In this document: positions 1 to 64,000 of the stretch, piece by piece
Numbering within the stretch: position 1 is the first letter of the stretch
Layout: every line of letters starts with the position of its first letter
NCBI GenBank assembly: GCA_021775755.1
Contig: JAJFHE010000054.1
Location: 62,001 to 126,000 of the forward strand
Direction: 5' to 3'
Source: Hyphomicrobiales bacterium
GTDB taxonomy: Bacteria > Pseudomonadota > Alphaproteobacteria > Rhizobiales > JAJFHB01
Length of the DNA stretch: 64,000 nucleotides
The notes under the pieces: generated by a model
What the model was told of the DNA's origin: nothing
What the model saw: only the letters and a program-made list of their open reading frames with translations
Databases searched by the model: none
Made by a program: the position numbers and the translations under genes

Positions 1-324
1 GGTGTCAAGGCAAACGACGGCGACTACAACGAATGTCAGATGGAGTATCTGCTTGTGCCTGTCCGTCTCGACGGCAGTTCGGAGGTGCGGATTATCGGCT
101 GCGTCGGCATATTCGAGCCGTGCGCATGGCTTGGCCGCACACCAATCCAGCATCAGGAGATCACAGGGCTGCGCCTTCTGCGGCCCGACGAAGCGCCGCG
201 TTTCCTTGAGCACCGCCAGGACGCCCTGTGCGAACCTGCCGAAACGGTTGCCACCGCATCCGCCCCCGAAGGCGCGGAGCGCCATGGCCACCTGTGGGTC
301 ATCGACGGCGGCGCCGCACGGTGA
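1..324 (+). CDS. PAS domain protein, C-terminal part (5' truncated by window edge)
   Basis: The reading frame is open from base 1 and ends at a TGA at 322-324, so only the last 107 residues are visible. The sequence has a run of the type ...YLLVPVRLDGSSEVRIIGC... followed by WLGRTPI and a leucine/arginine-rich end. This matches the C-terminal half of the short alphaproteobacterial PAS proteins of the PAS_5 type (family known, assignment by eye). Function is unknown; such proteins are usually small cytosolic sensors. The next gene, a PilZ protein, is on the same strand 158 bases downstream, so they may share signalling context, but no operon is shown. Confidence 0.6.
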   Translation, partial: GVKANDGDYNECQMEYLLVPVRLDGSSEVRIIGCVGIFEPCAWLGRTPIQHQEITGLRLLRPDEAPRFLEHRQDALCEPAETVATASAPEGAERHGHLWVIDGGAAR

Positions 325-482
325 ACATCATATCCGGCGCCCACACTGGGAATATTTCACCGCACACTCATCTATTGCATCTTTAACTGCCCGTTAAAGC
401 GGCGTGCCTATTCTTAGTGAGTTGGAGTCTGCTTGCGTTACGGCATTCAGGCCATCTGCAACTATGACGTGAAGGTGCCGCA

Positions 483-1073
483 GTGTCCTTATTGTCTCAA
501 GTTCTTGAGGACGAGGAGTCGAAGCCGGTTTCGTCGATACTGTTCGGACGCTACATGCTTCCGGACAGGACCGAGCACGCCAGCCAGATCAAGGACATCT
601 CTCCCACCGAAGCAACATTTTCGTGCGCGGCACCGCCTCAGATCGGCGACCATATCATTGCCTATATCGAAGAGATTGGCCGTGTTGAGGGCGATGTTGC
701 AACGGTTACAACCACTGAATTCCATGTCGAGTTCACGGTTCCTGAATCCAAACGCAACAAAATTGCTGCAAAACTCAATTGGATGCAGACAAATGCCGAA
801 GAGGGCTCTAGCGAACAGCGCCGCCATGCGCGCTTTGAGCCTGATGCCGGCAACACGGTCCTCACGATGCCCGACGGCCGCCAGTATGGCTGCGAAGTGC
901 TCGATATGTCGCTGAGCGGAGCAGCCATCAGAGTTTCAGTCATCCCGAGCATCGGCACCAACGTGACGCTTGGCAAAATGCGCGGCACGGTGACCCGAAT
1001 TCACGAATGCGGCTTTGCACTCGAGTTCAATCACCTGCTCGACGAACCGGACCTGCACAAACACCTCTCCTGA
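483..1073 (+). CDS. Tandem PilZ-domain protein (c-di-GMP binding candidate)
   Basis: 196 aa. The C-terminal half carries a classical PilZ signature: RRxxR at residues 113-117 (EQRRHARFEP) and DMSLSG at 141-146, the two c-di-GMP contact motifs. The N-terminal half looks like a second, degenerate PilZ fold, with an arginine at 23 and DISPTEA at 38-44. No membrane segment or signal peptide, so a cytosolic effector is likely. A stop at 465-467 in the same frame rules out a longer start; the GTG at 483 follows GAAGGTG. The next gene is a LapG-type cysteine protease 526 bases downstream. Binding of c-di-GMP is inferred from the motif, and the output is unknown. Confidence 0.85.
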   Translation: MSLLSQVLEDEESKPVSSILFGRYMLPDRTEHASQIKDISPTEATFSCAAPPQIGDHIIAYIEEIGRVEGDVATVTTTEFHVEFTVPESKRNKIAAKLNWMQTNAEEGSSEQRRHARFEPDAGNTVLTMPDGRQYGCEVLDMSLSGAAIRVSVIPSIGTNVTLGKMRGTVTRIHECGFALEFNHLLDEPDLHKHLS

Positions 1074-1599
1074 TATTGAATGCCGAGGGTTCCGACGGCC
1101 GGGCCGCGACGCAACCCTTCCATGACATGACGTAACGCTGTTCCGGGTTTTTTGCCGGTGACCGACGGCGTCTGGTACCCGCACGCGGCTTTCGCGCCCG
1201 TCTTGCCGCGCGAAGAGATGCACAAAAAGTGCACGGGCCTCGTATTTTTTCTTCGCCGGTTCCTCCGCCACCACATTAAACGCAGCTCCGCCACTCCTGA
1301 GCGCCGCGTGTCCACCACGTCTGCTCGTTCCCCAGGCGGCGCCCCGGAGTTACATAAACGCCTGTGCAATTAGTAACGCAAGGCTCATGAAATGGCTGAA
1401 ATCCTCATATTTCCAGCGAAACGGCGAGAGTTCACGGCGCGCCAGCGGATTTAACAGAGTAAAAACACGATAGATAAAATTTTATTCAATTCTATTCTGT
1501 GTTTTATTGGAATTACACTTAAACATTACTTGTAAGTTTGACGTGATATAAAAATCTTCATGGCAAAGTACCCCCACAATCGAGGCAGGGGTACAGGAA
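1074..1599. other. Gene-free stretch, AT-rich promoter side
   Basis: There is no convincing gene. A 73-codon frame at 1152-1373 has no family resemblance and no ribosome site. The last 150 bases (about 1450-1560) are strikingly AT-rich compared with the flanks, which fits an upstream promoter region for the secreted protease at 1600. A short hairpin TGCAC-AAAAA-GTGCA lies near 1218-1232 without a following T tract. Confidence 0.5.
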
Positions 1600-2256
1600 A
1601 TGAAAAACATAATAAGCGCCCTGATGTTGGGAGGCTGCGTCATCGCTGGAATGTCCACAAGCGCACTGTCGGTCGAATGGTCGAATAACTCGGACCGTGG
1701 CCCGAACGCCAGCGTGCACTTGCGGTCCTACGGCGAAACCACACCGCCGATCGGCTTTGTTAATTTCTGCCGCCAGTACGGGCAGCAGTGCCGCGACGGC
1801 GCAAACCGCGACACGGTTGTCGCCATGGACAATTCGCGCTGGGCGGAACTGTCGCGCATCAATGACTACGTTAATGCGAAAATTGCGCCGGTCACCGATC
1901 AGGAACTTTATAACGTGCCCGAGCACTGGACATATCCGCAGTCACAAGGCGATTGCGAAGACTATGTGCTGCTCAAGAAACACTATCTTGAAGGCCTTGG
2001 TTGGCCGAAGGAATCACTTCTCATCACGGTTGTGCTGGACGAGAACAACGCCGGACACGCCGTATTGACCGTGACCACGGATCTTGGAGATTTCGTGCTC
2101 GACAACCAGAACATGGACATACTTCCCTGGCGCGATACGCCGTACCGCTACATCAAGCGCCAGTCTCAGCTTCATCCCGCGGTTTGGGTGTCTCTTGACC
2201 CGAACTGGGGATCGTCCAACTCGATGGTCTCGGGGAGACTGACCACCGATCGTTGA
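1600..2256 (+). CDS. Secreted transglutaminase-like cysteine protease (BTLCP family)
   Basis: 218 aa with an N-terminal signal peptide (about residues 1-25). The catalytic triad of the bacterial transglutaminase-like cysteine proteinase family is visible: Cys119 in GDCEDY, His153 in NAGHAV and Asp168 in VLDNQ. The family includes LapG, the periplasmic protease that releases biofilm adhesins when c-di-GMP is low. Rhizobial and other alphaproteobacterial members are mostly uncharacterised. There is no LapD-like receptor or large adhesin in the window, so the substrate is unknown. A strong hairpin terminator follows at 2331-2370. The family call is firm; a LapG role is only inferred from the family and the nearby PilZ gene. 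Confidence 0.88.
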   Translation: MKNIISALMLGGCVIAGMSTSALSVEWSNNSDRGPNASVHLRSYGETTPPIGFVNFCRQYGQQCRDGANRDTVVAMDNSRWAELSRINDYVNAKIAPVTDQELYNVPEHWTYPQSQGDCEDYVLLKKHYLEGLGWPKESLLITVVLDENNAGHAVLTVTTDLGDFVLDNQNMDILPWRDTPYRYIKRQSQLHPAVWVSLDPNWGSSNSMVSGRLTTDR

Positions 2257-2330
2257 ACGCAAACAAGAATTACCCGAGACCCGGTCGACGTCCCCCTCCC
2301 CATCCCCTCGAAAGACCGGGTCCCACGCCA

Positions 2331-2370
2331 GAGCCGGCCCTGTCCCACCCAGGGCCGGCTCACCCTTTTT
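2331..2370 (+). terminator. Rho-independent terminator
   Basis: Perfect 11-bp stem GAGCCGGCCCT / AGGGCCGGCTC with a 9-nt loop, followed by ACCCTTTTT. It ends the protease transcript and separates it from the convergent carbonic anhydrase gene. Confidence 0.85.
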
Positions 2371-2414
2371 AGAGGGTGCAGCTCGCCGGGTGTGGATCCC
2401 AAGCCGGGGGATTC

Positions 2415-2945
2415 CTACGATATTTCAGATAGTTCGGAGCGGTAGCGCTGCCAGTTGAGGACATAGCGTTGCGCCGGCTCCACAAGCCCGGCCGCCTCCT
2501 CTTCAGACAATTGGCGCACCACCTTGCCCGGCATCCCCATAACCAGTGAACGGTCGGGAATATCCTTGCCCTCGGGGATAAGGGAATGCGCGCCGATGAG
2601 GCAGCTCTTGCCGATCTTCGCCCCGTTAAGCACCGTCGCACCGATGCCTATCAGGCTGCCGTCTCCGATCGTGCAACCATGCAGCATGGCAAGATGGCCG
2701 ACCGTGCAGTCGCGCCCGATGGTCATCGGAAAACCGGGATCGGTGTGCAGGACACAATTGTCCTGAATGTTGGAGTTTTCGCCGACCCGGATAGGTTCAA
2801 GATCGCCACGCAGAACGGCCCCGAACCACACGCTCGCATTGCTCTCCAGAATGACCTCGCCAATGACGTTGGCGCTCGGCGCCACCCACCACGCGCCGTC
2901 ATCGGAAGTTCCAGGAGAAACGTTGTCGAGAGAATATAAGGACAA
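2415..2945 (-). CDS. Gamma-class carbonic anhydrase-like hexapeptide protein
   Basis: 176 aa, the usual size of the gamma-carbonic anhydrase/PaaY family. Left-handed beta-helix hexapeptide repeats (such as [10 protein letters not shown] and [13 protein letters not shown]) run through residues 30-130. The three zinc histidines are in place: His67 in VLHTD, and His84 and His89 in VGHLAMLHG. The C-terminal helix follows. It is expected to be a cytosolic trimer that hydrates CO2, though many homologues have weak or no measured activity. A small membrane protein gene lies upstream on the same strand with 54 bases between them. Confidence 0.88.
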
Positions 2946-2999
2946 TTGACTGCCTCAACCTTACCCGGCGGGCCTGTTGCGCGCCGTTCTCTGTTCAAG

Positions 3000-3329
3000 T
3001 CATACGAGCCCGTTGTGCCGGACGGCGATAACGAAGCTCAGGATAAATACGCCCTGCAAAAAGCTCCAGGCCGCGGAAATCACCGTACTCAGTGCCAGCC
3101 AGTGGCCCGAACGATTTTCGATGAGCCGTCCGCGAATGGCATTGCGCATGATCACCGCGGGACCGGCCAGCACCAGCGCAAACACGCTGACCACCGCGGC
3201 CGGACCACGGTTGAACAGAATTTCAAAGGCAACCGGCCTGCTTGTGAGAAGTTGATAAAAACTCGCGATCAATCCCGCCGCTACGAACCCGACCGCAATT
3301 GTGTAGGCATATCCGCCGAAGGTCCCCAT
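3000..3329 (-). CDS. Small conserved inner-membrane protein, function unknown
   Basis: 109 aa with four hydrophobic segments, at about residues 7-28, 42-62, 77-97 and near the C-terminus, with short basic loops (RNAIRGRL). It looks like a real membrane protein rather than a shadow: the frame is hydrophobic throughout and no better frame exists opposite it. I recall similar small proteins in Hyphomicrobiales but cannot name the family with certainty. It lies just upstream of the gamma-carbonic anhydrase gene on the same strand and may be co-transcribed. The ATG start has only a weak purine-rich upstream stretch. Confidence 0.6.
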   Translation of the reverse strand: MGTFGGYAYTIAVGFVAAGLIASFYQLLTSRPVAFEILFNRGPAAVVSVFALVLAGPAVIMRNAIRGRLIENRSGHWLALSTVISAAWSFLQGVFILSFVIAVRHNGLV

Positions 3330-3624
3330 TACTCAACACCACTTCCTGTTCCCCGGTTTTCGGGGTTTGTTGTTATCCGGCACCGTGCCGCAAATTCGGA
3401 CACCCGTGACCTGAGGCATCCACAGCGCAAGAAGCGTGCCGTAACCATCTGTTGACCAACGGCAGTAAGGAATCTTTAACCATTGAGGGCAAGGGGAACC
3501 GGGATATAGCGTTAAAATCGGGGACCTCGCCGCCCACTCTGTGCCACACTGGCACGGTATCGTGGCACTGCGGCGTAACGAGGTGCCGCGCGCAGGTTAT
3601 GACCATGAGCGATGGAAACGTACG

Positions 3625-4296
3625 ATGAAATGGATTGCCACCGCTGCGGGTCTGGCCATAGCTGTGACCTTGGGCTTGTTTGGACTCTCCGCGGCAGGCT
3701 TCATTGACAATCCGCTGTTCTTTTCGCGGACCGACAGTACGCTGAGCGAGCACGTCTTTACGGTTGAACTCGACGGCACGATCCTGATTGTCGACGGCCG
3801 CCATCTCAGGCGAATTCACCGGCAACCGCTGGGCGCCGTAAAACAGGTCGACCTGGCACTGCCCTGGCCCAGCCGCATCACCGATCTATCCGCGCCGCAG
3901 GTGCGCGACGAAATTACGTTGAAGAACACCGTGTTCGTGTCGATGCGCCGCCGCGACGGCGACGTTACAACCGAAGACAGGCTTGAGCGTCTCTATCCGG
4001 TTCTGCTGGAGACCGGAAGCGGCACAACGCGCTACGGCCTGACGCTCCGCGCATTCCATTCCCAGTCCGCATATGCCGGACAGGAACTGTATTCAGGAAA
4101 ATTCGGTGATAAGCCGGTGGCAATCCGTTGCGATGCTGAATCGGGATCAGACGTTGAACCCATGTGCGACCGTCAACTGACGCCACCGCAGGGCCCGGCC
4201 GTCGTCTATCGCTTTCACAAAACCCATTTGCCGGGCTGGCGAAAAATCGAAGCGCTGGTCAATACGCTGATTGATATGCTGCTGCGCGAGACGTGA
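3625..4296 (+). CDS. Membrane-anchored periplasmic protein, function unknown
   Basis: 223 aa from the ATG at 3625. An upstream in-frame start at 3541 would add 28 residues without hydrophobic or family character, so I chose the start directly before MKWIATAAGLAIAVTLGLFGL, a typical N-terminal membrane anchor or signal segment. The remaining ~190 residues are soluble, with no cysteine motif apart from two cysteines (RCDAESG, PMCDRQ) about 15 residues apart that could form a disulphide. I do not recognise a family. It is convergent with the DUF3126-like gene, with 4 bases between the stops. Confidence 0.6.
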   Translation: MKWIATAAGLAIAVTLGLFGLSAAGFIDNPLFFSRTDSTLSEHVFTVELDGTILIVDGRHLRRIHRQPLGAVKQVDLALPWPSRITDLSAPQVRDEITLKNTVFVSMRRRDGDVTTEDRLERLYPVLLETGSGTTRYGLTLRAFHSQSAYAGQELYSGKFGDKPVAIRCDAESGSDVEPMCDRQLTPPQGPAVVYRFHKTHLPGWRKIEALVNTLIDMLLRET

Positions 4297-4300
4297 AAAA

Positions 4301-4519
4301 CTACTCGGTTTCTTCCAGGTCGAACGACAGAATTGCCATATTGAATGCGTACGACAGGTCATCCTCGTCATCGTCGCGAAACAGGACGCCGATAAATTCA
4401 TCGCCGATATAAACTTCCGCTGAATCGTCCTTCTGCGGCCGCTGTCGCACCTCAATGGAGGGCAGCTGGAATTTCGTCTGCAAATACCGCTCAAGCTTTA
4501 TGACTTCTTGTGGCTGCAC
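4301..4519 (-). CDS. DUF3126-type small protein
   Basis: 72 aa. The GTG at 4519 is chosen because AAGGAG sits seven bases before it; the longer open frame to 4585 has no family resemblance. The residues match the alphaproteobacterial DUF3126 pattern: an N-terminal LERYLQTKF helix, then AEVYIGDEFIGVLFRD and an acidic, hydrophobic end (MAILSFDLEE). Function is unknown. It is typically found beside cysE in Hyphomicrobiales, and here it lies downstream of cysE on the same strand, probably in the same transcript. Confidence 0.85.
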   Translation of the reverse strand: MQPQEVIKLERYLQTKFQLPSIEVRQRPQKDDSAEVYIGDEFIGVLFRDDDEDDLSYAFNMAILSFDLEETE

Positions 4520-4626
4520 GCGGCTGCTCCTTGTTCTAGGCGATTCCAGAGCCGCCACATTATGTGCGCGCGCGCGCGATTGCAATGCCGCGAAATGCGG
4601 TTTCAGCGCGCGGAGAATGCGGCTTT

Positions 4627-5466
4627 CTACACTACCTGATCGTCATCGACGGAAAGTGTGTGATCCATCTTCCGCGCCGGCTCATCGCAGCCGGCGAAGC
4701 CGACAACCTTGGCCGGAACGCCTGCAACGGTGCGGTTTGCGGGAACGTCGCGCAAAACAACCGAGCCGGACGCAATCCTCGCACACGCGCCGACCTCGAT
4801 ATTGCCGAGTATCTTCGCGCCGGCGCCGATTAGAACACCGCAACCGACCTTTGGATGCCTGTCGCCCTGCGCCTTGCCCGTGCCGCCAAGCGTTACGCTG
4901 TGCAAGAGCGAGCAATCGTCGCCTACCGAGGCCGTCTCGCCAATGACGATTGAGTGGGCATGGTCGATCATAATGCCCTTGCCGACATGGGCAGCGGGGT
5001 GAATGTCGACGGAAAACACCTGCGACGTCCTGCTCTGCAGATAGAACGCCAGATCCTTGCGGCCCATGTTCCACAGGCTGTGCGCCATGCGGTAGGCCTG
5101 CACCGCCTGAAAACCCTTAAAGTAAAGCACCGGCTCAATGTAACGGAAACACGCCGGGTCGCGGTCGAACACCGCGACCACATCGGCCCGCATCGACGCG
5201 CCGATTTCAGGTTCCGCCTCAACCGCATCCTCAAACGCCTGAATGATCAGCTCATAACCCATGTCGGAATGATCGAGCTGTTTGGCGAGACGGTGACACA
5301 CCGCGTCCTCGAACTTGTCGTGGTTGAGGATCGAGGAGAAAATGAACCCGCCAAGTGCTGCATCTTTGGCAGCAATCGCCGCCGCCTCTTCGCGAACCCG
5401 TGTCCAGACCGGATCCACATTGGCCAGCTTTCCGGTGCTTTTGCTGATCGTCGCCTGTGCCATCAT
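4627..5466 (-). CDS. cysE: Serine O-acetyltransferase
   Basis: 279 aa. It transfers acetyl from acetyl-CoA to L-serine, the first step of cysteine synthesis. The N-terminal helical domain (about 20-140, with the long SSILNHDKFEDAV helix) is followed by the left-handed beta-helix (about 150-245). Catalytic residues match E. coli CysE: Asp154 in FSVDIHPAA, and Asp168-His169 in MIDHAHSIVIGETA, with the GGTGK loop after them. The DHAHS variant is the form I associate with alphaproteobacterial CysE. The C-terminal tail, usually the cysteine feedback and CysK-docking region, ends DDDQVV and not with isoleucine, so complex formation with CysK is uncertain. Confidence 0.95.
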   Translation of the reverse strand: MMAQATISKSTGKLANVDPVWTRVREEAAAIAAKDAALGGFIFSSILNHDKFEDAVCHRLAKQLDHSDMGYELIIQAFEDAVEAEPEIGASMRADVVAVFDRDPACFRYIEPVLYFKGFQAVQAYRMAHSLWNMGRKDLAFYLQSRTSQVFSVDIHPAAHVGKGIMIDHAHSIVIGETASVGDDCSLLHSVTLGGTGKAQGDRHPKVGCGVLIGAGAKILGNIEVGACARIASGSVVLRDVPANRTVAGVPAKVVGFAGCDEPARKMDHTLSVDDDQVV

Positions 5467-5646
5467 TCCACTCTTTTGGGTTTAACCGTCCTGCTATCGG
5501 CCGGCTCGCGCAGTCCTTGGAAACGGCGCGAATTTGGTCCTACTCACATAGAGCATAACATCTCGCATTCAAGACATCACCACCTTGCACACGAGAGTTG
5601 ATCGTGTTTGTTAACCGGCAAAACAGACCGAGGACAAACATACTCC

Positions 5647-6459
5647 ATGGCCCCAATCGAACGGTTTGAAAGTCCAACGCCCCACCTGATCGCGGAAAAA
5701 CGCGATCAGGTGGGCTGGCTGACATTTTCGCGCCCCGAGCGCATGAACGCGGTAAGCGTTGAGATGTGGGCCGCAATTCCTGAAATTATGGCAGCCTTCG
5801 AAGCGGACGGCGGCATCCGCGTCGTCGTGCTGACGGGCGCTGGCGGAAAGGCATTCGTTGCGGGCGCCGATATCTCGCAGTTTTCCGATACGCGCGAAGA
5901 CGCGCGAGCCGCGGCGGAATATGAGCGCATCAACGGAGAGGCCTTCGCCGCCATCCGCGATTGCAGCAAACCGACCATCGCCATGATCAACGGCTATTGC
6001 ATCGGCGGCGGCCTGGCCATCGCGCTCAGTTGCGATCTTCGCATTGCGGCGGAGGGTTCAAGTTTCGCGATTCCCGCGGCGAAGCTGGGCCTTGCCTACC
6101 CGATTGACGGCATGGAACAGGTGCTGCGCGTTGTTACACCGGCATTCGCGAAGGAAATCTTCTTCACAGCGCGGCGCTTCGATGTCGCGGAAGCGCGCGC
6201 CATGCAGCTGATCAATGCAGCCCTGCCGGCAAACGAGCTTGAAGCCTACACGGCGCAAATATGCACACAAATATGCGCCAACGCGCCGCTGACACTGCGT
6301 GCCGCAAAGCACGCCATCGATACCATCGCCGCCAAACCCGAATCCTATGACCGCGCTGGCGTCGAAACGCTGAGCGCCGCGTGTTTCGGGAGCGCGGACT
6401 ACGCCGAAGGCCGCGCCGCGTTTCTGGAGAAGAGAAAACCGGAGTTCAAGGGACGATAA
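5647..6459 (+). CDS. Enoyl-CoA hydratase/isomerase family protein
   Basis: 270 aa from ATG 5647. An in-frame TTG at 5608 would add 13 unlikely residues. Crotonase fold: the substrate and oxyanion motif GAGGKAFVAGADISQF lies at about 60-75 and IGGGLAIALSCDLRIAA at about 118-134. Of the two glutamates of true hydratases, the first position appears to be alanine (SFAIPAAKLGLAYP), while a glutamate in the following helix (AKEIFFTAR) is kept, so the reaction may not be classical hydration. It acts in the cytosol on a CoA thioester; substrate unknown. It stands alone on the plus strand. A perfect 14-bp inverted repeat lies inside codons 12-23. Confidence 0.85.
   Translation: MAPIERFESPTPHLIAEKRDQVGWLTFSRPERMNAVSVEMWAAIPEIMAAFEADGGIRVVVLTGAGGKAFVAGADISQFSDTREDARAAAEYERINGEAFAAIRDCSKPTIAMINGYCIGGGLAIALSCDLRIAAEGSSFAIPAAKLGLAYPIDGMEQVLRVVTPAFAKEIFFTARRFDVAEARAMQLINAALPANELEAYTAQICTQICANAPLTLRAAKHAIDTIAAKPESYDRAGVETLSAACFGSADYAEGRAAFLEKRKPEFKGR
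5681..5714 (+). repeat. Perfect 14-bp inverted repeat inside the 5' end of a gene
   Basis: CCCACCTGATCGCG, a 6-base loop GAAAAA, then CGCGATCAGGTGGG. It begins 35 bases after the first base of the start codon of the crotonase gene and would form a very stable hairpin in the mRNA. There is no T tract after it. Confidence 0.8.
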
Positions 6460-6523
6460 AGAGCTCACACGCTGATTTAGACAATCGGGTCAAACGATTC
6501 AACGGACCCGTCAATTTCCGGTT

Positions 6524-7408
6524 TCACTCAAGCCCGCTCAGAAAACCGATCACCGCGTCGGCGAACGCGTCGTTCTTGTCCCCCGCCACCATGTGCCGCG
6601 CATCGCCGACATCGGCATATTGCGCGTGCGGCACCAGCTCCAGAAACTCTTTCGCCTCTTCCTCGCCGACGAGTTCGCTTTGGCGACCGCGAACCAGCAG
6701 GGTCGGCACGTCCAGCCGTTTCGCTGCCTCGACCATCCGGCGCTCGTGCACACTCTGATCGACTCCCTTGCGACGCCATTCGATGACCTTCGGGTCCCAG
6801 TGCCAGCGGTAACGCCCATCGTCGCGCAAACGCAGGTTCTTGGCGAGGCCCGAGAGATCCTTCGGCCGCTCGCGGTGCGGCAGATACGCCGATATGCTGT
6901 CGGCAGCATCTTCAAGCGTTGCAAAGCCCTCTTCGGCGCGTTCCGCCATGAATGCGATGACCTTTTCAACGCCGGACCGGTTCACACGCGGCGTAATGTC
7001 GACCAGCACGACGCCTGCAAATACCGGCCGCTCACTCTCGCCCTCCGCCAGAAGCGAGGCGACACCACCCATCGAAGCGCCGATGGCAACGGGGCGTGTT
7101 CCAAAGCGATCATGCATCTGATCGGCGACGGCAGCGACATCGCCGGCAATGGACTTGAAGCTGTACTCCCCGTCTTCGATCCACGCACTGTCGCCATGGC
7201 CTCTCAGATCGATGCTGACCGCCGTCCATCCAATCTCGCAGATGCGCTCAGCCGAACGGCGCCACGAATGGCGCGTCTGCCCTCCGCCATGTGCGAACAG
7301 CACCGTGCGGCTGCTCGCGCCAAGATGGATATCACCGACCAGGAGATTGCCGGAACAGCCGGTAAACTCGGTTTTCTCGCGTTGCGTCGCTGCGGTCATG
7401 GTTGCCAT
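6524..7408 (-). CDS. Alpha/beta hydrolase
   Basis: 294 aa. The oxyanion-hole motif HGGG is at about 40-43, DLRGHGDS at about 67-74, the nucleophile elbow GASMGG has Ser112, and the late histidine is in GDARHMVAGD near residue 271. This is the serine-hydrolase layout shared by esterases, C-C hydrolases and lactonases; no lid motif fixes the substrate. Cytosolic: no signal peptide. It is convergent with the preceding crotonase (64 bases between stops). A second, unrelated hydrolase lies upstream on the same strand. Confidence 0.88.
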   Translation of the reverse strand: MATMTAATQREKTEFTGCSGNLLVGDIHLGASSRTVLFAHGGGQTRHSWRRSAERICEIGWTAVSIDLRGHGDSAWIEDGEYSFKSIAGDVAAVADQMHDRFGTRPVAIGASMGGVASLLAEGESERPVFAGVVLVDITPRVNRSGVEKVIAFMAERAEEGFATLEDAADSISAYLPHRERPKDLSGLAKNLRLRDDGRYRWHWDPKVIEWRRKGVDQSVHERRMVEAAKRLDVPTLLVRGRQSELVGEEEAKEFLELVPHAQYADVGDARHMVAGDKNDAFADAVIGFLSGLE

Positions 7409-7499
7409 GGTCTCCCTGACATAGGAGACCGCGCGGACACGGTCAACGGTGCCCTAACGTCAGGCTTGCGGCCGCCATCTTGCGGAAAATCCGCCACGT

Positions 7500-8252
7500 T
7501 TACGGCCGGCCGGCCAGAAACTCCAGCACGCCCGCCATATAAACCTTGTCGCCCACGGCACGCATGTGATCGCGGCCGGGGATCACGAGGCCGCGTGCGC
7601 CGGGAATTGCCGCCACGAGCGGTTCGACGGGCCCCGCCACATCGTCGGTGCCGCCGGCGGCCACAAGCACCGGCAGATCGATTTCCGCGAGTTCATCGGT
7701 GGTGATTTTCTGGCGCGATGAAAGAACACATGCCGCGAGCGCCCGCAGATCGCTGCCCGATGATTCCGCGAACAGCCGAAACGCGCGCGGCATCGGATCG
7801 GTGACATCGGCCAGGCCCGGTGCAAGCAGCGCCTCGGCAATCTCGTTCTGCCCGCCGACGCCCAGGATCATGTTCTCCGCAAGCCCCGCAAGCACAGCGG
7901 AGCGTACACGCTCGGGGTGGCTAATGGCCATAAATGCCGTGATCCGCGCGCCCATCGAATAACCCATCACATCGGCCTTGGGGATGGCGAGATGTTCAAG
8001 CAGGCGGTTTGCGTCCTGCGCCATGATCGGCGATCCGTAAACGGCTGAATCGTAGAGCTTTTCGCTCGCGCCATGGCCGCGGTTGTCGATCGTGATCACC
8101 ATGCGGCCATCGCCCGCAAGCTTCCGCACCCATCCGGTGTCGTGCCAGTTGACCCGGGCACTCGACGCAAACCCGTGGATCAGGAGGACCGGATCGCCCT
8201 CTCCGGTTATGTCATAGGCGATCTCGACGCCGTCTGAACGGAACTTCATCAT
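7500..8252 (-). CDS. Alpha/beta hydrolase
   Basis: 250 aa. The open frame extends to 8534, but the extra N-terminus lacks family character, and GGAG stands eight bases before the ATG at 8252, where the family-like sequence MKFRSDGVEIAYD begins. HGFASS lies at 26-31, DNRGHGASEK at 56-65, the nucleophile Ser99 in GYSMGA and the histidine in GRDHMRAVG. It resembles 3-oxoadipate enol-lactonase and general esterase families. The C-terminal LEFLAGRP end is typical. Substrate unknown. It is divergent from the zf-CHCC gene at 8355. Confidence 0.88.
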   Translation of the reverse strand: MMKFRSDGVEIAYDITGEGDPVLLIHGFASSARVNWHDTGWVRKLAGDGRMVITIDNRGHGASEKLYDSAVYGSPIMAQDANRLLEHLAIPKADVMGYSMGARITAFMAISHPERVRSAVLAGLAENMILGVGGQNEIAEALLAPGLADVTDPMPRAFRLFAESSGSDLRALAACVLSSRQKITTDELAEIDLPVLVAAGGTDDVAGPVEPLVAAIPGARGLVIPGRDHMRAVGDKVYMAGVLEFLAGRP

Positions 8253-8354
8253 TCGGTCTACTCCGGGAGAAACGGTCTGAAGGGCGTTTGCGCGGGCGTG
8301 AAGCTGTGCTATGTCCGAAACACACATCCACCACAGTGATACACGCGGGCAGAG

Positions 8355-8603
8355 ATGGCAGACAAGACCGTTCCCTACTTCCACAACGACATGGGCCTTC
8401 CGGCAATCGAGGTCGGCGCTCACAGTTTCAAGTGCACCGGCGCGCGCGCGCCTTACGACCACCCCCATATCTTTCTGGAAATGGGCGATGACCACGAAAT
8501 CATCTGCCCCTATTGCTCGACCCTTTTCAAACATGCAGGCGATCTCGGCGGCGCCGAAGCCCGCCCGGCCGAAGCCGCCTACGGGCCTGGTGAGGCCGCC
8601 TGA
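8355..8603 (+). CDS. zf-CHCC zinc-finger domain protein
   Basis: 82 aa. Ligand pattern Cys27, His36 and the pair Cys51-xx-Cys54 (CPYCSTLF), with HPHIFLEMG between. This is the zf-CHCC family related to the mitochondrial complex I accessory subunit NDUFS6, common as a stand-alone small protein in alphaproteobacteria. A zinc-binding role in the cytosol is inferred. The tail after residue 62 is alanine- and glutamate-rich and probably disordered. Its role in complex I assembly in bacteria is plausible but not shown by this context; no nuo gene is nearby. Confidence 0.85.
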   Translation: MADKTVPYFHNDMGLPAIEVGAHSFKCTGARAPYDHPHIFLEMGDDHEIICPYCSTLFKHAGDLGGAEARPAEAAYGPGEAA

Positions 8604-8613
8604 ACCGTTCTGC

Positions 8614-9459
8614 TCATTGAAGCGACAGCGCCATCAGGGCGCGTGCCTGTTCTCCATTCATAACACCGCAGCCCAGTTGCCGGACCGCTTCGGCGGCCTG
8701 AGCGATGAGGTCCGCATTGGTCGGCGCAAGGGAGCCGTCGGCGAGATACATATTGTTCTCAAACCCGATGCGAATATGGCCGCCAGCTGCAACCGCTGTC
8801 CGAGCGCAATCGAGTTCGCGCGCGCCGAAGGCACACATCGCCCAGGGAAACGGGCACTCGCCAAGCGCTTCGAGAAACGGCTCGAGATCTTCCGGTGACG
8901 ACTGCTGATCTGTTGCGTAGCGGCCGAGCACAAAGAGCAGGAACGGCGCCATGAACGGCACCACGCCGCGGGACCGGAGGTCCAAAAGGCGGTGTACATC
9001 CGCCGCGTCATAGAGAATGAACTGCGGCGCGGCCCCCGCGCTCTGACACCACAGCAGAAACGCCTTTGCCATCGCTTCCGATGCGGCATCCGGCACGATT
9101 TCACGCACCGCCATCGACACTGCCTCCGGAACGACATCGCGCACGACCTGCATCTGCTCATCGGCCTGATAGATGCCGACGGCTTCCGTTGTGATCTGAA
9201 CCACAAGACCGGTCCCCGCCACGGCGCGCACCGCCTCGCTTGCCACGTGATACCGGGCGGCATCGAGCAGATGCGCACCGTCATCACCGCGCACATGCAT
9301 GTGGATGGCGGACGCTCCCGCGTCCTTGCAGGCACGCGCTTCATCGGCAATCTCTCCCGCCGTCATCGGCAGTGCGGGATGGTCGGCTTTGGTGCGGCGC
9401 GCGCCGTTGGGCGCAACCATGATCATCACGTCATGCGGCTTACGCGGTTTGATGGACAT
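8614..9459 (-). CDS. BKACE-family beta-keto acid cleavage enzyme (DUF849)
   Basis: 281 aa, the family's usual size. BKACE enzymes cleave a beta-keto acid with acetyl-CoA, as in lysine fermentation (3-keto-5-aminohexanoate) and carnitine breakdown. A TIM barrel with the zinc motif HMHVRG (His53, His55) and a glutamate in RIGFENNMY at about residue 235, both hallmarks of the family. The N-terminal ...MIMVAPNGARRTKADHPALP is typical. Substrate specificity cannot be read from the sequence. The gene points away from the crotonase at 9567, and the two could form a small catabolic pair with divergent promoters. Confidence 0.88.
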   Translation of the reverse strand: MSIKPRKPHDVMIMVAPNGARRTKADHPALPMTAGEIADEARACKDAGASAIHMHVRGDDGAHLLDAARYHVASEAVRAVAGTGLVVQITTEAVGIYQADEQMQVVRDVVPEAVSMAVREIVPDAASEAMAKAFLLWCQSAGAAPQFILYDAADVHRLLDLRSRGVVPFMAPFLLFVLGRYATDQQSSPEDLEPFLEALGECPFPWAMCAFGARELDCARTAVAAGGHIRIGFENNMYLADGSLAPTNADLIAQAAEAVRQLGCGVMNGEQARALMALSLQ

Positions 9460-9566
9460 TGCCTGCCCTTCCCCTTTGATCTCAAGTTATCGTCGCGTCA
9501 CCCTTGACGGCCCCCTCATTCATGGGAATGTACCGTCAACATAACAACCAATGCCAAGGAGCCGCC

Positions 9567-10433
9567 ATGCCGGGCTATTCTACCCTGCTCTACGAGAAAG
9601 ACGGTCGCATCGCGAGAATTATCCTCAACCGCCCGGGCCGGCTCAATGCCATTAACGATGAGATGCCGGGCGAGATCGAAGCGGCCGTCGGGCAAGCCAA
9701 CGACGATGACGACATTCACGTGATTGTCGTTTCAGGCGCCGGCGAGGCCTTTTGCGCCGGTTACGATCTCAAGGAGTACGCGCAGGCAGACGGCGAGAAC
9801 CCGTTTGTTCAGGACATGCCGTGGGATCCGATGATCGACTACAAGCGCATGAAAAAGAACACCGATCAATTCGCCAGCCTGTGGCGCTCCTACAAACCGA
9901 CGATTGCCCGCATTCACAAATACTGCGTAGCCGGCGGCACCGACATCGCCCTGTCCTGCGATTTCGTCATCATGGAAGCAACGGCAAAGATCGGATATCC
10001 GCCTACCCGCGTCTGGGGATGCCCGTCCACGGGCATGTGGGTGCACCGCATCGGCCCCCAGGCCGCCAAACGGCTGTTGCTCACCGGCGACCTCGTCACC
10101 GGAACCTACGCCAAAGAGCTGGGACTGGCGCTTGAAGCACCTGAACCGGAAGCGCTCGATGCCTGTGTCGAGGCGCTGGCCGCCCGCATGGCCGGCGTGC
10201 CGAAAAACCAGCTCATGATGCAGAAACTGATGATCAATCAGGCGGTCGATGCCATGGGTCTCGCCAACACGCAGATGGTCGCCACCCTCTTTGATGGCAT
10301 CACCCGGCACTCGCCGGAGGGCATGTGGTTCAAGGAAAAGGCCGAAGAAGAAGGTTTCCACGCGGCCGTAAAACATCGCGATTCGGGCGACCCGATTCCC
10401 GAAGGGCGACAAGCCATCCGCAAGAACCGGTAA
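9567..10433 (+). CDS. Enoyl-CoA hydratase/isomerase family protein
   Basis: 288 aa. AAGGAG six bases before ATG 9567 fixes the start, against the longer frame to 9504. Crotonase fold: SGAGEAFCAGYDLKEYAQ at about 55-72 and CVAGGTDIALSCDFVIM at about 125-141. An insertion (DGENPFVQDMPWDPMIDYKRMKKN) between them makes it longer than classical hydratases. The region where the first catalytic glutamate usually lies reads YPPTRVWGCP, without an acid, so dehydration/hydration is doubtful. It is more like a CoA isomerase or thioesterase-type member. The gene ends a few bases before the convergent MocR regulator. Confidence 0.87.
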   Translation: MPGYSTLLYEKDGRIARIILNRPGRLNAINDEMPGEIEAAVGQANDDDDIHVIVVSGAGEAFCAGYDLKEYAQADGENPFVQDMPWDPMIDYKRMKKNTDQFASLWRSYKPTIARIHKYCVAGGTDIALSCDFVIMEATAKIGYPPTRVWGCPSTGMWVHRIGPQAAKRLLLTGDLVTGTYAKELGLALEAPEPEALDACVEALAARMAGVPKNQLMMQKLMINQAVDAMGLANTQMVATLFDGITRHSPEGMWFKEKAEEEGFHAAVKHRDSGDPIPEGRQAIRKNR

Positions 10434-10444
10434 GGCAGTCGCGC

Positions 10445-11839
10445 TCAAACGACGAGGTCGGCCATGTCGGTTTCTTCATCGAAAAGCCGGGCGATGATCT
10501 CCAGGCCATGAACGACGCGTTCACGTGTCGTTTCATGACTGAGACAAAGCCGGATGGCGTTGGGTGGAGTTGAGCCCTCTACCGCGAATGTTTCTGCGGT
10601 CAGGAGTTTTACACCCCGCTCTTCCGCAGCGCGCCGGAATGCGTCGGCGCGCCAGTACGGCGGCAACAAAAGCCATTCATGAAAGCCGCAAGGTTCGTTG
10701 TTGCGGCAACGCGCGCCCAGGATACGCCGCGCCATACTTTGACGATGCTGTGCTTCCGACCTTTGGAATTCATTCAGACGGCGCGCCGTACCGTCCTCGA
10801 TCCAACGGCTGGCGATTTCGGCCATCAGGGGCGGCGGCATCCAGCAGGACAGATTGACCATCGCCCGTAGAGAGCCGCTCAGCCTTTCGGGCGCCAGCAC
10901 ATAGCCGACGCGAAGCCCCGGCGCGAGGCATTTGGAGACGCTTGTCACGAACAGTGTACGCTCCGGCGCAAAATGCGCAATCGGGGGAGGACGCTCAGGC
11001 GGAAGGAAGCCAAAAACATCGTCCTCGATGATCGTCAGATCGTGCCTTCGCGCGATTGCGGCAATGTCGCGCCGGCGTCCCTCGCTCATGGTTGCGGTTG
11101 TCGGTGTGTGCAGTGTCGGCAGGCAGTAGAGTGTCCGGGCGGAGCTTCCGGTGCATGCGAGTTCCAGCGCTTCCGGCGACAGCCCTTCTTCATCCATGGC
11201 CACGGGAAAAAGCTTTCGTCCCAGATGAGCGGCAATCGCCTTTACCGGCGCGTAGGTCATGCTCTCCGTCAGAACAACATCCCCCGGCCGGGTGGCCGCC
11301 ATAATCGATGCAAGCAGACCATGTTGCGCACCATTCGTCAGAACGATGTTGCCCTCATCCGCATCAAGACCGAGCTGACCGATCCAGCGTGCGCCAGCGG
11401 CGGCGTGGCGCGCAATGCCGCCGCCGGTCTGATAATCGAGAAATGATTCAAGCGCTGACGCGGACCTTAGAGTTCCCAGTGTATGCGCCAGGGCGGCGGC
11501 ACCGTCGCCGGCCGCAGGGAGGTTCAGCGTAAAGTCGACCGGGCCGTCGGCCGGCCGTTGCATTCCGGCACGCTGTGTGTGTGCCGGCAATGGTCCCGCC
11601 GCTCTGACATAGGTGCCGCGACCAACCTCGCCATGCACAAACCCGCGCCTGACCGCTTCAGCGTAGGCACGGCTCACAGTGTTAAGGGAAATTCCGAGCT
11701 CATACGCAAGATCGCGTTGCGCCGGCAACCGGCACCCCTCGCTCAACGAACCGTCGGCCAGGCTTTCGCCGATGGCCTCCGCAATCGACAAATACTTGGG
11801 TCCGCTTTTGCCGTTAAGGGTCGGGCACCACATTGTCAT
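10445..11839 (-). CDS. MocR-type regulator (GntR HTH fused to aminotransferase fold)
   Basis: 464 aa. Residues about 15-80 form a winged HTH of the GntR kind (LPAQRDLAYELGISLNTVSRAYAEA...GRGTYVR). The rest is a class I aminotransferase domain with the PLP lysine in TSVSKCLAPGLRVG. MocR proteins bind PLP or an external aldimine and control neighbouring amino-acid genes. The divergent class III aminotransferase, 98 bases away, is the obvious target. A 19-bp palindrome overlaps its own start codon, suggesting autorepression. A second ATG lies six bases in (11833). Confidence 0.92.
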   Translation of the reverse strand: MTMWCPTLNGKSGPKYLSIAEAIGESLADGSLSEGCRLPAQRDLAYELGISLNTVSRAYAEAVRRGFVHGEVGRGTYVRAAGPLPAHTQRAGMQRPADGPVDFTLNLPAAGDGAAALAHTLGTLRSASALESFLDYQTGGGIARHAAAGARWIGQLGLDADEGNIVLTNGAQHGLLASIMAATRPGDVVLTESMTYAPVKAIAAHLGRKLFPVAMDEEGLSPEALELACTGSSARTLYCLPTLHTPTTATMSEGRRRDIAAIARRHDLTIIEDDVFGFLPPERPPPIAHFAPERTLFVTSVSKCLAPGLRVGYVLAPERLSGSLRAMVNLSCWMPPPLMAEIASRWIEDGTARRLNEFQRSEAQHRQSMARRILGARCRNNEPCGFHEWLLLPPYWRADAFRRAAEERGVKLLTAETFAVEGSTPPNAIRLCLSHETTRERVVHGLEIIARLFDEETDMADLVV

Positions 11840-11849
11840 GATGACAATG
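11831..11849. promoter_or_regulatory. 19-bp palindrome over the MocR start: candidate operator
   Basis: CATTGTCAT-G-ATGACAATG: perfect 9-bp arms around one base, covering the start codon of the MocR gene. This position is typical of an autoregulatory site. Confidence 0.65.
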
Positions 11850-11855
11850 TTTAGA

Positions 11856-11909
11856 TTGACTCGATTTACTAGTCAACAGTATCGATACATATATCAATAC
11901 AATCGATGC
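11856..11909. promoter_or_regulatory. Repeat cluster in the MocR/aminotransferase promoter region
   Basis: An inverted repeat TTGACT/AGTCAA (11856-11876) is followed by three direct copies of an octamer: ATCGATAC (11881), ATCAATAC (11893) and ATCGATGC (11902). MocR regulators such as GabR and PdxR are known to bind direct repeats, so these are the likely operator elements for the aminotransferase promoter. Confidence 0.5.
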
Positions 11910-11937
11910 ATTATCCTAGTGACAACATGAGGGTTCC

Positions 11938-13329
11938 ATGACCGGATCGGAGATTGCGCACAAAACCTCCCATACCGCCGGAGGCGGACAGACGGCCTTT
12001 TACGCGACGTCGAACATTGTGCCGCTGCCGCTGTTGGAAAAAGCCTCGGGCGTTCATATGTGGGACAGCGATGGCCGCCGCTATATTGATGTGTCATCGG
12101 GGCCTGTCGTCAGCAATATCGGCCATGGCAACGCGCACGTGATAGACGCGATGGCCAATCAGGCGCGCAATCTGGATTACGCGTTTGCACGCCTTGCAAG
12201 AAACCGGGCAAACATTGAACTGTCGGAACGGTTGGCGGAGCTTGCCGGCGCCGGATTTGAACGTGTCAGCCTGACCTCCGGCGGCAGCGAAGCGATGGAG
12301 AACGCAATCAAGCTGTTGCGCCAGCATGCAATCGCCACGGGCAAACCCCAAAAGACCAAACTCATCACCTGTCAGCCCTCCTATCACGGTGCCACGATCG
12401 CCACTCTGGCAATGAACGGCGAAGTGATGATGGCGCCGTTTCTTGACGGGTTTGCGGAACCCTCCGCCAAAGTGCCTGCCCCCCTTGCCTACCGCACGCC
12501 GCCAAATCATGACGCTGCAGGCTACGCAAGGCATTGTGCCGACTGTCTTGAGGCCAAAATTGCGGAACTCGGCGCGGAAAACGTTCTGGCATTCGTCATC
12601 GAACCGGTCGGCGGACTTTCGACCGGCTGCGTTGTGCCGCCGACGGAATACATTCACCGCATTCGCGAAATCTGCACGCAGCACGGCGTGCACCTTGTCT
12701 TCGACGAAATCCTTTGCGGCATGGGCCGCACGGGCAAGTTTCTCGCGGCACATCACTGGCCGGGCGCCCTTCCCGATGTGGTTACGATGGCCAAGGGCCT
12801 GGCATCGGGCTACAGCCCGCTCGGCGCGGTTCTAGCGCCCGCACAGCTTGTCGATGAACTGGCCGGCCTGACCGGCTTTGAATTCCAGTATTCCTACAAC
12901 GCTAATCCCGTCTCCTGCGCCGCTGGACTGGCGGTTCTGAAAGAATACGACCGTCTGGGCCTCGTTGCGCGCGCAGAGGAACTGGGCGCCCACCTGCGCG
13001 AAGGCCTTGAACGTCTGATGGAGAAATCGCCACTCATCGGCGACATTCGCGGCATGGGCATGCTCCACGCCGTCGAAATTGTAGCAGACCGTCAGACCAA
13101 AGCGTTGTTTCCCAACGATGCTCAGCCCGCCGACAGGCTTCGCATCCATGGATTGGAAAACGGGTTGATCATTTACGCGCGCACAACATCGGGAGGCAGA
13201 TACGGACACTGGTTTATCGTCTCACCGCCCCTCACCATCACGCGAGATGAGATTGCCGACCTTCTAGCGCGGCTCAATGCGACCCTCATGGATCTGCGAA
13301 CCGAATTTGCCGGCGCCGGCCTTGTCTAA
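11938..13329 (+). CDS. Class III (omega) aminotransferase
   Basis: 463 aa. The fold is that of omega-amino acid:pyruvate, taurine:pyruvate and related transaminases. SGGSEAMENAIKL lies at about 121, SYHGATIATLAM near 145-157, the Asp of FDEILCGMGRTG, and the PLP lysine Lys286 in TMAKGLASGYSPLGAVL. GAGGG precedes ATG by nine bases. Substrate is not visible; beta-alanine, taurine and polyamine-derived amines are all possible. Its divergent MocR partner suggests substrate-dependent expression. Cytosolic, PLP-dependent, normally a dimer or tetramer. Confidence 0.9.
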   Translation: MTGSEIAHKTSHTAGGGQTAFYATSNIVPLPLLEKASGVHMWDSDGRRYIDVSSGPVVSNIGHGNAHVIDAMANQARNLDYAFARLARNRANIELSERLAELAGAGFERVSLTSGGSEAMENAIKLLRQHAIATGKPQKTKLITCQPSYHGATIATLAMNGEVMMAPFLDGFAEPSAKVPAPLAYRTPPNHDAAGYARHCADCLEAKIAELGAENVLAFVIEPVGGLSTGCVVPPTEYIHRIREICTQHGVHLVFDEILCGMGRTGKFLAAHHWPGALPDVVTMAKGLASGYSPLGAVLAPAQLVDELAGLTGFEFQYSYNANPVSCAAGLAVLKEYDRLGLVARAEELGAHLREGLERLMEKSPLIGDIRGMGMLHAVEIVADRQTKALFPNDAQPADRLRIHGLENGLIIYARTTSGGRYGHWFIVSPPLTITRDEIADLLARLNATLMDLRTEFAGAGLV

Positions 13330-13399
13330 TCTGCCGGACTTGCACTGGAGGAAGCTCACCCGGACGCCGCGCCCGGGTTCATAACGACCGCTACCGGGC

Positions 13400-14563
13400 T
13401 CAGCTCGGCGTACAGTGACCCGCATGATCGCGAAGCCAGCGGCGCCCGCGCCGCCTCAATTCGTTGTAACCGGCCCCAGAGATATCGGGGTCGGCAAACA
13501 GAGCCTCTGCAAGCGTCGCATCGTTAGGCGACAGCGAGCCTTCAAAGCTTTTCATGGCGCAGAAACAGCGAGCGATCCCCGACCGCGTCATCGCCGCGGT
13601 CGTACAGTTATACAGGTGCTCCTGCATCCAGGTGCTGGAGAGTTGAATATAGTCTACCGCCCTCGTCGACCAGCCGCCCTCAAGGTTCGTCAGATTGGAC
13701 GTAGACGACATTTGCGTAATGATTCCGTGGTCAATGGAAATTACCACTTCCTGATGCTTCAAGGTGGCCGATGTCGGTCCCGCAACATACGTGAGCCCTG
13801 AAAACGAAAGGGTTTCACCAAAAACAGGATGAAGTTCGCCGGCCGCCGCCACGAAATGCCAGGCTGCCACTTCCGAGGTTCCATCGCTGTCCACAATGTT
13901 TCCGGTCATACGGTATTCATTGCCGGGGGTTACCGGAAACACCGTGTCGCAGCCTTGGCGGTAAGTCGTTCGCTGCCACCAGTCGGAGCCCGTTGCATAG
14001 GACGAGTTGCAAATGGCACGCCATACATCACGCTGATACTGGCCCTGGCTTGCGTTGAAGTATTCCACCTTCTTGCCGTCCGTCGAGGTAACCACCGAGA
14101 TAACCGGTCCCACGTCGCTTTGCTGGTAAAGTATGGCAAGTCCGATTTCGGGAACCCTGTCATCATAGCTTTCAGTTTGGGGCATCGTATCCGGTCCCGC
14201 CGGCGCCAATTCAGCTTCCCGCAATGCACCGCGCAGCAGGGGAATGGAAATACCGGCGATTTCGCCGCCGGATATCAAGGTTACCGCGTGGTCGGCGCCG
14301 GGATAGTCATCGATAATCTTCTGCAGAGCCGCAAGGGCGGAGTTCAGGGCTTCGGATTTAACAGCCGGATCATCACTTGCGTGCGCTCTTTGATAGGCCT
14401 TGACCGCCTCGACAACCAGCCGGTTCGCTTCTGCCCGGTCATCGGCGGTGACAACCGTGGGCGAAACAAAGACAACGCTCATCGCGATGAATGCTGCAAG
14501 AAGAAGCCGTACATAATTCAACGGGCGGCGTGGCGCCGGTGTGGGTGATGAGGCCTGTGCCAT
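13400..14563 (-). CDS. Secreted protein of unknown function
   Basis: 387 aa from the ATG at 14563; the open frame continues upstream but overlaps the GFA gene. A signal peptide is clear: a basic start then VRLLLAAFIAMSVVFVSPTVVTA, with cleavage near residue 40. Residues about 42-95 form a helical, TPR-like stretch (EANRLVVEAVKAYQRAHAS...). The following part is beta-rich with WWQRTTYRQGCDTVFPV. Several cysteines towards the end (YNCTT, RCFCAMK, GHCTPS) could form disulphides. I do not recognise a family. It is probably the last gene of a three-gene operon with a methyltransferase and a GFA protein (10 bases between). Confidence 0.65.
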   Translation of the reverse strand: MAQASSPTPAPRRPLNYVRLLLAAFIAMSVVFVSPTVVTADDRAEANRLVVEAVKAYQRAHASDDPAVKSEALNSALAALQKIIDDYPGADHAVTLISGGEIAGISIPLLRGALREAELAPAGPDTMPQTESYDDRVPEIGLAILYQQSDVGPVISVVTSTDGKKVEYFNASQGQYQRDVWRAICNSSYATGSDWWQRTTYRQGCDTVFPVTPGNEYRMTGNIVDSDGTSEVAAWHFVAAAGELHPVFGETLSFSGLTYVAGPTSATLKHQEVVISIDHGIITQMSSTSNLTNLEGGWSTRAVDYIQLSSTWMQEHLYNCTTAAMTRSGIARCFCAMKSFEGSLSPNDATLAEALFADPDISGAGYNELRRRGRRWLRDHAGHCTPS

Positions 14564-14573
14564 GTGCACAATC

Positions 14574-15005
14574 CTAAGGAGACGGCGCAGCCAATACAAC
14601 CGATGGCGTCCATGCCCCTGCGCGACGCTCAAGGCGCGCAGGGGAACTCTCGCCTTCATAGCTCACCGGTTCGGCCGCCCGGCCCTCAAGCTCGGGAGCT
14701 TCAAGACAATTGACATTGAGCGTTGCAACCGGGCCGCGCGCCGTGTCGCATACCGCACCCAGATAAACCCCGCACCTTCCGCACACGAGAAAATCCCCAG
14801 TCGAAAGCCCGAACCGGTAGCGCTGCAACGCACCCGCCGTGTCGCGAAATGTAACGTGCCCTCGCGGATCGACACTCGTACGCGCATTGTGCTTGCGGCA
14901 AAAGCTGCACTGGCAGGCGCGCAACTCCAGATCCCGCGGCGCAATGGCGGTATCGAACTGAACAGCAATCGCCCCGCAGTGACACGACCCGGCAAGGACG
15001 CTCAT
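14574..15005 (-). CDS. GFA family zinc protein
   Basis: 143 aa. Zinc-binding pattern of the glutathione-dependent formaldehyde-activating/CENP-V fold: SCHCG at 7-11, CQCSFCRKHNA at about 31-41 and CGRCGVYLGAV at about 75-85. Known GFA members bind two zinc ions, and Gfa itself was proposed to speed S-hydroxymethylglutathione formation, though the role of most homologues is unclear. Its start overlaps the stop of the upstream methyltransferase by four bases (ATGA), so the two are translationally coupled. Confidence 0.9.
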   Translation of the reverse strand: MSVLAGSCHCGAIAVQFDTAIAPRDLELRACQCSFCRKHNARTSVDPRGHVTFRDTAGALQRYRFGLSTGDFLVCGRCGVYLGAVCDTARGPVATLNVNCLEAPELEGRAAEPVSYEGESSPARLERRAGAWTPSVVLAAPSP

Positions 15006-15850
15006 GATTTGACGCCGCTGCCGATACGCACATGCGCGGTCATATGGTACTCGCCGTCCTTGAGATAGCGGTTGAACTTGTCGCGCACGGCCCCGGCAAC
15101 CGCCGCACGTTCCTCCGCGCCAAGCTGATCGAGTTTCGGACCCAGCGACATGTCGATTTGCGGATGCCAGAATTCGCGGTCACCCGGCACTTTCGGTGTA
15201 AATCTCAGTTCCTGCTCCTCGACCTGACCGAGACCGCCTGCTTCCAGAATGCCAGACAACGTGCCCGCCTCTCCCATGCGGCACATGGTGCTAAGATCGA
15301 TCAGCGGATCATCGAGCCCCCAGAACTCTTCCGCAACCTCGGCGAACACCGTGAACATCGTCGTGTCGTCGCGCGGGCCCCAGACCATGTAGGCGGCGCG
15401 CCCACCGGGTTTGAGAACCCGCGCGGCCTCACTTGCGGCCTTCACAGGATCGGGAACGAACATGATGCCGAAGCGGCACATCACCCGGTCGAAGCTTGCG
15501 TCCTCTTCAGCAAGGCCGCACATGTCGGCGATTTTGAAACTGACATTCTTCAGCCCCTTCTCCGCAACACGCCGGCGTGCACCTTCGAGCATTTCAGGCA
15601 CCAGATCGCTGGCGACCACCGCACCCGACGCGCCGACCATCTCCGCCACCGTCGTCATCGGCTCGCCGGCACCGGTCGCCAGATCAAGAACCCGCAGACC
15701 CGGCTCGATCTTTGCTGCCTCGATCAACGGCGCGTTGAACCGTGCCGCCATGGCGGCCACCTCATCGGCCCGGCTGTCCCAGTGCCTGCCCCGCCGCGAC
15801 CAGTCCTCCCGGACGTCTTCGGATCTAGGGTTCTCGGTTTTCTCCGGCAT
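15002..15850 (-). CDS. Class I SAM-dependent methyltransferase
   Basis: 282 aa. Rossmann-fold motif I VLDLATGAGEP at about 54-64, motif II acidic turn ASDLVPEMLEGA, a third motif ADMCGL, and RFGIMFVPDP with RVLKPGGRAAYMVWG at about 140-155. It is close to the UbiE/Methyltransf_11 group. The C-terminal 100 residues (EEFWGLDD...DMSLGPKLD) are an extension found in uncharacterised bacterial members. Substrate unknown. First gene of the operon with the GFA protein and the secreted protein. Confidence 0.9.
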   Translation of the reverse strand: MPEKTENPRSEDVREDWSRRGRHWDSRADEVAAMAARFNAPLIEAAKIEPGLRVLDLATGAGEPMTTVAEMVGASGAVVASDLVPEMLEGARRRVAEKGLKNVSFKIADMCGLAEEDASFDRVMCRFGIMFVPDPVKAASEAARVLKPGGRAAYMVWGPRDDTTMFTVFAEVAEEFWGLDDPLIDLSTMCRMGEAGTLSGILEAGGLGQVEEQELRFTPKVPGDREFWHPQIDMSLGPKLDQLGAEERAAVAGAVRDKFNRYLKDGEYHMTAHVRIGSGVKS

Positions 15851-15919
15851 GAATCCTCTTTGATGTTCGTGGTTTTCGTTTTCCTATAGTCTCGCGCACC
15901 GGACTGGAGCACAAGACGC

Positions 15920-16429
15920 ATGAGCGACCAAAACAGCATCGTGATCAGACCCTACGAGGCAGCTGATCTGGAGGACGTAATTGCCTGCGTACGCGCCTTG
16001 CAGGTTTTCGAAAGCACATTTGAACCTCGTATGAAGGATCCGGCGGACATCGGCTCCTGGTTCGTCGAGGAACTGCTCGCACAGTGCGCCGCCAAAGACG
16101 GCGTGATCCTCGTCGCCGCAGATAGCGCAACGGTCATTGGCTACGCCTGCGTTCTGGCGCGGGTGATCTGCGATGATCCGGACGAAATCGCCTACGAATA
16201 TTCGTATCTCTCCGATCTTGCGGTGAACCCGGAATTGCGTGGCCAGGGGATCGGCAGCAGGCTCCTTCAAGCCTGCAAGGCATATTGCGAGGACCACGGC
16301 AGCAACTGCCTGCGGATCAACGTTCTGGCCGGCAACGAGGGCGCGGCGCGCCTCTATCGCAAGTCCGGCTTCAAGGACCGTGTGATCGAACTGGATATGA
16401 TGCTCGACCGGCACTCGGATGGGCCATGA
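15920..16429 (+). CDS. GNAT-family N-acetyltransferase
   Basis: 169 aa. The acetyl-CoA pyrophosphate loop is RGQGIGSRLLQA at about 111-122, preceded by SYLSDLAVNPELR and followed by INVLAGNEGAARLYRKSGF, the classical GNAT motif A/B layout. It could acetylate a small amine or a protein; the acceptor is unknown. Its stop overlaps the start of the enolase-superfamily gene by four bases (ATGA), placing it in one operon with that enzyme and the ureohydrolase. Confidence 0.88.
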   Translation: MSDQNSIVIRPYEAADLEDVIACVRALQVFESTFEPRMKDPADIGSWFVEELLAQCAAKDGVILVAADSATVIGYACVLARVICDDPDEIAYEYSYLSDLAVNPELRGQGIGSRLLQACKAYCEDHGSNCLRINVLAGNEGAARLYRKSGFKDRVIELDMMLDRHSDGP

Positions 16430-17535
16430 AGATCACGCGCATTTCCATTTATCGCACGGAACTGCCCTATGTCGGTGGCGAGTATGGCTGGGGTGCCGGC
16501 AACGTTATTCGAACCGGTTTGACGACTGTTGCGGTCATCGAAACGGGCGCCGGGATCTCCGGCTGCGGCGAATTCTGCCCGTGCGGGGAAAACTACATGG
16601 TCGCCAACTCAGCCGGCACCTCGGCCGTTGCCGGCCTCATTGCGCCCCGGCTTCTTGGCGAGGACCCCCGCGAGATTGGAAAGATTGAGCGGATCATGGA
16701 CACCACGGTCCAGGGGCACGGCTACGCCAAGGCAATGCTCGATGCCGCCTGCTGGGACATTCTCGGCAAGGCGGCCGGATTGCCGGTCCATGTTCTGCTT
16801 GGCGGAAAGTTGACGGACGGTGCCCCGATGTACCGGGTGGTTCCGCAAAAGCCCAAAGCGCAAGCGGCAAAAGAGATGGCCGCCCACCGCGCCGCCGGTT
16901 ACCGGCAGTTTCAGATCAAGGTCGGCAGCGACTGGCGCACCGACATCGAAAACATTCTCTCCGCTGTCTCCCTGCTTGAACCCGGTGAGAACGCCTATGC
17001 CGATGCCAACCAGGGCTGGACCGTCAACGATGCCGTCAAGGTGGTCCGCGCGGTGCGCGACACCGGCATCATGATCGAGCAGCCCTGCGTCACCTACGAA
17101 GAGTGCCTGCACGTGCGCTCCCGTTGCGACCTGCCGATGAAGCTCGACGAATGCGTCACCAGTCTCGCAATGGCGGAACGCATCGTCGCCGACCGGGCGG
17201 CGGAAGTCGTCTGCCTCAAGATTTCAAATCTCGGCGGTCTCAGCAAAGCCCGCCGTGTGCGCGACTACCTCATGGAGCATGGACTGTCGGTCGTTGCCGA
17301 AGACACCTGGGGCGGTGAAATCACCACCGCCGCCGTCGCCCATCTTGCCGCGTCGACCCGGCCTGAACTTCTCTACAACACCACCGACCTGCACAACTAC
17401 AACACACGCCACACCGGCACGCCCGGGCCGGCGACACGCGATGGCCTGCTCTTCGCCCCCGACACGCCGGGGCTCGGCGTCGAACCCGACTTCGAGAGCC
17501 TTGGCGACCCCATCGCCGTCTACGAACCCTCATAA
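16426..17535 (+). CDS. Enolase-superfamily dehydratase/racemase (MR/MLE type)
   Basis: 369 aa. The start is set by the ATGA overlap with the acetyltransferase. Capping domain 1-125, barrel after that. Active-site residues line up with the muconate lactonizing subgroup: Lys165 in QIKVG, metal ligands Asp193 (DANQGW), Glu218 (EQPC) and Asp241 (LDEC), and Lys265 in LKISNLGG as the opposite base. The first lysine of the usual KxK is a glutamine (Q163). The sequence resembles marine enzymes acting on hydroxyprolines and proline betaines (cis-3-hydroxyproline dehydratase group), which is a guess at the substrate. The ureohydrolase 14 bases downstream suggests a shared amino-acid pathway. Confidence 0.88.
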   Translation: MKITRISIYRTELPYVGGEYGWGAGNVIRTGLTTVAVIETGAGISGCGEFCPCGENYMVANSAGTSAVAGLIAPRLLGEDPREIGKIERIMDTTVQGHGYAKAMLDAACWDILGKAAGLPVHVLLGGKLTDGAPMYRVVPQKPKAQAAKEMAAHRAAGYRQFQIKVGSDWRTDIENILSAVSLLEPGENAYADANQGWTVNDAVKVVRAVRDTGIMIEQPCVTYEECLHVRSRCDLPMKLDECVTSLAMAERIVADRAAEVVCLKISNLGGLSKARRVRDYLMEHGLSVVAEDTWGGEITTAAVAHLAASTRPELLYNTTDLHNYNTRHTGTPGPATRDGLLFAPDTPGLGVEPDFESLGDPIAVYEPS

Positions 17536-17549
17536 AAGAAAGCAAACCG

Positions 17550-18515
17550 ATGAGTGACCCGCTGACCGAAGCACCCGGCGCAACACCCCGGACGTTCCTG
17601 GGGTTTCCTTTCGCGCCCGATCTCGACAATCTCGAAGCCGATATTGCCATTCTCGGCGTCCCCTACGGCCTGCCCTATTACCCGGAAGAGCTTGCAAACG
17701 ATCAGTCGCACGCACCCGATGCGATCCGCCGCAATGCCCAGGATGCCGCCTGGGAAGAACCGCGCACCCGCATGCACTATGACTGGGACCTCGGCGGCCC
17801 GCTGCTCGACGGCCGTAACGTGAAGGTGGTCGACTGCGGCAACGTCACCGCCGACATGCGCGATCCGCAGGCGCATTACCGTCGCGCCGAAGAAGCGGCG
17901 CGCAGGATTTTCAACGCCGGCACCACTCTAGTCACGCTCGGTGGCGACCACGGCGTGCCGATCCCGGTTCTGCGCGCCCTGCCCCGCGACGAAACCGTCA
18001 CGCTTGTTCAGATCGACGCTCATATGGATTGGCGCGACGATGTCAACGGCGAGCCCAACGGGTACTCGAGCCCGATCCGCCGCGCTTCGGAGATGGAATG
18101 GATCGGGCCGATCGTGCAGATCGGCCTGCGCGGTGTTGGTTCCGCGCGCACGGGTGAAATCGAAGCCGCACAAGCCTACGGCGCCGAGCTGATATCGGCC
18201 TACGAAATGCACGAGATTGGCATCGAAGCCGTGCTCGACCGAATTCCCGGCAACGGCCCCTACTACCTGACCGTCGACGCGGACGGCATGGACCCTTCCA
18301 TCATGCCCGCCGTCACCGCTCCAACGCCCGGCGGCCTCACCTGGGTGCAGTTGCGCGCTCTGGTGCACGGCCTTGTGCGCAAGGGCCGGGTTCTCGGCAT
18401 GGACTTCGTCGAAGTCGCCCCGTCCCGCGACCATGGCAACATCACCCTCGTTCACGCAGAGCGTCTCTTGTGCAACTTCATCGGTGCCTGCGTCAGGGCG
18501 GGTTACTACGACTGA
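17550..18515 (+). CDS. Agmatinase/arginase-family ureohydrolase
   Basis: 321 aa. All manganese ligands of the ureohydrolase fold are present: His134 in GGDHG, Asp156-x-His158-x-Asp160 in DAHMD, and Asp243/Asp245/Asp248 in DADGMDP. It should split a guanidino compound to urea plus an amine. Agmatine is only one option; guanidinobutyrate, guanidinopropionate and formiminoglutamate enzymes share the motifs. Third gene of the GNAT/enolase operon. A second, divergent paralogue is at 47882 beside a polyamine transporter. Confidence 0.9.
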   Translation: MSDPLTEAPGATPRTFLGFPFAPDLDNLEADIAILGVPYGLPYYPEELANDQSHAPDAIRRNAQDAAWEEPRTRMHYDWDLGGPLLDGRNVKVVDCGNVTADMRDPQAHYRRAEEAARRIFNAGTTLVTLGGDHGVPIPVLRALPRDETVTLVQIDAHMDWRDDVNGEPNGYSSPIRRASEMEWIGPIVQIGLRGVGSARTGEIEAAQAYGAELISAYEMHEIGIEAVLDRIPGNGPYYLTVDADGMDPSIMPAVTAPTPGGLTWVQLRALVHGLVRKGRVLGMDFVEVAPSRDHGNITLVHAERLLCNFIGACVRAGYYD

Positions 18516-18730
18516 GCCGGCGGGTGGTATCCGGCGGTTGAGCATGTGGAACGTCCGGCAAACGACTGGTGCCGCCGAGTACGCAAGTCGGCGAGCAGGA
18601 AATCGCCGGGCGCTCCGGTCCCCATCCGCGCGCGATGTCTGGTTTAGACTAACAATTCACCGTCAGATTAACTGACCGGACAAGGGCGTTCGTGGTCCTG
18701 GCCGGTCATTCGCTGTGCCGCAGCGGATGA

Positions 18731-18766
18731 CAAAATGGGCGGAGAGCGGTCGTTCGCTGCAATTTG
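18731..18766 (+). repeat. Dispersed repeat, copy A
   Basis: Core GGGCGGAGAGCGGTCGTTCG with CTGC after it. It is closely matched by copy B 89 bases downstream. The tail (GGTC-TTCGCTGC type) recurs near 20233-20249. Confidence 0.65.
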
Positions 18767-18819
18767 AACGCACGTCCGAAAAATCCCAGAAGCCGACGTT
18801 AGGAAACTGTCATGAAAGG

Positions 18820-18856
18820 CAAAGATGGGCGGGAAGCGGTCCTTCGCTGCATATTG
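18820..18856 (+). repeat. Dispersed repeat, copy B
   Basis: Core GGGCGGGAAGCGGTCCTTCG followed by CTGC. It differs from copy A at only a few positions over about 36 bases. Confidence 0.65.
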
Positions 18857-18974
18857 CATCAACGTCGACTGTGCGGACAAAGCGGACCTCGGTTCAATGT
18901 CCGGTCTAGGAAAAAAATGCAGAGTGAACCTTCGTTAGCCGTCCTCAAGTTGACGCGCCGGCAGAAACCCGGTG

Positions 18975-19307
18975 TCAGTTTGCTTTGATGTTCAGCGAAC
19001 GCTTCAGCCAGTCAGAATACTCAGCAAGAGCCTTCTCATCACGCGAACAGTAGGTCCATTTCTGCTGTCGCTTTGCGGAAATAAATCCAGCGCGCCTGAG
19101 CAGATCAATATGACGGCTCATAGTGGGCTGACTAACTCCAAAATGCTCCGCGATAAGCTGAACGCACACCCCGGTCTCTACCGGGTCTGCTGATTCCTGA
19201 TGGCTGAAATTGCGGCTTGGGTCGTCCAAAACACGCAGAATCTCGATCCGTGTTTCGCTGGCAAGCACCTTGACTTGATCTTCTCGATTTGACATGCCCA
19301 TAGTCAT
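18975..19307 (-). CDS. ArsR-family transcriptional regulator
   Basis: 110 aa. Winged HTH: LASETRIEILRVL at about 16-28, recognition helix region CVQLIAEHFGVSQPTMSRHIDLLRRAGFI at 48-76, and wing AKRQQKWTYCSRD. A single CV motif and no paired metal cysteines, so it may sense an organic ligand or act by redox and not bind arsenic. It is divergent from the hydrolase at 19354. A near-perfect 16-bp inverted repeat (19297-19334) covers its first codons. In-frame ATGs at 19307, 19301 and 19295 are all possible starts; the last lies just outside the palindrome. Confidence 0.88.
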   Translation of the reverse strand: MTMGMSNREDQVKVLASETRIEILRVLDDPSRNFSHQESADPVETGVCVQLIAEHFGVSQPTMSRHIDLLRRAGFISAKRQQKWTYCSRDEKALAEYSDWLKRSLNIKAN

Positions 19308-19334
19308 ATAGCTATTTCGCTAAATGTCTATGGG
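19297..19334. promoter_or_regulatory. 16-bp inverted repeat: candidate ArsR operator
   Basis: Left arm CCCATAGTCATATAGC and right arm GCTAAATGTCTATGGG (14 of 16 paired) with a 6-base spacer. It is placed between the divergent regulator and hydrolase, where binding would block both promoters. Confidence 0.7.
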
Positions 19335-19353
19335 AAAGCTAAGAGGATCTACT

Positions 19354-20163
19354 ATGCTCAAAGTTGATGAACGGTTTTCATTTGAAGGCCAATCCATTGC
19401 GTGGGGATCGCTGGGTGAAGGCGATCCAATAATTCTCATCCATGGATTTCCCTGGTCTTCACAGGCATGGCGATCAATTGCGCCTTGGTTGGCGCGAACG
19501 CACAAGGTTTATTTCTTCGACATGCTTGGCTGTGGCCAGTCTGAAAAGAAGGAGGGGCAGAATGTGACCGAGACTGTGCAGAGCAATCTGCTGGAAGCTC
19601 TGATCAATCATTGGGGCATCGAGCGCCCGCAAGTCGTTGGTCATGATTTCGGTGGGTTGGCCGCATTGCGGGGCCATTTTGTGAATGGCATCGACTACGG
19701 CAAGTTGCACCTAATCAACGCCGTTGCCGTGCTGCCGTCCGGATCGCCATTCTATGCTCACGTCGCTAATTACGAACCCGCGTTTGCCGGATTACCGGAT
19801 TACGCGCACGAGGCGTTGTTTCGAGCTTATATTCAGGCTGCGGCACACTATCCTTTGCGAGAAGAAGCGATCCAGTTGTATTTTGAGCCGTGGTCCAATG
19901 AAGTCGGAAAGGCAGCGTTCTACCGGCAAATTGCCCAAGCTGATTTGTCTAATATTGAGGAGGCTCAAAAGCTGTATGCCGAGACCAACTTCGACACGCA
20001 TCTGATATGGGGAGCGAGAGATACCTTTATCCCTATTGCCCAAGGGGAGGAGCTACGGGGATTGGTCAAAGCCAAGAGCTTCACACCGATTGCGAATGCT
20101 TCACATATCGGTCACGAGGATGCACCTGAAACGCTACTGGGTGCACTTCTCCAGAATATTTGA
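19354..20163 (+). CDS. Alpha/beta hydrolase with Asp nucleophile (epoxide hydrolase/dehalogenase type)
   Basis: 269 aa from ATG 19354, which follows AAGAGGA by seven bases; an in-frame ATG at 19324 lies inside the operator-like palindrome. HGFPWSSQAW is the oxyanion region. The nucleophile elbow is GHDFGG (Asp near residue 101), as in epoxide hydrolases and haloalkane or haloacetate dehalogenases, not a serine. The acid is probably in WGARDTFIP and the base in NASHIGHEDAPE. Codon use is clearly less GC-biased in third positions than in the flanking kilobases, a sign of acquisition. Probably controlled by the divergent ArsR protein. Confidence 0.85.
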   Translation: MLKVDERFSFEGQSIAWGSLGEGDPIILIHGFPWSSQAWRSIAPWLARTHKVYFFDMLGCGQSEKKEGQNVTETVQSNLLEALINHWGIERPQVVGHDFGGLAALRGHFVNGIDYGKLHLINAVAVLPSGSPFYAHVANYEPAFAGLPDYAHEALFRAYIQAAAHYPLREEAIQLYFEPWSNEVGKAAFYRQIAQADLSNIEEAQKLYAETNFDTHLIWGARDTFIPIAQGEELRGLVKAKSFTPIANASHIGHEDAPETLLGALLQNI

Positions 20164-20310
20164 AGATTCGCTCTGCCGCAGCCGCGTTAGCTGTCGTTCG
20201 GGGCAGTGCAGAAAACGGTCAGTATGGGCTCAATGCGGGCTTTCGCTGCGCCAGCGATGACCGGCAGCAAAGGGCCGAAAGCTGAACTAACGCTAAAGGC
20301 AGTTTTTGGT

Positions 20311-20530
20311 CGATTTTGTTGATAAAGTCCTTTTTTGGAGCTGGTTCAAAAAACTCCGGCCCACAGGCGAGCTTTTCAAAAAATAAGCTGAGGGGACAGC
20401 CATCAACTCAATATCTTTCCGTGTGACGCACTGAAGTGTGCTCAGGGGGATTATGGATTCGATCCTTGATGAAATCGGGTTCTGCCAAGAAAATCGGCCC
20501 TCCAAATTTCCGACTTTATCAACACAATCG
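20311..20530. mobile_element. MITE-like element or IS remnant with inverted ends
   Basis: Ends CGATTTTGTTGATAAAGTC (20311-20329) and GACTTTATCAACACAATCG (20512-20530) are inverted copies with 18 of 19 positions paired. Similarity fades outwards and inwards. About 180 bases lie between, with no transposase. No clear target duplication is visible. Confidence 0.6.
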
Positions 20531-20637
20531 GCACAAAATCTCCGTTCCGATCGACGCTCGTGCACTTCCGTTTTGGGTGCCGAGGCGGGCGTCGGGAGCA
20601 CGATTGGTCCGGAATGTCCGAACTTGGAGGCGGAGCA

Positions 20638-20677
20638 GAAGTCCCGCCGCCGGACTCAGAACGGTAGACAATGACCC
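20638..20677 (+). repeat. 40-bp direct repeat, copy 1 (downstream of PhyH gene)
   Basis: Begins GAAGTCCCGCCGCC and ends GGTAGACAATGACCC. It matches 21936-21975 at 37 of 40 positions. The two copies bracket the PhyH gene. Confidence 0.75.
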
Positions 20678-20760
20678 GAAGCGGAAACCCGGGGCCTATT
20701 TACCAACCCATCCGTAGCCGGCAGCATTTCGACCGCCAATAGAATGCGTTAGCCGCCGGC

Positions 20761-21705
20761 CTAAGTGGTATAGAGCTCTCCTGTAACATCCGAACTCCCG
20801 GCGCTAATTTGCGCCTCCGGATCGCCCGTATGCCCGTAGCTTGACCATGTCGCAAAGCCCAATCTTTCGACTCGCTCCGATGAGTTGCGGGCGAACACAT
20901 CTGGACGCAATCCCCGGGAGTAGTTCTCCAATGCCCGGAATTGCGGGCCGCAGGCAACCGTTGTGACGCCAAAGCGGGACTGATTGCTCGTGTTTGGCGC
21001 AGCCCCATGCCAAAGCCTTGCGTCAAACACAATTGCCGTGCCAGCGGGTCCGGCCGCCGGGACTGTCGGCACTCTGTGCGGGACGGAGGCATCGGGCTCC
21101 TGGCCACTGAGATGACTCATGGGCACAATTCGGGTTGCCCCTGTCTCTTCAGTAAAATCTGTAATCATCCACATCGCATTCACGGCCGCAGCCGGGGCAA
21201 TCGGCCGGCCTGCAGGTGCAGGGTTGAGGCACGTGCCCGTCCCGCGCGTCATTGCTGACAGTTTAGGATTGCCCTCACCCGGCAAAACCGGCTGCGGCAT
21301 CCACCATTGATCGGTATGAAGCGGCATCGTACCGGCGCCAGGGTGCTGGATTTGGGCATCGACGCATGAAATCTGGTAGTCCGGCCCGATGAGATGTTCA
21401 ACGAGTGCGCAGTAAATTTCCTGCTCGATCAGCTCAAAGAAGATGTCGCCTTTGTTCAGCAGCATACCGACCCACTGATTGACCGGATCGGTATTGGCCG
21501 GATTCTTCATGCTGTGCATCTTGCGCTCGACAGACGCTTGCTCGACGAGACGATCCTGAACTGCCCGCAAACTGTTGGCCTCAAGCGCACGTTCGACGAT
21601 GCAGTAGCCGAAACGCTCCAGGTCAGCACTTAGGGTCTCTAACTGTTGAGTGGGACAGGGCAAGTCTTCATCTTGCCAGCGAAGAGGATAGGTTTGTCGC
21701 TTCAT
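20761..21705 (-). CDS. Phytanoyl-CoA dioxygenase (PhyH) family oxygenase
   Basis: 314 aa. Non-heme Fe(II)/2-oxoglutarate oxygenase: the iron triad is His130-x-Asp132 (PLHTDQW) and His233 (LWHGAAPN), with the 2-oxoglutarate arginine Arg244 in SRFGV. The DSBH core runs from about 115 to 250, with a C-terminal extension. It hydroxylates an unknown small molecule. It stands alone in the repeat-rich stretch and is flanked by direct copies of a 40-bp repeat, so it may have moved as a unit. It is only distantly similar to the second PhyH protein at 57134. Confidence 0.88.
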   Translation of the reverse strand: MKRQTYPLRWQDEDLPCPTQQLETLSADLERFGYCIVERALEANSLRAVQDRLVEQASVERKMHSMKNPANTDPVNQWVGMLLNKGDIFFELIEQEIYCALVEHLIGPDYQISCVDAQIQHPGAGTMPLHTDQWWMPQPVLPGEGNPKLSAMTRGTGTCLNPAPAGRPIAPAAAVNAMWMITDFTEETGATRIVPMSHLSGQEPDASVPHRVPTVPAAGPAGTAIVFDARLWHGAAPNTSNQSRFGVTTVACGPQFRALENYSRGLRPDVFARNSSERVERLGFATWSSYGHTGDPEAQISAGSSDVTGELYTT

Positions 21706-22175
21706 TCCGGCTTCCTCTCAGACCATCGACGATACGGCTGGCGGAGCGCAAACATCGGCCAATTCACGGCGCGCGCAGCTTTGCCAACCAGAATGGTGTC
21801 GAGTGTATATCTCTGCCGTCTGTGGAACCATGGCGACAGCCTGTCGCACAGGTTGCCGAATGTCGGAATTTGGCGGTGGGCTCAACAGGTGGACGCAACA
21901 CTTTAATTTTTGAACGAAGTTGGAGTGTTGGACATGAAGTCCCGCCGCCAGCCTCAGTACGGTAGACAATGACCCTTATGCGGCATCTGGGATGACCGAA
22001 GTACGGCGTTGCGCTACAACCGTCATGCCCGATTGGGCGCTTCAATATCCGAACGTGGGGAAGAGCGGACCGGTCAGCAGGTCACCAAGCTCCTCAAGAG
22101 TACCAAGGCCGGGCCTTCGGAAACAGGCTGCAACCACAGCCACAGCATGAAACAGCCAGCTAAGCGCGGTGTCAG
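21706..22175. other. Gene-free stretch with repeats
   Basis: No gene is supported. It includes an imperfect hairpin near 21893-21932 (CAACACTT... / ...AGTGTTG), the second copy of the 40-bp repeat and general low coding character. Short frames on both strands are not convincing. Confidence 0.5.
21936..21975 (+). repeat. 40-bp direct repeat, copy 2 (upstream of PhyH gene)
   Basis: Begins GAAGTCCCGCCGCC and ends GGTAGACAATGACCC, with three mismatches to copy 1. Same orientation. Confidence 0.75.
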
Positions 22176-22463
22176 CTAGCCCGTCAAATGGACTACGTTA
22201 TCGTAAGCCTCGGCGCTGGGTGCCGCCGTGAGAAATTCCGCCATGCTTCCCCAGATCGCCTGGACTTGTTCGCTCGCCGCTTCAGCCGCTTCTTGACTCT
22301 CATAGATCGCCATTGTGACGCCGTGTCCGTCAGAGCGCCAGGCGCTGTAGGCGTCTACGACCCCGGCTATGGACTTGATCTGTCCTTTGATATCTTCAAT
22401 TCTTGCTTCCGTTTCGTCCAGTCGAGCTGGATCGCCTTGGTATGTCGTAACTCGTGCATACAT
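22176..22463 (-). CDS. Small ABM-like (dimeric alpha/beta barrel) protein
   Basis: 95 aa. The ATG at 22463 is chosen because GGAGG stands nine bases before it; the upstream in-frame ATG at 22478 lacks this. The pattern MYARVTTYQGDPARLDE..., a central AYSAWRSDGHGVTMAIYESQEAAEAA and a C-terminal helix match the ferredoxin-like fold of antibiotic-biosynthesis-monooxygenase-type proteins. Members range from quinol monooxygenases to proteins with no known activity; no catalytic residue can be assigned here. Probably an orphan gene within the accessory stretch. Confidence 0.7.
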   Translation of the reverse strand: MYARVTTYQGDPARLDETEARIEDIKGQIKSIAGVVDAYSAWRSDGHGVTMAIYESQEAAEAASEQVQAIWGSMAEFLTAAPSAEAYDNVVHLTG

Positions 22464-23120
22464 GAGCGTCGCCTCCATTGTCTTGCTCGTTTACCGTTAC
22501 ATGCGCTGATCCAAATCACAAATCATTCATGAACCTGCAGCGATGGTTCCGGGAACTGTCAAATGGGTCAAATTTGGTCGTCGGGCTGATGGCAGGCATC
22601 GGGGGCTAGAGGTGGCGAGCAAGTGGCAATTCGCACGACCGAGAGGGGCACTTCTTCCATTCGGCGAGATTGGCTCAACGGCGATTAATGGCATTGAATT
22701 ACCGTCTGCGACGGTCTCCGATGACGGCAACTATCGAATAGATTCCAGACCTAGACCGCTTCACGTTCATATAGAATCGTTTGACCGGTGTTTCGCGTCT
22801 GCTGGCAAGGCACAGGTCGTGCAGTGGACTTCCCGTCCACAAGGGGGCTGTAACGCTGTCCAGGAGGCGCAAAACCCCGGCCTTCGGTGGGCCAAATCGG
22901 CTCACCGACTTCGTAGCGTCGCTTGCCCGATACACCGCATCGCGCGTCGCGCCGCGCCTTGCCGGATGAACCGATTTGACCCATCAAACGTTTCCATATG
23001 AACGTGAAACGGTCTAGGAGGCCCACTCTTCCACTTTCGACCACCTTTTCACCGTCGAACTGACCAACCCGAGAAGGGGAGTTTTGCCGCTTTACCGGCA
23101 ACCCGATAACTTCTCGGGAC
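22464..23120. other. Gene-free stretch holding a second MITE-like element
   Basis: No gene is supported. The 152-codon frame at 22543-23001 and opposing frames run through the inverted-repeat element and have no protein character. Besides the element at 22750-23018 there is a 9-bp stem CCCGAGAAG/CTTCTCGGG with a 33-base loop at 23068-23118, just past the end of the DUF3592-like gene. Confidence 0.5.
22750..23018. mobile_element. MITE-like element with ~39-bp terminal inverted repeats
   Basis: The left end starts CCTAGACCGCTTCACGTTCA and the right end, read on the other strand, starts CCTAGACCGTTTCACGTTCA. Pairing continues for 39 bases with 34 matches. Total length 269 bases, no coding content. 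The outer CTAGACCG/CGGTCTAG ends are perfect. No obvious target-site duplication. Confidence 0.7.
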
Positions 23121-23570
23121 CTAGCGATCAGCCCCTCTCATCAACCGCCGCAGGCCGGTGCCCGCCGTCAGAACGAGGATTGCACCGCAAGCGAGGAGGA
23201 CCAGCGGCAACAACCAGTTGCGAAATCCCTCGGCGATCAGCGCTTCGTCGGGCTTACCTTGAAGGTAGGTTACGACAACGCGTTCGCCTTCCGCATAGCT
23301 TGCCGGGTTGGCGCCGGTTCGATGTCGAAAGGTAATGGTTCGTCCATCGGGCATCTCGAACGTGACGATTGGAAACAGCGACGCCTGGCCACTGGCACTC
23401 GTGGTGGAACCAGGTTCCAGAGCGGTCACTGTTCCGGTTGCATTTTTGCCGTGGACCAGCAGGTTAATCTGAAGAACGGCAAAATAAAGTCCGCCCGATA
23501 TGAGCCCGATGCCAACCAGGACCGCAACCGGCAGCGCCAATAACAGGGATCGTCTCTGTTGTGGAGTCAT
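23121..23570 (-). CDS. DUF3592-like membrane protein
   Basis: 149 aa. Two membrane spans, at about residues 8-36 and 118-140, flank a ~75-residue extracytoplasmic beta domain. That domain has the pattern GKNATGTVTALEPG...PIVTFEMPDGRTITFRHRTG...YAEGERVVVTYLQGKPDEALI, characteristic of DUF3592. Function unknown; such proteins are widespread and often sit alone. The final residues (LRRLMRGADR) are basic and cytoplasmic. Confidence 0.8.
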   Translation of the reverse strand: MTPQQRRSLLLALPVAVLVGIGLISGGLYFAVLQINLLVHGKNATGTVTALEPGSTTSASGQASLFPIVTFEMPDGRTITFRHRTGANPASYAEGERVVVTYLQGKPDEALIAEGFRNWLLPLVLLACGAILVLTAGTGLRRLMRGADR

Positions 23571-23847
23571 CTGGAGTGACTACTTCGCACACGTTTTTCA
23601 ACCACGAATGATCGTGGCCTGTTGTTGCCTGAAATTCACATCAACATGGCGTGAGGATGAGACCGTCGCCTAATGGGATGTCCCGATCGCGCTGCCGAAC
23701 ACCCGGGTCCGCGAACAGTGAAAATCCAGACATTCTCGTCGCAATCCGCACGCAATGTCTGCTTTCGGTTGCCGGTTCGCCATCTGGTTGGCAGGTGGGG
23801 CAAGGGCACTTGTGTCCCCAAGCCGGATCGTGGGACGTGACCCTAAA

Positions 23848-24255
23848 TCAGGTCCTTGCCAGAGTGCTGACCATAATCACACTGCCTTGATGATACAAAA
23901 GTCCTGCCAGTAGAAGCGCAAGCATGTAAGGCAGGGCACGGCGGGTCGTTAAGCCGACGATGGCGCATGCAAGGACGATGATGCAGAACCAGCCGAGGGT
24001 CCAAAACAGCCATATCCTGACCGGCAGAACAAACAACACGGTCGCCCAGAGCGGAATGCAAACGGCGACGGCATTTCGAAGCCAGGAGTGTGCTCGCTGT
24101 CGATGAAGTCGAACCGCAACGGCAGCCAGGACAAGCAGGGATAGGCTGAGGAACAGAATACTCATAAAGGGAAACGGCAACCAGAATACCCAGTCGCCGT
24201 AAGGCAAGGGCAACAATTCGTACGCGGTGTTCAAACTCAAGGTTCTTCCAATCAA
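23848..24255 (-). CDS. Hypothetical four-span membrane protein
   Basis: 135 aa with four hydrophobic segments, at about 25-48, 62-82, 83-102 and 108-122, and arginine-rich loops (LHRQRAHSWLR, TTRRA). The hydrophobic periodicity is convincing, and the competing frame 23843-24358 on the same strand is low-complexity and cysteine-rich, so this frame was chosen. I recognise no family. The upstream 270 bases contain another GCAATGTCTGCTTTCGG repeat word (near 23750). The start codon is uncertain. Confidence 0.5.
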   Translation of the reverse strand: MIGRTLSLNTAYELLPLPYGDWVFWLPFPFMSILFLSLSLLVLAAVAVRLHRQRAHSWLRNAVAVCIPLWATVLFVLPVRIWLFWTLGWFCIIVLACAIVGLTTRRALPYMLALLLAGLLYHQGSVIMVSTLART

Positions 24256-24483
24256 TGCCCATTGCGATCATGATGACACCATTCACGGCGTCCTGATCGA
24301 GCCGAAAGATCGGCGTGCAACGGAACCGGGTCAAGCATATCCTTCTTTCTAAATCCAACCGATGTCTCCTGCTGGCACCTTTCAGAGGTTGGCAGTCTGT
24401 GCCGGGTACGTCCGAACTCGATTGCAGTCCGCGCTCGCAAAGCAGGGTGAATTGATGAGTACATGGTCCGGCGCATTGACATC

Positions 24484-25233
24484 TCAGGGCGTCACGAGAT
24501 CCAGCAGCATGGCTTTGATCGCGGCTTGAGCATTGGTACGCGCATTCAGTTTCGCTCGGACATTGCCCAGTTGCTTTTCAACGGTCTTGGGATGTGTCCC
24601 TATACGAGCGGCGATCTGTTTGGTGCGTAGTCCACGCATAATCCAAAGCAGGCATTCGCGTTCGCGCACCGACAGCTGGCGTTTTCTGCCGACAAGCGCC
24701 GAGCCCTGTACGTTAGCGTCGAACACCTGCGCCAGTTCTCGCACGCGGTCGTACATGTGACGCAGATGCCGTCTGAAACCTTCGCGCGAGAACTCCGGCG
24801 ACCCGACAAGCGAAATCCCGCCCCGGCACAGCGGATGACGGCCGCGCAGCGGCAGGGCAATGCCGTGTGACATCCCCGATTCCAGTCCCATGAGATGGGT
24901 TTGCGCCTGCCTTGCCGGCAACCTTCCGCGCCGCGCCAGCTCATAGACACGGGCGAACGTCAAAGGCGATACGCGGGTCACACAGTGCTCGATGATGTAG
25001 TCGTGATTGGCGCACCCGCCCTCGGCATAGGCATCTTCCCAGGCGTCGTCGAAGCGTCCGACAAACAGGAACTCGCCGGCTGGCCGGCTGTCGGGTGTCG
25101 GCGCAACCGCGAGGCCGTATTTGCCCGCCTCGAAACCGCACCGGTGCAATTCTCCAAGCATCGCCGCCCACGCCTCATCCAGTGTGCCGGCCTGGCGGAT
25201 CGTATCGGCTAGCTGCAGCGTCTCGCGATACAT
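24484..25233 (-). CDS. LuxR-type transcriptional regulator (autoinducer-domain-like)
   Basis: 249 aa from the ATG at 25233 (an in-frame ATG at 25263 would add ten residues). The N-terminal ~165 residues resemble the autoinducer-binding domain layout (FEAGKYGLAV...DDAWEDAYAEGGCANHDYIIEHCVTRVSPLTFA...SHGIALPLRG). The LuxR HTH follows at about 185-245 (LSVRERECLLWIMRGLRTKQIAARIGTHPKTVEKQLGNVRAKL). No luxI-type synthase is in the window, so it is a solo regulator. The divergent secreted protein at 25388 is the likely target. A G6/C6 palindrome lies between them. Confidence 0.88.
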   Translation of the reverse strand: MYRETLQLADTIRQAGTLDEAWAAMLGELHRCGFEAGKYGLAVAPTPDSRPAGEFLFVGRFDDAWEDAYAEGGCANHDYIIEHCVTRVSPLTFARVYELARRGRLPARQAQTHLMGLESGMSHGIALPLRGRHPLCRGGISLVGSPEFSREGFRRHLRHMYDRVRELAQVFDANVQGSALVGRKRQLSVRERECLLWIMRGLRTKQIAARIGTHPKTVEKQLGNVRAKLNARTNAQAAIKAMLLDLVTP

Positions 25234-25291
25234 GGTTCGAACCCTGTGGCTCCGCACACCCATCCTACACTAGGACCTCTTCAAGCAGCTA

Positions 25292-25308
25292 TGGGGGGAT
25301 TCCCCCCA
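25292..25308. promoter_or_regulatory. 17-bp palindrome between LuxR gene and secreted protein
   Basis: TGGGGGGA-T-TCCCCCCA, symmetric around one base. It lies in the divergent promoter region in the size range of a lux box, but its sequence differs from known lux boxes. Confidence 0.5.
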
Positions 25309-25387
25309 ATTGCGTCCCCCGGCGATGGCACCCAACTACACGGGAGTGGACGCACCACAGCTCCGCCATCAACGGAGGGACAAACCG

Positions 25388-25948
25388 ATGCACACACCCA
25401 CGCTTCGCAGACCGCGGGCGCTCCGCACCCTGCCCGCGGGCCTTATTGCAATCGTCATCTGCCTTGCATCGCATCACCCGGCGGCTGCGGGAGAAAGCGG
25501 TGGCGGGAGTGCCGCCGGTGAAGGCAATGTCGTGCATTACGACAAACGGACCTACACGGCGCAGGATGCCAAGGAAGCTGCGGACGATATCGACCTGCTC
25601 GGCTACCGTGTCACCTTCGAGGGCGTGCACTCTTCCTACGCGTCCTACATCCTGCAGATTGCCCGTTACCGCCCGGACATCGCGGCAAACATGCTGAACA
25701 GCGGCCAATTCACGAATGTAGACATCTACGCAGGCCCCGCCTATCACATGAAGCGGCTCAGGGAGTTGATCGCCTATCTCGAACGGCTGGGCAAACGCCT
25801 CGACAAGGAGGCCGAAACGGCGAGTTCTTTGGGTCACGGGGAGAACGGCCGCAACACCCAGTTTGCCCGCATCATCGTATCCGGCATATCGGGCGAATCC
25901 GCCGACGCTCTCGGCGACATGGAATCCTATTCCGAAATCCCGCCGTGA
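25388..25948 (+). CDS. Secreted protein of unknown function
   Basis: 186 aa from ATG 25388, preceded by GGAGGGA at eight bases. A signal peptide spans about residues 1-35 (RTLPAGLIAIVICLASHHPAAAGES, cleavage after AAA). The mature part has a helical region (DAKEAADDIDLLGYRV, MKRLRELIAYLERLGKRLDKEAE) and no cysteines. I recognise no family. It is divergent from a solo LuxR regulator and may be its target. Its last 22 bases overlap the 3' end of the convergent nuclease gene. Confidence 0.7.
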   Translation: MHTPTLRRPRALRTLPAGLIAIVICLASHHPAAAGESGGGSAAGEGNVVHYDKRTYTAQDAKEAADDIDLLGYRVTFEGVHSSYASYILQIARYRPDIAANMLNSGQFTNVDIYAGPAYHMKRLRELIAYLERLGKRLDKEAETASSLGHGENGRNTQFARIIVSGISGESADALGDMESYSEIPP

Positions 25949-26622
25949 TGGGGAACCCACCCCGCAGCTTCCGCCTCGTCCGCGGAACAGAACCAGCGCT
26001 CGCCCTTGTCCGTTTCAATACGCACGCGCGCAAACGCGGGCTGGTTCGGCAGGTAGTACACGCGCCCGCCGCCTTCGGAAATATCGCCCTTCACCGCACA
26101 ACCACGCGCATCGGTAATCCACTCAACCACGCGCTTGCCCGCACGCCACTCCCAGGGCGGCACATAGATCGTGCCCCAAAGTCCCGCGACATGCGTGCGG
26201 CCATCGTGATGATTGAGAATGTAGTCCTGCGGACCGTCGCGGCGCACCAGCGCGAACCCGTGCGCGGCCAGTTCCGCGGAGAGATCCAGCCCCATCGTCT
26301 GACACCGCGCGTGAACGGTGCGGTCCGCATCGGTGCGCTGCGCCACGCACCGCACGTCGCGCGACCCGATAAAGTCGCGCAGGTGCGAAATCGCCGCGCG
26401 CCCGCAGGCCCACACGCCGGTACTGCGATAGCACAGCTGATCGGGCTCCAGCGCATCGATGCCCCAAAGCCTGATCCGCTGGCCGGAAACTTCGATCAGA
26501 TCGGCCTCTATGACCGCAGCCCTGCCGCTGATGCCCTGAACCTGAGCTTGAGCCTCAACCGCTCCCACACTCAGGCACCAGATGACAGCGGTCGCGAGCA
26601 CCTGGAGCGGCTGCAACTTCAT
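25927..26622 (-). CDS. Secreted thermonuclease-like (SNase) protein
   Basis: 231 aa. Signal peptide about 1-25 (VIWCLSVGAVEAQAQ). The staphylococcal-nuclease-like OB fold at about 30-140 carries RLWGIDALEPDQ (positions of the catalytic Asp/Glu region) and RTDADRTVHARC. The classical glutamate after the aspartate is kept as E in ALEPD. A C-terminal ~50-residue domain (FARVRIETDKGERWFCSADEAEAAGW) is shared by alphaproteobacterial SNase-like proteins. Nuclease activity is inferred, not certain. It starts four bases after a 51-aa membrane protein gene and overlaps the opposite secreted-protein gene by 22 bases. Confidence 0.85.
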   Translation of the reverse strand: MKLQPLQVLATAVIWCLSVGAVEAQAQVQGISGRAAVIEADLIEVSGQRIRLWGIDALEPDQLCYRSTGVWACGRAAISHLRDFIGSRDVRCVAQRTDADRTVHARCQTMGLDLSAELAAHGFALVRRDGPQDYILNHHDGRTHVAGLWGTIYVPPWEWRAGKRVVEWITDARGCAVKGDISEGGGRVYYLPNQPAFARVRIETDKGERWFCSADEAEAAGWVPHHGGISE

Positions 26623-26625
26623 CCG

Positions 26626-26781
26626 CTACTGCCAGGGCTTGTAGATCATTGCCCAGCCGACCATCAGCAAGGAAAAGAAAACCGATATCGTGGCGACGCC
26701 GCTGCCGGCCACTTCGCCGACCAGATAGGCGACAATGGCCGCCGCAACGGTAACGATGCCCCACTTTGCAAAGATGTTCAT
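26626..26781 (-). CDS. 51-aa membrane protein, upstream partner of the nuclease
   Basis: Not a shadow. The frame reads MNIFAKWGIVTVAAAIVAYL then a second hydrophobic run ISVFFSLLMVGWAMIY and ends KPWQ. The ATG at 26781 follows GGAGAAAGC, an excellent ribosome site. Two predicted membrane helices, with a short GEVAGSG turn between. It stops three bases before the nuclease start, so the pair is almost certainly co-translated. I know no family; it could anchor or escort the secreted nuclease, but that is speculation. Confidence 0.75.
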   Translation of the reverse strand: MNIFAKWGIVTVAAAIVAYLVGEVAGSGVATISVFFSLLMVGWAMIYKPWQ

Positions 26782-26936
26782 GCTTTCTCCTGGATGCTGC
26801 CCTGAGAAACGCTGTCCTCAGCAGCGCCGCCTGACCGGCAAGCGCTTGTTGTCTGGATTGCCCATGATTGTAGGACGCCACGCGACCGGGTTAAACAGGC
26901 TTGTTCTCGCCCTGCCGGTATGTCACTGCTCAGGCC

Positions 26937-27866
26937 ATGCCGCTCAGCGAACGAACCCCCATTGATTTGGCGCACCGCGAGGCGTGGCGTTCGGCGCGTT
27001 TTGCCATGGAGACATCGGGTGCGCGCACCTCGCCCAGCGGCCGCCGCACGTCGCTTGGCACCTGGGTCCACTACGCGGAATACGTCTTCAGACTTCCGGT
27101 TCTGAAAGGCTGGTCGCGGCACAATGCGCTCAAACTCAGACTGCATAAACTGGATTTCAGTTTCGCCAATCTGCCACAGGCATTCGATGGCTACACCATC
27201 TTGCAGATATCCGATCCGCATCTCGACAACCTGCCGGACCTTGTCGCCCCGGCGCGCGCCCTCATCGATGGCCTGACGCCGAACCTCATTGCCATGACAG
27301 GCGACGTGCGCGGCGCGATCAAGGGGCCGCACGCTCCCGCGGTCGCATTGCTTGACGAAGTGATGCAGGCACTGGGCCCCTGCAAAGACCGCCTCGCCAT
27401 TCTCGGCAACCACGACCCGGGCGCCATCGTCGAAGACCTCGAGGGGCTCGGCTTCCGTGTACTGCTCAATGAAACCGTGGAGATCGAGCACGAAGGCGCG
27501 AGGCTCCGTGTCACCGGCCTTGACGATGTGCACAGCTTCTATACAGATGCCGCCCGCGCCGCGCTTGGCGCGGATCCGGATCGCTTTTCGATTGCCCTCA
27601 TCCACTCCGCCGAACTCGCCGATGCCGCGTCGGAGGCGGGCTACGATCTGCATCTTTCCGGCCACACCCATGGCGGCCAGATCTGTCTGCCGGGCGGGCG
27701 CCACATCGTCTCCAACCTCACACGCTGCAAGGCATTTGCAAAAGGCCCGTGGCACTGCGGCGCCATGCAGGGCTACACCAGCAACGGCCTCGGCGTCTCC
27801 GGCATCGTCGCGCGCTTCAACTGCCCAGGCGAAATGGTGCTGATTACTCTGCGGCGGGCCGGCTGA
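26937..27866 (+). CDS. Calcineurin-like metallophosphoesterase
   Basis: 309 aa. All five metal-binding blocks are present: DPHLD, TGDV, GNHD, a histidine in IHSAE, and GHTHGGQ. The N-terminal ~85 residues form a basic extension before the catalytic domain. This resembles the YaeI/UDP-diacylglucosamine-hydrolase-like cytosolic or membrane-associated phosphoesterases. Substrate unknown. ATG 26937 has a weak ribosome site, and an in-frame ATG at 27006 remains possible. It is divergent from the nuclease/small membrane protein operon. Confidence 0.88.
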   Translation: MPLSERTPIDLAHREAWRSARFAMETSGARTSPSGRRTSLGTWVHYAEYVFRLPVLKGWSRHNALKLRLHKLDFSFANLPQAFDGYTILQISDPHLDNLPDLVAPARALIDGLTPNLIAMTGDVRGAIKGPHAPAVALLDEVMQALGPCKDRLAILGNHDPGAIVEDLEGLGFRVLLNETVEIEHEGARLRVTGLDDVHSFYTDAARAALGADPDRFSIALIHSAELADAASEAGYDLHLSGHTHGGQICLPGGRHIVSNLTRCKAFAKGPWHCGAMQGYTSNGLGVSGIVARFNCPGEMVLITLRRAG

Positions 27867-27877
27867 TCAAACGCCTG

Positions 27878-28108
27878 TCACCCACCCCATCCCGGCTGGC
27901 GGGCGTCGGGCCGCGACCATAGCGGATAGCCCTTTTCACGGTTGCGAGCGCCGCACCGTGGGCAGCCCATCCGGTCTCCGGCAAAAGGCGTAGGGGTATC
28001 CGGCGCAAGCGCAATTGCCGCCGGATCGACATAACCGTGATAGTGGCAGGCAAAGCAGCCAACTTCGAGCCGCCTGCCGGCACGCATCAGATCTTCAAGC
28101 GTCACCAT
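27878..28108 (-). CDS. Small zinc-ribbon-like protein
   Basis: 76 aa. Two cysteine pairs, CFACHYHGYVD (residues 18-21, with nearby histidines) and CPRCGARN (about 49-52), separated by ~28 residues. This is a compact zinc-ribbon spacing. The N-terminal MVTLEDLMRAGRRLEVGC is typical of a short conserved alphaproteobacterial protein I have seen but cannot name. The plus strand opposite holds no credible gene. It ends 12 bases from the convergent phosphoesterase. Confidence 0.65.
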   Translation of the reverse strand: MVTLEDLMRAGRRLEVGCFACHYHGYVDPAAIALAPDTPTPFAGDRMGCPRCGARNREKGYPLWSRPDARQPGWGG

Positions 28109-28207
28109 TGCCGAGCCTCAGGCTCGGCCCCACCCCCTCCGGGCATGCAACACATTCGGCTGCTTCTGGTTACGCGATCAAGGGATTGCCGGTTGCAGGT
28201 GGTCGCT

Positions 28208-28993
28208 TCAGGCGCTGAATGCGAGTGACACGGAGCCGAGACCGTCGAGCGAAAAGTCGAACCTGTCGCCTGCTTGCGCAAACCGGGTCGGCACCATGCT
28301 GCCGGTCAGCACGATATCGCCCGCACGCAGCCCGCTACCGCTTGCTGTCAGGTGCCGCGCGAGCCACAAAAGCGGCTCGAACGGATGTCCGAGAACGTCG
28401 CGGCCATGACCTTCGTCGACGACGGCGCCGTTCAGTTCCGCAACCCCGCGGATCGCGGCAAGATCGGGCCATTTGGTAGAAAACGCACCGAGCACCGCCC
28501 CGGCGTTCCACGAATTGTCGGCCAGGATGGAGAGGATATCGACATCACCGTACTCCGCGTCGCGGTCGTCAATAATCTCGAACGCCGGACACACCGCCTC
28601 GACGGCATCCGCCAGTTCATCAACGGTTGCCGGCAGATTGCCAGCCGTCACATCGCGACCCATGCGAACGCCGATCTCAAACTCGACACCGGCGCGGCCG
28701 TAGTTGCCAACCGGCACTTCGGCACCGGACTGCATGACACGGTCGCGCAACATAACGCCGCCGATCGGTTCGCCGATTCCAACCCATTCCTGGATCCGCT
28801 TCGATGTGGCGCCAACCTTGTAGCCGGCTTTGTCGCCGTGACGGGTTCGCAGCAATTCGACATATCGTGCCTGAACGGCGTACGCATCGTCCACGTTTGC
28901 AATGCCCAAGGAAGACGAAAAGTTCTCGAACCGCCGCCCTTCATCGTGGTCGGAAAGCAGACGCTCCGCCGCCTGTTGGTATGTATCGCCCAT
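28208..28993 (-). CDS. 2-keto-4-pentenoate hydratase/FAH-family enzyme
   Basis: 261 aa from ATG 28993; longer frames upstream add unrelated residues. The pattern YKVGATS..., VGIGEPIGGVML, AGVEFEIGVRMGRD (metal-binding acids), CPAFEIIDDRD and a C-terminal GDIVLTGSMVPTRFAQAGD matches the MhpD/FAH superfamily. That family hydrates or decarboxylates 2-oxo acids with Mg2+ in meta-cleavage and related pathways. It stands alone on the minus strand, and no ring-cleavage gene is close. Cytosolic. Confidence 0.87.
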   Translation of the reverse strand: MGDTYQQAAERLLSDHDEGRRFENFSSSLGIANVDDAYAVQARYVELLRTRHGDKAGYKVGATSKRIQEWVGIGEPIGGVMLRDRVMQSGAEVPVGNYGRAGVEFEIGVRMGRDVTAGNLPATVDELADAVEAVCPAFEIIDDRDAEYGDVDILSILADNSWNAGAVLGAFSTKWPDLAAIRGVAELNGAVVDEGHGRDVLGHPFEPLLWLARHLTASGSGLRAGDIVLTGSMVPTRFAQAGDRFDFSLDGLGSVSLAFSA

Positions 28994-29209
28994 TCTGAAA
29001 AACCTGCCTTGATTGTGCCGCTGTCCGCAGGACTGTGCCCAACGCGTCTGTTGACTACCATCACTCTTTCCGCATGGCGAGCGCCATCCCCTGACCGGCC
29101 CAACCGCACCCCGGTTCGCGGTCGCCCGCAACGCGATGCGGACACGTTGCGCCTATGTTGAATCTTCCCGACATACCTTAAGATCGGTCACGGAACACCC
29201 TTTGGAAAA

Positions 29210-30592
29210 ATGCGGCACGAAACCATGCAGAACAGCGACCCATCGACACCCTCCACACCACGGCTTGACGCCGCAAAAGCGGACATGATGGCCAAAACCG
29301 CCAGATGCCAGGCGATGACGGAGGATCGTGAAGCGCTTCTGTTCTCGGGCATGCGGGCGAACCTCTTGATGCCGCATCCGATTTACATCGCCTCCGGCGA
29401 CGGTGCCCATATAACCGATATCGACGGCAACGAATATATCGACACTGTCATGGGGTTCGGGGCCTGTGTACTCGGTCACCGCCACCCCGACGTCGCGCGC
29501 GCCATTCAGCGGGTGTCCGGCGCGGGATGGCATTTCGGCATCCACTCGCATGAGCAGATGCCGCTTGCGGAAATGCTGCATGAGGCAATTCCGTGTGCCG
29601 AGCGCATCCTGTTCTGCAACACCGGATCGGAAGCCACCGCCTACGCCATGCGCGCCGCGCGCACGTTTGCCGGTAAGGAGAAGGTCGGCATTTTCGACGG
29701 CTACTGGCACGGAATGCACGACTACTGCATGGTGACGCCCGCACGTGATGGAACCAACACGAGGCCAAAGGGCCAGGACATCAGCGCAGGCGTGCCGAAA
29801 GCAATACACGATCTAACCGTCCCCCTCGCCTACCGCAATCGCGTGTCGCTCGACATTATCCGCGAGAAAAAAGACGAACTCGCCGTCGTCCTGATCGAGC
29901 CGGTCCAGCATTCGAACCCGCAGCCTGACGTCGTCGACTTCCTGCGTGAGGTACAGGACGTGTGCCGCGAATGCGGCGTGCTGTTTCTGCTCGACGAGAT
30001 GGTAACAGGCTTCCGCATTGCCTATGGCGGCGGTCAGGAACGCTTCGGTCTGACACCTGATCTTGCAACGCTTGGAAAGGCCTGCGGCGGCGGTCTGCCG
30101 ATCGGCGTCGTTGCGGGCCGCGAAGACATCATGCGCACATTCGTCGGCGATGACGGCACAACGCCGCCCGTCTTTGCCGGCGGCACATTTACCGGGAACC
30201 CGATGTCCATGGCAGCGGGCGCCGCGTCCGTCGCCTATATGCGCGATCACCGCGAAATCTACGGCCACATGGAAGAACAGGGAAACCGGCTTACCGCCGC
30301 TTTCAACAGCCATTGCACCCAGCACAACATGCCCCTGCACATGAGTAATGTCGGTTCCATGTTCCACATCTACTTCCAGGGCAACCCGGTCTACAGCAGC
30401 TTCGACATCGACGAACAACCCCTCGCCGCGGCAAAGCAGGCCTTCTGCCTGCACGCTCTTAATCTCGGGGTACTGATATCGGGAGGCGACAAGTATTACC
30501 TTTCCGCCGCGCATACGGCGGAACATGTTGACCGCATGATCGACATATTCACCGAAACCCTGTCGCTGGTGCGCGAAGACGGGCTTCTTTAG
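29210..30592 (+). CDS. Class III aminotransferase, glutamate-1-semialdehyde aminomutase-like
   Basis: 460 aa. GSAM-like features: NTGSEATAYAMRAARTF at about 141-157, FDGYWHGMHDY, LLDEMVTGFRIAYGG, PLP lysine Lys290 in TLGKACGGGLPIG and GGTFTGNPMSMAAG. It is longer than true HemL and lacks its hem context, so it is more likely a catabolic transaminase. It is followed by a bidirectional terminator and the hyu/liv operon convergently. Start ATG 29210 has GGAAAA just upstream; the ATG at 29225 is an alternative. Confidence 0.87.
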   Translation: MRHETMQNSDPSTPSTPRLDAAKADMMAKTARCQAMTEDREALLFSGMRANLLMPHPIYIASGDGAHITDIDGNEYIDTVMGFGACVLGHRHPDVARAIQRVSGAGWHFGIHSHEQMPLAEMLHEAIPCAERILFCNTGSEATAYAMRAARTFAGKEKVGIFDGYWHGMHDYCMVTPARDGTNTRPKGQDISAGVPKAIHDLTVPLAYRNRVSLDIIREKKDELAVVLIEPVQHSNPQPDVVDFLREVQDVCRECGVLFLLDEMVTGFRIAYGGGQERFGLTPDLATLGKACGGGLPIGVVAGREDIMRTFVGDDGTTPPVFAGGTFTGNPMSMAAGAASVAYMRDHREIYGHMEEQGNRLTAAFNSHCTQHNMPLHMSNVGSMFHIYFQGNPVYSSFDIDEQPLAAAKQAFCLHALNLGVLISGGDKYYLSAAHTAEHVDRMIDIFTETLSLVREDGLL

Positions 30593-30608
30593 GTCGCCCC
30601 GCCTTCAC

Positions 30609-30646
30609 AAAAAAGCCGCCCCACAACTCGTGGGGCGGCCGGTTTT
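30609..30646. terminator. Bidirectional Rho-independent terminator
   Basis: 10-bp perfect stem GCCGCCCCAC / GTGGGGCGGC with loop AACTC. A run of six A before it and GGTTTT after it give a U tract on either strand. It lies between the convergent aminotransferase and livK-type genes. Confidence 0.88.
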
Positions 30647-30666
30647 CGTATCCGCTGAACGGGCTG

Positions 30667-31854
30667 CTACTTGAGCAGCGCCTCGAGCGGAATGGGTTCG
30701 GAGATCGTCCACTCATCGACGATATGCGGAGCGCCACCGCTGACCTCGGAAATGAGGTAACGGCCACGATTTTGGTGGTGGATCTCGCTGTTGAAGGTAC
30801 GCGGGCCGAACAGTGTCGGCTCATCGACCATCTTTTCAAGCTCGGCAACAACGGCTGCGGAGTCCAGCGTACCGGCACGCTCAACCGCCTTGGCCCACAC
30901 GTCGATCAGCACGTAACCTGGATAGGTGTACTGCGTCGAAGGACCAGCGCCCGTGCGTTCGGCATAGGCTTCATTGAATGCCGTCACGGCCGGGTTGGGA
31001 TCGTCGCCATAGATCGAGCCCTGAACGGGGACGTAGAAGTTGTCCAGCCCCGGAACGGAGTCGAGCCAGTAGCTGCCATCCACCGCACTGCCGTTAAGGA
31101 TCATCGACGTGATACCCGCGGCGCGGAGCTGCTTGATGACGCTCGCGGCACCCGGCATGACCGAGCACAGCATGATGGCATCAGGCTGTGGATCCAGATT
31201 GCGGATGCGCGTGATCTGCGCGGCCACCGAGGCATCGTCGTTCACGAACGTGTCGCGGCCGACAACTTCCGCATCGGCAAGGCTGGGTGCCATCCAGTCG
31301 AAGCCGTCGCAGATGCCCTTGTTGTATTCAATCCAGGTATCGAGCAGCACGTAGAACGAGCGAACATTCTTTTTCTCATAGGCCCATTCGGCCATTGTCG
31401 CACCCTGCACCGCCGCGAGAACCGAAGCGGAGAAGGAAAACGGGCCAACGCCCTGGATGCCGGCCTTGATGGATTCAGCACACAGGAAGAAGGAGATCTT
31501 GCCGGCCGCCTGTGCCGCAAGCGCGGCCGGAGCACCGAAATCGTAGTCACAGGACACGACGACCATGTCGGCGCCGCCGTCGAGCACTTCAAGCCCGGCG
31601 CGCGCGCCCTCGGCGCGGTCTGTCTTGGTGTCGGCTTCGACAACACTGATCTGACGGCCGAGCAGGCCACCAGCCGCATTGATTTCATCGATGCGGATCA
31701 GCGCGGATTCACGTGCCGGAGCATCATAGGCCTGCATCCAGCCCGACTGCGCAGTTGCCATTCCGATGACAATGTCATCTGCCATGGCGGCATTCGCGGA
31801 CAGCAACAAGCCGCCCGCCGCGGCCAATATGGCCAGTTTCTTGGTCGTTTTCAT
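30667..31854 (-). CDS. ABC transporter substrate-binding protein (LivK/Peripla_BP_6 type)
   Basis: 395 aa with a signal peptide (LAILAAAGGLLLSANAAMA, cleavage near residue 25). It is a periplasmic type-I binding protein of the branched-chain amino-acid/amide family: IVIGMATAQSGWMQAYDAPARESALIRIDEINAAGGLLGRQI is the usual N-terminal lobe. A strong AGGGAGGAAACA precedes the ATG. Last gene of the hyuBA-livGFHM operon. In this family, members linked to hydantoinase genes are not leucine binders, so the ligand may be a lactam, hydantoin or urea-like compound (inference). Confidence 0.92.
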   Translation of the reverse strand: MKTTKKLAILAAAGGLLLSANAAMADDIVIGMATAQSGWMQAYDAPARESALIRIDEINAAGGLLGRQISVVEADTKTDRAEGARAGLEVLDGGADMVVVSCDYDFGAPAALAAQAAGKISFFLCAESIKAGIQGVGPFSFSASVLAAVQGATMAEWAYEKKNVRSFYVLLDTWIEYNKGICDGFDWMAPSLADAEVVGRDTFVNDDASVAAQITRIRNLDPQPDAIMLCSVMPGAASVIKQLRAAGITSMILNGSAVDGSYWLDSVPGLDNFYVPVQGSIYGDDPNPAVTAFNEAYAERTGAGPSTQYTYPGYVLIDVWAKAVERAGTLDSAAVVAELEKMVDEPTLFGPRTFNSEIHHQNRGRYLISEVSGGAPHIVDEWTISEPIPLEALLK

Positions 31855-31911
31855 TGTTTCCTCCCTTACAAGAGCTACCGGATAGGTAGAGTTTCCGCGG
31901 ACCGAAGGCGT

Positions 31912-32955
31912 TCAGTCTGCGGTTCGACGTTTGAAGGGCCATCCCTTCAATAATACTTCCCGCTTGCCGAGCAGACCGGCAGGCCGGAAAACAAGAATGA
32001 CGATCATCACGACACCGATGGCGATTTCCTGAATGCCGTTCGGCAGTTCAAGCGTGAGGCCACCGATGTCGATGCCTTTTTCGAACCAGCGCAGGATCTG
32101 GATGATGGCCGAAATAATAACCACACCAAGCACCGCGCCGGACAGCGAACTCATGCCGCCGACCACGAACATGGACAGCGAGATGAAAGTGATCCCGAGA
32201 TAGAACGCATCGGGATTCACGACCCCCAGATAGTGTGCGTAGAGAACTCCGGACATGCCGCAGACGAACGCGCTGATGACGAACGAAATCAGCCGCTGGC
32301 GGTAGATGTCGACGCCTGACGCGCTGGCTGCGATGTCCTCATCGCGCGCCGCCCGAAGGGCCAGCCCCCACCGCGAAATACTGTAAAAGTAAGCGATCAG
32401 AATGGCCGCCGACGCGCCGAACAGCGACGTCCAGACGCCGGTGACCATGGGAATTCCCACCACCGAACTTGTTGCCGCCGTCACCGATTCCCAGTTGGCG
32501 TAGACCGTGTTGATTACGGCAAGGAATGCGAATGTCGCGATGGACGCGGCAATTCCGGCAAGTCGCATCATGATCAATCCAACAAGCAGCGCGACCAGCG
32601 CGGCGAGGAATGATGAAAGCACCAGAGACCCCAGGAACGGCAGTTGTGCATTGGAGACAATTTCAGGCAGCCCGGGCAGCAGTACCTTTTTCATCATCGG
32701 CGGCACCGTGAACCACGCGGCAGCGTAAGCGCCGATACACATGAACCCGGCGTGTCCGAAACTGATGACACCCGAGTTTCCAATGAAAATGTAGAGGCCG
32801 ACGACAAAGGCGACACGGATGAAAATCTCCGTAACCGTGCGCGCAAACGAGCCGGAACCGAACAGTGCGGTCAAAATCGCGATCACGACCAGAAGGGCGA
32901 TCAGGATGACCGGCGTGGATATTGTCTTGGCGAGGACCGATTGCGGCTGTTTCAT
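31912..32955 (-). CDS. livM: Branched-chain amino-acid-type ABC transporter permease (LivM)
   Basis: 347 aa, about ten hydrophobic segments. The BPD_transp_2 signature GNSGVISFGHAGFMCIGAYAAAWF at about 59-82 and ALRAARDEDIAASASGVDIYRQRLISFVISAF at about 200-231 (the EAA-like loop) mark it as LivM. It pairs with LivH (304 aa) to form the channel in the inner membrane. It lies 4 bases after livH and 57 bases before livK. Confidence 0.93.
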   Translation of the reverse strand: MKQPQSVLAKTISTPVILIALLVVIAILTALFGSGSFARTVTEIFIRVAFVVGLYIFIGNSGVISFGHAGFMCIGAYAAAWFTVPPMMKKVLLPGLPEIVSNAQLPFLGSLVLSSFLAALVALLVGLIMMRLAGIAASIATFAFLAVINTVYANWESVTAATSSVVGIPMVTGVWTSLFGASAAILIAYFYSISRWGLALRAARDEDIAASASGVDIYRQRLISFVISAFVCGMSGVLYAHYLGVVNPDAFYLGITFISLSMFVVGGMSSLSGAVLGVVIISAIIQILRWFEKGIDIGGLTLELPNGIQEIAIGVVMIVILVFRPAGLLGKREVLLKGWPFKRRTAD

Positions 32956-32959
32956 CTGA

Positions 32960-33874
32960 TCACACTCGCTGCTTCGCTGAACGCGGAGCGAAGATGCCGT
33001 CCGGCCGCCAAAGCAGGCACAGGATCACCGCCGAATAGAGGAAAGCATCGCGGAACGGACGTGCATCGAGCGGCAGGAATACCTGCAGCAGCACACTCGC
33101 CGCGCCGATCAGCAAACCGCAAATCACCGCGCCGGGCAAACTGCCGAGACCGCCGATGACGGTGGCGACAAATGCCACAAGCATAATCGGCATTCCCATC
33201 CTGATGTCCGCAACACCGGTCTGCGTCGCCAGAATGAGGCCGATGCTCGCCGCCAGCAGGCCGCTCACCGCAAACGCCGTCATGATGACCCGGTTGGCGC
33301 GCACGCCGAGCATGCGGGCCATGGTGAAGTCTTCCGCTGCGGCGCGCATCTCAAGACCATAGCGCGTGCGCTTCAGAAACCACATCAGGGCCACCAGAAT
33401 GACAAACGTGATAATGATCGTAAGCAGTTGCAGCAGCGGGATTCTCGCGCCGAAAATCTCCACCGGCAGGCTCAGGTTTGACCACAGGTTGATGGCCTTC
33501 GGACGGCTTGAATAGAACATCAGCAACACGTGCTGAATGACGAACCCAAGTGCGAAGGAACAGATCATCATTGTTGCGGGATTGGCATTGCGCAAATGCC
33601 GGAATACCAGCATTTCGGACAATACCGATATCACCGCGCCAATGAGCAATATGATCGGAATCAGCAGGATTGCCGGGAGCTTGCCGATCAGCACAATCGC
33701 CACGACATCCGTTGAGGGTACCAGCATGGCGAAAACGCAAAATGCGATGTAGTCGCCATGAGCGAAGTTCACCAGCCGCATCACCCCGAAAATCAGCGCA
33801 ATACCAAGCGCACCGAGCGCGTAAATGCTTCCCACGGCCAGGGCATCGAACAGGATTTGCAGAACAGCGGTCAT
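32960..33874 (-). CDS. livH: Branched-chain amino-acid-type ABC transporter permease (LivH)
   Basis: 304 aa from the ATG that begins MTAVLQILFDALAVGSIYAL; a TTG-initiated extension to 33958 overlaps livF and lacks character. LivH hallmarks: LGIALIFGVMRLVNFAHGDYIAFCVF at about 27-52 and RAAAEDFTMARMLGVRANRVIMTAFAVSGLLAA (cytoplasmic loop contacting the ATPases). Multi-span inner membrane protein. Operon partner of livM, livF and livG. Confidence 0.93.
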   Translation of the reverse strand: MTAVLQILFDALAVGSIYALGALGIALIFGVMRLVNFAHGDYIAFCVFAMLVPSTDVVAIVLIGKLPAILLIPIILLIGAVISVLSEMLVFRHLRNANPATMMICSFALGFVIQHVLLMFYSSRPKAINLWSNLSLPVEIFGARIPLLQLLTIIITFVILVALMWFLKRTRYGLEMRAAAEDFTMARMLGVRANRVIMTAFAVSGLLAASIGLILATQTGVADIRMGMPIMLVAFVATVIGGLGSLPGAVICGLLIGAASVLLQVFLPLDARPFRDAFLYSAVILCLLWRPDGIFAPRSAKQRV

Positions 33875-33884
33875 ATCCAGCCCT

Positions 33885-34607
33885 TCAATGCTCGCCGAAA
33901 CCAAAATACGCGCGGCGCAGCGATTCATCGTTTGCGAGTTCGCGCGCATCGCCCTCAAGGACGATCTTGCCGCCCCGCAACAACACCATCCGCCCGCCGG
34001 TCAGCATGGCGCGGGTCGAACTTTGCTCAACGATCAGCAGCGTCAGTCCGCGGCTGTCGCGCAGCTTCAAAAGCGTGTCGTAAACCTGGTCGATAACCTT
34101 CGGCGCCAGTCCGAGTGAAGGCTCATCGATTGCGATGAGTTTCGGCCCGGCCATCAGGGCGCGCCCGATCACCAGCATTTGCTGCTGACCGCCCGACAAC
34201 ACTCCGGCCTGCCCGTCCTTACGTTCCGCCAGCATCGGAAAAACCTCATACACCGTCTCAAGATCGCCCTCGATCCGGTCCTTGTCAGCGCGTATGCCCG
34301 TACCGAGACGAAGGTTTTCCTCGATCGTCAACGACCCGAACACGTGCCGGCCTTCCGGCACCATCGAAAATCCAAGCCGCGCGGTTTGTTCAGGTGGCTG
34401 TCCGGAGATCACCTTATCGGCGAGGCTGATCGATCCGGAGCTCGGCCTGACCGCACCGGCAATCGCCTTGAGAAGCGTCGATTTGCCGGCGCCGTTCGGC
34501 CCGGTAACAAACAGCGTTTCACCCTCATCCATGGAAATTGACACGCCGCGCAACGCTGCAAGCTGGCCATAGTGGACGGAGATATCGCGAACGGAGAGCA
34601 GGCTCAT
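33885..34607 (-). CDS. livF: ABC transporter ATP-binding protein (LivF)
   Basis: 240 aa. Walker A GPNGAGKST at about 39-47, signature LSGGQQQMLVIGRAL, Walker B KLIAIDEPSLGLAP and the switch histidine replaced by the LivF-type IVEQ motif (LLIVEQSSTRAML). It couples ATP hydrolysis to the LivHM channel. The start overlaps the end of livG by four bases, so they are translationally coupled. Confidence 0.94.
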   Translation of the reverse strand: MSLLSVRDISVHYGQLAALRGVSISMDEGETLFVTGPNGAGKSTLLKAIAGAVRPSSGSISLADKVISGQPPEQTARLGFSMVPEGRHVFGSLTIEENLRLGTGIRADKDRIEGDLETVYEVFPMLAERKDGQAGVLSGGQQQMLVIGRALMAGPKLIAIDEPSLGLAPKVIDQVYDTLLKLRDSRGLTLLIVEQSSTRAMLTGGRMVLLRGGKIVLEGDARELANDESLRRAYFGFGEH

Positions 34608-35347
34608 AAGATCGCCCCCTCCGCATCGATCTGCGTACCCATATAGGCGTGGCGCACCAGTTCACTGGCCTTGATGTGGTCGGATGCGCCCTCGTCGATG
34701 ATCACACCGGAATCAAGCACATTGATGTGGTCACACACCTCAAGCACCAGCCCGATATTGTGCTCGATTAGAAGCACACCGCAGCCAAGCTCGGCGATAA
34801 TGCGGCGGATCAGTGCAATCAGGTCAGATGCCTCCTCTTCCGACATGCCGGCTGCCGGCTCATCGAGCAGCACGAATTTCGGGCTCTCCATGAGCGCACG
34901 GCCGATCGCGACGCGGCGCTCATCGGTATAGGGCAAAGAACCGGCGATCGTTTCGGCGAGCAGTGAAATGCCGATCCACTCAAGCATTTCCATCGCCTTC
35001 TGCGCCGCTTCGCGGCGGCGCAGGCCAAGGCCGACACCTGTCACCTCAAGATTGTCGAGAACGGAGAGATCGCCAAACAACCGTCCCGACTGAAAAGTTC
35101 GCGCAATGCCGATGTGGCGGATCTTGTGAGCCGCAAGGCCGGACAAGTCCTGCGCGTCCATCAGCACCCGGCCTTCACTTGGCTTCTGGAACCCGGTGAG
35201 AACATTGACGAGCGTGGTCTTGCCCGCGCCGTTCGGGCCGATAAGACCGGTCACCCTGCCTGCGGGCACGTCAAGGCTGACACTCGACAGAGCCCGAAGC
35301 CCATCGAACGAAACCGAGACCGTATCCGCACGCAAAGTGTCAGCCAT
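34604..35347 (-). CDS. livG: ABC transporter ATP-binding protein (LivG)
   Basis: 247 aa from ATG 35347 (preceded by AAAGGGA); the frame extends upstream without function. Walker A GPNGAGKTT at about 40-48, Q-loop in GIARTFQSGRLF, Walker B KFVLLDEPAAGMSEEE and switch LLIEHNIGLVLEVC. The ABC signature is unusual: where LivG normally has LSYG-Q, this reads LPYTDERRVAIGRALM. This degenerate signature suggests that ATP is hydrolysed mainly at the LivF-signature site. It lies 10 bases after hyuA. Confidence 0.92.
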   Translation of the reverse strand: MADTLRADTVSVSFDGLRALSSVSLDVPAGRVTGLIGPNGAGKTTLVNVLTGFQKPSEGRVLMDAQDLSGLAAHKIRHIGIARTFQSGRLFGDLSVLDNLEVTGVGLGLRRREAAQKAMEMLEWIGISLLAETIAGSLPYTDERRVAIGRALMESPKFVLLDEPAAGMSEEEASDLIALIRRIIAELGCGVLLIEHNIGLVLEVCDHINVLDSGVIIDEGASDHIKASELVRHAYMGTQIDAEGAIL

Positions 35348-35357
35348 AAACGTCCCT

Positions 35358-37439
35358 TTACTTCTTGCCGCGCTTGATGATGTAGGAGCCATTGGCATCG
35401 AGCTTGGCGCCCCATCCCGGCTGTACGACAATCGTCGTCGTTTCTTCCTCGATCACCGCCGGCCCTTTGATGGACGCACCTGCACCAAGTGCCCCGCCAT
35501 CGTAGACGGGCGTCTTCTGCGCCTTGCCGTTGGCACTGAATATAGCCTTGCGGTGGCCCTTAAGCGCTTTCTTCGGCGACGCGCCCTTACCGATGCGCGG
35601 CGGCTTCGGTTTGTCCACCAGCCCGTAGAGAGTGCTTTCGATGTTCACCACCTCGACATCGTTGTGGCGTTCCGAATAGGTGTAGAGCTGTTCGTGGCGC
35701 TGGTGGAATGCTTCCTTCACACGCTCGATCGATTTTGAGTTGATCGCGAACTTGTCGATTTCGACCGTGCACTCGTGCACCTGACCGACATAGCGCATCT
35801 CGATGCTGCGGCTGATTGCGATCTTCGACTTCTTGAAGCCGTCCGCCACGAGATGCTCGACGCCCTGCGCCTCGATCTCCTTGTAAAGCTTGTCGATGCG
35901 CTGGTAGGCGGCGGTATTGTCGAGCCGCACCGGCGCCGTTGCCATGTAGTTGTACTTCACATCGGAAATAATCTGGCCGAAGGCGCACAGGCCCGAGGCA
36001 AGCTTGGGCAGGACGATCATGTCGATGCCCATTTCCTCGGCAATTGCCGTGATGTGGGCAGCCGTTGCGCCGCCGGCGCCGACGAGTACGAAGTCGCGGG
36101 GGTCGTAGCCACGCTCCACAGATACGCGACGAATGCCGTTGACCATGTTGGAGTTGACGATGGTGAACATGCCATAGGCCGCCTGTTCGACCGACAGGTC
36201 GAGCGGGTCCGCGATCCGCGATTTCACCGCCGCATGCGCTTTGTCGCTGTCAAGCGGCAACCGGCCACCGACAAGGCCGTCCGGGTTGAGATATCCGAGC
36301 ACCAGATTGGCATCCGAGACGGTCGGTTCCGTACCACCCTGATCGTAACATGCGGGCCCGGGTTCGGCGCCCGCGCTTTGCGGCCCCATTTGCAGAAGGC
36401 CCATCTCGTCGATCCGGCCGATGGAACCGCCTCCCGCGCCCAGGGTTTCGACCTGGATCATCGGCACACCGATCCTGTAGCGCAGGAAATCGATGTTCTT
36501 GTTGAGGTTGGTGACGCCGTCCTTGGTCAAAGTGATGTCGAATGACGTGCCGCCCATATCGACGGTAATAACGTTGTTTTTCTTGAATGGAGCGGCAACG
36601 TAAAGCCCTGCCGTCGGTGCCGAAGCCGGCCCAGAATTGATCGCATAAACCGACCGGTCCGTCATCGCTTGACCAACGGCAAGCCCGCCATTCGATTGGA
36701 AATAGCGCACCGGATATTTCGCACCGAGGCTCTGGAAATAGTCGTCGATAGAGTCGACGTATTTCTTCAGGATCGGTGCAAGATAGGCATTGGTGATTGC
36801 CGTCGAGGTGCGTGTGTACTCGCGCACCTGCGGGTAAAGCTGCGAACCCACAGTGAGAACCGTATCGGGCATCATCTCCCGCACGATCTGCCCTGCGCGT
36901 TCCTCATGTGCCGGATTGAGAACCGACCACACAAACGACACCGCGACGGTTTCGACACCTTCGCTGAGGAAGTGTTCGCACGCGTCGCGCACGTCCTGCT
37001 CGTTCATCGGCGTACGCACGGACCCGTCGGAAATGACGCGCTCGTTCACGCCCTTGCGCAGGTAGCGCGGCACCAGCATGACAGCAGGTGGATATTGCGC
37101 GTCATAGCGGTAGCCGTCTTCTTTATGACCAAGCCTGATTTCAATGGAATCTTCGTGACCTGCCGTGCAGATGAGCCCGGTTTTGGCGCCCGTGTGCTGG
37201 ATCAGTGCGTTAAGGCCGACCGTTGTACCGTTGATGCAGAGATCGCACTGCGAAACGATATCTTCAGCCGAGACGCCAAGATCTTCGGTGATGAGGGCCA
37301 ACCCGTTCTTGATCGCAAGCGTCGGATCGGCAGGGGTTGAAAGAGCCTTGTATAGCCGGACTTTGCCGGATTGGTCGGCGAGAACGAAATCGGTGAACGT
37401 GCCGCCGGCGTCGATGCCAAGTCTGTATTGTGTGCGCAT
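35358..37439 (-). CDS. hyuA: Hydantoinase/oxoprolinase subunit A (HyuA family)
   Basis: 693 aa. ATP-dependent amidohydrolase subunit of the N-methylhydantoinase/5-oxoprolinase/acetone-carboxylase superfamily. The ASKHA-type phosphate motifs DAGGTFTD (residues 11-18) and VDMGGTSFD (near 295) bind ATP, and GAGGGSIGRID and VLVGAGGATAAHI follow in the usual order. The C-terminal 130 residues end in the family's beta domain. It works with HyuB encoded 36 bases upstream. The substrate cannot be read; relatives open hydantoins, 5-oxoproline or caprolactam. It lies between hyuB and the liv transporter. Confidence 0.93.
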   Translation of the reverse strand: MRTQYRLGIDAGGTFTDFVLADQSGKVRLYKALSTPADPTLAIKNGLALITEDLGVSAEDIVSQCDLCINGTTVGLNALIQHTGAKTGLICTAGHEDSIEIRLGHKEDGYRYDAQYPPAVMLVPRYLRKGVNERVISDGSVRTPMNEQDVRDACEHFLSEGVETVAVSFVWSVLNPAHEERAGQIVREMMPDTVLTVGSQLYPQVREYTRTSTAITNAYLAPILKKYVDSIDDYFQSLGAKYPVRYFQSNGGLAVGQAMTDRSVYAINSGPASAPTAGLYVAAPFKKNNVITVDMGGTSFDITLTKDGVTNLNKNIDFLRYRIGVPMIQVETLGAGGGSIGRIDEMGLLQMGPQSAGAEPGPACYDQGGTEPTVSDANLVLGYLNPDGLVGGRLPLDSDKAHAAVKSRIADPLDLSVEQAAYGMFTIVNSNMVNGIRRVSVERGYDPRDFVLVGAGGATAAHITAIAEEMGIDMIVLPKLASGLCAFGQIISDVKYNYMATAPVRLDNTAAYQRIDKLYKEIEAQGVEHLVADGFKKSKIAISRSIEMRYVGQVHECTVEIDKFAINSKSIERVKEAFHQRHEQLYTYSERHNDVEVVNIESTLYGLVDKPKPPRIGKGASPKKALKGHRKAIFSANGKAQKTPVYDGGALGAGASIKGPAVIEEETTTIVVQPGWGAKLDANGSYIIKRGKK

Positions 37440-37475
37440 TGGATTACCTCGTCATATCTGGAGTGGAGTTCTCGC

Positions 37476-39278
37476 CTAAGCCGCCTTGCGGCCCAATTCG
37501 GCACGCAGCTTCTCAGTCGCTTTGAGATCCACCTGAAGGGTTTCTTCATCCGTTATGACGACGCCATAATCCTCCTTTGCTCCGTTGACTGACACCAGAC
37601 CGTTCTTCATATCCCAGACGATTTTGTCGACCGGGCGTTCCAGCGGGTTCCCGAAGCCGCCACCGCCGGGGTTCTTGTTGGCAGCCTTGTCGCCCGGGTT
37701 AATCGTCTCGATGACGTTTTCCTTGATCACGTCGACCTTATTGTTTCGCGTGATTTCAAGCCGTCCGACTTTCTGTTCGACCATACCGGATGCGGCGCCT
37801 GCCGCTCCCATGGCCGGGATCCTGCGGCCTTCGCCGAAGGTGATAAGTGTCATCGGTTTGTCGAGAGGCTCCACCTCCCAGCAGGTTCCCGAGCCGCCGC
37901 GGAATTTGCCCGCTCCACCTGAATCGATCATCAGGCTGTATTGGTGAATGATGATCGGATAGGAGTATTCGAGCAACTCGATGTCCCCGGACGTCAAAGC
38001 GCCAAAGCAGCATTCCGGCCCGCACGCGTGCCAGCCGTCCTGTTCCGGTGTGGCGCCGGCGCCTGAAATGATCGAGGCGAGCACCATGGTGACATACTCC
38101 TCATCATGGCGCGTGTCCCAGCCGGCGATGTTGCAGCCGTTGGCATGGCCCCATGAGGCGCTGACCTGCGAAGGTGCCGCCTTCTCGAACGCAAGCCTCA
38201 CCGCGTCGGTCAGGGTTTCCATCGGCGTCGTCGTGCAGTTCATATGCGGTGCCGGCGGCTTCGCGTTGCACAAAGAACCGTACTCACCCATGTCGACCGT
38301 AACGCCGCGATAGAGACCTTCATTGTAGGGAGGCGGCAACTGCGCAAACATCATCAGTCCGAGATAGACGCCCGAATAGGAATTCCCTTCATAGGAATTG
38401 ATGAAATAGGGGATCTGCGGCGGGCTCTCGATGGCGATGTGGCAGGTATCTTTCTTGATCGTGACTGTCGCGGTGATATCGAAATCGCCAAATCCGTGGC
38501 CCGCGTCTTCCAGAATCGCGGTTCCGACATAGGTACCGTCCTTGACCGCGCCAATGAGCGAGCGCATGTGCCGGTCGGCCATATCGAGCAATTCGGCAAT
38601 GCACGTCTGCACCTGCTTGACGCCGTATTTGTCGAGCAATGCAATGAGGTTGCGCTCGCCGACCTGGCAGGCCCCGATCAGGGCGTTGAAGTCGCCTTCC
38701 TGGTCGCGCCGGGCGCGCATGTTTGTGAGCAGCATGTTGACGATATCGTCGCGCGGCACACCCTTGTCCCAGATCTTGATCGGCGGAATGCGCAGGCCTT
38801 CGGCAAAGATCTCTTTCGCATCGGGGTTGTAGCCTGCCGGAACCGGGCCGCCGATATCGGTCAGATGGCCCTTGCAGACGGTCCAGAAGACGTGCTTGCC
38901 CTTGTAGAAGACCGGCTTGTACATGCACAGGTCGATGATGTGGCTTCCGGCGTAGTCGGGATCGTTGTGCAAGATCAGATCGCCAGGATTGATGTCGCCG
39001 TCGAAATAACTGGAGACCGCCTTCATGGCCGGAATGAGCGAGCCCAGATGGATCGGAATATCCTGTCCCTGCAGGATCATTTCCGGTGTGTGGTTGAAGA
39101 GCGCGGTGGAATAGTCGTGCGCCAGATTGAACACGCTTGAGCGTGCCGTCTTCTCAAGCGACAGCGTCATTTCGCGCTGTGTCGTCTCCAGCACACCGCG
39201 CACTACCGACAATGTAATCGGATCGACTTTCGGCGTACGTTTTGCCGGTTTTTTGGACTTGGATTTGCTCTTTGCCAT
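37476..39278 (-). CDS. hyuB: Hydantoinase/oxoprolinase subunit B (HyuB family)
   Basis: 600 aa. Typical family order: RSSVFNLAHDYSTALFNHTPEMILQGQDIPIHLGSL, GDLILHNDPDYAGSHIIDLCMYKPVF (metal-binding DPxxxGSHxxD motif near residue 100), the histidine/aspartate block VCKGHLTDIGGPVPAGYNPDAKEIFAEGLRIPP, and GGGGFGNPLERP near the end. N-terminal lysine-rich tail. GCGAGGAAATC precedes the ATG. First gene of the hyuBA-livGFHMK operon, divergent from an AraC regulator 220 bases away that probably controls it. Confidence 0.93.
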   Translation of the reverse strand: MAKSKSKSKKPAKRTPKVDPITLSVVRGVLETTQREMTLSLEKTARSSVFNLAHDYSTALFNHTPEMILQGQDIPIHLGSLIPAMKAVSSYFDGDINPGDLILHNDPDYAGSHIIDLCMYKPVFYKGKHVFWTVCKGHLTDIGGPVPAGYNPDAKEIFAEGLRIPPIKIWDKGVPRDDIVNMLLTNMRARRDQEGDFNALIGACQVGERNLIALLDKYGVKQVQTCIAELLDMADRHMRSLIGAVKDGTYVGTAILEDAGHGFGDFDITATVTIKKDTCHIAIESPPQIPYFINSYEGNSYSGVYLGLMMFAQLPPPYNEGLYRGVTVDMGEYGSLCNAKPPAPHMNCTTTPMETLTDAVRLAFEKAAPSQVSASWGHANGCNIAGWDTRHDEEYVTMVLASIISGAGATPEQDGWHACGPECCFGALTSGDIELLEYSYPIIIHQYSLMIDSGGAGKFRGGSGTCWEVEPLDKPMTLITFGEGRRIPAMGAAGAASGMVEQKVGRLEITRNNKVDVIKENVIETINPGDKAANKNPGGGGFGNPLERPVDKIVWDMKNGLVSVNGAKEDYGVVITDEETLQVDLKATEKLRAELGRKAA

Positions 39279-39498
39279 GATTTCCTCGCTCTATCGTTCA
39301 CGCGGCTCGCCGCAAAAGCGGACCGTGCGGGTGCACGGCATTGGCCGCGAACAGTTGTGATGATTTGAGCTTAGAGCGCTCCGAGCAACCGAATCTTTGC
39401 CCTCCGCGTACGAACTCTTGATGCTGAGTGCACTTTTGCGCCACGCCATTGCGGCGATAACGCACGTCCCCTAAAATGCGCCGGCAAGGAAGTGCCGC

Positions 39499-40452
39499 AT
39501 GAAATCTGTGATCACCACGAAAGGCGTTGCCCCTGCCGGCCGTTCCAGGCACTGGCACGAAGCGATTGCCGACGCCTATTTTCCGCTCGATCTGCAGTTT
39601 CAGAAGCCCGACACCTTCAATGGCGAGCTTGTGAGCTGGACACTTGGCGATGTGTCGGTGTCCCGCCTCACCGCCGAGCCAATGGGCTACCGGCGCCTGC
39701 CGCGGCATCTGACGCGCGACAACGACGAACAGTATCTCATCACCATTCCCGCGCGCTCGGAGGTTTTCTTTTCCCAGTGCGGACACGATGTGCGCTGTAA
39801 CCCCGGCGGTTTTATCGTGGAGCGCAGCTACGAGCCCTACGAGTTCAGCCATTCCGAAGCGACGGACCTGTGGGTTATGAAAGTCGAGGGCCGCCAGCTT
39901 GAAGGGCGTATCCGGGCGCCGGGAAGATTCTGCAGCCTGCTGTTCGACGCCACCAATGGCGCTAACGGCTTGTTCGTCGACATGATGCACTTGATCCCCG
40001 CACGCTACGACATGATGTCGGAGGAAGCGCGCAACACGGTCGGGCAACAACTGGTCGACCTGTTTGTTCTGGCGCTGGAAAACGATGAACGCACGCTCAC
40101 GTCTGGCGCCTCCACGGTCCGCGCGGCGCATCTCACGCGCATTGAAAGCTATGCGCGCCATTTCTTGCGCGACCCTGCCCTCAATCCTGAAATGATCGCG
40201 CAGGGCTGCGGGATCTCGACGCGCTATCTGCATCAGCTGTTCCGCGACACAAACCAGACGCTTGGCCAGTGGATACGCAACCAGCGGCTGGCCGGCTGCC
40301 GGGAGGATCTGAAGGACCCGTCCAACCCGCAGACCATTGCCGAGGTCGCCTACCAATGGGGCTTCAGCGATCAGGCCCAATTTTCGCGTGCGTTCCGTAA
40401 CCATTTTGGTCTTTCGCCCAGAGAATTCCGGCATCTTCACCGCAACGGGTGA
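39499..40452 (+). CDS. AraC-family regulator of the hyu/liv operon (candidate)
   Basis: 317 aa. N-terminal AraC-binding-like domain (about 1-185; VEGRQLEGRIRAPGR lies in it) and two HTHs at about 210-310: NPEMIAQGCGISTRYLHQLFRDTNQTLGQWIRNQRLAGCREDL and TIAEVAYQWGFSDQAQFSRAFRNHFGLSPREFR. Its divergent position next to hyuB suggests it activates that operon in response to its substrate. It is convergent with pxpC downstream (35 bases between stops). Confidence 0.92.
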   Translation: MKSVITTKGVAPAGRSRHWHEAIADAYFPLDLQFQKPDTFNGELVSWTLGDVSVSRLTAEPMGYRRLPRHLTRDNDEQYLITIPARSEVFFSQCGHDVRCNPGGFIVERSYEPYEFSHSEATDLWVMKVEGRQLEGRIRAPGRFCSLLFDATNGANGLFVDMMHLIPARYDMMSEEARNTVGQQLVDLFVLALENDERTLTSGASTVRAAHLTRIESYARHFLRDPALNPEMIAQGCGISTRYLHQLFRDTNQTLGQWIRNQRLAGCREDLKDPSNPQTIAEVAYQWGFSDQAQFSRAFRNHFGLSPREFRHLHRNG

Positions 40453-40487
40453 CACCGGCTCCAGGCTCGTTTGCTCCTGTTTTTTGC

Positions 40488-41459
40488 TTAAGCCAATGCG
40501 GCAGCGATATTGTCGAGCAGCAGATGCCGCTCCTTGCGTGCGGCAAGCGCCCCTTCCATATCGACTTCAACAAATTTCGCCGGCATGTGCGGCTGCAGCT
40601 GACCGATCAGATCCATGTCGGCGGAGATCACGGTGCCGAGCATGAAGTAGCCGCCACCGGACACCGCATCGCGATGCAGCACGATCGGCTCGGTGCCGCC
40701 GGGCACCTGTATCGAACCGTAGGGATAACAGGCATCGACGATGTTTGAAGGATCGGAGCCCGCTCCGAACGGTTGCTCGCGTTCGACGAAGTCAAGCTTC
40801 CGGCCGCCGCGGAATCGGTATCCGATGCGGTCGGCTTCGGGCGCGACTTTCCAGGTGTCGGAAAAGAAGTTCTTGCCCGACACCTCGGTGAGCCGGTGCC
40901 AGTAGAGACCGGGAAGTACGCGCAACTCCGCGGGATTGCCGGGCATCCGCTGCAGGCCCGCGGGAACCGCACGTCCATCGCCCGGTCCGGCACCGCCGCC
41001 GAGAGGCAGCTCATCGTCCTTCTGCAACGCACGCCCCTGATGTCCGCCGAGCGCGCCCAGCGGATAGGTCGAGCGCGATCCCAGAACCACGGGCACATCG
41101 ACACCGCCCGAAATCGCAATGTAAGCCCGGGCACCTTCCTTCAGGAAATCGAACGACAGCACCTGCCCCTTCTTGACCGCAAAGGAACTCCAGGTTTTGC
41201 GAGGTTCGCCGTCCAATTTGGGCGGCAGTTCCGCTCCGGCGACCGCTACTGTCGCATCCTGCGTAAACTCAAGATCCGGCCCCATGAACACAGCTTCCAG
41301 TACCGCCGCACCGGGCTCATTGCCGACAAGCAGATTTGCCGCCTGCAGCGAAAACCGGTCCATGCCGCCTGAAAGCGGAATTCCGAGATGGTAATAGCCG
41401 GGCCGTCCGAGATCCTGCACCGTCGTCGCCAGCCCCGGCGAGATCACTTTAATTGTCAT
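40488..41459 (-). CDS. pxpC: Biotin-dependent carboxyltransferase-family protein (PxpC/KipA type)
   Basis: 323 aa from ATG 41459, overlapping the end of pxpB by eleven bases. Cyclophilin-like halves of the 5-oxoprolinase subunit C/urea-carboxylase CT family: TTVQDLGRPGYYHLGIPLSGGMDRFSLQAANLLVGN at about 10-45, then ARAYIAISGGVDVPVVLGSRSTYPLGALGGHQGRAL near 105-140. It works together with PxpB. Here it is in one operon with a biotin carboxylase and a biotin carrier, the arrangement of a biotin-dependent amidolyase. Last gene of the operon. Confidence 0.92.
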   Translation of the reverse strand: MTIKVISPGLATTVQDLGRPGYYHLGIPLSGGMDRFSLQAANLLVGNEPGAAVLEAVFMGPDLEFTQDATVAVAGAELPPKLDGEPRKTWSSFAVKKGQVLSFDFLKEGARAYIAISGGVDVPVVLGSRSTYPLGALGGHQGRALQKDDELPLGGGAGPGDGRAVPAGLQRMPGNPAELRVLPGLYWHRLTEVSGKNFFSDTWKVAPEADRIGYRFRGGRKLDFVEREQPFGAGSDPSNIVDACYPYGSIQVPGGTEPIVLHRDAVSGGGYFMLGTVISADMDLIGQLQPHMPAKFVEVDMEGALAARKERHLLLDNIAAALA

Positions 41460-42324
41460 AGAGAACCTCCTGGAGCTTGGAGTTGTAACCGTCGATATCC
41501 GCACCGAAGTCGCCGAGCGAAAAGGACACATCGCGCATCAACGGCTGGAATTTTCCGGCATCCACGTCTTCAACCGCCTGGTCATAGGCGTCGCGGTTGA
41601 TCGGCTTGAACTTCACGATGTCACCCGGCTTAAAGAGACACATAAAGTCCTGCAGATACGGGATCTCCTGGTTCGGATCGTAAATCGGCATCGGCGTCAC
41701 ACCGAACATCTGGTAGCCGCCGGCACCACGCACCGAGTAGATGCACGAGAAACAACCGCCATATCCAACGGTCAGTTTCGGCGTATCGGTTCTCGGGCTG
41801 AGATATTTCGGCACCTCGATCTGACGCGGCCGGTCGACCATCTGATAGAGGAACGGCAGTCCGGCAACGAAGCCCACCATCGAAACGAACCAGGGCGCGC
41901 CGGAATGCGCCGCGATGAACTCATCAACGGAACCGAAGTCGTTGATCCGGGCGGCATATTCTATGTCGGAACTGTTCGGGTCCTGATGGCGTTCGCGAAA
42001 CCGCATCAAGGTCTCGTGCGTCCACGGATCCTGATAGTAGACCGGCACTTCCATGATGCGCGTCTGCAGCGTGTTGTCACCGGACTCCGCCGCACTTTCC
42101 AGCGACTTCAGCTCCGCCAGCATGTCCTCGGGCGAAATCTCATCGGGATTGAACTTGATCTGCAACGACGCGTTGGCCGGGCAGATTTCCGTGACGCCCT
42201 TGATGGCGCTGTCGCGAACCGCGCTGGTCATCGACAAGCTCTTGAAAAACGCTTCAAGCGACATTTCTTCGTCGACTTCGACGAAAATGTGCTCATCGCC
42301 TCCAAATGTATATCTCGTCTTCAT
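41449..42324 (-). CDS. pxpB: 5-oxoprolinase subunit B-like (PxpB/KipI type)
   Basis: 291 aa. Carboxyltransferase domain 1 of the AHS1 family: EEMSLEAFFKSLSMTSAVRDSAIKGVTEICPANASLQIKF at the N-terminus, then DFGSVDEFIAAHSGAPWFVSMVGFVAGLPFLYQMVDRPRQIEVPKYLSPRTDTPKLTVGYGG and RGAGGYQMFGVTPMPIY. Longer than stand-alone PxpB (about 220 aa) because of an N-terminal extension and a ~50-residue C-terminal part. Encoded between the biotin carboxylase and pxpC, same strand, 19 bases from the former. Confidence 0.9.
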   Translation of the reverse strand: MKTRYTFGGDEHIFVEVDEEMSLEAFFKSLSMTSAVRDSAIKGVTEICPANASLQIKFNPDEISPEDMLAELKSLESAAESGDNTLQTRIMEVPVYYQDPWTHETLMRFRERHQDPNSSDIEYAARINDFGSVDEFIAAHSGAPWFVSMVGFVAGLPFLYQMVDRPRQIEVPKYLSPRTDTPKLTVGYGGCFSCIYSVRGAGGYQMFGVTPMPIYDPNQEIPYLQDFMCLFKPGDIVKFKPINRDAYDQAVEDVDAGKFQPLMRDVSFSLGDFGADIDGYNSKLQEVLYDN

Positions 42325-42343
42325 CCGTGAGCCACCTCCAGTT

Positions 42344-43708
42344 TCAGGTCAGGCGTGATGCGTTGTCTTCCAGCCAGCCTTCAAGCCAGCGGGTATGAAC
42401 AGAGCCCTCTTGCACGGCACCGTCCTTCGCCAGGGCGCAGAACAGCGGCTTCGTCGTCTTGACGCCTTCGATGTCGAGTTCGCCGAGCGCACGCGACAGG
42501 CGCGCAATGGCGTGGTCGCGGTCGTCGCCCCAGACGATCAGCTTGGCAAGCAGCGAGTCATAGAACGGCGGGATCGCATAGCCCGGGTAAAGCATGCTGT
42601 CGAAACGCACGCCCGGCCCGCCCGGCAGGCGCATGTTGCCGATCACGCCGGGGAACGGCATGAAGCCGTTGGAGGGATCTTCGGCGTTGATCCTCACCTC
42701 GATCGCGTGGCCGCGGCGCGCAATCGCGTCCTGGGTTATGTCAAGTTTCTTGCCGCCCGCGATCAGGATCATCTCGCGCACCAGATCGATGCCCGTAATT
42801 GCCTCCGTTACAGGATGCTCGACCTGAATGCGGGTGTTCATCTCGATGAAATAGAACTTGTCCGTTGCGTCATCGTAGAGATACTCCACAGTGCCCGCGC
42901 CGCTGTAATTAACCGCCTCAGCCAGCGCCACTGCGGAACTGCAAAGTTTGGCGCGTACGTTGTCGGGAACACTTGCCGCGGGCGCTTCTTCCCAAACTTT
43001 CTGGCGCCGGCGCTGCAGCGAACACTCGCGCTCGAACAGATGCACGACGTTCTCTCCGTCACCGAGTATCTGAACTTCAACGTGGCGCGCACGCTCAATA
43101 ACTTTTTCAACATAAAGGCCGCCATCGCCAAACGCCGACAAAGCCTCGGCGCTTGCCTGCGGCACCAGTGCCGCCACTTCTTCGGCATTCGCGGCAATTC
43201 GAATACCGCGCCCGCCGCCGCCGGCGGCCGCTTTGATCATGATCGGATAGCCGATCTCGGCGGCGATTGCCTTTACCTGCTCGACCCCTTCGATGCGTTC
43301 AGCACTTCCAGGCACCGTCGGCACACCGGCATCCTGCGCCGCGTGGCGTGCCGCCGCCTTGTCGCCCATCAGCGTGATCGCGTGTGCGCTCGGCCCGACG
43401 AACACCAGCCCCGCATCGGCGACGGCGCCCGCAAACTCCGCACTTTCGGCAAGAAAGCCGTAGCCTGGATGAACCGCATCGGCGCCCGTCTGGCGCGCCG
43501 CATCAAGCACTGCTTGCGCGTTCAGATAGGACTTTGCCGCCTGTGGAGGGCCAATCGAAACCGCTTCATCGGCGAGTTGCGCGGGCAGTGCGTCAGCATC
43601 GGCCTCGCTATGCACCTGCACCGTTGCAATGCCAAGTTCCTGCGCCGCCCGGATGATCCGCACCGCAATCTCGCCGCGATTGGCTATAAGCAGTTTTTTG
43701 ATTGGCAT
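42344..43708 (-). CDS. accC: Biotin carboxylase subunit (AccC type)
   Basis: 454 aa, the size of AccC. ATP-grasp fold: KLLIANRGEIAVRIIRAAQELGI at 5-27, the glycine-rich loop IMIKAAAGGGGRGIRI near 156-171, ERECSLQRRRQKVWEEAP, IEMNTRIQVEHPVTEAITGIDLV and RINAEDP. It carboxylates biotin with bicarbonate and ATP. Because it is embedded in a pxpA-BCCP-accC-pxpB-pxpC operon with no accA/accD, its partner is likely the PxpBC carboxyltransferase and not acetyl-CoA carboxylase. Confidence 0.94.
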   Translation of the reverse strand: MPIKKLLIANRGEIAVRIIRAAQELGIATVQVHSEADADALPAQLADEAVSIGPPQAAKSYLNAQAVLDAARQTGADAVHPGYGFLAESAEFAGAVADAGLVFVGPSAHAITLMGDKAAARHAAQDAGVPTVPGSAERIEGVEQVKAIAAEIGYPIMIKAAAGGGGRGIRIAANAEEVAALVPQASAEALSAFGDGGLYVEKVIERARHVEVQILGDGENVVHLFERECSLQRRRQKVWEEAPAASVPDNVRAKLCSSAVALAEAVNYSGAGTVEYLYDDATDKFYFIEMNTRIQVEHPVTEAITGIDLVREMILIAGGKKLDITQDAIARRGHAIEVRINAEDPSNGFMPFPGVIGNMRLPGGPGVRFDSMLYPGYAIPPFYDSLLAKLIVWGDDRDHAIARLSRALGELDIEGVKTTKPLFCALAKDGAVQEGSVHTRWLEGWLEDNASRLT

Positions 43709-43725
43709 CGTCCGGGGCCCGTTGC

Positions 43726-43968
43726 TCAGGTTTCGATCTCAACGAGCGGATTGCCCGCCATTATCGCGTCTTCATTTTCGGCCAGAAACTTTACTACCGT
43801 GCCAGCTTTATCGGCCGTTACTTCGTGAAAGGATTTCATCACCTCCACGAGCCCGATCACATCGCCCACCGCGATCGTGTCGCCGTCTTCCTTGAACGAG
43901 GGCTGATCGGGTGCCGGACGCCGGTAAAAGGTTCCAGGCAAGGGGGATAGGATCTGTTCCGTCGCCAT
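43726..43968 (-). CDS. Short biotin carboxyl carrier protein
   Basis: 80 aa, essentially a lone biotinyl/lipoyl domain. The biotin attachment motif is EVMKSFH, with the lysine at about residue 45 (GLVEVMKSF). Canonical AccB proteins are about 150 aa with an N-terminal linker, absent here. This is the carrier form seen in dedicated biotin-dependent amidolyase operons. It lies 17 bases upstream of the biotin carboxylase gene and 22 bases after pxpA. Confidence 0.9.
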   Translation of the reverse strand: MATEQILSPLPGTFYRRPAPDQPSFKEDGDTIAVGDVIGLVEVMKSFHEVTADKAGTVVKFLAENEDAIMAGNPLVEIET

Positions 43969-43990
43969 ATTCTGCTCTCCCTTTCAGGTC

Positions 43991-44722
43991 TTATTCGCCG
44001 TTCTGATAAGGCTGGATTGCGTCGCGCACAGCAGATGCGATCGCAACCGCATTGGGGGTGTCGGAGTGGACGCAGATGGTTTCAGCGCGCACTGTAAGGT
44101 CCTTGCCGTTTACGCTGGTAACTTGTCCTTCCTCAATGGCGCGCACGCATTTCCGTGCAGCATCTTGAGGGTCAACCGCATCGTGCTCGCGGGTGATGAT
44201 CACCGAACCCTCGTCGTTGTAGTCGAGGTCGGCGTAGAATTCGGCGATAAAGCCCTGGCCGCGCGCTTTGTAAACTTCCTCATGCAAGGTCCCCACCATG
44301 CCCATCAACGGCACGCCGAACACCTCCGCGGCGTCGCATACCGCGTCCGCCGCACTGCGGTCGCGCGCCGCCATGCCATACAGCGAGCCGTGCGGCTTGA
44401 TATGGTTGAGGGCCATGCCTTCCGCGTCGAGAAACCCCTTGAGAGCCCCGACCTGGTAGATGATGCAATTGGCAAGCTCGTCGCGGGAAATTTTCATCTC
44501 GCGCCGCCCGAAGCCCTGCAGGTCGGGCAGCGAGGGATGCGCACCGACGCGCACGCCATTTTCCTTGGCAAGGCGCACCGTGGCGCGCATGTGGTTGAAA
44601 TCGGAAGCGTGAAAGCCGCAGGCAACGTTCGCCACGGAGATCAGAGGCATCAGGCCTTCGTCGTCGCCCATGCGATACAGCCCGAAGGCTTCGCCCATAT
44701 CGCAGTTAACTGTAACAGACAC
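43991..44722 (-). CDS. pxpA: LamB/YcsF family protein (5-oxoprolinase subunit A)
   Basis: 243 aa. GTG start at 44722, preceded by GGAGGCGAGCG; the open frame runs further but the family starts here (VTVNCDMGEAFG). Conserved catalytic blocks: NCDMGEAFGLY, SVANVACGFHASD, GAHPSLPDLQGFGRR and HIKPHGSLYGM. It opens the lactam ring in the PxpABC 5-oxoprolinase. First gene of the operon with the biotin carrier, biotin carboxylase and PxpBC. It is divergent from the LysR regulator (135 bases). Confidence 0.92.
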   Translation of the reverse strand: MSVTVNCDMGEAFGLYRMGDDEGLMPLISVANVACGFHASDFNHMRATVRLAKENGVRVGAHPSLPDLQGFGRREMKISRDELANCIIYQVGALKGFLDAEGMALNHIKPHGSLYGMAARDRSAADAVCDAAEVFGVPLMGMVGTLHEEVYKARGQGFIAEFYADLDYNDEGSVIITREHDAVDPQDAARKCVRAIEEGQVTSVNGKDLTVRAETICVHSDTPNAVAIASAVRDAIQPYQNGE

Positions 44723-44792
44723 CGCTCGCCTCCCCAGACACCGGCATCGCCGGTTGCTATGTTCGATTGAAGCGTGACGAGGATCGGAGGTA

Positions 44793-44837
44793 TTGTAAAA
44801 TACAAAAAAATGTTCTCCATTATCTGAAAAACAGATA
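44793..44837. promoter_or_regulatory. Two palindromes in the pxpA/LysR divergent promoter region
   Basis: TTGTA-AAA-TACAA at 44793-44805 and TATCTG-AAAAA-CAGATA at 44821-44837. The second has the T-N11-A form of LysR boxes. Both lie in the AT-rich centre between the divergent genes. Confidence 0.6.
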
Positions 44838-44857
44838 TCGATTGGAGGAGACGATCC

Positions 44858-45778
44858 ATGAACCTGTCTATCAAGCAGGTCCGGTACTTCATTGCGGCGG
44901 CGGATTTTGGAAAAGTGTCCTTGGCCGCGCATGAGCTTAACGTGTCCCAATCGGCCGTTACTTCGGCCATCCAGCAATTGGAAACAGACCTTGGCGTCAC
45001 GCTGTTCACGCGCAATCCGAAAGGAGTTTCGCTCACCGCTGAGGGCGCACGGTTTCTGCGCCATGCCCGCAACATCATGGCGGCGGTGAACCAGGCGGTT
45101 CAATCGCCTCTGTCAACCGACACGGCAATGACCGGGCACGTCAAAGTCGGTGTGAGTTACACCGTTGCCGGGTACTTTCTGCCACGTCATCTGGCCCGGT
45201 TTGAACGCACATACCCGCGCATCACGATTGAACTCAGAGAGCTTCCCCGCGAAGTTGTCGAAGGCGATCTCAACTCCGGCGAACTCGATACTGCCGTCAT
45301 GCTGGTGTCCAATTTGCGCGACCGCGAAAATCTCACATTCGAAACCCTTCTGCGCTCCAAACGCCGGCTCTGGCTGCCACCGGATCACCCGTTGCTAAAG
45401 GCCAACGCGGTGACGCTGGAGGATATCGCGCGAGAGCCTTACATCATGCTGACCGTCGATGAGGCACGTCACACCGCACATAACTACTGGGATTCGACCG
45501 GCCTCAAGCCACGCACGATCTTCAACACATTCTCCGTCGAAGCCATCAGAAGCATGGTTGCCGCGGGCATGGGCGTCACCATCTTGTCGGACATGGTTTA
45601 CCGGCCCTGGTCGCTTGAGGGGCAGCGCATCGAAACGCGCAATGTCGACGCGGATATTCCAACCATGGATGTCGGACTTGCCTGGCGCCGCGAGACGCCG
45701 CCATCTCCCGCGACGAAGACGTTCCTGGAATTTCTGAGCCTGACATTCGGCGGTGGCGGACAGGGATTGAGCGAATGA
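44858..45778 (+). CDS. LysR-family regulator of the pxp operon (candidate)
   Basis: 306 aa. N-terminal HTH IKQVRYFIAAADFGKVSLAAHELNVSQSAVTSAIQQLETDLGVTLFTRNPKGVSLTAEG at about 5-63, then the periplasmic-binding-like effector domain (about 90-295; VEAIRSMVAAGMGVTILSDMVYRPW is a typical part). GGAGGAGACGATCC precedes the ATG. The divergent layout with pxpA and T-N11-A palindromes between them points to co-inducer-dependent activation of the pxp operon. Confidence 0.92.
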   Translation: MNLSIKQVRYFIAAADFGKVSLAAHELNVSQSAVTSAIQQLETDLGVTLFTRNPKGVSLTAEGARFLRHARNIMAAVNQAVQSPLSTDTAMTGHVKVGVSYTVAGYFLPRHLARFERTYPRITIELRELPREVVEGDLNSGELDTAVMLVSNLRDRENLTFETLLRSKRRLWLPPDHPLLKANAVTLEDIAREPYIMLTVDEARHTAHNYWDSTGLKPRTIFNTFSVEAIRSMVAAGMGVTILSDMVYRPWSLEGQRIETRNVDADIPTMDVGLAWRRETPPSPATKTFLEFLSLTFGGGGQGLSE

Positions 45779-45811
45779 CGGCGGCCGTTGTCGCCGCTCC
45801 GTCCGTCACCC

Positions 45812-47497
45812 TCAGTCAACCCGCACTTGCGGTTCGGCGGATCTCTGCGTGGACTGCCAATCGGGCGCGCTGTAGGCCTCGGCGTTCGATGCCGGTAGCA
45901 TGCCCTTGCCAAGAACGTGGTCGGCGCCCTTCTCGCCGATCATGATCGTCGGCGCATTCAGGTTACCGTTTGTGATCGTCGGCATGATGGAGCTGTCAAT
46001 GACCCTGAGACCCTGAATTCCGTGAACCCGTGTCTCAGGGTCGACCACCGCCATCTTGTCGGTCCCCATCTTGCAGGTGCCGCATGGGTGATAGGCGGTT
46101 TCTGAATGGTGCGCGGCATAGTCGTCCAAATCCGCGTCCGACTGTACGTGCTCCCCGGGCAACAGTTCCTTGCCGCGATAGGGTTCAAGTGCCGGCTGTG
46201 CGAATATTTCACGGGTAAGGCGGATGCCGTCGCGAAGCACTCGCCGATCGTCTTCGTGATCGAGATAGTTGAAGAACAATCTGGGCGGCGCCATCGGATC
46301 GGCGGAGCGAAGCGTCAAGCGGCCCCGGCTCTTCGGCTTGTTGGGGCCAAGGTGTGCCTGGAAGCCATGGCCCTTTGAAGCGCTCGAACCATCGTATGCA
46401 ACCGCGCCCGCGAGGAAGTGATATTGAATGTCGGGATAGGGAATGCCCACCCGGCTGCGAATATAGCCATTTGCCTCGAAGTGATTGGTGGCGCCGAGCC
46501 CTTTGCGGAACAGGAGCCATTGCAGGCCGATCCATGCCTTGCCGAGGGGGTTCAGCATACCGTTGAGGCTGACCGGCTGGGTACACTCCTGCTGGATCCA
46601 CAGTTCGAGATGGTCGTGCAGATTATCGCCTACGCCGGGCAGGTCGTGCACCACTTCGATACCGTGCTCGCCAAGGTGCGATGCGGGGCCGATACCGGAC
46701 AGCATCAGAAGTTTGGGCGAATTGACCGGGCCGGACGACAAAATGACTTCACGCGCGGCGCGCGCCTGAACCGTGCGGCCTGCCTTGTCGGTGTATTCGA
46801 CTCCCACGGCGCGTTTGCCCTCAAGCAGAATACGCCGCGTCAGCGCGTGCATCACCAGCCGCAGGTTCGGCCGCGACAGGCTGGGCTTGAGATAGCCATT
46901 GGCCGTCGACCAGCGCACGCCTTTTTTGACCGACATGTCCATGCGGCCAAAACCTTCCTGCTGGTAGCCGTTGTAATCCTCCGTTAGCGGATATCCGGCC
47001 TGGTGCCCGGCCTCGATCATCGCCCGATAGAGCGGGTTTTGCATATTGTTGCCGTTGGAAACATGCTGCTCGCCCTGTTCGCCGCGATACTCATCGCCGC
47101 CATAGGCGCAGTCTTCGGCCCGCCGGAAATAAGGCAAGGCGTGTCGGTAGCCCCAACCATCCGCGCCGCCCTCCTCCCAGTCATCGAAGTCGCCCCGGTT
47201 GCCGCGGACATAGACCATGCCGTTGATCGAAGACGATCCGCCGATCACCTTGCCGCGCGCCTGATGGATCGACCGGCCGGCGAGCCCGGGTTCGGGCTCG
47301 GTATAGAACCCCCAGTCGAACTTTTTCATATGCATGGGGATCGATAACGCCGACGGCATCTGGATGAAGATTGAGTTGTCCTTGCCGCCATACTCAAGCA
47401 CAAGCACACGGTGTTCCGGGTTTTCGCTGAGCCGCCGCGCCAGAACCGAGCCCGCCGACCCGGCGCCCACAATGATGAAATCATAGGTTTCCGTCAT
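45812..47497 (-). CDS. betA: GMC oxidoreductase, choline dehydrogenase-like
   Basis: 561 aa. FAD-binding DFIIVGAGSAGSVLARRLSE at 5-24, the GMC signatures GKVIGGSSSINGMVYVRGNRGDFDDW and SGPVNSPKLLMLSGIG, and the catalytic histidine region HHSETAYHPCGTCKMG. The last motif and overall length match choline dehydrogenase BetA, which oxidises choline to betaine aldehyde at the membrane. No betB, betI or transporter is adjacent, so another primary alcohol remains possible. It is convergent with the LysR gene. Confidence 0.85.
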   Translation of the reverse strand: MTETYDFIIVGAGSAGSVLARRLSENPEHRVLVLEYGGKDNSIFIQMPSALSIPMHMKKFDWGFYTEPEPGLAGRSIHQARGKVIGGSSSINGMVYVRGNRGDFDDWEEGGADGWGYRHALPYFRRAEDCAYGGDEYRGEQGEQHVSNGNNMQNPLYRAMIEAGHQAGYPLTEDYNGYQQEGFGRMDMSVKKGVRWSTANGYLKPSLSRPNLRLVMHALTRRILLEGKRAVGVEYTDKAGRTVQARAAREVILSSGPVNSPKLLMLSGIGPASHLGEHGIEVVHDLPGVGDNLHDHLELWIQQECTQPVSLNGMLNPLGKAWIGLQWLLFRKGLGATNHFEANGYIRSRVGIPYPDIQYHFLAGAVAYDGSSASKGHGFQAHLGPNKPKSRGRLTLRSADPMAPPRLFFNYLDHEDDRRVLRDGIRLTREIFAQPALEPYRGKELLPGEHVQSDADLDDYAAHHSETAYHPCGTCKMGTDKMAVVDPETRVHGIQGLRVIDSSIMPTITNGNLNAPTIMIGEKGADHVLGKGMLPASNAEAYSAPDWQSTQRSAEPQVRVD

Positions 47498-47881
47498 TAC
47501 GCTCTTCGGCCTCCCGCGCCGCTCAGAAAATCGAATTTATACAGTGCGTTCCAGCATAGTCCGCAAACGCAGTTGCCGCCGTTTTCAAAACACACGCTTG
47601 CGCGAACCAAAGCAAACATTGACACAGTAACTCATTTGGAAGCCACCACGAATTGCGCGCGATCTAAGCCGGTACAGAGGAAGTTTGATCGGAATTATTC
47701 GCCTTCAGGACGATCCCGCCCCTGCAACCCTTCCCACAAGGGTCGATAGTGACCGGAGCCACCATTGGCTGCCGCTTGGACGGCGACCAGAATAATCCTC
47801 TGAATACTAAGAATCAGGCGGAGCATCACGTGCTTCGCCGCCATTCGATATCACGCGCTGTGATCAACCGGAGAGCACATC
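47498..47881. other. Gene-free stretch, divergent promoter region
   Basis: 384 bases between the divergent betA-like and agmatinase-family genes. No frame with protein character. I looked for a guanidine (ykkC-type) riboswitch in front of the ureohydrolase and found none of its conserved words. The GGAGAG site ten bases before 47882 is clear. Confidence 0.5.
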
Positions 47882-48856
47882 ATGAGCGACATCGCCACGA
47901 CATTCGACGAAAACGCCTTTACCGGTCTTCTCCATGCGGGAACACACGGCACGTTCATGCGCCTGCCTTCCGTTCCCGCCAACGCCGACAAGTTGAAAAA
48001 GTTAAACATCGACACAGCTGTCCTCGGCTTCCCCTGGGATGCGATGTGCATCAGCCGCACCGGCGCCAACTACGGGCCGCGCGCGATCCGTGATGCGGGC
48101 GACCAGTTTTCGTTCTACAACGCATCGTATGGACTCGATCTCAACGATCACTACAACATGGCCGATTGCGGCGACGTGCCCGTCGTTCCGGGCAGCGGCG
48201 TCACCACAATGGACCGCGCCGAGGCGATGGTCGCGGAGATCCTCAAGGCCGATGCGATGCCGATCACCATCGGCGGCGATCATTCGATCACCATCGCCTG
48301 CGTGCGCGCTTTCGCGAAAAAATACAAAAAGCCCGGGCTCGTTCTCGTTGACATGCATTTCGACACCGCGGTCGAACTGGGCGGCGAAGAACTCAGCCAT
48401 TGCTGCCCGATCCCGCGCGCCGTTGATGCAGGATTCGATCCGAAGAACATTGCAATTGTCGGCACCAGCGGATGGATGAATCCGAAATCGGAACTGCAGT
48501 ACATCCGCGACCACGGAATTACGCTTTTCACTCTTGAAGACGTCATGGAGCAGGGCTTCAAAGAGGTCGCGCAAAAGGCCGCCGCCGTTGCGAAAAACGG
48601 CACCGACGGCTTCTATCTGACCTACGACATAGATTCCATCGATGCGGCCTATGCTCCCGGAACCGGTGTGCCCTCACCCGGCGGCATGACCTCACGCGAG
48701 GCAATCCTGATTATCCGAGAACTTGCCAAGGCCGGCATCCAGGGTCTGGATCTGGTCGAAGTTTCGCCCTCTTGGGACCATGACGGCATTACCAGCCGGC
48801 TTGCCGTGCGTCTTATTCTGGAGGCGCTTGCCGGAAACGTCATGGGTCGCGAATAG
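47882..48856 (+). CDS. Agmatinase-family ureohydrolase (second paralogue)
   Basis: 324 aa. Manganese ligands His134 (GGDHS), Asp157-x-His159-x-Asp161 (DMHFD, an alanine-to-methionine change from the usual DAH) and Asp249/Asp251/Asp254 (DIDSIDAAY; the usual DxDxxDP has alanine instead of proline). The sequence PGTGVPSPGGMTSRE is typical. The deviations and the entry motif ISRTGANYGPRAIR suggest a substrate other than agmatine, such as a guanidino acid. Neighbours (LuxR regulator, pot transporter, GS-like ligases) fit polyamine or guanidino-compound catabolism. Confidence 0.88.
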   Translation: MSDIATTFDENAFTGLLHAGTHGTFMRLPSVPANADKLKKLNIDTAVLGFPWDAMCISRTGANYGPRAIRDAGDQFSFYNASYGLDLNDHYNMADCGDVPVVPGSGVTTMDRAEAMVAEILKADAMPITIGGDHSITIACVRAFAKKYKKPGLVLVDMHFDTAVELGGEELSHCCPIPRAVDAGFDPKNIAIVGTSGWMNPKSELQYIRDHGITLFTLEDVMEQGFKEVAQKAAAVAKNGTDGFYLTYDIDSIDAAYAPGTGVPSPGGMTSREAILIIRELAKAGIQGLDLVEVSPSWDHDGITSRLAVRLILEALAGNVMGRE

Positions 48857-48968
48857 CGCACGGGCGCGCGCTGCTTACAAAACGCGCACCCTAATTATGC
48901 TCCGCCGTGCCACTTGGCAGGATTTGTCCATTTGCCCTAAGCTTGCGCTCCCTACAGGGAGTGGGACC

Positions 48969-50126
48969 TTGGACACGCCAGAAAGCAAAACGCCAGCGAC
49001 GGAAAAGACCGCACTGACAGTCGGTTCCGGCGCCTATCACGCCGAGCTTGCAAACGTCCTTCGCCAGGCGGGCGCCGCCGCTTTTTATGATGCTATGGCG
49101 CGGTTGGTCGCAACGCTTGTCGATTGCAACAAGTGGCTTGTCATGCGGTACACCGCGTACGACAAACCGGCGTTTCTGGTGAACCGGGCAATGAGCGAGC
49201 GCGCCTGCGCGTTTTATCTCGAAGGGCTTTACCGGCTCGATCCGCTCAACAAGCTCGCCCGTACGCGACCAAGGACAATGGTCATCAACATAAACCAGTT
49301 CCACAACGAACCAGCCGCCGACGACAAATACCTCAACGAAATTTTCCGCGCCGCTTTCATCTACGACGAACTCGCCGTGCTGCTTCCCGCACCCGGCGGG
49401 GTCACCGTGGCGGTGTGCTGCGAACGCGGGCGCAGGCGGTTTGAACAAGCCGACCTGGACACCATCAACGGGATCGTTCCGATCCTCGAAGCGATGCATC
49501 AGATCCACATTGACCGGGCGTTTTCGGCGTCATTTGACGCCGACTCTGGAGCGGCCTCGCTTCGCCAGGGTGACGCAGTACTGATCGTCGATGAACGCGG
49601 CAGCCGGGTCTTCACGACGGAAAAGTGGCGGCAGCTGGAAAGTGAGCTCGGCTCCTGCAGCCAGTTGATCGAAAGGGCAAGTGGCGAGGAGGCAGGTCAC
49701 GTCGAGCTCAACTTGTCTTATGTGCTGCATTGGGAACGTCTTGGAGCGGAGTTCGCTCTGGCGCCAAAGGGGACGTTCTTGATGATTGAGCGTCAAGCCC
49801 CGGCCCCCGCCAAAATTTCCGCCGACGAAGCCGTTGCCACATTCCAGGCCATGTACAGCCTCACCCCGCGCGAGGTCGAAATTGTCCAGCTGGTGCTGAA
49901 CGGATTTCCCAACGAGCGCATCGCCGAGCAACTTGGCATCAGTATCGGTACCGTGAAAAACCACCGCTGGCGGCTCTATCTCAAACTTGACATAACCAGT
50001 GAGCGGGAGCTGTTTTATCTTTTCCTGTCGGCAGTTCTCGATGTCGATGTTGGCGGGTCGGGCGGCTCTGCCGAGACCGGCCAGTCACAATCAACTGAGA
50101 GCACGGACTCACAACCGGTCGCCTGA
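48969..50126 (+). CDS. LuxR-type HTH regulator
   Basis: 385 aa from TTG 48969, which follows GGGAG at a good distance. The upstream frame overlaps the ureohydrolase and has no character; a start at ATG 48899 cannot be excluded. The C-terminal LuxR HTH reads SLTPREVEIVQLVLNGFPNERIAEQLGISIGTVKNHRWRLYLKLDI at about 300-345. The first 280 residues (with RLVATLVDCNKWLVMRYT and CAFYLEGLYRLDPLNKLAR) look like a sensory domain I cannot name. The tail is Ser/Gly/Gln-rich. Between the ureohydrolase and the pot operon, it is the likely regulator of one or both. Confidence 0.82.
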   Translation: MDTPESKTPATEKTALTVGSGAYHAELANVLRQAGAAAFYDAMARLVATLVDCNKWLVMRYTAYDKPAFLVNRAMSERACAFYLEGLYRLDPLNKLARTRPRTMVININQFHNEPAADDKYLNEIFRAAFIYDELAVLLPAPGGVTVAVCCERGRRRFEQADLDTINGIVPILEAMHQIHIDRAFSASFDADSGAASLRQGDAVLIVDERGSRVFTTEKWRQLESELGSCSQLIERASGEEAGHVELNLSYVLHWERLGAEFALAPKGTFLMIERQAPAPAKISADEAVATFQAMYSLTPREVEIVQLVLNGFPNERIAEQLGISIGTVKNHRWRLYLKLDITSERELFYLFLSAVLDVDVGGSGGSAETGQSQSTESTDSQPVA

Positions 50127-50157
50127 CCGGCAGCTGAAGTGGAATCGCACTGGATTC

Positions 50158-50955
50158 TCACTCGTCTTGCGGACGCAGCATCGACACCGACAACACGATC
50201 ATCACCAGCGAACCCAGAATGATCAGCGTTCCAACCGCATTGATCTCCGGTGTAATACCGCGCCGCAGCGTCGACCAGATGTACATCGGCAATGTGTTGT
50301 CGCGCCCGGTCAGGAAGAACGTCACCGGAATCTCATCGAACGACAGCGTGAAAGACAGCAACGCACTACCGATAAGCGCGGAACGGATATTGGGAAGCGT
50401 AACGAAAAAGAATGTTTCCCAGGGACGCGCGCCAAGATCTGCGGCAGCTTCCTCAAGCGAACGGTTCAGGCGCTGCAGCCGCGCAAACACCTGAGTGACG
50501 ACGATCGAGATCAGCGCCGTGGCGTGGCCGATGATCACCGTCTCAAGGCTCAGTTGAAAGCCGACAAGCTTGAAAAGGTTGAGCATCGAAATGCCGGTAA
50601 TAATTCCGGGCAGCACGAGCGGCAGGAGGACCAGGCGCCGGAACACCGTCTTGCCGGGAAAGCGAATACGGTCGAGCGCGAAAGCCGCCGGCACACCGAT
50701 GAGGAGCGTCAAAGTGGTGGCGGAGATTGCGACATAGAAGCTGTTGCGCAACGCCTGCAACAGATCAGAATTATTGAACAGCGTTTCATACCACTGCCAG
50801 GTGAACCCTTTGAGCGGCAGCGTCAGCGAGCTTGAATCGTTGAAGCTGAAGATCACCAGTATCAGGATCGGCAGATAGAGATACGCCAGAATACAGGCGA
50901 TAACGGTCCCGAACACCCCGTTCCCGGCACGTTCTTTCAGAGTTGCTGAAACCAT
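50158..50955 (-). CDS. potC: Polyamine-type ABC transporter permease (PotC)
   Basis: 265 aa from ATG 50955. Six membrane segments, with the inner-membrane permease loop AAADLGARPWETFFFVTLPNIRSALIGSALLSFTLSFDEI at about 175-215 carrying the EAA-type motif. It matches PotC/YdcV of spermidine and putrescine transporters. Start and stop positions put it at the end of potDABC; its upstream neighbour potB ends ten bases before it. Confidence 0.92.
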   Translation of the reverse strand: MVSATLKERAGNGVFGTVIACILAYLYLPILILVIFSFNDSSSLTLPLKGFTWQWYETLFNNSDLLQALRNSFYVAISATTLTLLIGVPAAFALDRIRFPGKTVFRRLVLLPLVLPGIITGISMLNLFKLVGFQLSLETVIIGHATALISIVVTQVFARLQRLNRSLEEAAADLGARPWETFFFVTLPNIRSALIGSALLSFTLSFDEIPVTFFLTGRDNTLPMYIWSTLRRGITPEINAVGTLIILGSLVMIVLSVSMLRPQDE

Positions 50956-50965
50956 CCGACCGCCC

Positions 50966-51835
50966 TCACGCCAGATCGATACGCCCGGCCCGCTGCACAC
51001 GGTCGGACATTTCGATAATGCTGAGCACAATGATCAGAACGACAATGGCCAGCGCGGAGCCGAGCGGCCAATTGAGGGCGGAGCCGAACTGCGAAGTTAT
51101 GATATTGGCGACCATCACGCCGTCGGGCCCACCGACGAGCACGGGCGCAACAAAGTCGCCGAACGTCAGGCAAAACGTAAATGTGGCACCGGCGATTACG
51201 CCCGGCAGGGAGAGTGGCCAGACAACCTTCCAGAACGTGCCCCAGGGCCCAATGCCCAAATCCTTGGACGCCTCAATCAGGTTCTTCGGGATCTTTTCGA
51301 GGGCGGTGTATATCGGCATCACCATGAACGGGATGAAAATATAGGTGAGCGTTACCACCATCGAAAACTGGTTGTAGAGAAACACGTCAGTGGGCTCGTC
51401 CAGAATTCCGATGCTGACGAGGAAGGAGTTGAGCACTCCGTTGTTTCCCAAAATTGTCTTCCAGGTATAGGCCCTCAGGAGATAGGACACCCACAAGGGG
51501 GCGATTACGGCCATGTAGAGCAGGCCCCGAACCTTCGCTGACTTGACCCTGAACACGAGAAAGTAGGCAAAAGGATAGGCAAGTAAGAGCGCTGCCGCTG
51601 TGACGAAGAGCGCGATCTTGCCGGTGCGCATGAGCACGCTCACATACTGCGGATCGAAGAAGATCAGCGCATAATTGCCGAACTGGAAATCGGGTAGAAA
51701 TGTTGGAAACTTCTTCGTCCAGAAGCTGTAGGTCAGGATGATCACATAGGGAACGAACATGAAGGCAATGGCCCACAGGATCGGCGTGAAGCAAACGATC
51801 GCGCGAACCAGACCGTCTCTGCTCAGCCGGTTCAT
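50966..51835 (-). CDS. potB: Polyamine-type ABC transporter permease (PotB)
   Basis: 289 aa from ATG 51835, overlapping the stop of potA by four bases. Six membrane segments; the EAA-type loop is LIEASKDLGIGPWGTFWKVVWPLSLPGVIAGATFTFCLTFGDFVAPVLVGGPDGVMVANII at about 190-250. It forms the inner-membrane channel with PotC. The motif FGDFVAPVLVGG is typical of PotB. Confidence 0.92.
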   Translation of the reverse strand: MNRLSRDGLVRAIVCFTPILWAIAFMFVPYVIILTYSFWTKKFPTFLPDFQFGNYALIFFDPQYVSVLMRTGKIALFVTAAALLLAYPFAYFLVFRVKSAKVRGLLYMAVIAPLWVSYLLRAYTWKTILGNNGVLNSFLVSIGILDEPTDVFLYNQFSMVVTLTYIFIPFMVMPIYTALEKIPKNLIEASKDLGIGPWGTFWKVVWPLSLPGVIAGATFTFCLTFGDFVAPVLVGGPDGVMVANIITSQFGSALNWPLGSALAIVVLIIVLSIIEMSDRVQRAGRIDLA

Positions 51836-52938
51836 GCCCTGTCGTCCTCGGTAAACAGAGGCACACTGGCAGGATCCATGGTGAACCTGACTTTCGAGCC
51901 CTGTTCTGGAATGCCCGAAGCCGCTGCCGATGTGCCAAGCTGCATGTCGCAGACGATCTGTTCGCCGCTCGCAAGCTTGCACCGCATGCGAACGCTGCTG
52001 CCGTGAAACAGCACTTCGCCCACATTGGCCTCAAACACGTTCCAGTCTTTGTCCGGTTTCTCACTGGCCCCAAGCAGCCTGAGTTTTTCAGGCCTGAACC
52101 CGACAATCACTTCCTGACCGGCAGCCACCTCCCCGCGCGGCGTGCATCTGAGGCTTGCACTCCCCACGGCGACTTCGGCGGCAACGCCGTTCACTTTCTG
52201 AACGACACCCTGCAACAGGTTCGAAGTGCCGACAAAGTCGGCCACATATGTCGTTGCGGGTCGGTCGTAGAGCTCTGCCGGCGCACCCACCTGTACGATC
52301 GCCCCGTTATGCATAACCACGGTGCGGTCGGACATCACGAGGGCTTCGGTCTGGTCGTGCGTCACCATCACGAATGTCAGGCCGATGCGTTCATGCAGAT
52401 GCTTGAGTTCGACCTGCATGGCCTCGCGCAGATTTGCATCGAGCGCGGACAGCGGTTCGTCGAGCAGCAAAACCTTGGGTTCGCGGACAATGGCCCGGGC
52501 CAACGCAACACGCTGGCGCTGCCCACCTGAAAGCTCATGCGGCTTGCGGTCGGCCTTGTCCGACAAATCGACGAGATCAAGCGTGGCGCGTACTTTCTTG
52601 CCGATTTCTTCGCGATCCATGCGCAAGCGTTCAAGACCGAACGCCACGTTTTTCTGGATCGTCAGGTGCGGAAACAGCGCATAGTCCTGAAACACCATAT
52701 TGACGTTGCGCTTGTAGGGCGGCAGGTGCGTCACGTCTTCGCCGGCCAGCTCGATTTGCCCTGACGACGGCGCCTCGAAACCCGCCAGCATCCTTAAAAG
52801 CGTTGTCTTTCCGCAGCCCGAGGGCCCCAACAGAGTAACGAACTCGCCTTCGGCGATCGACAGGCTGACGTCGTTGACGGCAACGATCTTTCCGCCAAAG
52901 ACCTTGGAGACATGGTCGAATTTTACGATAGAGGCCAT
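51832..52938 (-). CDS. potA: Polyamine-type ABC transporter ATPase (PotA)
   Basis: 368 aa from ATG 52938 (a GTG at 52953 would add five residues). Walker A GPSGCGKTT near residue 39, signature LSGGQRQRVALARAIV, Walker B KVLLLDEPLSALDAN, and switch VTHDQTEAL. A C-terminal TOBE-type regulatory domain (about 275-365) follows. It energises PotBC. An attenuator-like hairpin lies in the 95-base gap from potD. Confidence 0.94.
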   Translation of the reverse strand: MASIVKFDHVSKVFGGKIVAVNDVSLSIAEGEFVTLLGPSGCGKTTLLRMLAGFEAPSSGQIELAGEDVTHLPPYKRNVNMVFQDYALFPHLTIQKNVAFGLERLRMDREEIGKKVRATLDLVDLSDKADRKPHELSGGQRQRVALARAIVREPKVLLLDEPLSALDANLREAMQVELKHLHERIGLTFVMVTHDQTEALVMSDRTVVMHNGAIVQVGAPAELYDRPATTYVADFVGTSNLLQGVVQKVNGVAAEVAVGSASLRCTPRGEVAAGQEVIVGFRPEKLRLLGASEKPDKDWNVFEANVGEVLFHGSSVRMRCKLASGEQIVCDMQLGTSAAASGIPEQGSKVRFTMDPASVPLFTEDDRA

Positions 52939-52982
52939 CTCGCCCTGTGCCACCTGGTTCGTCTATATGATCGGTCGATCAT

Positions 52983-53018
52983 AAAAAGCGGGCGGAAATC
53001 CCAAGAACTTCCGCCCGC
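52983..53018 (-). terminator. Attenuator-type terminator between potD and potA
   Basis: Stem GCGGGCGGAA / TTCCGCCCGC, ten pairs, with an 11-base loop. On the minus strand it is followed by five U. It sits after the binding-protein gene and before potA, so partial termination would give more PotD than PotABC. Confidence 0.75.
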
Positions 53019-53033
53019 ACGTTGAAGTCTGGA

Positions 53034-54092
53034 TCAGTTAGCCGATTTTACAGCATTCCACGCGTTGGTATACGCCTCGATGCGTTCGCCCAACGGCTCC
53101 CACAGCAACAAGGCATCAAGATAGTCCGGATCGTCCTGATGCAGGGCATCGAACTGGTCCTGCGTCATGCAGGCACGCGCGGCAACAGGGTTGGCCACCG
53201 AATACCCGGTAACGGCTGAAGTACCGCACTGGCCGGCCTCTGAAGACATCATGTTGATGAACTTATAGACACAATCGGTGTTGGGCGTGTCTTTCACGAT
53301 CTGCCACGAATCCATCCAGCCTTCAGCGTTCTCGCGCGGAATGAACTCGACGACTTCAATGCCCTGTTCGGCGATCAGGCTCGACTGGTATCCAGCCCAG
53401 GTATTGGAAATCCAGACCTCGCCGGCGACGTAGAGGTCGACAAGTTCGCCGGCCGTCGCCCAGTACTTGCGCACAAGCGGTTTTTGCCCGATGAGGCTGG
53501 CTTGCGCCTCGGCAATCTGAGCGTCCGTCAGATTATAGATGTCGGTGTGGCCAAGACGGCGCGCGGCGACATAGATAGCGCTCTTGTCATCCCACAGTGA
53601 GATACGCCCACTGAGGTTTTCGTCCCAAAGGTCGTCAAGTGAAGTGGGCGGCGTCTCGAACTTGTCGGCCCTGTACATGAAGGCAATCGCGCCCCACACG
53701 AAGGGTACACCGTAGACATCGCCACCGCTGTTAATGCCGCCGGCCGTCCGGAACTTCTCGTAAAGATTGTCCCATTCTGCAATCTTCGACGTATCGACCG
53801 TCTCAACGAAGCCTGCGTCGATCATGATGGACGTTGTGTCGATCGACGGTGAGATCAGATCGTATACGCCGCCGCCGGCGGCAAGTTTGGCGGCAAAATC
53901 ATCGTTCGAGCCAACATAAGTCGCCGATACGGTGCACCCGGATGCGGCCTCGAACGGCTCAATGTAACTGGCGTCCGCATAGCCTTCCCACGTTAGCAGA
54001 TTGACCTCTCCTGCCGCTAGTGCTGCAGAGACGGTGAAGTTTGCGGCAACGCTCGCCGCAACTGCGTATTTCAAGACTGTCTTGAATGACAT
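53034..54092 (-). CDS. potD: Polyamine-type substrate-binding protein (PotD)
   Basis: 352 aa from ATG 54092 (an upstream in-frame start at 54110 adds six residues). GGAGG lies ten bases before it. Signal peptide about 1-26 (KYAVAASVAANFTVSAALAAGE). Mature part begins VNLLTWEGYADASYIEPFEAASGCTVSATYVGSNDD, the PotD/PotF family opening. It binds polyamine or another cationic ligand in the periplasm and feeds PotBC; the ligand is not identifiable by eye. First gene of potDABC. Confidence 0.9.
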   Translation of the reverse strand: MSFKTVLKYAVAASVAANFTVSAALAAGEVNLLTWEGYADASYIEPFEAASGCTVSATYVGSNDDFAAKLAAGGGVYDLISPSIDTTSIMIDAGFVETVDTSKIAEWDNLYEKFRTAGGINSGGDVYGVPFVWGAIAFMYRADKFETPPTSLDDLWDENLSGRISLWDDKSAIYVAARRLGHTDIYNLTDAQIAEAQASLIGQKPLVRKYWATAGELVDLYVAGEVWISNTWAGYQSSLIAEQGIEVVEFIPRENAEGWMDSWQIVKDTPNTDCVYKFINMMSSEAGQCGTSAVTGYSVANPVAARACMTQDQFDALHQDDPDYLDALLLWEPLGERIEAYTNAWNAVKSAN

Positions 54093-54478
54093 TTTCTGAT
54101 TTCCTCCCATTGGGTGTTACATGATCAGTGCTTGTTAAGTCGTTCCCCGGCACATTCTCGCGCGACTTGGACGCAAACCGGACCAGCCAAGCCGTACCGA
54201 CACCTCACGGACGATTCCCACACCCCAGATTACGTGCCCAATCATCGCAGCCATTGTGGCGGCGATCCCGGTACGCATCCATGGTGGCTCTGGTCACCAT
54301 TATGCATCTGCAAGTGCGACATGAACCGTCTTTCGCAATCGTTTATAATATTCAACGCGTTACACTACTTTGATCTGCCCGTTTCTCAGGCAAACAATGT
54401 TGGTCTACGGGACAATGGAACGGCACATTTCGTATTTCCCTTCGCTTCCTTGCTCTCGTCGTCAATGTCTGGTCTGGG
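54093..54478. other. Gene-free stretch upstream of potD
   Basis: 386 bases between potD and the end of the sigma-54 activator. I see no gene and no clear -24/-12 promoter for potD. It ends in a tandem 17-bp duplication at the activator's stop codon. A TTTATAATATT box near 54342-54352 reads as AT-rich promoter-like sequence. Confidence 0.45.
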
Positions 54479-54495
54479 TCAATGTCTGGTCTGGG
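54462..54495. repeat. Tandem 17-bp duplication at the activator's 3' end
   Basis: TCAATGTCTGGTCTGGG occurs twice back to back (54462-54478, 54479-54495). The second unit contains the stop codon of the sigma-54 activator on the minus strand. The word AATGTCTGGT also appears in the repeat-rich stretch at 18-24 kb. Confidence 0.85.
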
Positions 54496-55903
54496 TTTTC
54501 CGGACGATTGTCCCAATATCCACACCAAGCGCCTCGGCGGCCTTACGCTTCGACCCCAAACGGGCGATCGCATCCTCGATAATTTGAAGCTCGTAGGCCC
54601 TGACCCGCTCCTTGAGCGCCGCATACTGACTGCCATCCTCCCGGGCTCGCTCCGCGTCTGGCCCCGCGGCATTCTCCAGCAAAACCGTGTCGGGCAAATG
54701 CTTGACGTCAGCTACACGCTCGGCACTTACGGAAAGATGCTGAATGATGTTGTGCAACTCGCGGATGTTCCCCGGGTATGCATAAGACAACAGCTTCTCA
54801 CGGCAGGTCGGGGAAATATCAAGACGTCCCAGCCGGCGTTGATTTATCAGTTGCAGAAAACGGTCCACCAGATGCCCGATCAATTGCGGTGTCCGCCGCA
54901 ACGGGCACACCTCAAGGGGAATTACGGCCAGCCTGTAATAAAGATCCTTCCGGAACCGACCCTCGTCCACCATGCGTGCGAGATCCCGATTGGTCGCCGA
55001 TATCACCTTTACACGCACGGCTTTCGGCTTTCCCGTGCCGATACGCTGCACGGTACCGTCTTCCAGAAACTTGAGCAGCTTGGCCTGAACGGTCAGCGGG
55101 ATTTCACCGATCTCGTCGAGAAACAACATGCCGCCGTCGGCCTCCTCGATCAGCCCCCTCTTGCCGCCTTGAAGGGCGCCGGTGAACGAACCGCGCTCGT
55201 AACCGAAAACTTCGCTTTCAAACAGGCTCTCCGGGATTGCGCCGCAGTTCACATGTACAAACGGCGCGGTCTTCTCGTTCAGGAAATGACTGAGGTAGCG
55301 TGCAACTTCCGTCTTGCCGACACCGGACTCACCGAGCAGCAACACCCGCGCGCCTTGTGATATGGCGCGCTCGCCCTTCGACAACACATTGTCGAGTTCT
55401 GTGGAAAGCGCGCGCTGCCGGGCGAAGTCGGGCCTCAACCCTCGGTCATTCAAAAAGCGGAACGTGTTCTCGGAATGGCCTGACGTGGCTTTGCGGCGGA
55501 TGTGGTCAAAGACTTCAAGATCGCGTTGAGAAATGAGAATACTGTGGTTTCGCCCGTCCCGGCCCCGCACTGTCCTGAGCGATGTCAGGAACGGCCTTCC
55601 ATTAGAATTTTGCGAGAAGATTTCAGCTTTCTTGCCGACTTCGACCGCCTCTGAAATTGCAGTCCAGTCGATCGAACTTTGCCGAACGATTTCGCTCAGG
55701 TGCATTCCGGTCACCGCTTGCCCGTCAAGCCCGTTCATACTGGCGGCCGCACGATTGACAAACTCCACCTCCAGGGCGTCTGAAATGAGGATCACCCCAT
55801 CCGACAGCGCATCGAAGGCTGCAAAACTCCAATCGCCCGTTGCCGCGTCGCGTTCGGATTGGACCTTGGGTTGTGCTTCGTCGCGCGGTGCCTTGAAACT
55901 CAT
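54479..55903 (-). CDS. Sigma-54-dependent activator with PAS domain
   Basis: 474 aa; ATGA overlap with the upstream PAS protein sets the start. PAS domain about 25-135. AAA+ domain: Walker A GESGVGKT (191-198), sigma-54 loop GSFTGA (238-243, the usual GAFTGA has Ala), Walker B LFLDE (259-264), then an arginine-finger region. C-terminal Fis-type HTH: LQIIEDAIARLGSKRKAAEALGVDIGTIVRK. The short hydrophobic end after the HTH is shaped by the tandem repeat. It is the last gene of a five-gene operon whose first gene has a canonical -24/-12 promoter, so it probably activates its own operon. Confidence 0.93.
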   Translation of the reverse strand: MSFKAPRDEAQPKVQSERDAATGDWSFAAFDALSDGVILISDALEVEFVNRAAASMNGLDGQAVTGMHLSEIVRQSSIDWTAISEAVEVGKKAEIFSQNSNGRPFLTSLRTVRGRDGRNHSILISQRDLEVFDHIRRKATSGHSENTFRFLNDRGLRPDFARQRALSTELDNVLSKGERAISQGARVLLLGESGVGKTEVARYLSHFLNEKTAPFVHVNCGAIPESLFESEVFGYERGSFTGALQGGKRGLIEEADGGMLFLDEIGEIPLTVQAKLLKFLEDGTVQRIGTGKPKAVRVKVISATNRDLARMVDEGRFRKDLYYRLAVIPLEVCPLRRTPQLIGHLVDRFLQLINQRRLGRLDISPTCREKLLSYAYPGNIRELHNIIQHLSVSAERVADVKHLPDTVLLENAAGPDAERAREDGSQYAALKERVRAYELQIIEDAIARLGSKRKAAEALGVDIGTIVRKTQTRH

Positions 55904-57120
55904 TGCACCGCCTTCCCGCGCCGCCGCACAGCAGGCGTCTCCGCGGCGTCCGTCCGGCATATGATTACCGCGCGCCCACGCGCCTCGCCTTCATCGAGAG
56001 ATGCCAGGCTGAGCTCGCAGGCAAGAGCGCTTCCGTTTCGGCAGTCGATGTGCGCCTGCACGCGGGGGCTCTGCCGGCTCGCTCCTGCCGGGGGCAGTTC
56101 TGCGAGCGCGTCGAGATCGAATTTGACGAGATCGGTGACCGGGCTTCCAAGCAACTGATCGACTGCCCAGCCAAAACGCCATTCGACGGCCGGGTTGGCA
56201 CCGATGATGCGGCCTTCGTCGTTGATGACGACTACCGGGTCGGGCATTGCAGTGAGGACTTCAAGCGCATCGCCCGCCTGATCGAGAAGCTCGCGTTCGC
56301 GCAGCTTCTGCCGGCTGACGTCGCGCACCGTTCCCCACATGAGATGCAGTTGACCATTGTGGAGCTTCGCCCGGACTTCGTTCTCCACCTGGACCGGAGC
56401 GCCGTCGTACCTCTGGTCGAGAGAGGGCGCGCCGTCGAGCTGAAAATTGCTGTCGATGAGTTCCTGAACGAACACCTCGTTTTCGTCATTGCGCGGAAAC
56501 ACGTCGCGCACATCCTGCTCGTTGAAATCAAGCTCGGAGGACAACCGGTAAAGTTGCGCCATGGCATCGTTGCAGTACCGCCAATAACACTCGTTCTCGA
56601 ACACTTGCCGGATGATTTCACGGTCGGGCGCGGTCAGATCGACCGGCTCGACGAACTCGATACACCATGCGGCATCGCGCGCGGTTTCCACGATGCCGAA
56701 GAGAACTTCATTCTCGCGTTCAACCCGATGCAGACGCTCCGTCAGCTTATCCTTCCGGAACTTTGCGATCCTCGCACAAAGTCCATGCCTGTTGTCATGG
56801 TAGAAACCGATGTTCGCCGTGACGTCGATCAGGCTTCTGTCTTTCCGGCGCAGTGTGAGGTGCTGAACATCAACGTATTCGCCTGCCCCGATGTCGGCAA
56901 AGAGCGCGTCCAGCGCAGTGCAGCTGTCCGGCGAATAGATGAGCCCGACGCTCGCCCCGGTTAGCACGCCAGGCGCAAATCCGAGTGTACGTTCCTGTGT
57001 CGCATTGGCATAAAGAACGCGGCCCTCGGCGGAGACGACATCGAGATAGACCGGTGCATCGGCAAGAACCGAGGCGGCGTCGAATTCAACGCCGGAGCCC
57101 GTCTCGGGTTTCGTCTTCAT
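55900..57120 (-). CDS. Multi-PAS sensor protein
   Basis: 406 aa. Three PAS-like regions: about 15-120 (VLYANATQERTLGFAPGVLTGASVGLIYSPDS), about 150-275 (WRYCNDAMAQLYRLSSEL) and about 280-390 (ALEVLTAMPDPVVVINDEGRIIGANPAVEWRFGW). No kinase, GGDEF or EAL domain. It overlaps the start of the sigma-54 activator by four bases, so it is likely its signal partner, passing ligand or redox information by protein contact. Cytosolic. It follows PhyH by 13 bases. Confidence 0.85.
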   Translation of the reverse strand: MKTKPETGSGVEFDAASVLADAPVYLDVVSAEGRVLYANATQERTLGFAPGVLTGASVGLIYSPDSCTALDALFADIGAGEYVDVQHLTLRRKDRSLIDVTANIGFYHDNRHGLCARIAKFRKDKLTERLHRVERENEVLFGIVETARDAAWCIEFVEPVDLTAPDREIIRQVFENECYWRYCNDAMAQLYRLSSELDFNEQDVRDVFPRNDENEVFVQELIDSNFQLDGAPSLDQRYDGAPVQVENEVRAKLHNGQLHLMWGTVRDVSRQKLRERELLDQAGDALEVLTAMPDPVVVINDEGRIIGANPAVEWRFGWAVDQLLGSPVTDLVKFDLDALAELPPAGASRQSPRVQAHIDCRNGSALACELSLASLDEGEARGRAVIICRTDAAETPAVRRRGKAVQ

Positions 57121-57133
57121 CGTTCCACCCGCC

Positions 57134-57994
57134 TCATGCCGCCTGGCAGTAGCTATCGATGCCCGGCGTGCGGTAACCGTCGGCGCGGTAGATCACGGGA
57201 AAGAAATTCTCGTCGATCTCGTTATCGGCAATATGTCTGTATCGGCTGTACACCGGGCCGGTACCGGTGCCGAAGCCTTGCGGATTGTAGCGAGCCTCGC
57301 TCGACATGGCGTGCAAAACGAGCGAGCGCCTGGGTACCGTGCCGCTATTCGGCCCCGAGCCGTGCCATATCCAGCCGTGATGAATGGAGCCGGCGCCCTT
57401 TTCAACTGCGACATAGGCAATGTCGGCCTCTACTCCCTCGCGCTCCGCCGCCCGCAGCATCGGGGCCCTGTAGTCCTTCGGCCCGTGGAATTCTCCATCC
57501 GGCTCGCCGTGATGCCATTTGTGAGAGCCGCGCACCAGTTCCATGGCGCCAGCCTCGGCACTCGTGTCGTCGAGCGCCATCCACAGGCTGCACAACGTAC
57601 CCGGATCGAACCAATGCAAGTAGGCATTGTCCTGGTGCATGCCGAGCGAACGCGCGCCAACCGGCTTCCAAAGCACGTTGTCGATCATCACGCGCGTTCC
57701 GGGCCAATCCATCAGTTGTGCGATGGCGCGGCCGAAGTCTTCGCGCAGCACGACGCCCGCCACGGTGCGGTCCGCTTTCCAGCCGTTGCAGATCTGCCGT
57801 GTCAGACTTGGATCGCCGGTGCCTTCCTGCCAGTTAACCTCGTCCGGCAGCACTCCGGTTTCGAACTCGCCCCGGAACATGGCGTCATAGCGTGCGCGGA
57901 GCTTCCCGATCGTCGCATCATCGAGAAACTTCTCGAGGATCAGCAGTCCGTCACGCCTGAATGTTTCGGTTTGAGTTTTCGACAAGCTAAGCAT
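57134..57994 (-). CDS. PhyH family oxygenase within the ligase operon
   Basis: 286 aa. Fe(II)/2-oxoglutarate oxygenase: His120-x-Asp122 (GMHQDN) and the distal histidine in IWHGSGPN (about 211), with arginines in PRRSLVLHAM for 2-oxoglutarate. It lacks the extension of the protein at 20761. It lies 13 bases upstream of the PAS gene and 26 bases downstream of the first GS-like ligase gene. It should hydroxylate a substrate handled by these ligases, for example an alkylated amine or amino acid. Confidence 0.9.
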   Translation of the reverse strand: MLSLSKTQTETFRRDGLLILEKFLDDATIGKLRARYDAMFRGEFETGVLPDEVNWQEGTGDPSLTRQICNGWKADRTVAGVVLREDFGRAIAQLMDWPGTRVMIDNVLWKPVGARSLGMHQDNAYLHWFDPGTLCSLWMALDDTSAEAGAMELVRGSHKWHHGEPDGEFHGPKDYRAPMLRAAEREGVEADIAYVAVEKGAGSIHHGWIWHGSGPNSGTVPRRSLVLHAMSSEARYNPQGFGTGTGPVYSRYRHIADNEIDENFFPVIYRADGYRTPGIDSYCQAA

Positions 57995-58020
57995 CGCGTG
58001 TCCTCACAATCACCAGATGA

Positions 58021-59487
58021 TCACGGCAGGCAATCAAGGTACATCTTCACGTCCCAGTCAGACGTTTCCCAAATGAATTTCTCCCACTCGTCGCGCTTGT
58101 ACCAGTCGTAGATCGTGTAGAGATTTCCAGGCAACGCGGAGCGCACCACATCGTCGCCTTTCAATGCATCGAGCGCATCGCGCAGCGTGTTGGGAATGCG
58201 GTTGACTTCTTCACCGGCCATCATCAGTTCGGCGATATTCTGTTCCTGCGGATCGCCTGGATCGATCTTGTTCCTGATGCCGTCGTCGAAACATTTATAG
58301 AGCGCCGCCTGCATGAGATACGGATTGACCATGGAGTCCACGGCACGGAACTCGAAACGATCCGGGCTCGATACGCGCACGGCACAGGAGCGGTTCTGCA
58401 GGCCCCAACTCGCGCCGACCGGCGCCCACATGCCGAGATCGTTGAGCCGGCGGTAAGAATTCACCGTGGACGAGCCAATGGCTGTGAGGGCGTTCAGATG
58501 CGTCAGCATCCCGCCAAGTGCATAGCGCCCCACATCGGCGGGCAGCCAGAGTTCCTTGGGGTTGCGAAATTCGTTCGTCCCGCCGCTCGTATACTCGAAC
58601 ACCTCGTCCATGCCCGGCAGCGGCCCCTTGACCAGATCCTGGACGTTGGCCTCGCCGCCGGACCACATGGAGATATTGTGATGGCAGCCATTCGCCGGCA
58701 TGCCCATATAGGGTTTCGACATAAACACGGCGATGAGGCCGAATTCGCGCGCCACCTGCGCGCAAATTTGGCGATAAGTTGTCAGCCGGTCTGACGTTCG
58801 CAGCGCCTCGTCATACGTATAATTGAGCTCCACCTGCCCCGGTGCGTCCTCGTGGTCGCCCTGAATAATATCGATGCCCATGGCCACCGAATAGTCATAG
58901 ACACGCAGCCAAACGTCTGAGAGCTGCTCGAACTGGTCGATGTGGTAGGCGTAGGGTTTGGTGGTACCGGTGTAAGGCTCGTTGCCTTCTCCGGGCTTCA
59001 ACCACAGCATCTCCGGCTCACAGCCGACACGCATATGCATGCCGTTGTGATCTTCGCGAAACTGCTGATCGATACGGCGCAGATTGCCGCGCGAATCTGA
59101 ATCGAGATACTCCTCCGCATGTTCCGGGTCCTCGCGGCTCCAGAATACGGTGCAGAATACGCGCGCCATGCGCTTGTTCCAGGGGAGCTGGCAGAATGTC
59201 TCGGGATCGGGAAGCGCCAGAAGTTCCGACGCATTGGGCGGGAAGCCGATCAGGTTGCCGTGACGGTCGGCAAACACATTGGCGACGCCGCCGAGCCAGG
59301 TTTGCAGTCCGTCCTCGGCCATGGTCTCCCAGTGGCGCGCTGGTACGGCCTTGCCCATGATGCGACCGGTAATTGAGATGTACTGATAGTATAGGTAGTC
59401 GACACCCAGCTCATCGATTTTGGCGCGCACTTTGCGCACCATTTCATCGCGGCCGGGCGCTGACAGATATTTCTCAAGATCGCTCAC
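58021..59487 (-). CDS. Glutamine synthetase-like ligase (first)
   Basis: 488 aa from GTG 59487, preceded by GGGGAATTATC. GS fold: an N-terminal beta-grasp domain with DGLQTWLGGVANVFADRHGNLIGFPPN, then the catalytic parts GCEPEMLWL, VEL/N block with GIDIIQGDHEDAPGQVELNYTYDEAL, CHHNISMW (the HxxxS/W histidine region), AIGSSTVNSYRRLNDLGMWAPVGASWGLQNRSCAVRV and RFEFRAVDSMVNPYLMQAALY. It is clearly not GlnA. Relatives make gamma-glutamyl-polyamines, gamma-glutamyl-methylamide and similar conjugates. Same operon as a second paralogue and PhyH. Confidence 0.9.
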   Translation of the reverse strand: MSDLEKYLSAPGRDEMVRKVRAKIDELGVDYLYYQYISITGRIMGKAVPARHWETMAEDGLQTWLGGVANVFADRHGNLIGFPPNASELLALPDPETFCQLPWNKRMARVFCTVFWSREDPEHAEEYLDSDSRGNLRRIDQQFREDHNGMHMRVGCEPEMLWLKPGEGNEPYTGTTKPYAYHIDQFEQLSDVWLRVYDYSVAMGIDIIQGDHEDAPGQVELNYTYDEALRTSDRLTTYRQICAQVAREFGLIAVFMSKPYMGMPANGCHHNISMWSGGEANVQDLVKGPLPGMDEVFEYTSGGTNEFRNPKELWLPADVGRYALGGMLTHLNALTAIGSSTVNSYRRLNDLGMWAPVGASWGLQNRSCAVRVSSPDRFEFRAVDSMVNPYLMQAALYKCFDDGIRNKIDPGDPQEQNIAELMMAGEEVNRIPNTLRDALDALKGDDVVRSALPGNLYTIYDWYKRDEWEKFIWETSDWDVKMYLDCLP

Positions 59488-59520
59488 GATAATTCCCCTG
59501 TACCCAAGATTTCCAAAGCC

Positions 59521-60876
59521 TCACGGAATTTCAAGATATCGGCCGCGCTCTTCGGCACTGACCTGTTTTCTCAAAACCTGCTCCTCGTGGCGCCGTGTCG
59601 CCACGAAATAGTCGATGAACTCCGCGCCCAGCAGGTCGCGCGCCAGGGTGCTTGCATCAAGCCGCTCGGCTGCCTCATGAAGATCGTGTGGCAGCGCATC
59701 GCCCTCTGACGCTTCGTCCGGTCCGCCCCCCTCCATCGGCGGCGGCAGTTCTGCTCCGGTCTCGATGCCCCACAGACCCGCCGCAATCAGAAACGCCAGC
59801 GTCAGATGAGGGTTCGTATCGGCAGCCGACAGCCGGTACTCAAGCCGGCAGGCAGACTCTGGCGCGGGAACTACGCGCACCGCGGCCGAGTAATTCTGGA
59901 TCGCCCAGCTTGCCGAGCGCGGCGCCCAGTTTCCAGGCGTCAGGCGGCGGTAGGCGTTGACGCTTTGCGCACTCAACGCCAGCATGTCACCGGTGAGGTG
60001 AACGATGCCGGCCGTAAACTGACGCAACACCGTGCTCATGCCATCATCGGCGCCCGCGTCATGAAAAACGTTGCGGCCGGTGTTCACGTCTTCAAGCGAC
60101 AGATGCACGTGGCCCGACAGCCCTGGAAAATCGGCGCCGAGTTGCGCCATGAATGATGCCGTGAGGTCATTGCGGCGGAAGAACGCCTTGGTAAAGAGCC
60201 TGAAGAATGCCGCATCGTCCGCGGCCGCAACGCCGCCGGCTGTGCCGAGCGTCGCCTCAAAACACCCCGGCCCCAATTCCATGCCGAGCCCGTAAAGCGG
60301 TACGGCGCCGGCGCTCAACGTTTCATCGAGAGCGGCGATAAGATCGCCGTGAACCGCAGCACTCAAACCCGACCAGCACCGGTTATCGGGAGCAAAGAGG
60401 TCGGGATTGGCAAAGTTCTTCTCCCGCAACGTTTCCGCTGTTTCGTTGAGCACTATGAACTCAAACTCCAAGGCTGCCTTGACGCCATAGCCGAGCGCAC
60501 CGGCTTGCTCTTCGAGGTTCTCCAGGATCGCACGCGGCGAAAGCGGGCGCGAAGGTCCAGCATAGTCAGCAACGAGCAGGACCGCGTTGTCTTCAAACGG
60601 ATGCGGGCGAAGACTTGCCGCATCAATGGCAATCGGCTCGCCAATATAAGGCCCGGCCCGCGTTACGCTTTCCGAAGCATCCCACTTGTGCAGGACATTT
60701 ACGAAGGTCGGCCCGTTACGCAAGAATTGTTCAAACCGCGCCAGCGTAAAGCGCCGCTCGCGGAATACGCCCTCAAGGTCGAATATCCCAACGTGAACGG
60801 CTTCCGCCCCGCGCTCGCGCAGCACGGACATAAGCTCTGCATCCACCGAATGCTGTGTAGCTGGACCCTCAGCCAA
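59521..60876 (-). CDS. Glutamine synthetase-like ligase (second)
   Basis: 451 aa from TTG 60876, preceded by GGGGAG. GS fold with LEFEFIVLN (metal-binding acids), GMELGPGCFEATLG, GLSGHVHLSLED, LSAQSVNAYRRLTPGNWAPRSASWAIQNYSAAVRV and RLEYRLSAADTNPHLTLAFLIAAGL. It shares the organisation of the first ligase but is clearly diverged and shorter. First gene of the operon; a canonical sigma-54 promoter sits 56-70 bases upstream. Substrate likely an amine or amino acid that is gamma-glutamylated. Confidence 0.9.
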   Translation of the reverse strand: MAEGPATQHSVDAELMSVLRERGAEAVHVGIFDLEGVFRERRFTLARFEQFLRNGPTFVNVLHKWDASESVTRAGPYIGEPIAIDAASLRPHPFEDNAVLLVADYAGPSRPLSPRAILENLEEQAGALGYGVKAALEFEFIVLNETAETLREKNFANPDLFAPDNRCWSGLSAAVHGDLIAALDETLSAGAVPLYGLGMELGPGCFEATLGTAGGVAAADDAAFFRLFTKAFFRRNDLTASFMAQLGADFPGLSGHVHLSLEDVNTGRNVFHDAGADDGMSTVLRQFTAGIVHLTGDMLALSAQSVNAYRRLTPGNWAPRSASWAIQNYSAAVRVVPAPESACRLEYRLSAADTNPHLTLAFLIAAGLWGIETGAELPPPMEGGGPDEASEGDALPHDLHEAAERLDASTLARDLLGAEFIDYFVATRRHEEQVLRKQVSAEERGRYLEIP

Positions 60877-60931
60877 CCCGCCGTCTCCCCAATTGCCCGA
60901 TTTGGTTCGGGCCAGTTATTGCCCACTACCC

Positions 60932-60946
60932 GCAATATGCGTGCCA
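60932..60946 (-). promoter_or_regulatory. Sigma-54 (-24/-12) promoter for the ligase operon
   Basis: On the minus strand TGGCACGCATATTGC: GG and GC are separated by exactly ten bases and the whole 15-mer fits the consensus TGGCACG-N4-TTGC. The start codon of the second ligase is about 56 bases downstream of the -12 element. Confidence 0.85.
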
Positions 60947-61129
60947 CACTCGGTTCGCAGGCGATCTTTCTCGTGTTTTCAATCGGTTAGGTCAAAAACA
61001 CTTTCGGATCGCCGTACCGGTCGCAAGCCACATTATACAGTTTGATGAATTCTTGCATCACAACGCTGATTTTTTGCAGCAGTCATGTCTATCGGCAATT
61101 TGGGACTAGGTGTCGGGGAACACCCAATA

Positions 61130-61143
61130 TTGATCCAGATCAA
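61130..61143. promoter_or_regulatory. FNR/Anr-type box upstream of the respiratory module
   Basis: TTGATCCAGATCAA, a perfect TTGAT-N4-ATCAA site. It lies 58 bases upstream of the first small membrane gene, at an activating distance, indicating control by an oxygen-sensing FNR/FnrL-type regulator. Confidence 0.85.
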
Positions 61144-61201
61144 AGATTAGGCACGGTGAATCGACCAACAATTGCATTCGCTGTCGTGTGGGGAGTCTGC
61201 G

Positions 61202-61366
61202 TTGAATCGCGGTCAGGCAGACTTTGGGGAGAGGGTTCACACAATCAAAAATCCAACAGGAAATTTGCTGTTCGGTCCCATCATCTTTGGCGTTACGGCT
61301 GCCGCCACCATTGTGTTTTTCTGGTGGCTTCTCATCTACGACCACGGCGTCGCATCGGTGCATTGA
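61202..61366 (+). CDS. 54-aa single-span membrane protein
   Basis: Start TTG 61202 is chosen because GGGGAG stands six bases before it; the frame has no better start. The product has a ~20-residue polar N-terminus (NRGQADFGERVHTIKN) and one membrane helix (LLFGPIIFGVTAAATIVFFWWLLIYDHG). Comparable in size to the accessory subunits of terminal oxidases such as CydX or CcoQ, but I see no match to their sequence. It is the first gene after the FNR box and 14 bases before the next small gene. Confidence 0.7.
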   Translation: MNRGQADFGERVHTIKNPTGNLLFGPIIFGVTAAATIVFFWWLLIYDHGVASVH

Positions 61367-61380
61367 CTAAGGGCTCGCGC

Positions 61381-61521
61381 ATGCAGATCAACTTGAAACA
61401 ATCCGCTGCCGCCAGTATCGGTTTTTTCGTTGTCTGGGCGATCTATTTCTACTCTATCGATTGGCTCTTGATGAGCAGTCAGGGACTGCCTGTCGGCCCC
61501 GATTTGATGCCTGCCATGTGA
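61381..61521 (+). CDS. 46-aa single-span membrane protein
   Basis: ATG 61381. The product starts MQINLKQSAAAS, continues with one membrane helix (IGFFVVWAIYFYSIDWLLM) and ends QGLPVGPDLMPAM. It lies between the first small gene and the CydA-like gene (6 bases before the latter's first start). An accessory or assembly role for the oxidase-like protein is a plausible inference from position only. Confidence 0.65.
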   Translation: MQINLKQSAAASIGFFVVWAIYFYSIDWLLMSSQGLPVGPDLMPAM

Positions 61522-61527
61522 TTTCAG

Positions 61528-63363
61528 ATGGGGGGATCGCAAATCGGATCTGGTGCAGACATGCAATGCCGGCAAAGCTGCGGGCAAGCATGCCGCCGCG
61601 CACTAACGCAGGTGATGCGTCCGGCGTGCATTTTGGTGTCCGCGGTTGTGTTCGCCACAGCCATCCCCGACCTCGCGCTCGCCGCCGGCGAAGCATTGCC
61701 AGCCCCCGTGCCGACGCCGGGCGATTACCCCCGTATCGGCGGTATGGGCGGCCGCGGCTTTGTCTGGGCGTTTGCCCAGATGCATCTGTTCCTTGCCGCT
61801 TTCGTGCTGGCGGTACCGCTGTTCGTGCTGATTATCGAGTTGCTCGGAGTGACGACAAAAGACCCGCGCTACGACGCCATGGCGCACGAATTCATGAAAA
61901 TCTCCATGGCGGCATATTCCTTCACAGCCCTCACCGGCGGCGGGCTGGCAATTGCGCTGTTCCTCTTCTATCCGGTGGTGATGGAATACCTCATGCAGGT
62001 ATTCCGCGGACAAACGCTGATCTATGCCGGCCTGTTCTTGATGGAGAGCCTTTGCCTTTACATCTATTTCTATTCCTGGAATGCGCTGCGCTACGGCAAC
62101 AGGAAATGGTTTCATCTGTCGATCGGACTTCTGCTCAACGCCGTCGGGCTGACCTTGATGTTCGTCGCCAATGCCTGGGCGACATTCATGATGTCGCCAT
62201 CGGGTGTGGACCCGCAAACCGGTGCGGTGATCGGAACTGTCTGGGAGGCGACCCGCAATCCGCTGTGGAACCCGCTGAACCTGCATCGTTTCCTGGCAAA
62301 TATCGCCTATGGCGGCGCGATCGTCGGCGCCTATGCGGCTTACCGCTTCTTGAGTGTGCGGACTGCAAAGGAGCGATCCCACTATGACTGGATGGGCTAC
62401 ACGTCGAACTTCATAGCCATCGCCGGGTTCCTGCCACTGCCGTTCGCGGGTTACTGGCTCATGGCGGAAATCTACGCCTACAGCCAACAGATGGGCATTA
62501 CCGCCATGGGCGGCGTGCTCGCCTGGCTGTTCATTATTCAGGCGGTGCTGATCGGCACCATCATTCTGGCCGCTAATTACTATCTATGGTGCGGCCTCGG
62601 CCGTACCGCGAAAGGCGCGACCTACGCGCCTTACGTAAAATACATCGCCGTAGTGATCGTCGCCGGGTTCCTTGTCTGGGTGACCCCGCATACGCTTATT
62701 TTGACGCCAGAAGAAATCCGCATACTCGGCGGCACGCACCACGGTTTCCTCGGACCTCTCGGCATCATGCCGGCCAAGAATACCGCGGTGAACCTGATGC
62801 TCGTGGCGACGTTCCTGTCGTTCCAGCTGTTTTACCGCTCCAGCCGCGAGCCCACGGTCTCATGGGCCCGCACGGGCAATATTCTGATCGTCACACTCTA
62901 TGTGGCGGGCATCATCAACATCGTCGCCGCCGGCATCTACGGCTACATCACCCCCACCGTCTATAAAGTCGGCGCCTCGGTTCCCCAGGTCGTGACCACG
63001 GTGTCGATCATCGTGTTCGCTCTCATCATCGACGGCTTCATGGGACGCGGTGCGAAGACGGCCAAGGTGCATTGGGGCCGCATGTCCACGCGCTCCCAAT
63101 ACGCGTTGTTTGTCCTGCCCGTTGCGTTCACCTGGCTGATGGGCCTGATGGGCTACATCCGCTCGTCGGTGCGCACGCACTGGCACGTTTACACCATCAT
63201 GAAAGACGCCTCGCCGGAAGCCTACATTCCAACCATCGGTCAGGCGGGCAACGCCATAACACTCATCACACTCGCGTTTATGGGCGTGATTGTCTTTGTG
63301 TTCTGGCTAAGCCAGCTTGGCGCGAGCAAACAGGCGGAACCGGCTGGAGAGCCTGCCGAATGA
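61528..63363 (+). CDS. CydA-like multi-heme-b membrane oxidase subunit (no CydB nearby)
   Basis: 611 aa, start uncertain (ATG 61528, 61561 or 61615). An N-terminal signal-like helix (ILVSAVVFATAIPDLALAAGE) precedes about twelve more membrane segments. CydA-family landmarks: His86 in FAQMHLFLAA (as E. coli His19), LMESLCLYIYFYSW with Glu173 (as Glu107) and His253 in NLHRFLANIAYGG (as His186). The position of Glu99 is not acidic and the canonical GRQPW quinol-loop motif is absent. With a c-type cytochrome next to it, it may receive electrons from cytochrome c instead of quinol, or be a bd-like oxygen or NO reductase subunit. No cydB is visible before the window ends. Confidence 0.78.
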   Translation: MGGSQIGSGADMQCRQSCGQACRRALTQVMRPACILVSAVVFATAIPDLALAAGEALPAPVPTPGDYPRIGGMGGRGFVWAFAQMHLFLAAFVLAVPLFVLIIELLGVTTKDPRYDAMAHEFMKISMAAYSFTALTGGGLAIALFLFYPVVMEYLMQVFRGQTLIYAGLFLMESLCLYIYFYSWNALRYGNRKWFHLSIGLLLNAVGLTLMFVANAWATFMMSPSGVDPQTGAVIGTVWEATRNPLWNPLNLHRFLANIAYGGAIVGAYAAYRFLSVRTAKERSHYDWMGYTSNFIAIAGFLPLPFAGYWLMAEIYAYSQQMGITAMGGVLAWLFIIQAVLIGTIILAANYYLWCGLGRTAKGATYAPYVKYIAVVIVAGFLVWVTPHTLILTPEEIRILGGTHHGFLGPLGIMPAKNTAVNLMLVATFLSFQLFYRSSREPTVSWARTGNILIVTLYVAGIINIVAAGIYGYITPTVYKVGASVPQVVTTVSIIVFALIIDGFMGRGAKTAKVHWGRMSTRSQYALFVLPVAFTWLMGLMGYIRSSVRTHWHVYTIMKDASPEAYIPTIGQAGNAITLITLAFMGVIVFVFWLSQLGASKQAEPAGEPAE

Positions 63364-64000
63364 CGTTCCTCCGCATAGTTCTCTTCAGTCTGGCGACGAT
63401 GTTCGCGTTCACGCTGTTTGCGAACATCCTGCCCCAGGTGCAGTCCGATCCGCCGAAAACGGAAGAGATAAACGAAAGCACGCTCGATGTCGCCGGACAA
63501 ATTGCATGGGGTCAACGCCTGTTTTCCGGCAGGGGCACCTGTACGTTGTGCCACAACGATCTGGGACGGGCGCCGGACCTCCTGCAGATGGACTTAGCCA
63601 CGGCTTTCGCAGAACGCATCGCCGACGCGCGTTACGAAGGCGAGGCCGCCGGGCAGAGCGGTGCCGGCGCGATTGAAACTTACCTGCGCGAATCCATGAA
63701 CGCACCGTCGGCATTCGTCGTCGCGGGCTTTGGCAAGAAGGGCACCAATGATGCCGAAAGCCCGATGCCGCGCGTCGATGCCGCCCCCCTGTCGCTTACG
63801 GAAACGGAAACAAACGCCCTGATCGCCTATCTCCAGGACCTGGCGGGCGAAGAGGTCACGGTCCCCCTGCCGTCGGCGGCAGACGCGCAAGACGGCGCGG
63901 ATGGCGATGGCGACGAGGCCGCCGAAGAAGAAGGGCCCTCTACATCTGCGGAAGACATCATGGACAGGCTTGGATGCGCCGGGTGTCACGATCTGTTCGG
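63360..64000 (+). CDS. c-type cytochrome, at least diheme (3' truncated by window edge)
   Basis: The ATG overlaps the end of the CydA-like gene (ATGA), so the two are coupled. 213 residues are visible. One N-terminal membrane anchor (FLRIVLFSLATMFAFTLFANIL), then two heme motifs: CTLCH at 61-65 and CAGCH at 206-210. Between them is an acidic, low-complexity linker (DGADGDGDEAAEEEGPSTS, about 178-196). Expected to be periplasmic and covalently bound to two or more hemes. More motifs may follow past the edge. It probably passes electrons to the CydA-like protein. Confidence 0.85.
   Translation, partial: MTFLRIVLFSLATMFAFTLFANILPQVQSDPPKTEEINESTLDVAGQIAWGQRLFSGRGTCTLCHNDLGRAPDLLQMDLATAFAERIADARYEGEAAGQSGAGAIETYLRESMNAPSAFVVAGFGKKGTNDAESPMPRVDAAPLSLTETETNALIAYLQDLAGEEVTVPLPSAADAQDGADGDGDEAAEEEGPSTSAEDIMDRLGCAGCHDLF

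Follow-up and report, generated by a model that had tools for sequence, protein, structure and literature searches.

The locus centres on a single gene of the PhyH family, which lies between two short direct repeats in the window, that is, the whole 64,000-nucleotide stretch of DNA that was analysed. As an earlier note on this DNA had claimed, a 40-bp sequence at 20638-20677 recurs at 21936-21975 in the same direction with 37 of 40 positions identical, a match for which about 2e-9 occurrences are expected by chance under a simple model that considers all position pairs in 64 kb. The description of the enclosed interval as a gene and little else is likewise accurate: between the two copies stand the PhyH gene, on the minus strand at 20761-21705, and some 313 bp of spacer, and PhyH is the only long open reading frame there that was judged to be a gene, the domain scan having covered PhyH alone. 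The neighbours are an alpha/beta hydrolase gene on the left (19324-20163) and a small reading frame on the right (22176-22478). The features of the locus are collected in Table 1.

Table 1. Features at and around the PhyH gene, in window coordinates; G114 denotes a genome from another family.
Feature	Position	Strand	Description
MITE-like element A	20308-20532		225 bp; inverted ends, arms 20303-20329 and 20512-20538
Repeat B, left copy (B1)	20532-20686	+	155 bp, intergenic; longest form observed
40-bp copy 1	20638-20677	+	Belongs to B1
15-mer AATGACCCGAAGCGG	20670-20684	+	Exact in the G114 left flank of the gene; point of switch from resident-like to donor-like sequence
Stretch of about 68 bp	20685-20752		Missing from G114; no match elsewhere in the genome reported
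Tract common to G114	20753-21874	-	92.7% identity; PhyH gene plus 169 bp upstream (upstream part 144/169)
PhyH-family (PF05721) 2-oxoglutarate/Fe(II) dioxygenase-like gene	20761-21705	-	945 bp, 314 aa
B-like motif CCGAATGTCGGAATTTGGC	21856-21874	+	Putative IS30 target and putative front of the right B copy
IS30-family left end	21875-21949	+	Inverted repeat and first transposase codons (ATG 21934), truncated
40-bp copy 2	21936-21975	+	Final portion of another B copy (B2), fused to IS30 at GAAGT

The product of the gene is a putative 2-oxoglutarate/Fe(II) oxygenase of the dioxygenase-like type. It scores 94.5 bits against the PF05721 profile (cutoff 22, E 1.5e-26), which places it in the family, and the HTD and distal H residues, which we take to be catalytic, are visible by eye in the protein. 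Among solved chains, those of fungal SptF and PrhA are the best matches, at low similarity. Comparison of the window gene with its G114 counterpart gives a dN of 0.025 and a dS of 0.22, values that fit purifying selection. Relatives of the protein, judged from the best 80 of 153 stretches (L076-L155), come from Poribacteria, Chloroflexi, Acidimicrobiales and Proteobacteria MAGs among others, a wide spread for one gene.

The repeats in the window are copies of a small dispersed repeat of the same genome, here called B. When the 40-mer was searched with the three differing positions left degenerate, the 5.47-Mb genome contained five sites at no more than three mismatches, both window copies counted, and the reversed control gave none. 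Three further good copies of B were located, at C50:42565-42718 (89%), at C14:13492-13646 (87%) and, as a partial copy close to a contig end, at C71:143-233 (89%); a weaker 82-bp piece on C19 matches at 74%. With neighbours named by eye from their translations, the C50 copy lies between methyltransferase-like and oxidoreductase-like reading frames and the C14 copy between a membrane-protein-like and a transporter-like one; an 88-aa reading frame that crosses B at C14 is probably spurious. None of these three copies adjoins a PhyH gene, and none of the four PhyH-like places of the genome (C50:82764, C76, C27 and C33) lies beside another B copy; B is thus dispersed and not tied to PhyH, and the 40-mer is not peculiar to this gene. 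According to the earlier note, recurrence of the repeat at many unrelated intergenic sites without gene gain would refute its reading, and the three other gene-free sites go part of the way towards that.

Beyond its own genome B is scarcely seen: one of 149 genomes gave a match, to a 24-mer, with at most five candidates scored per genome, and a plasmid collection gave none. No Rfam family reached its gathering score across 19000-23500, and the predicted RNA structure of B, with a z of -1.6, is not striking. The last 26 nt of B2 agree with B1, the C50 copy and the C14 copy at 23, 22 and 21 positions, respectively. A local duplication was considered and set aside, as neither of B1 and B2 is clearly the nearest neighbour of the other.

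Other small elements lie close by. Element A has an 86% copy in G001:C58, a genome of the same family, and its two ends match, at 77% and 83%, sites on C45 of its own genome (L179, C45:223500-229000) that are separated by about 2.5 kb and bracket an IS1595-family transposase and two reading frames without a Pfam match. At 22750-23018 there is a MITE-like element of 269 bp with 40-nt inverted ends; 68 pieces of its own genome match it, 13 of them, itself included, near full length at 85% identity or better, and many copies occur in G001 and G003.

The PhyH gene looks to have been acquired horizontally across families. The tract at 20753-21874 is identical to G114:C378 at 1039 of 1121 positions. 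Other gene matches of at least 300 bp between these two genomes reach 67-72%, with some shorter pieces at 74-84%. In the protein tree, the window protein joins first that of G114 (100/98) and then that of G039 (99/96), both of family f37, and it stands apart from that of G001, a member of its own family. Both marks of horizontal acquisition, an identity far above that of other genes and a discordant tree, are therefore found, and it is the 92.7% match to a distant genome, set against 67-72% for longer matches of other genes, together with the tree, that carries this reading. Transfer would have run into the genome of the window, and a third, unsampled donor is possible.

The G114 site has a counterpart without the gene in the congener G039, where a gap of about 170 bp separates the sequences that match one flank and the other; the gap holds a palindromic repeat unrelated to B. 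This repeat is a long one, CCGTCATCCCGGAATTT...AAATTCCGGGATGACGG, at L165 (G039:C131, about 4816-4988). Other parts of the G114 contig match a single G039 contig in order at 72-77%. The estimated contamination of G114 and of the window genome is about 4-5% each; given this collinear G039 contig and the 149-kb length of the contig that carries the window gene, contamination of either genome is an unlikely source of the match. Two vectors were also considered and rejected: for a plasmid, B has no plasmid match and the PhyH relatives on plasmids (25 records) are all less than 60% identical; for a virus, no viral contig matched the peptide patterns.

At the left junction, the window changes partner within B1. 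From 20532 to 20669 it agrees with the B copies of its own genome at 122 of 138 positions, as against 43 of 62 aligned positions with G114; to the right of AATGACCCGAAGCGG it is G114-like, apart from the 68-bp indel. A switch of partner inside a word shared by both sides fits the trace that recombination in a repeat would be expected to leave. A search of ten genomes for exact copies of the 15-mer found one in G114, two in the window genome (the second on C31) and one in G093. The similarity of the G114 left flank to B was reached by none of 1000 shuffles when the 15-mer was included and by 52 of 1000 without it; the B-likeness of this flank comes mostly from the 15-mer and is weak apart from it.

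On the right side, the front of B is missing, and the left end of an IS30-family element stands in its place from 21875 onward. Both an IS30-type inverted repeat and a transposase start are present at 21875-21949, and the stretch is 93% identical to G001:C18:4624-4698. At the matching place on plasmid NZ_CP014328, the ATG at 21934 lines up with the start of a gene annotated as an IS30-family transposase, and a complete relative contains the Pfam domains HTH_38 and rve. Neither a complete transposase nor the right end of the element was found here, similarity stopping by 21949. The IS30 piece spans 60-75 bp; as the letters fit B exactly from 21936, the last base of IS30 may fall anywhere from 21935 to 21940. 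While 21936-21949 equals B exactly, all six IS30 copies compared agree with this stretch at 10-12 of 14 positions (the closest intact copies at 11-12), and the pentamer GAAGT is common to five of the six. Since the window reads as B from 21936 and GAAGT is shared by IS30 and B, the junction most likely lies at GAAGT, with IS30 to the left and B to the right.

At the outer edge of the IS30 end, its inverted repeat begins at most one base from the end of the G114 match (about 21874). When the right side is joined without the IS30 piece, it aligns to B with a score of 84, which none of 2000 shuffles attained (maximum 41), a score driven largely by the end part that was already known to match B. 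The 60-bp stretch immediately before the IS30 end (21815-21874) matches B with a score reached by 9 of 2000 shuffles, and its motif AATGTCGGAATTTGGC resembles GGAATGTCCGAACTTGG of B. G114 carries a stretch corresponding to this right-hand motif without IS30 at that point; the likeness of its right flank to B is weak, 110 of 2000 shuffles reaching the score (15% in another comparison).

A similar motif precedes IS30 left ends elsewhere. At 19 IS30 loci, the window excluded, AATGTC lies 15-18 nt upstream of the left end in nine (L059, L065, L068, L069, L207, L210, L213, L215 and L216), against 0.03 expected from shuffles, and with one mismatch allowed the number rises to 12, against 0.5 expected. 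These counts are to be read with the make-up of the sample: the query that retrieved some of the loci included the upstream sequence of the window and may favour motif-bearing loci, L207 and L216 share a contig, L208 and L209 as well as L211 and L212 each share a genome, and L215 matches just about 39 nt of the IS30 end. The pattern suggests that IS30 left ends in this order prefer a dispersed intergenic motif as their target.

No empty site was found for the window locus, whether by searching the interval in 150 and 397 genomes, with two candidates scored per genome, or the flanking genes in five. G039 does have the regulator-hydrolase pair known from the left flank, and the 8 kb inspected there include neither PhyH nor B; nothing of the right flank of the window is present, so that this is not a proven empty site. 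The 40-bp bracket is absent from eight other PhyH loci, for which 700 bp were inspected on each side (149 bp on one side in G039). Among these eight, a clearly B-like flank occurs in G114 only, on one side; one PhyH locus (L081) has a 14-nt direct repeat. A comparison of neighbourhoods at 15 loci (reading frames of at least 90 aa, blastp at 1e-8, the G002 fragment left out) found no neighbour besides PhyH shared among the window (14001-29000), G114, G039, G040, G001, G007 and G093, the loci of G039 and G001 being shortened by contig ends. The same comparison did detect shared neighbours among L093, L094 and L112. Three weaker matches, each between one of these seven and a more distant locus, were seen for an arginase-type reading frame of the window and L094 (35%), a G039 reading frame and L093 (37%), and a G040 reading frame and L080 (33%). 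A literature search found no paper with a title on the window locus or the repeat, and nothing relevant for the G114 accession.

The earlier note had left open whether the repeats mark a mobile gene unit or the scar of a recombination event, and these two proposals fare differently. A dedicated mobile unit, a gene cassette or compound element that ends in the 40-bp repeats and moves as one gene, would account for direct repeats that enclose little besides the gene and for the seven order-level loci at which no common neighbour gene was found. Yet the sequence shared with G114 (20753-21874 and the 15-mer at 20670-20684) does not stop at the repeats, the bracket is absent at the eight other PhyH loci, and copies of the repeat are present without the gene. 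Nor was a recombinase gene recognised inside, where only PhyH was domain-scanned, and neither the Rfam search nor inspection by eye for an integron attC core gave a match; an integron-type cassette was rejected on these grounds. The idea of a mobile unit bounded by the 40-bp repeats is thus largely refuted, and we regard it as very unlikely; nor do the repeats resemble the termini of a jumping gene. Carriage of the gene by a flanking pair of IS30 copies, with a single end surviving, is no more attractive. It would explain why the tract shared with G114 is directly followed by an IS30 left end, yet the sole IS30 end seen beside the gene is that on the right, no IS30 stands at the corresponding point next to the G114 gene, and a later insertion suffices, as the abutting motif is a usual IS30 target. 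This, too, we consider highly improbable.

The proposal of a scar is plausible, being in keeping with an acquired gene whose left junction is chimeric inside the repeat, and its most serious competitor is coincidence. The gene could have entered by illegitimate recombination into a repeat-rich region, with the B copies uninvolved and the right one brought near by an IS30 deletion, an account that we hold to be a real possibility, at somewhat under even odds. B, element A, the IS30 end and the 269-bp MITE do crowd into 20300-23020, the other PhyH loci lack the bracket, and B1 and B2 are not especially alike. Against this, when five copies were placed at random, two of them came within 1.3 kb of each other in 0.5% of trials, and did so in the same direction in 0.25%, in a control that ignores intergenic location, the clustering of repeats and a deletion bringing a copy near. 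The 15-mer of the left junction also counts against coincidence, as it recurs exactly on the corresponding side of the G114 gene and nowhere else in that genome.

The reading we favour, with a probability of about 0.45, is that the B pair flanks an acquired PhyH gene which entered by recombination at a resident B, followed by insertion of IS30 and a deletion. Most likely, incoming DNA with PhyH and B-like sequence would have recombined with the resident copy; a circular molecule and a single crossover would leave B in direct orientation on both sides. Later, the right-hand B-like motif would have received an IS30-family element, at about 21874/21875, and a deletion that joined the transposase start of this element to B at GAAGT would have removed most of the element and left the 40-bp remnant. 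Several findings count against entry at B: the 68 bp that follow the 15-mer on the gene side lack an explanation, AATGACCCGAAGCGG is not exclusive (also on C31 of the window genome and in G093), and B1 and B2 do not stand out as each other's closest relatives. It is because of the weak G114 flanks, the lack of a bracket elsewhere, these 68 bp and the missing empty site that entry at the repeat is put no higher relative to coincidence.

The observation that drew attention to this locus is therefore a good one, and its explanation is mostly ordinary: a tempting picture of a mobile cassette can arise from short dispersed repeats. What the locus offers is a worked case of a cross-family single-gene transfer, with junction sequence that points to a dispersed repeat. 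One might go further and suppose that dispersed AATGTCCG/AATGACCC repeats in these alphaproteobacteria serve both as a landing pad for single-gene transfers and as a preferred IS30 target, with lone catabolic genes wandering without a recombinase of their own; this generalisation is speculative and, in our judgement, unlikely. Were the case of this locus to prove general, gene exchange would have a route through intergenic repeats that needs no dedicated machinery.

Incoming DNA can recombine homologously at dispersed intergenic repeats, and the locus resembles such events in the direct repeats around an acquired gene and in the switch of partner inside the repeat. It differs in the very short homology (15-40 bp) and in that no empty site with a single repeat was found. 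With IS30-family insertion sequences, the piece on the right shares the inverted repeat, the transposase start and the preference for target motifs; unlike them, it retains at most 75 bp and cannot move alone. PMC9333248 describes nearly palindromic hot spots and the element's own inverted repeats as targets of IS30, and an arrangement like the latter is seen at L067 (G080:C141), where an IS30 copy apparently lies right behind a second sequence resembling the IS30 inverted repeat, CAATGGCTCGACGCAAC. Insertion sequences that enter dispersed repetitive extragenic palindromes are likewise known (PMC1525189). The motif here, AATGTC 15-18 nt before the IS30 end, differs from that setting and may not be a described palindrome of this kind; the likeness lies in an insertion sequence situated inside a dispersed intergenic repeat.

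Follow-up and report, generated by a model that had tools for sequence, protein, structure and literature searches.

A CydA-like, OR-N-type module with cytochrome c partners and its linkage to an Idr-like operon in marine Proteobacteria

Introduction

Cytochrome bd has relatives that seem to have parted from quinol. Genomes of Nitrospina, Nitrospira and anammox bacteria encode a bd-like protein of 14 helices that lacks the quinol residues, is clustered with a diheme cytochrome c, a triheme cytochrome c and an alternative NxrC, and is regarded as putatively cytochrome c-oxidising (PMC3578206, PMC6606698, PMC8026999). The group of bd-like proteins lacking the quinol site corresponds to the OR-N family of Murali, Gennis and Hemp (2021), as that work is cited in PMC10839748 and PMC12342949, where its members are thought to oxidise cytochrome c. 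A second system of relevance here is the idrABP1P2 operon of Pseudomonas SCT and Denitromonas IR-12, which encodes two MauG-like peroxidases, a TAT Rieske subunit and an AioA-like molybdenum subunit, and whose gene set is considered diagnostic of iodate reducers (PMC8692401). In marine aerobes, the activity and expression of Idr need low oxygen (PMC11445184). Among the open-licence papers searched, we found none that joins iodate reduction with cytochrome bd or that reports a tie between Idr-like and bd-like genes.

Here, we describe a locus in which a relative of each system is found. The window, that is, the whole stretch of 64 kb that was analysed, corresponds to positions 62001-126000 of contig C50 of its genome (G000), and its end falls inside a cytochrome c gene, so that part of the module was read from the contig beyond it.

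Gene organisation of the module

The first-pass annotation placed a respiratory module at positions 61130-64000, and these coordinates are correct (Table 1). The CydA-like gene and the gene for the diheme cytochrome c are in coupled frames, as had been claimed: the start codon of the latter lies inside the stop codon of the former, in an ATGA overlap at 63360, and the cytochrome has exactly two CXXCH motifs over its full length. Another ATGA overlap joins it to a third gene, which encodes a fusion with four predicted transmembrane segments and an EB_dh domain akin to the heme-b subunits of the type II DMSO-reductase family, such as NxrC. The trio of the CydA-like protein, the diheme cytochrome c and the triheme-c/EB_dh protein was adjacent in 61 of the 62 loci that could be tested.

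Table 1. Coordinates of the features of the module and of the operators (window positions unless preceded by C50 or L004)
Feature	Coordinates	Strand	Basis or remark
FNR/FixK-type operator TTGATCCAGATCAA, palindromic	61130..61143	.	sole perfect box in window
Micro-protein 1, single TM helix, core FFWWLLIYDHGV..H	61202..61366	+	TTG start uncertain
Micro-protein 2, single TM helix, core YFYxIDxxxMxxQGLPVGxDLMP	61381..61521	+	kept in most related loci
CydA-like (OR-N/bd-like) membrane protein	61528..63363	+	PF01654 partial match, AlphaFold model, residues, tree
Membrane-anchored diheme cytochrome c (CTLCH, CAGCH), 285 aa	63360..64000, on to C50:126217	+	Pfam Cytochrom_C
Triheme-c/EB_dh (NxrC-like) fusion, 766 aa, membrane-anchored	C50:126214-128514	+	PF09459, three CXXCH
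Second FNR/FixK-type box TTGACATTGATCAA	C50:142651-142664 (L004:8652-8665)		upstream of first gene of Idr-like operon

No cydB was found next to the CydA-like gene, either in the window or past base 64000, where the fusion is the next gene, and the sole cydB of the genome lies on contig C29 beside a canonical cydA. The lack of a visible CydB that had been pointed out earlier thus extends beyond the window. An ordinary CydAB quinol oxidase whose cydB had been overlooked could still be suggested by the Pfam match to Cyt_bd_oxida_I, but this explanation is refuted by the sequence, given that there is no cydB nearby, that the protein has no Q-loop (see below) and that the canonical pair is encoded elsewhere, and we leave it practically no credit.

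The two small open reading frames upstream of the CydA-like gene, which had been annotated as tiny membrane proteins, are real genes. Micro-protein 1 is kept 5′ of the CydA-like gene in alphaproteobacterial loci and in several gammaproteobacterial ones, and the recurrence of single-helix cores in related loci (FFWWLLIYDHG.. for the first and ..IMxxQGLPVGxDLMP for the second) rules out chance reading frames.

Several other neighbours deserve mention. Directly upstream of the module, on the minus strand (58021-60876), are two adjacent glutamine-synthetase-like genes (488 and 451 aa) that are distantly alike. Beyond the trio, also on the minus strand (L003:9958-14397, C50:128957-133396), we found genes for a protoporphyrinogen-oxidase-like protein, an AhbD/NirJ2-like radical SAM protein with a PCP_red domain and a USP protein with a PCP_red domain, which are also found beside the bd-like trio in loci that have no Idr genes; their products might serve in the synthesis or insertion of a modified heme. 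A secreted CarboxypepD_reg-like protein and a 794-aa HEAT-repeat protein (L003:14537-17729, minus strand) travel with the module as well.

The CydA-like protein

The CydA-like reading frame matches PF01654 (Cyt_bd_oxida_I) over residues 83-330 only (E 2.5e-17), has no family in NCBIfam and no match in plasmids, and reaches bd oxidases only weakly in a sequence search of the PDB (E about 3e-7). Its most likely start, judged by a signal-like sequence and by conservation, is at 61615, where a signal-peptide-like segment (MRPACILVSAVV...) begins. The AlphaFold model (pLDDT 83, pTM 0.84) has the CydA fold, aligning with solved CydA chains with Z scores of 28-31 over 346-361 residues and with subunits of alternative complex III with Z scores of 17-21. 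Matches below Z 8 (fumarase, COX1 and CcmF) were set aside as common helical arrangements. Following the signal-peptide-like N-terminus are 14 transmembrane helices, nine of them those of CydA and five of them extra; in our reading of the model, the extra helices (about 304-474) would lie between TM6 and TM7, at the site of the Q-loop.

Compared with canonical E. coli CydAB, the protein shares the CydA fold and the residues H19, H186 and E107, whose positions (H86, H253 and E173 in the window, the two histidines being those of heme ligand positions) are invariant in 92 of 92 relatives, but CydB and the Q-loop are lacking, K252 and E257 are replaced by glycine in all 92, M393 (the heme b558 ligand) is replaced by serine and E445 by serine, glycine or alanine, the alignment being less reliable over its C-terminal half. 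E99 is likewise not kept in this alignment. Without M393, E99 and E445, the protein probably binds a set of hemes other than the canonical one. The motif GRQPW is absent, no Q-loop was found hidden in the alignment or by structure comparison, and no quinone site of a known kind is left. The first-pass annotation was therefore right about the missing quinol-loop motif, the place of which is taken by the five helices, in which there are invariant K, E and H residues.

Relatives and the known kind

A scan of 84,980 genomes gave at least 524 relatives of the CydA-like protein, from which 80 loci were kept. In the tree, the window belongs to a clade with strong support. Its 48 rows come almost entirely from Alpha- and Gammaproteobacteria and include all Idr-linked loci of the scan, and the bd-like proteins of Nitrospirota and Nitrospinota form its sister group. 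A more distant paralogue, found as an additional copy in loci such as L072-L095, makes up a clade of its own.

The locus has in common with the Nitrospira, Nitrospina and anammox clusters its gene set, the 14 transmembrane helices and the replacement of the Q-loop by membrane helices (PMC3578206, PMC8026999). In contrast to them, its triheme cytochrome c and NxrC-like EB_dh domain are fused into one protein, its molybdenum partner is Idr-like rather than an NXR, and it adds the conserved micro-proteins and an FNR/FixK box. With the OR-N family it shares the relation to CydA, the absence of a quinol site and of CydB, and a putative cytochrome c donor; it differs in that one CydA-like copy takes the place of a CydAA′ pair, in its Idr linkage and in its FNR/FixK control. 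One genome (G048:C330:11693-21192; L008-L011, L016 and L017) does carry a tandem CydA-like pair, similar to CydAA′, beside an Idr-like operon, where the window's genome has one copy.

These matches to the published descriptions and to OR-N indicate that the first-pass annotation had rediscovered a known kind of protein. Its reading of a bd-like, cytochrome c-linked protein stands with regard to the absence of CydB and of a quinol site and to the fixed c-type partners, while the novelty of the kind does not, as it has already been described. Both conditions under which it would have been an ordinary bd oxidase, a cydB directly after the window and a hidden Q-loop, were checked and did not apply. 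What is new is a monophyletic branch in marine Alpha- and Gammaproteobacteria linked to an idrABP1P2-like operon, and the module is a well-conserved OR-N/bd-like variant that is fused, controlled by FNR/FixK in Alphaproteobacteria and tied to that operon. The NxrC-like subunit and the operon were missed earlier because both lie beyond the window.

FNR/FixK-type operators

The perfect FNR box TTGATCCAGATCAA occurs once in the 64 kb of the window, against 0.016 occurrences expected from its composition. When we counted boxes of the form TTGAY-N4-RTCAA in the 800 bases 5′ of the conserved part of the CydA-like gene, we found one at the corresponding place in 13 of 14 related alphaproteobacterial loci, where 0.067 would be expected, a degree of conservation that rules out a chance origin and that bears out the earlier claim of a perfect FNR box. 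The same count gave 2 of 30 gammaproteobacterial loci and 4 of 36 others, and thus the FNR/FixK control of the module appears to be mainly alphaproteobacterial. Only two such boxes are present across L003 and L004 (30 kb), one before each of the CydA-like and Idr-like operons. By itself, the box sequence would be compatible with FNR or with FixK-type regulators and would not discriminate between them; a gene for an FnrL-like regulator, with its CX2CX7C cluster, is present in the window's genome. The conserved box supports the FNR-type control that had been proposed, and induction at low oxygen may follow from it.

Canonical bd oxidases handle NO, and FNR/FixK control is common for NO-handling genes, which would be in keeping with a protein of bd ancestry that reduces or detoxifies nitric oxide or another small molecule. 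Nevertheless, the conserved module comes without nitrogen-oxide genes, and such a role seems to us very improbable.

Linkage to an Idr-like operon

Some 8 kb beyond the trio, the opposite strand encodes an AioA/IdrA-like molybdenum enzyme together with a TAT Rieske subunit and a pair of MauG-like peroxidases; the complement known from idrABP1P2 is thus complete beside the window. Of the 28 loci of the window clade, 19 had Idr-like genes no more than 10 kb downstream, as against none of the 18 loci outside it, and in the nearest relative (L018), the molybdenum gene lies just past this limit. In an even sample of the class (239 genomes, with the window's own genome excluded), the CydA-like protein was present in four of the eight genomes with the molybdenum enzyme and in seven of the 239 overall (Fisher p 1.8e-5). 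The link between the CydA-like and Idr-like genes is strong but not obligatory.

The molybdenum enzyme is 27-30% identical to AioA and about 49% identical to a type carried by three Roseovarius genomes and by plasmids of Azonexus and Thiothrix, which may correspond to the experimentally tested IdrA. In Azonexus and Thiothrix, these genes sit in idrP1P2BA-like operons. The window-linked enzyme branches apart from this type in the tree, and the CydA-like protein is absent from the same three Roseovarius genomes and from the Azonexus and Thiothrix plasmids. The predicted Idr-like enzyme next to the module has the operon make-up known from Pseudomonas SCT and Denitromonas IR-12; the type that it resembles at about 49% lacks the bd-like module. 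Sedimenticola hydrogenitrophicus (G303; L058, L133), of which the cultivated strain SN1189 carries the module, has three Idr-like molybdenum genes: two belong to the bd-linked branch (66-67%) and the third stands at 48%.

This divergence, the lack of a bd-like gene in the genomes or plasmids with the 49% type and the presence of both enzyme types in one Sedimenticola genome would also suit an enzyme working in the oxidising direction, as AioAB or NXR do, with electrons from an inorganic substrate passing through the NxrC-like and c-type subunits to the bd-like oxidase, by analogy with clusters of NXR and bd-like genes (PMC6606698, PMC8026999). We consider this unlikely, as the idrABP1P2 synteny, including both MauG-like peroxidases, is regarded as characteristic of iodate reducers (PMC8692401), and the FNR boxes fit a low-oxygen reductase.

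The main rival to an oxidase, rather more probable though still on the unlikely side, is that no oxygen is reduced and that the complex transfers electrons, possibly with ion translocation, between the quinone or cytochrome c pool and the periplasmic Idr-like enzyme. A similar role has been suggested for the bd-like and alternative NxrC clusters of Nitrospira and anammox bacteria, the latter being proposed for reverse electron transport (PMC3578206, PMC6606698). The loss of M393, E99 and E445, the inserted helices with their invariant residues, the resemblance of the model to alternative complex III subunits and the linkage itself would all agree with this. However, both core histidines at ligand positions are invariant, as is E107, the protein retains no known quinone site, and many members, for instance those of Myxococcota and Nitrospinota, have no Idr-like neighbour.

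Proposed function

The reading that we prefer, at about an even chance, is that of a low-oxygen, cytochrome c-fed oxidase complex of the OR-N type that is coupled to the neighbouring Idr-like operon. A drop in oxygen would lead FnrL or a FixK-like regulator to activate both operons together. Electrons from cytochrome bc1 and the cytochrome c pool would enter through the anchored c-type hemes and the b-heme EB_dh domain and would pass to hemes at H86 and H253, where oxygen would be reduced, and quinol would not be the direct donor. The complex might thus act as a high-affinity cytochrome c oxidase that shares carriers with the Idr-like molybdenum enzyme and keeps oxygen from it.

This reading is supported by the lack of CydB and of the quinol residues, by the helices at the Q-loop site within a CydA fold (Z 31), by the constancy of the trio and its sister group in Nitrospirota and Nitrospinota, and by the encoded bc1 and FnrL-like regulator, together with the low-oxygen need of Idr in marine aerobes (PMC11445184). 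It is also supported by the linkage, by the co-occurrence and by the boxes before both operons. The window's genome encodes, besides cytochrome bc1, four heme-copper oxidase subunit I genes and canonical CydAB; the module would therefore be an added, specialised branch and not the only oxidase, and the oxidases already present also count against an oxidase reading. Furthermore, a similar cluster persists in anammox bacteria, which are strict anaerobes; this disfavours an obligate role in oxygen reduction and, with the lost canonical heme ligands, makes it our main doubt whether oxygen is reduced at all.

A bolder proposal, somewhat less likely than not, is that a horizontally shared marine island unites an OR-N bd-like complex with a molybdenum enzyme that is the sister of IdrA. 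The two would form one FNR/FixK-controlled electron-transfer unit, with the five inserted helices and the two micro-proteins as its new parts, and this unit might either alternate between oxygen and an iodine oxyanion as acceptors of cytochrome c electrons or couple the oxidation of an unknown substrate to oxygen.

Significance

Oxygen reduction with cytochrome c is putative for the bd-like (OR-N) proteins of nitrite oxidisers. Given that the carriers described here are Proteobacteria, that some of their genera have cultivated members and that the module lies behind a recognisable putative low-oxygen switch and beside an Idr-like operon, they may offer a simpler setting for testing OR-N function. 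The findings also indicate a second branch of Idr-like enzymes in marine bacteria, which could bear on iodine or sulfur cycling.
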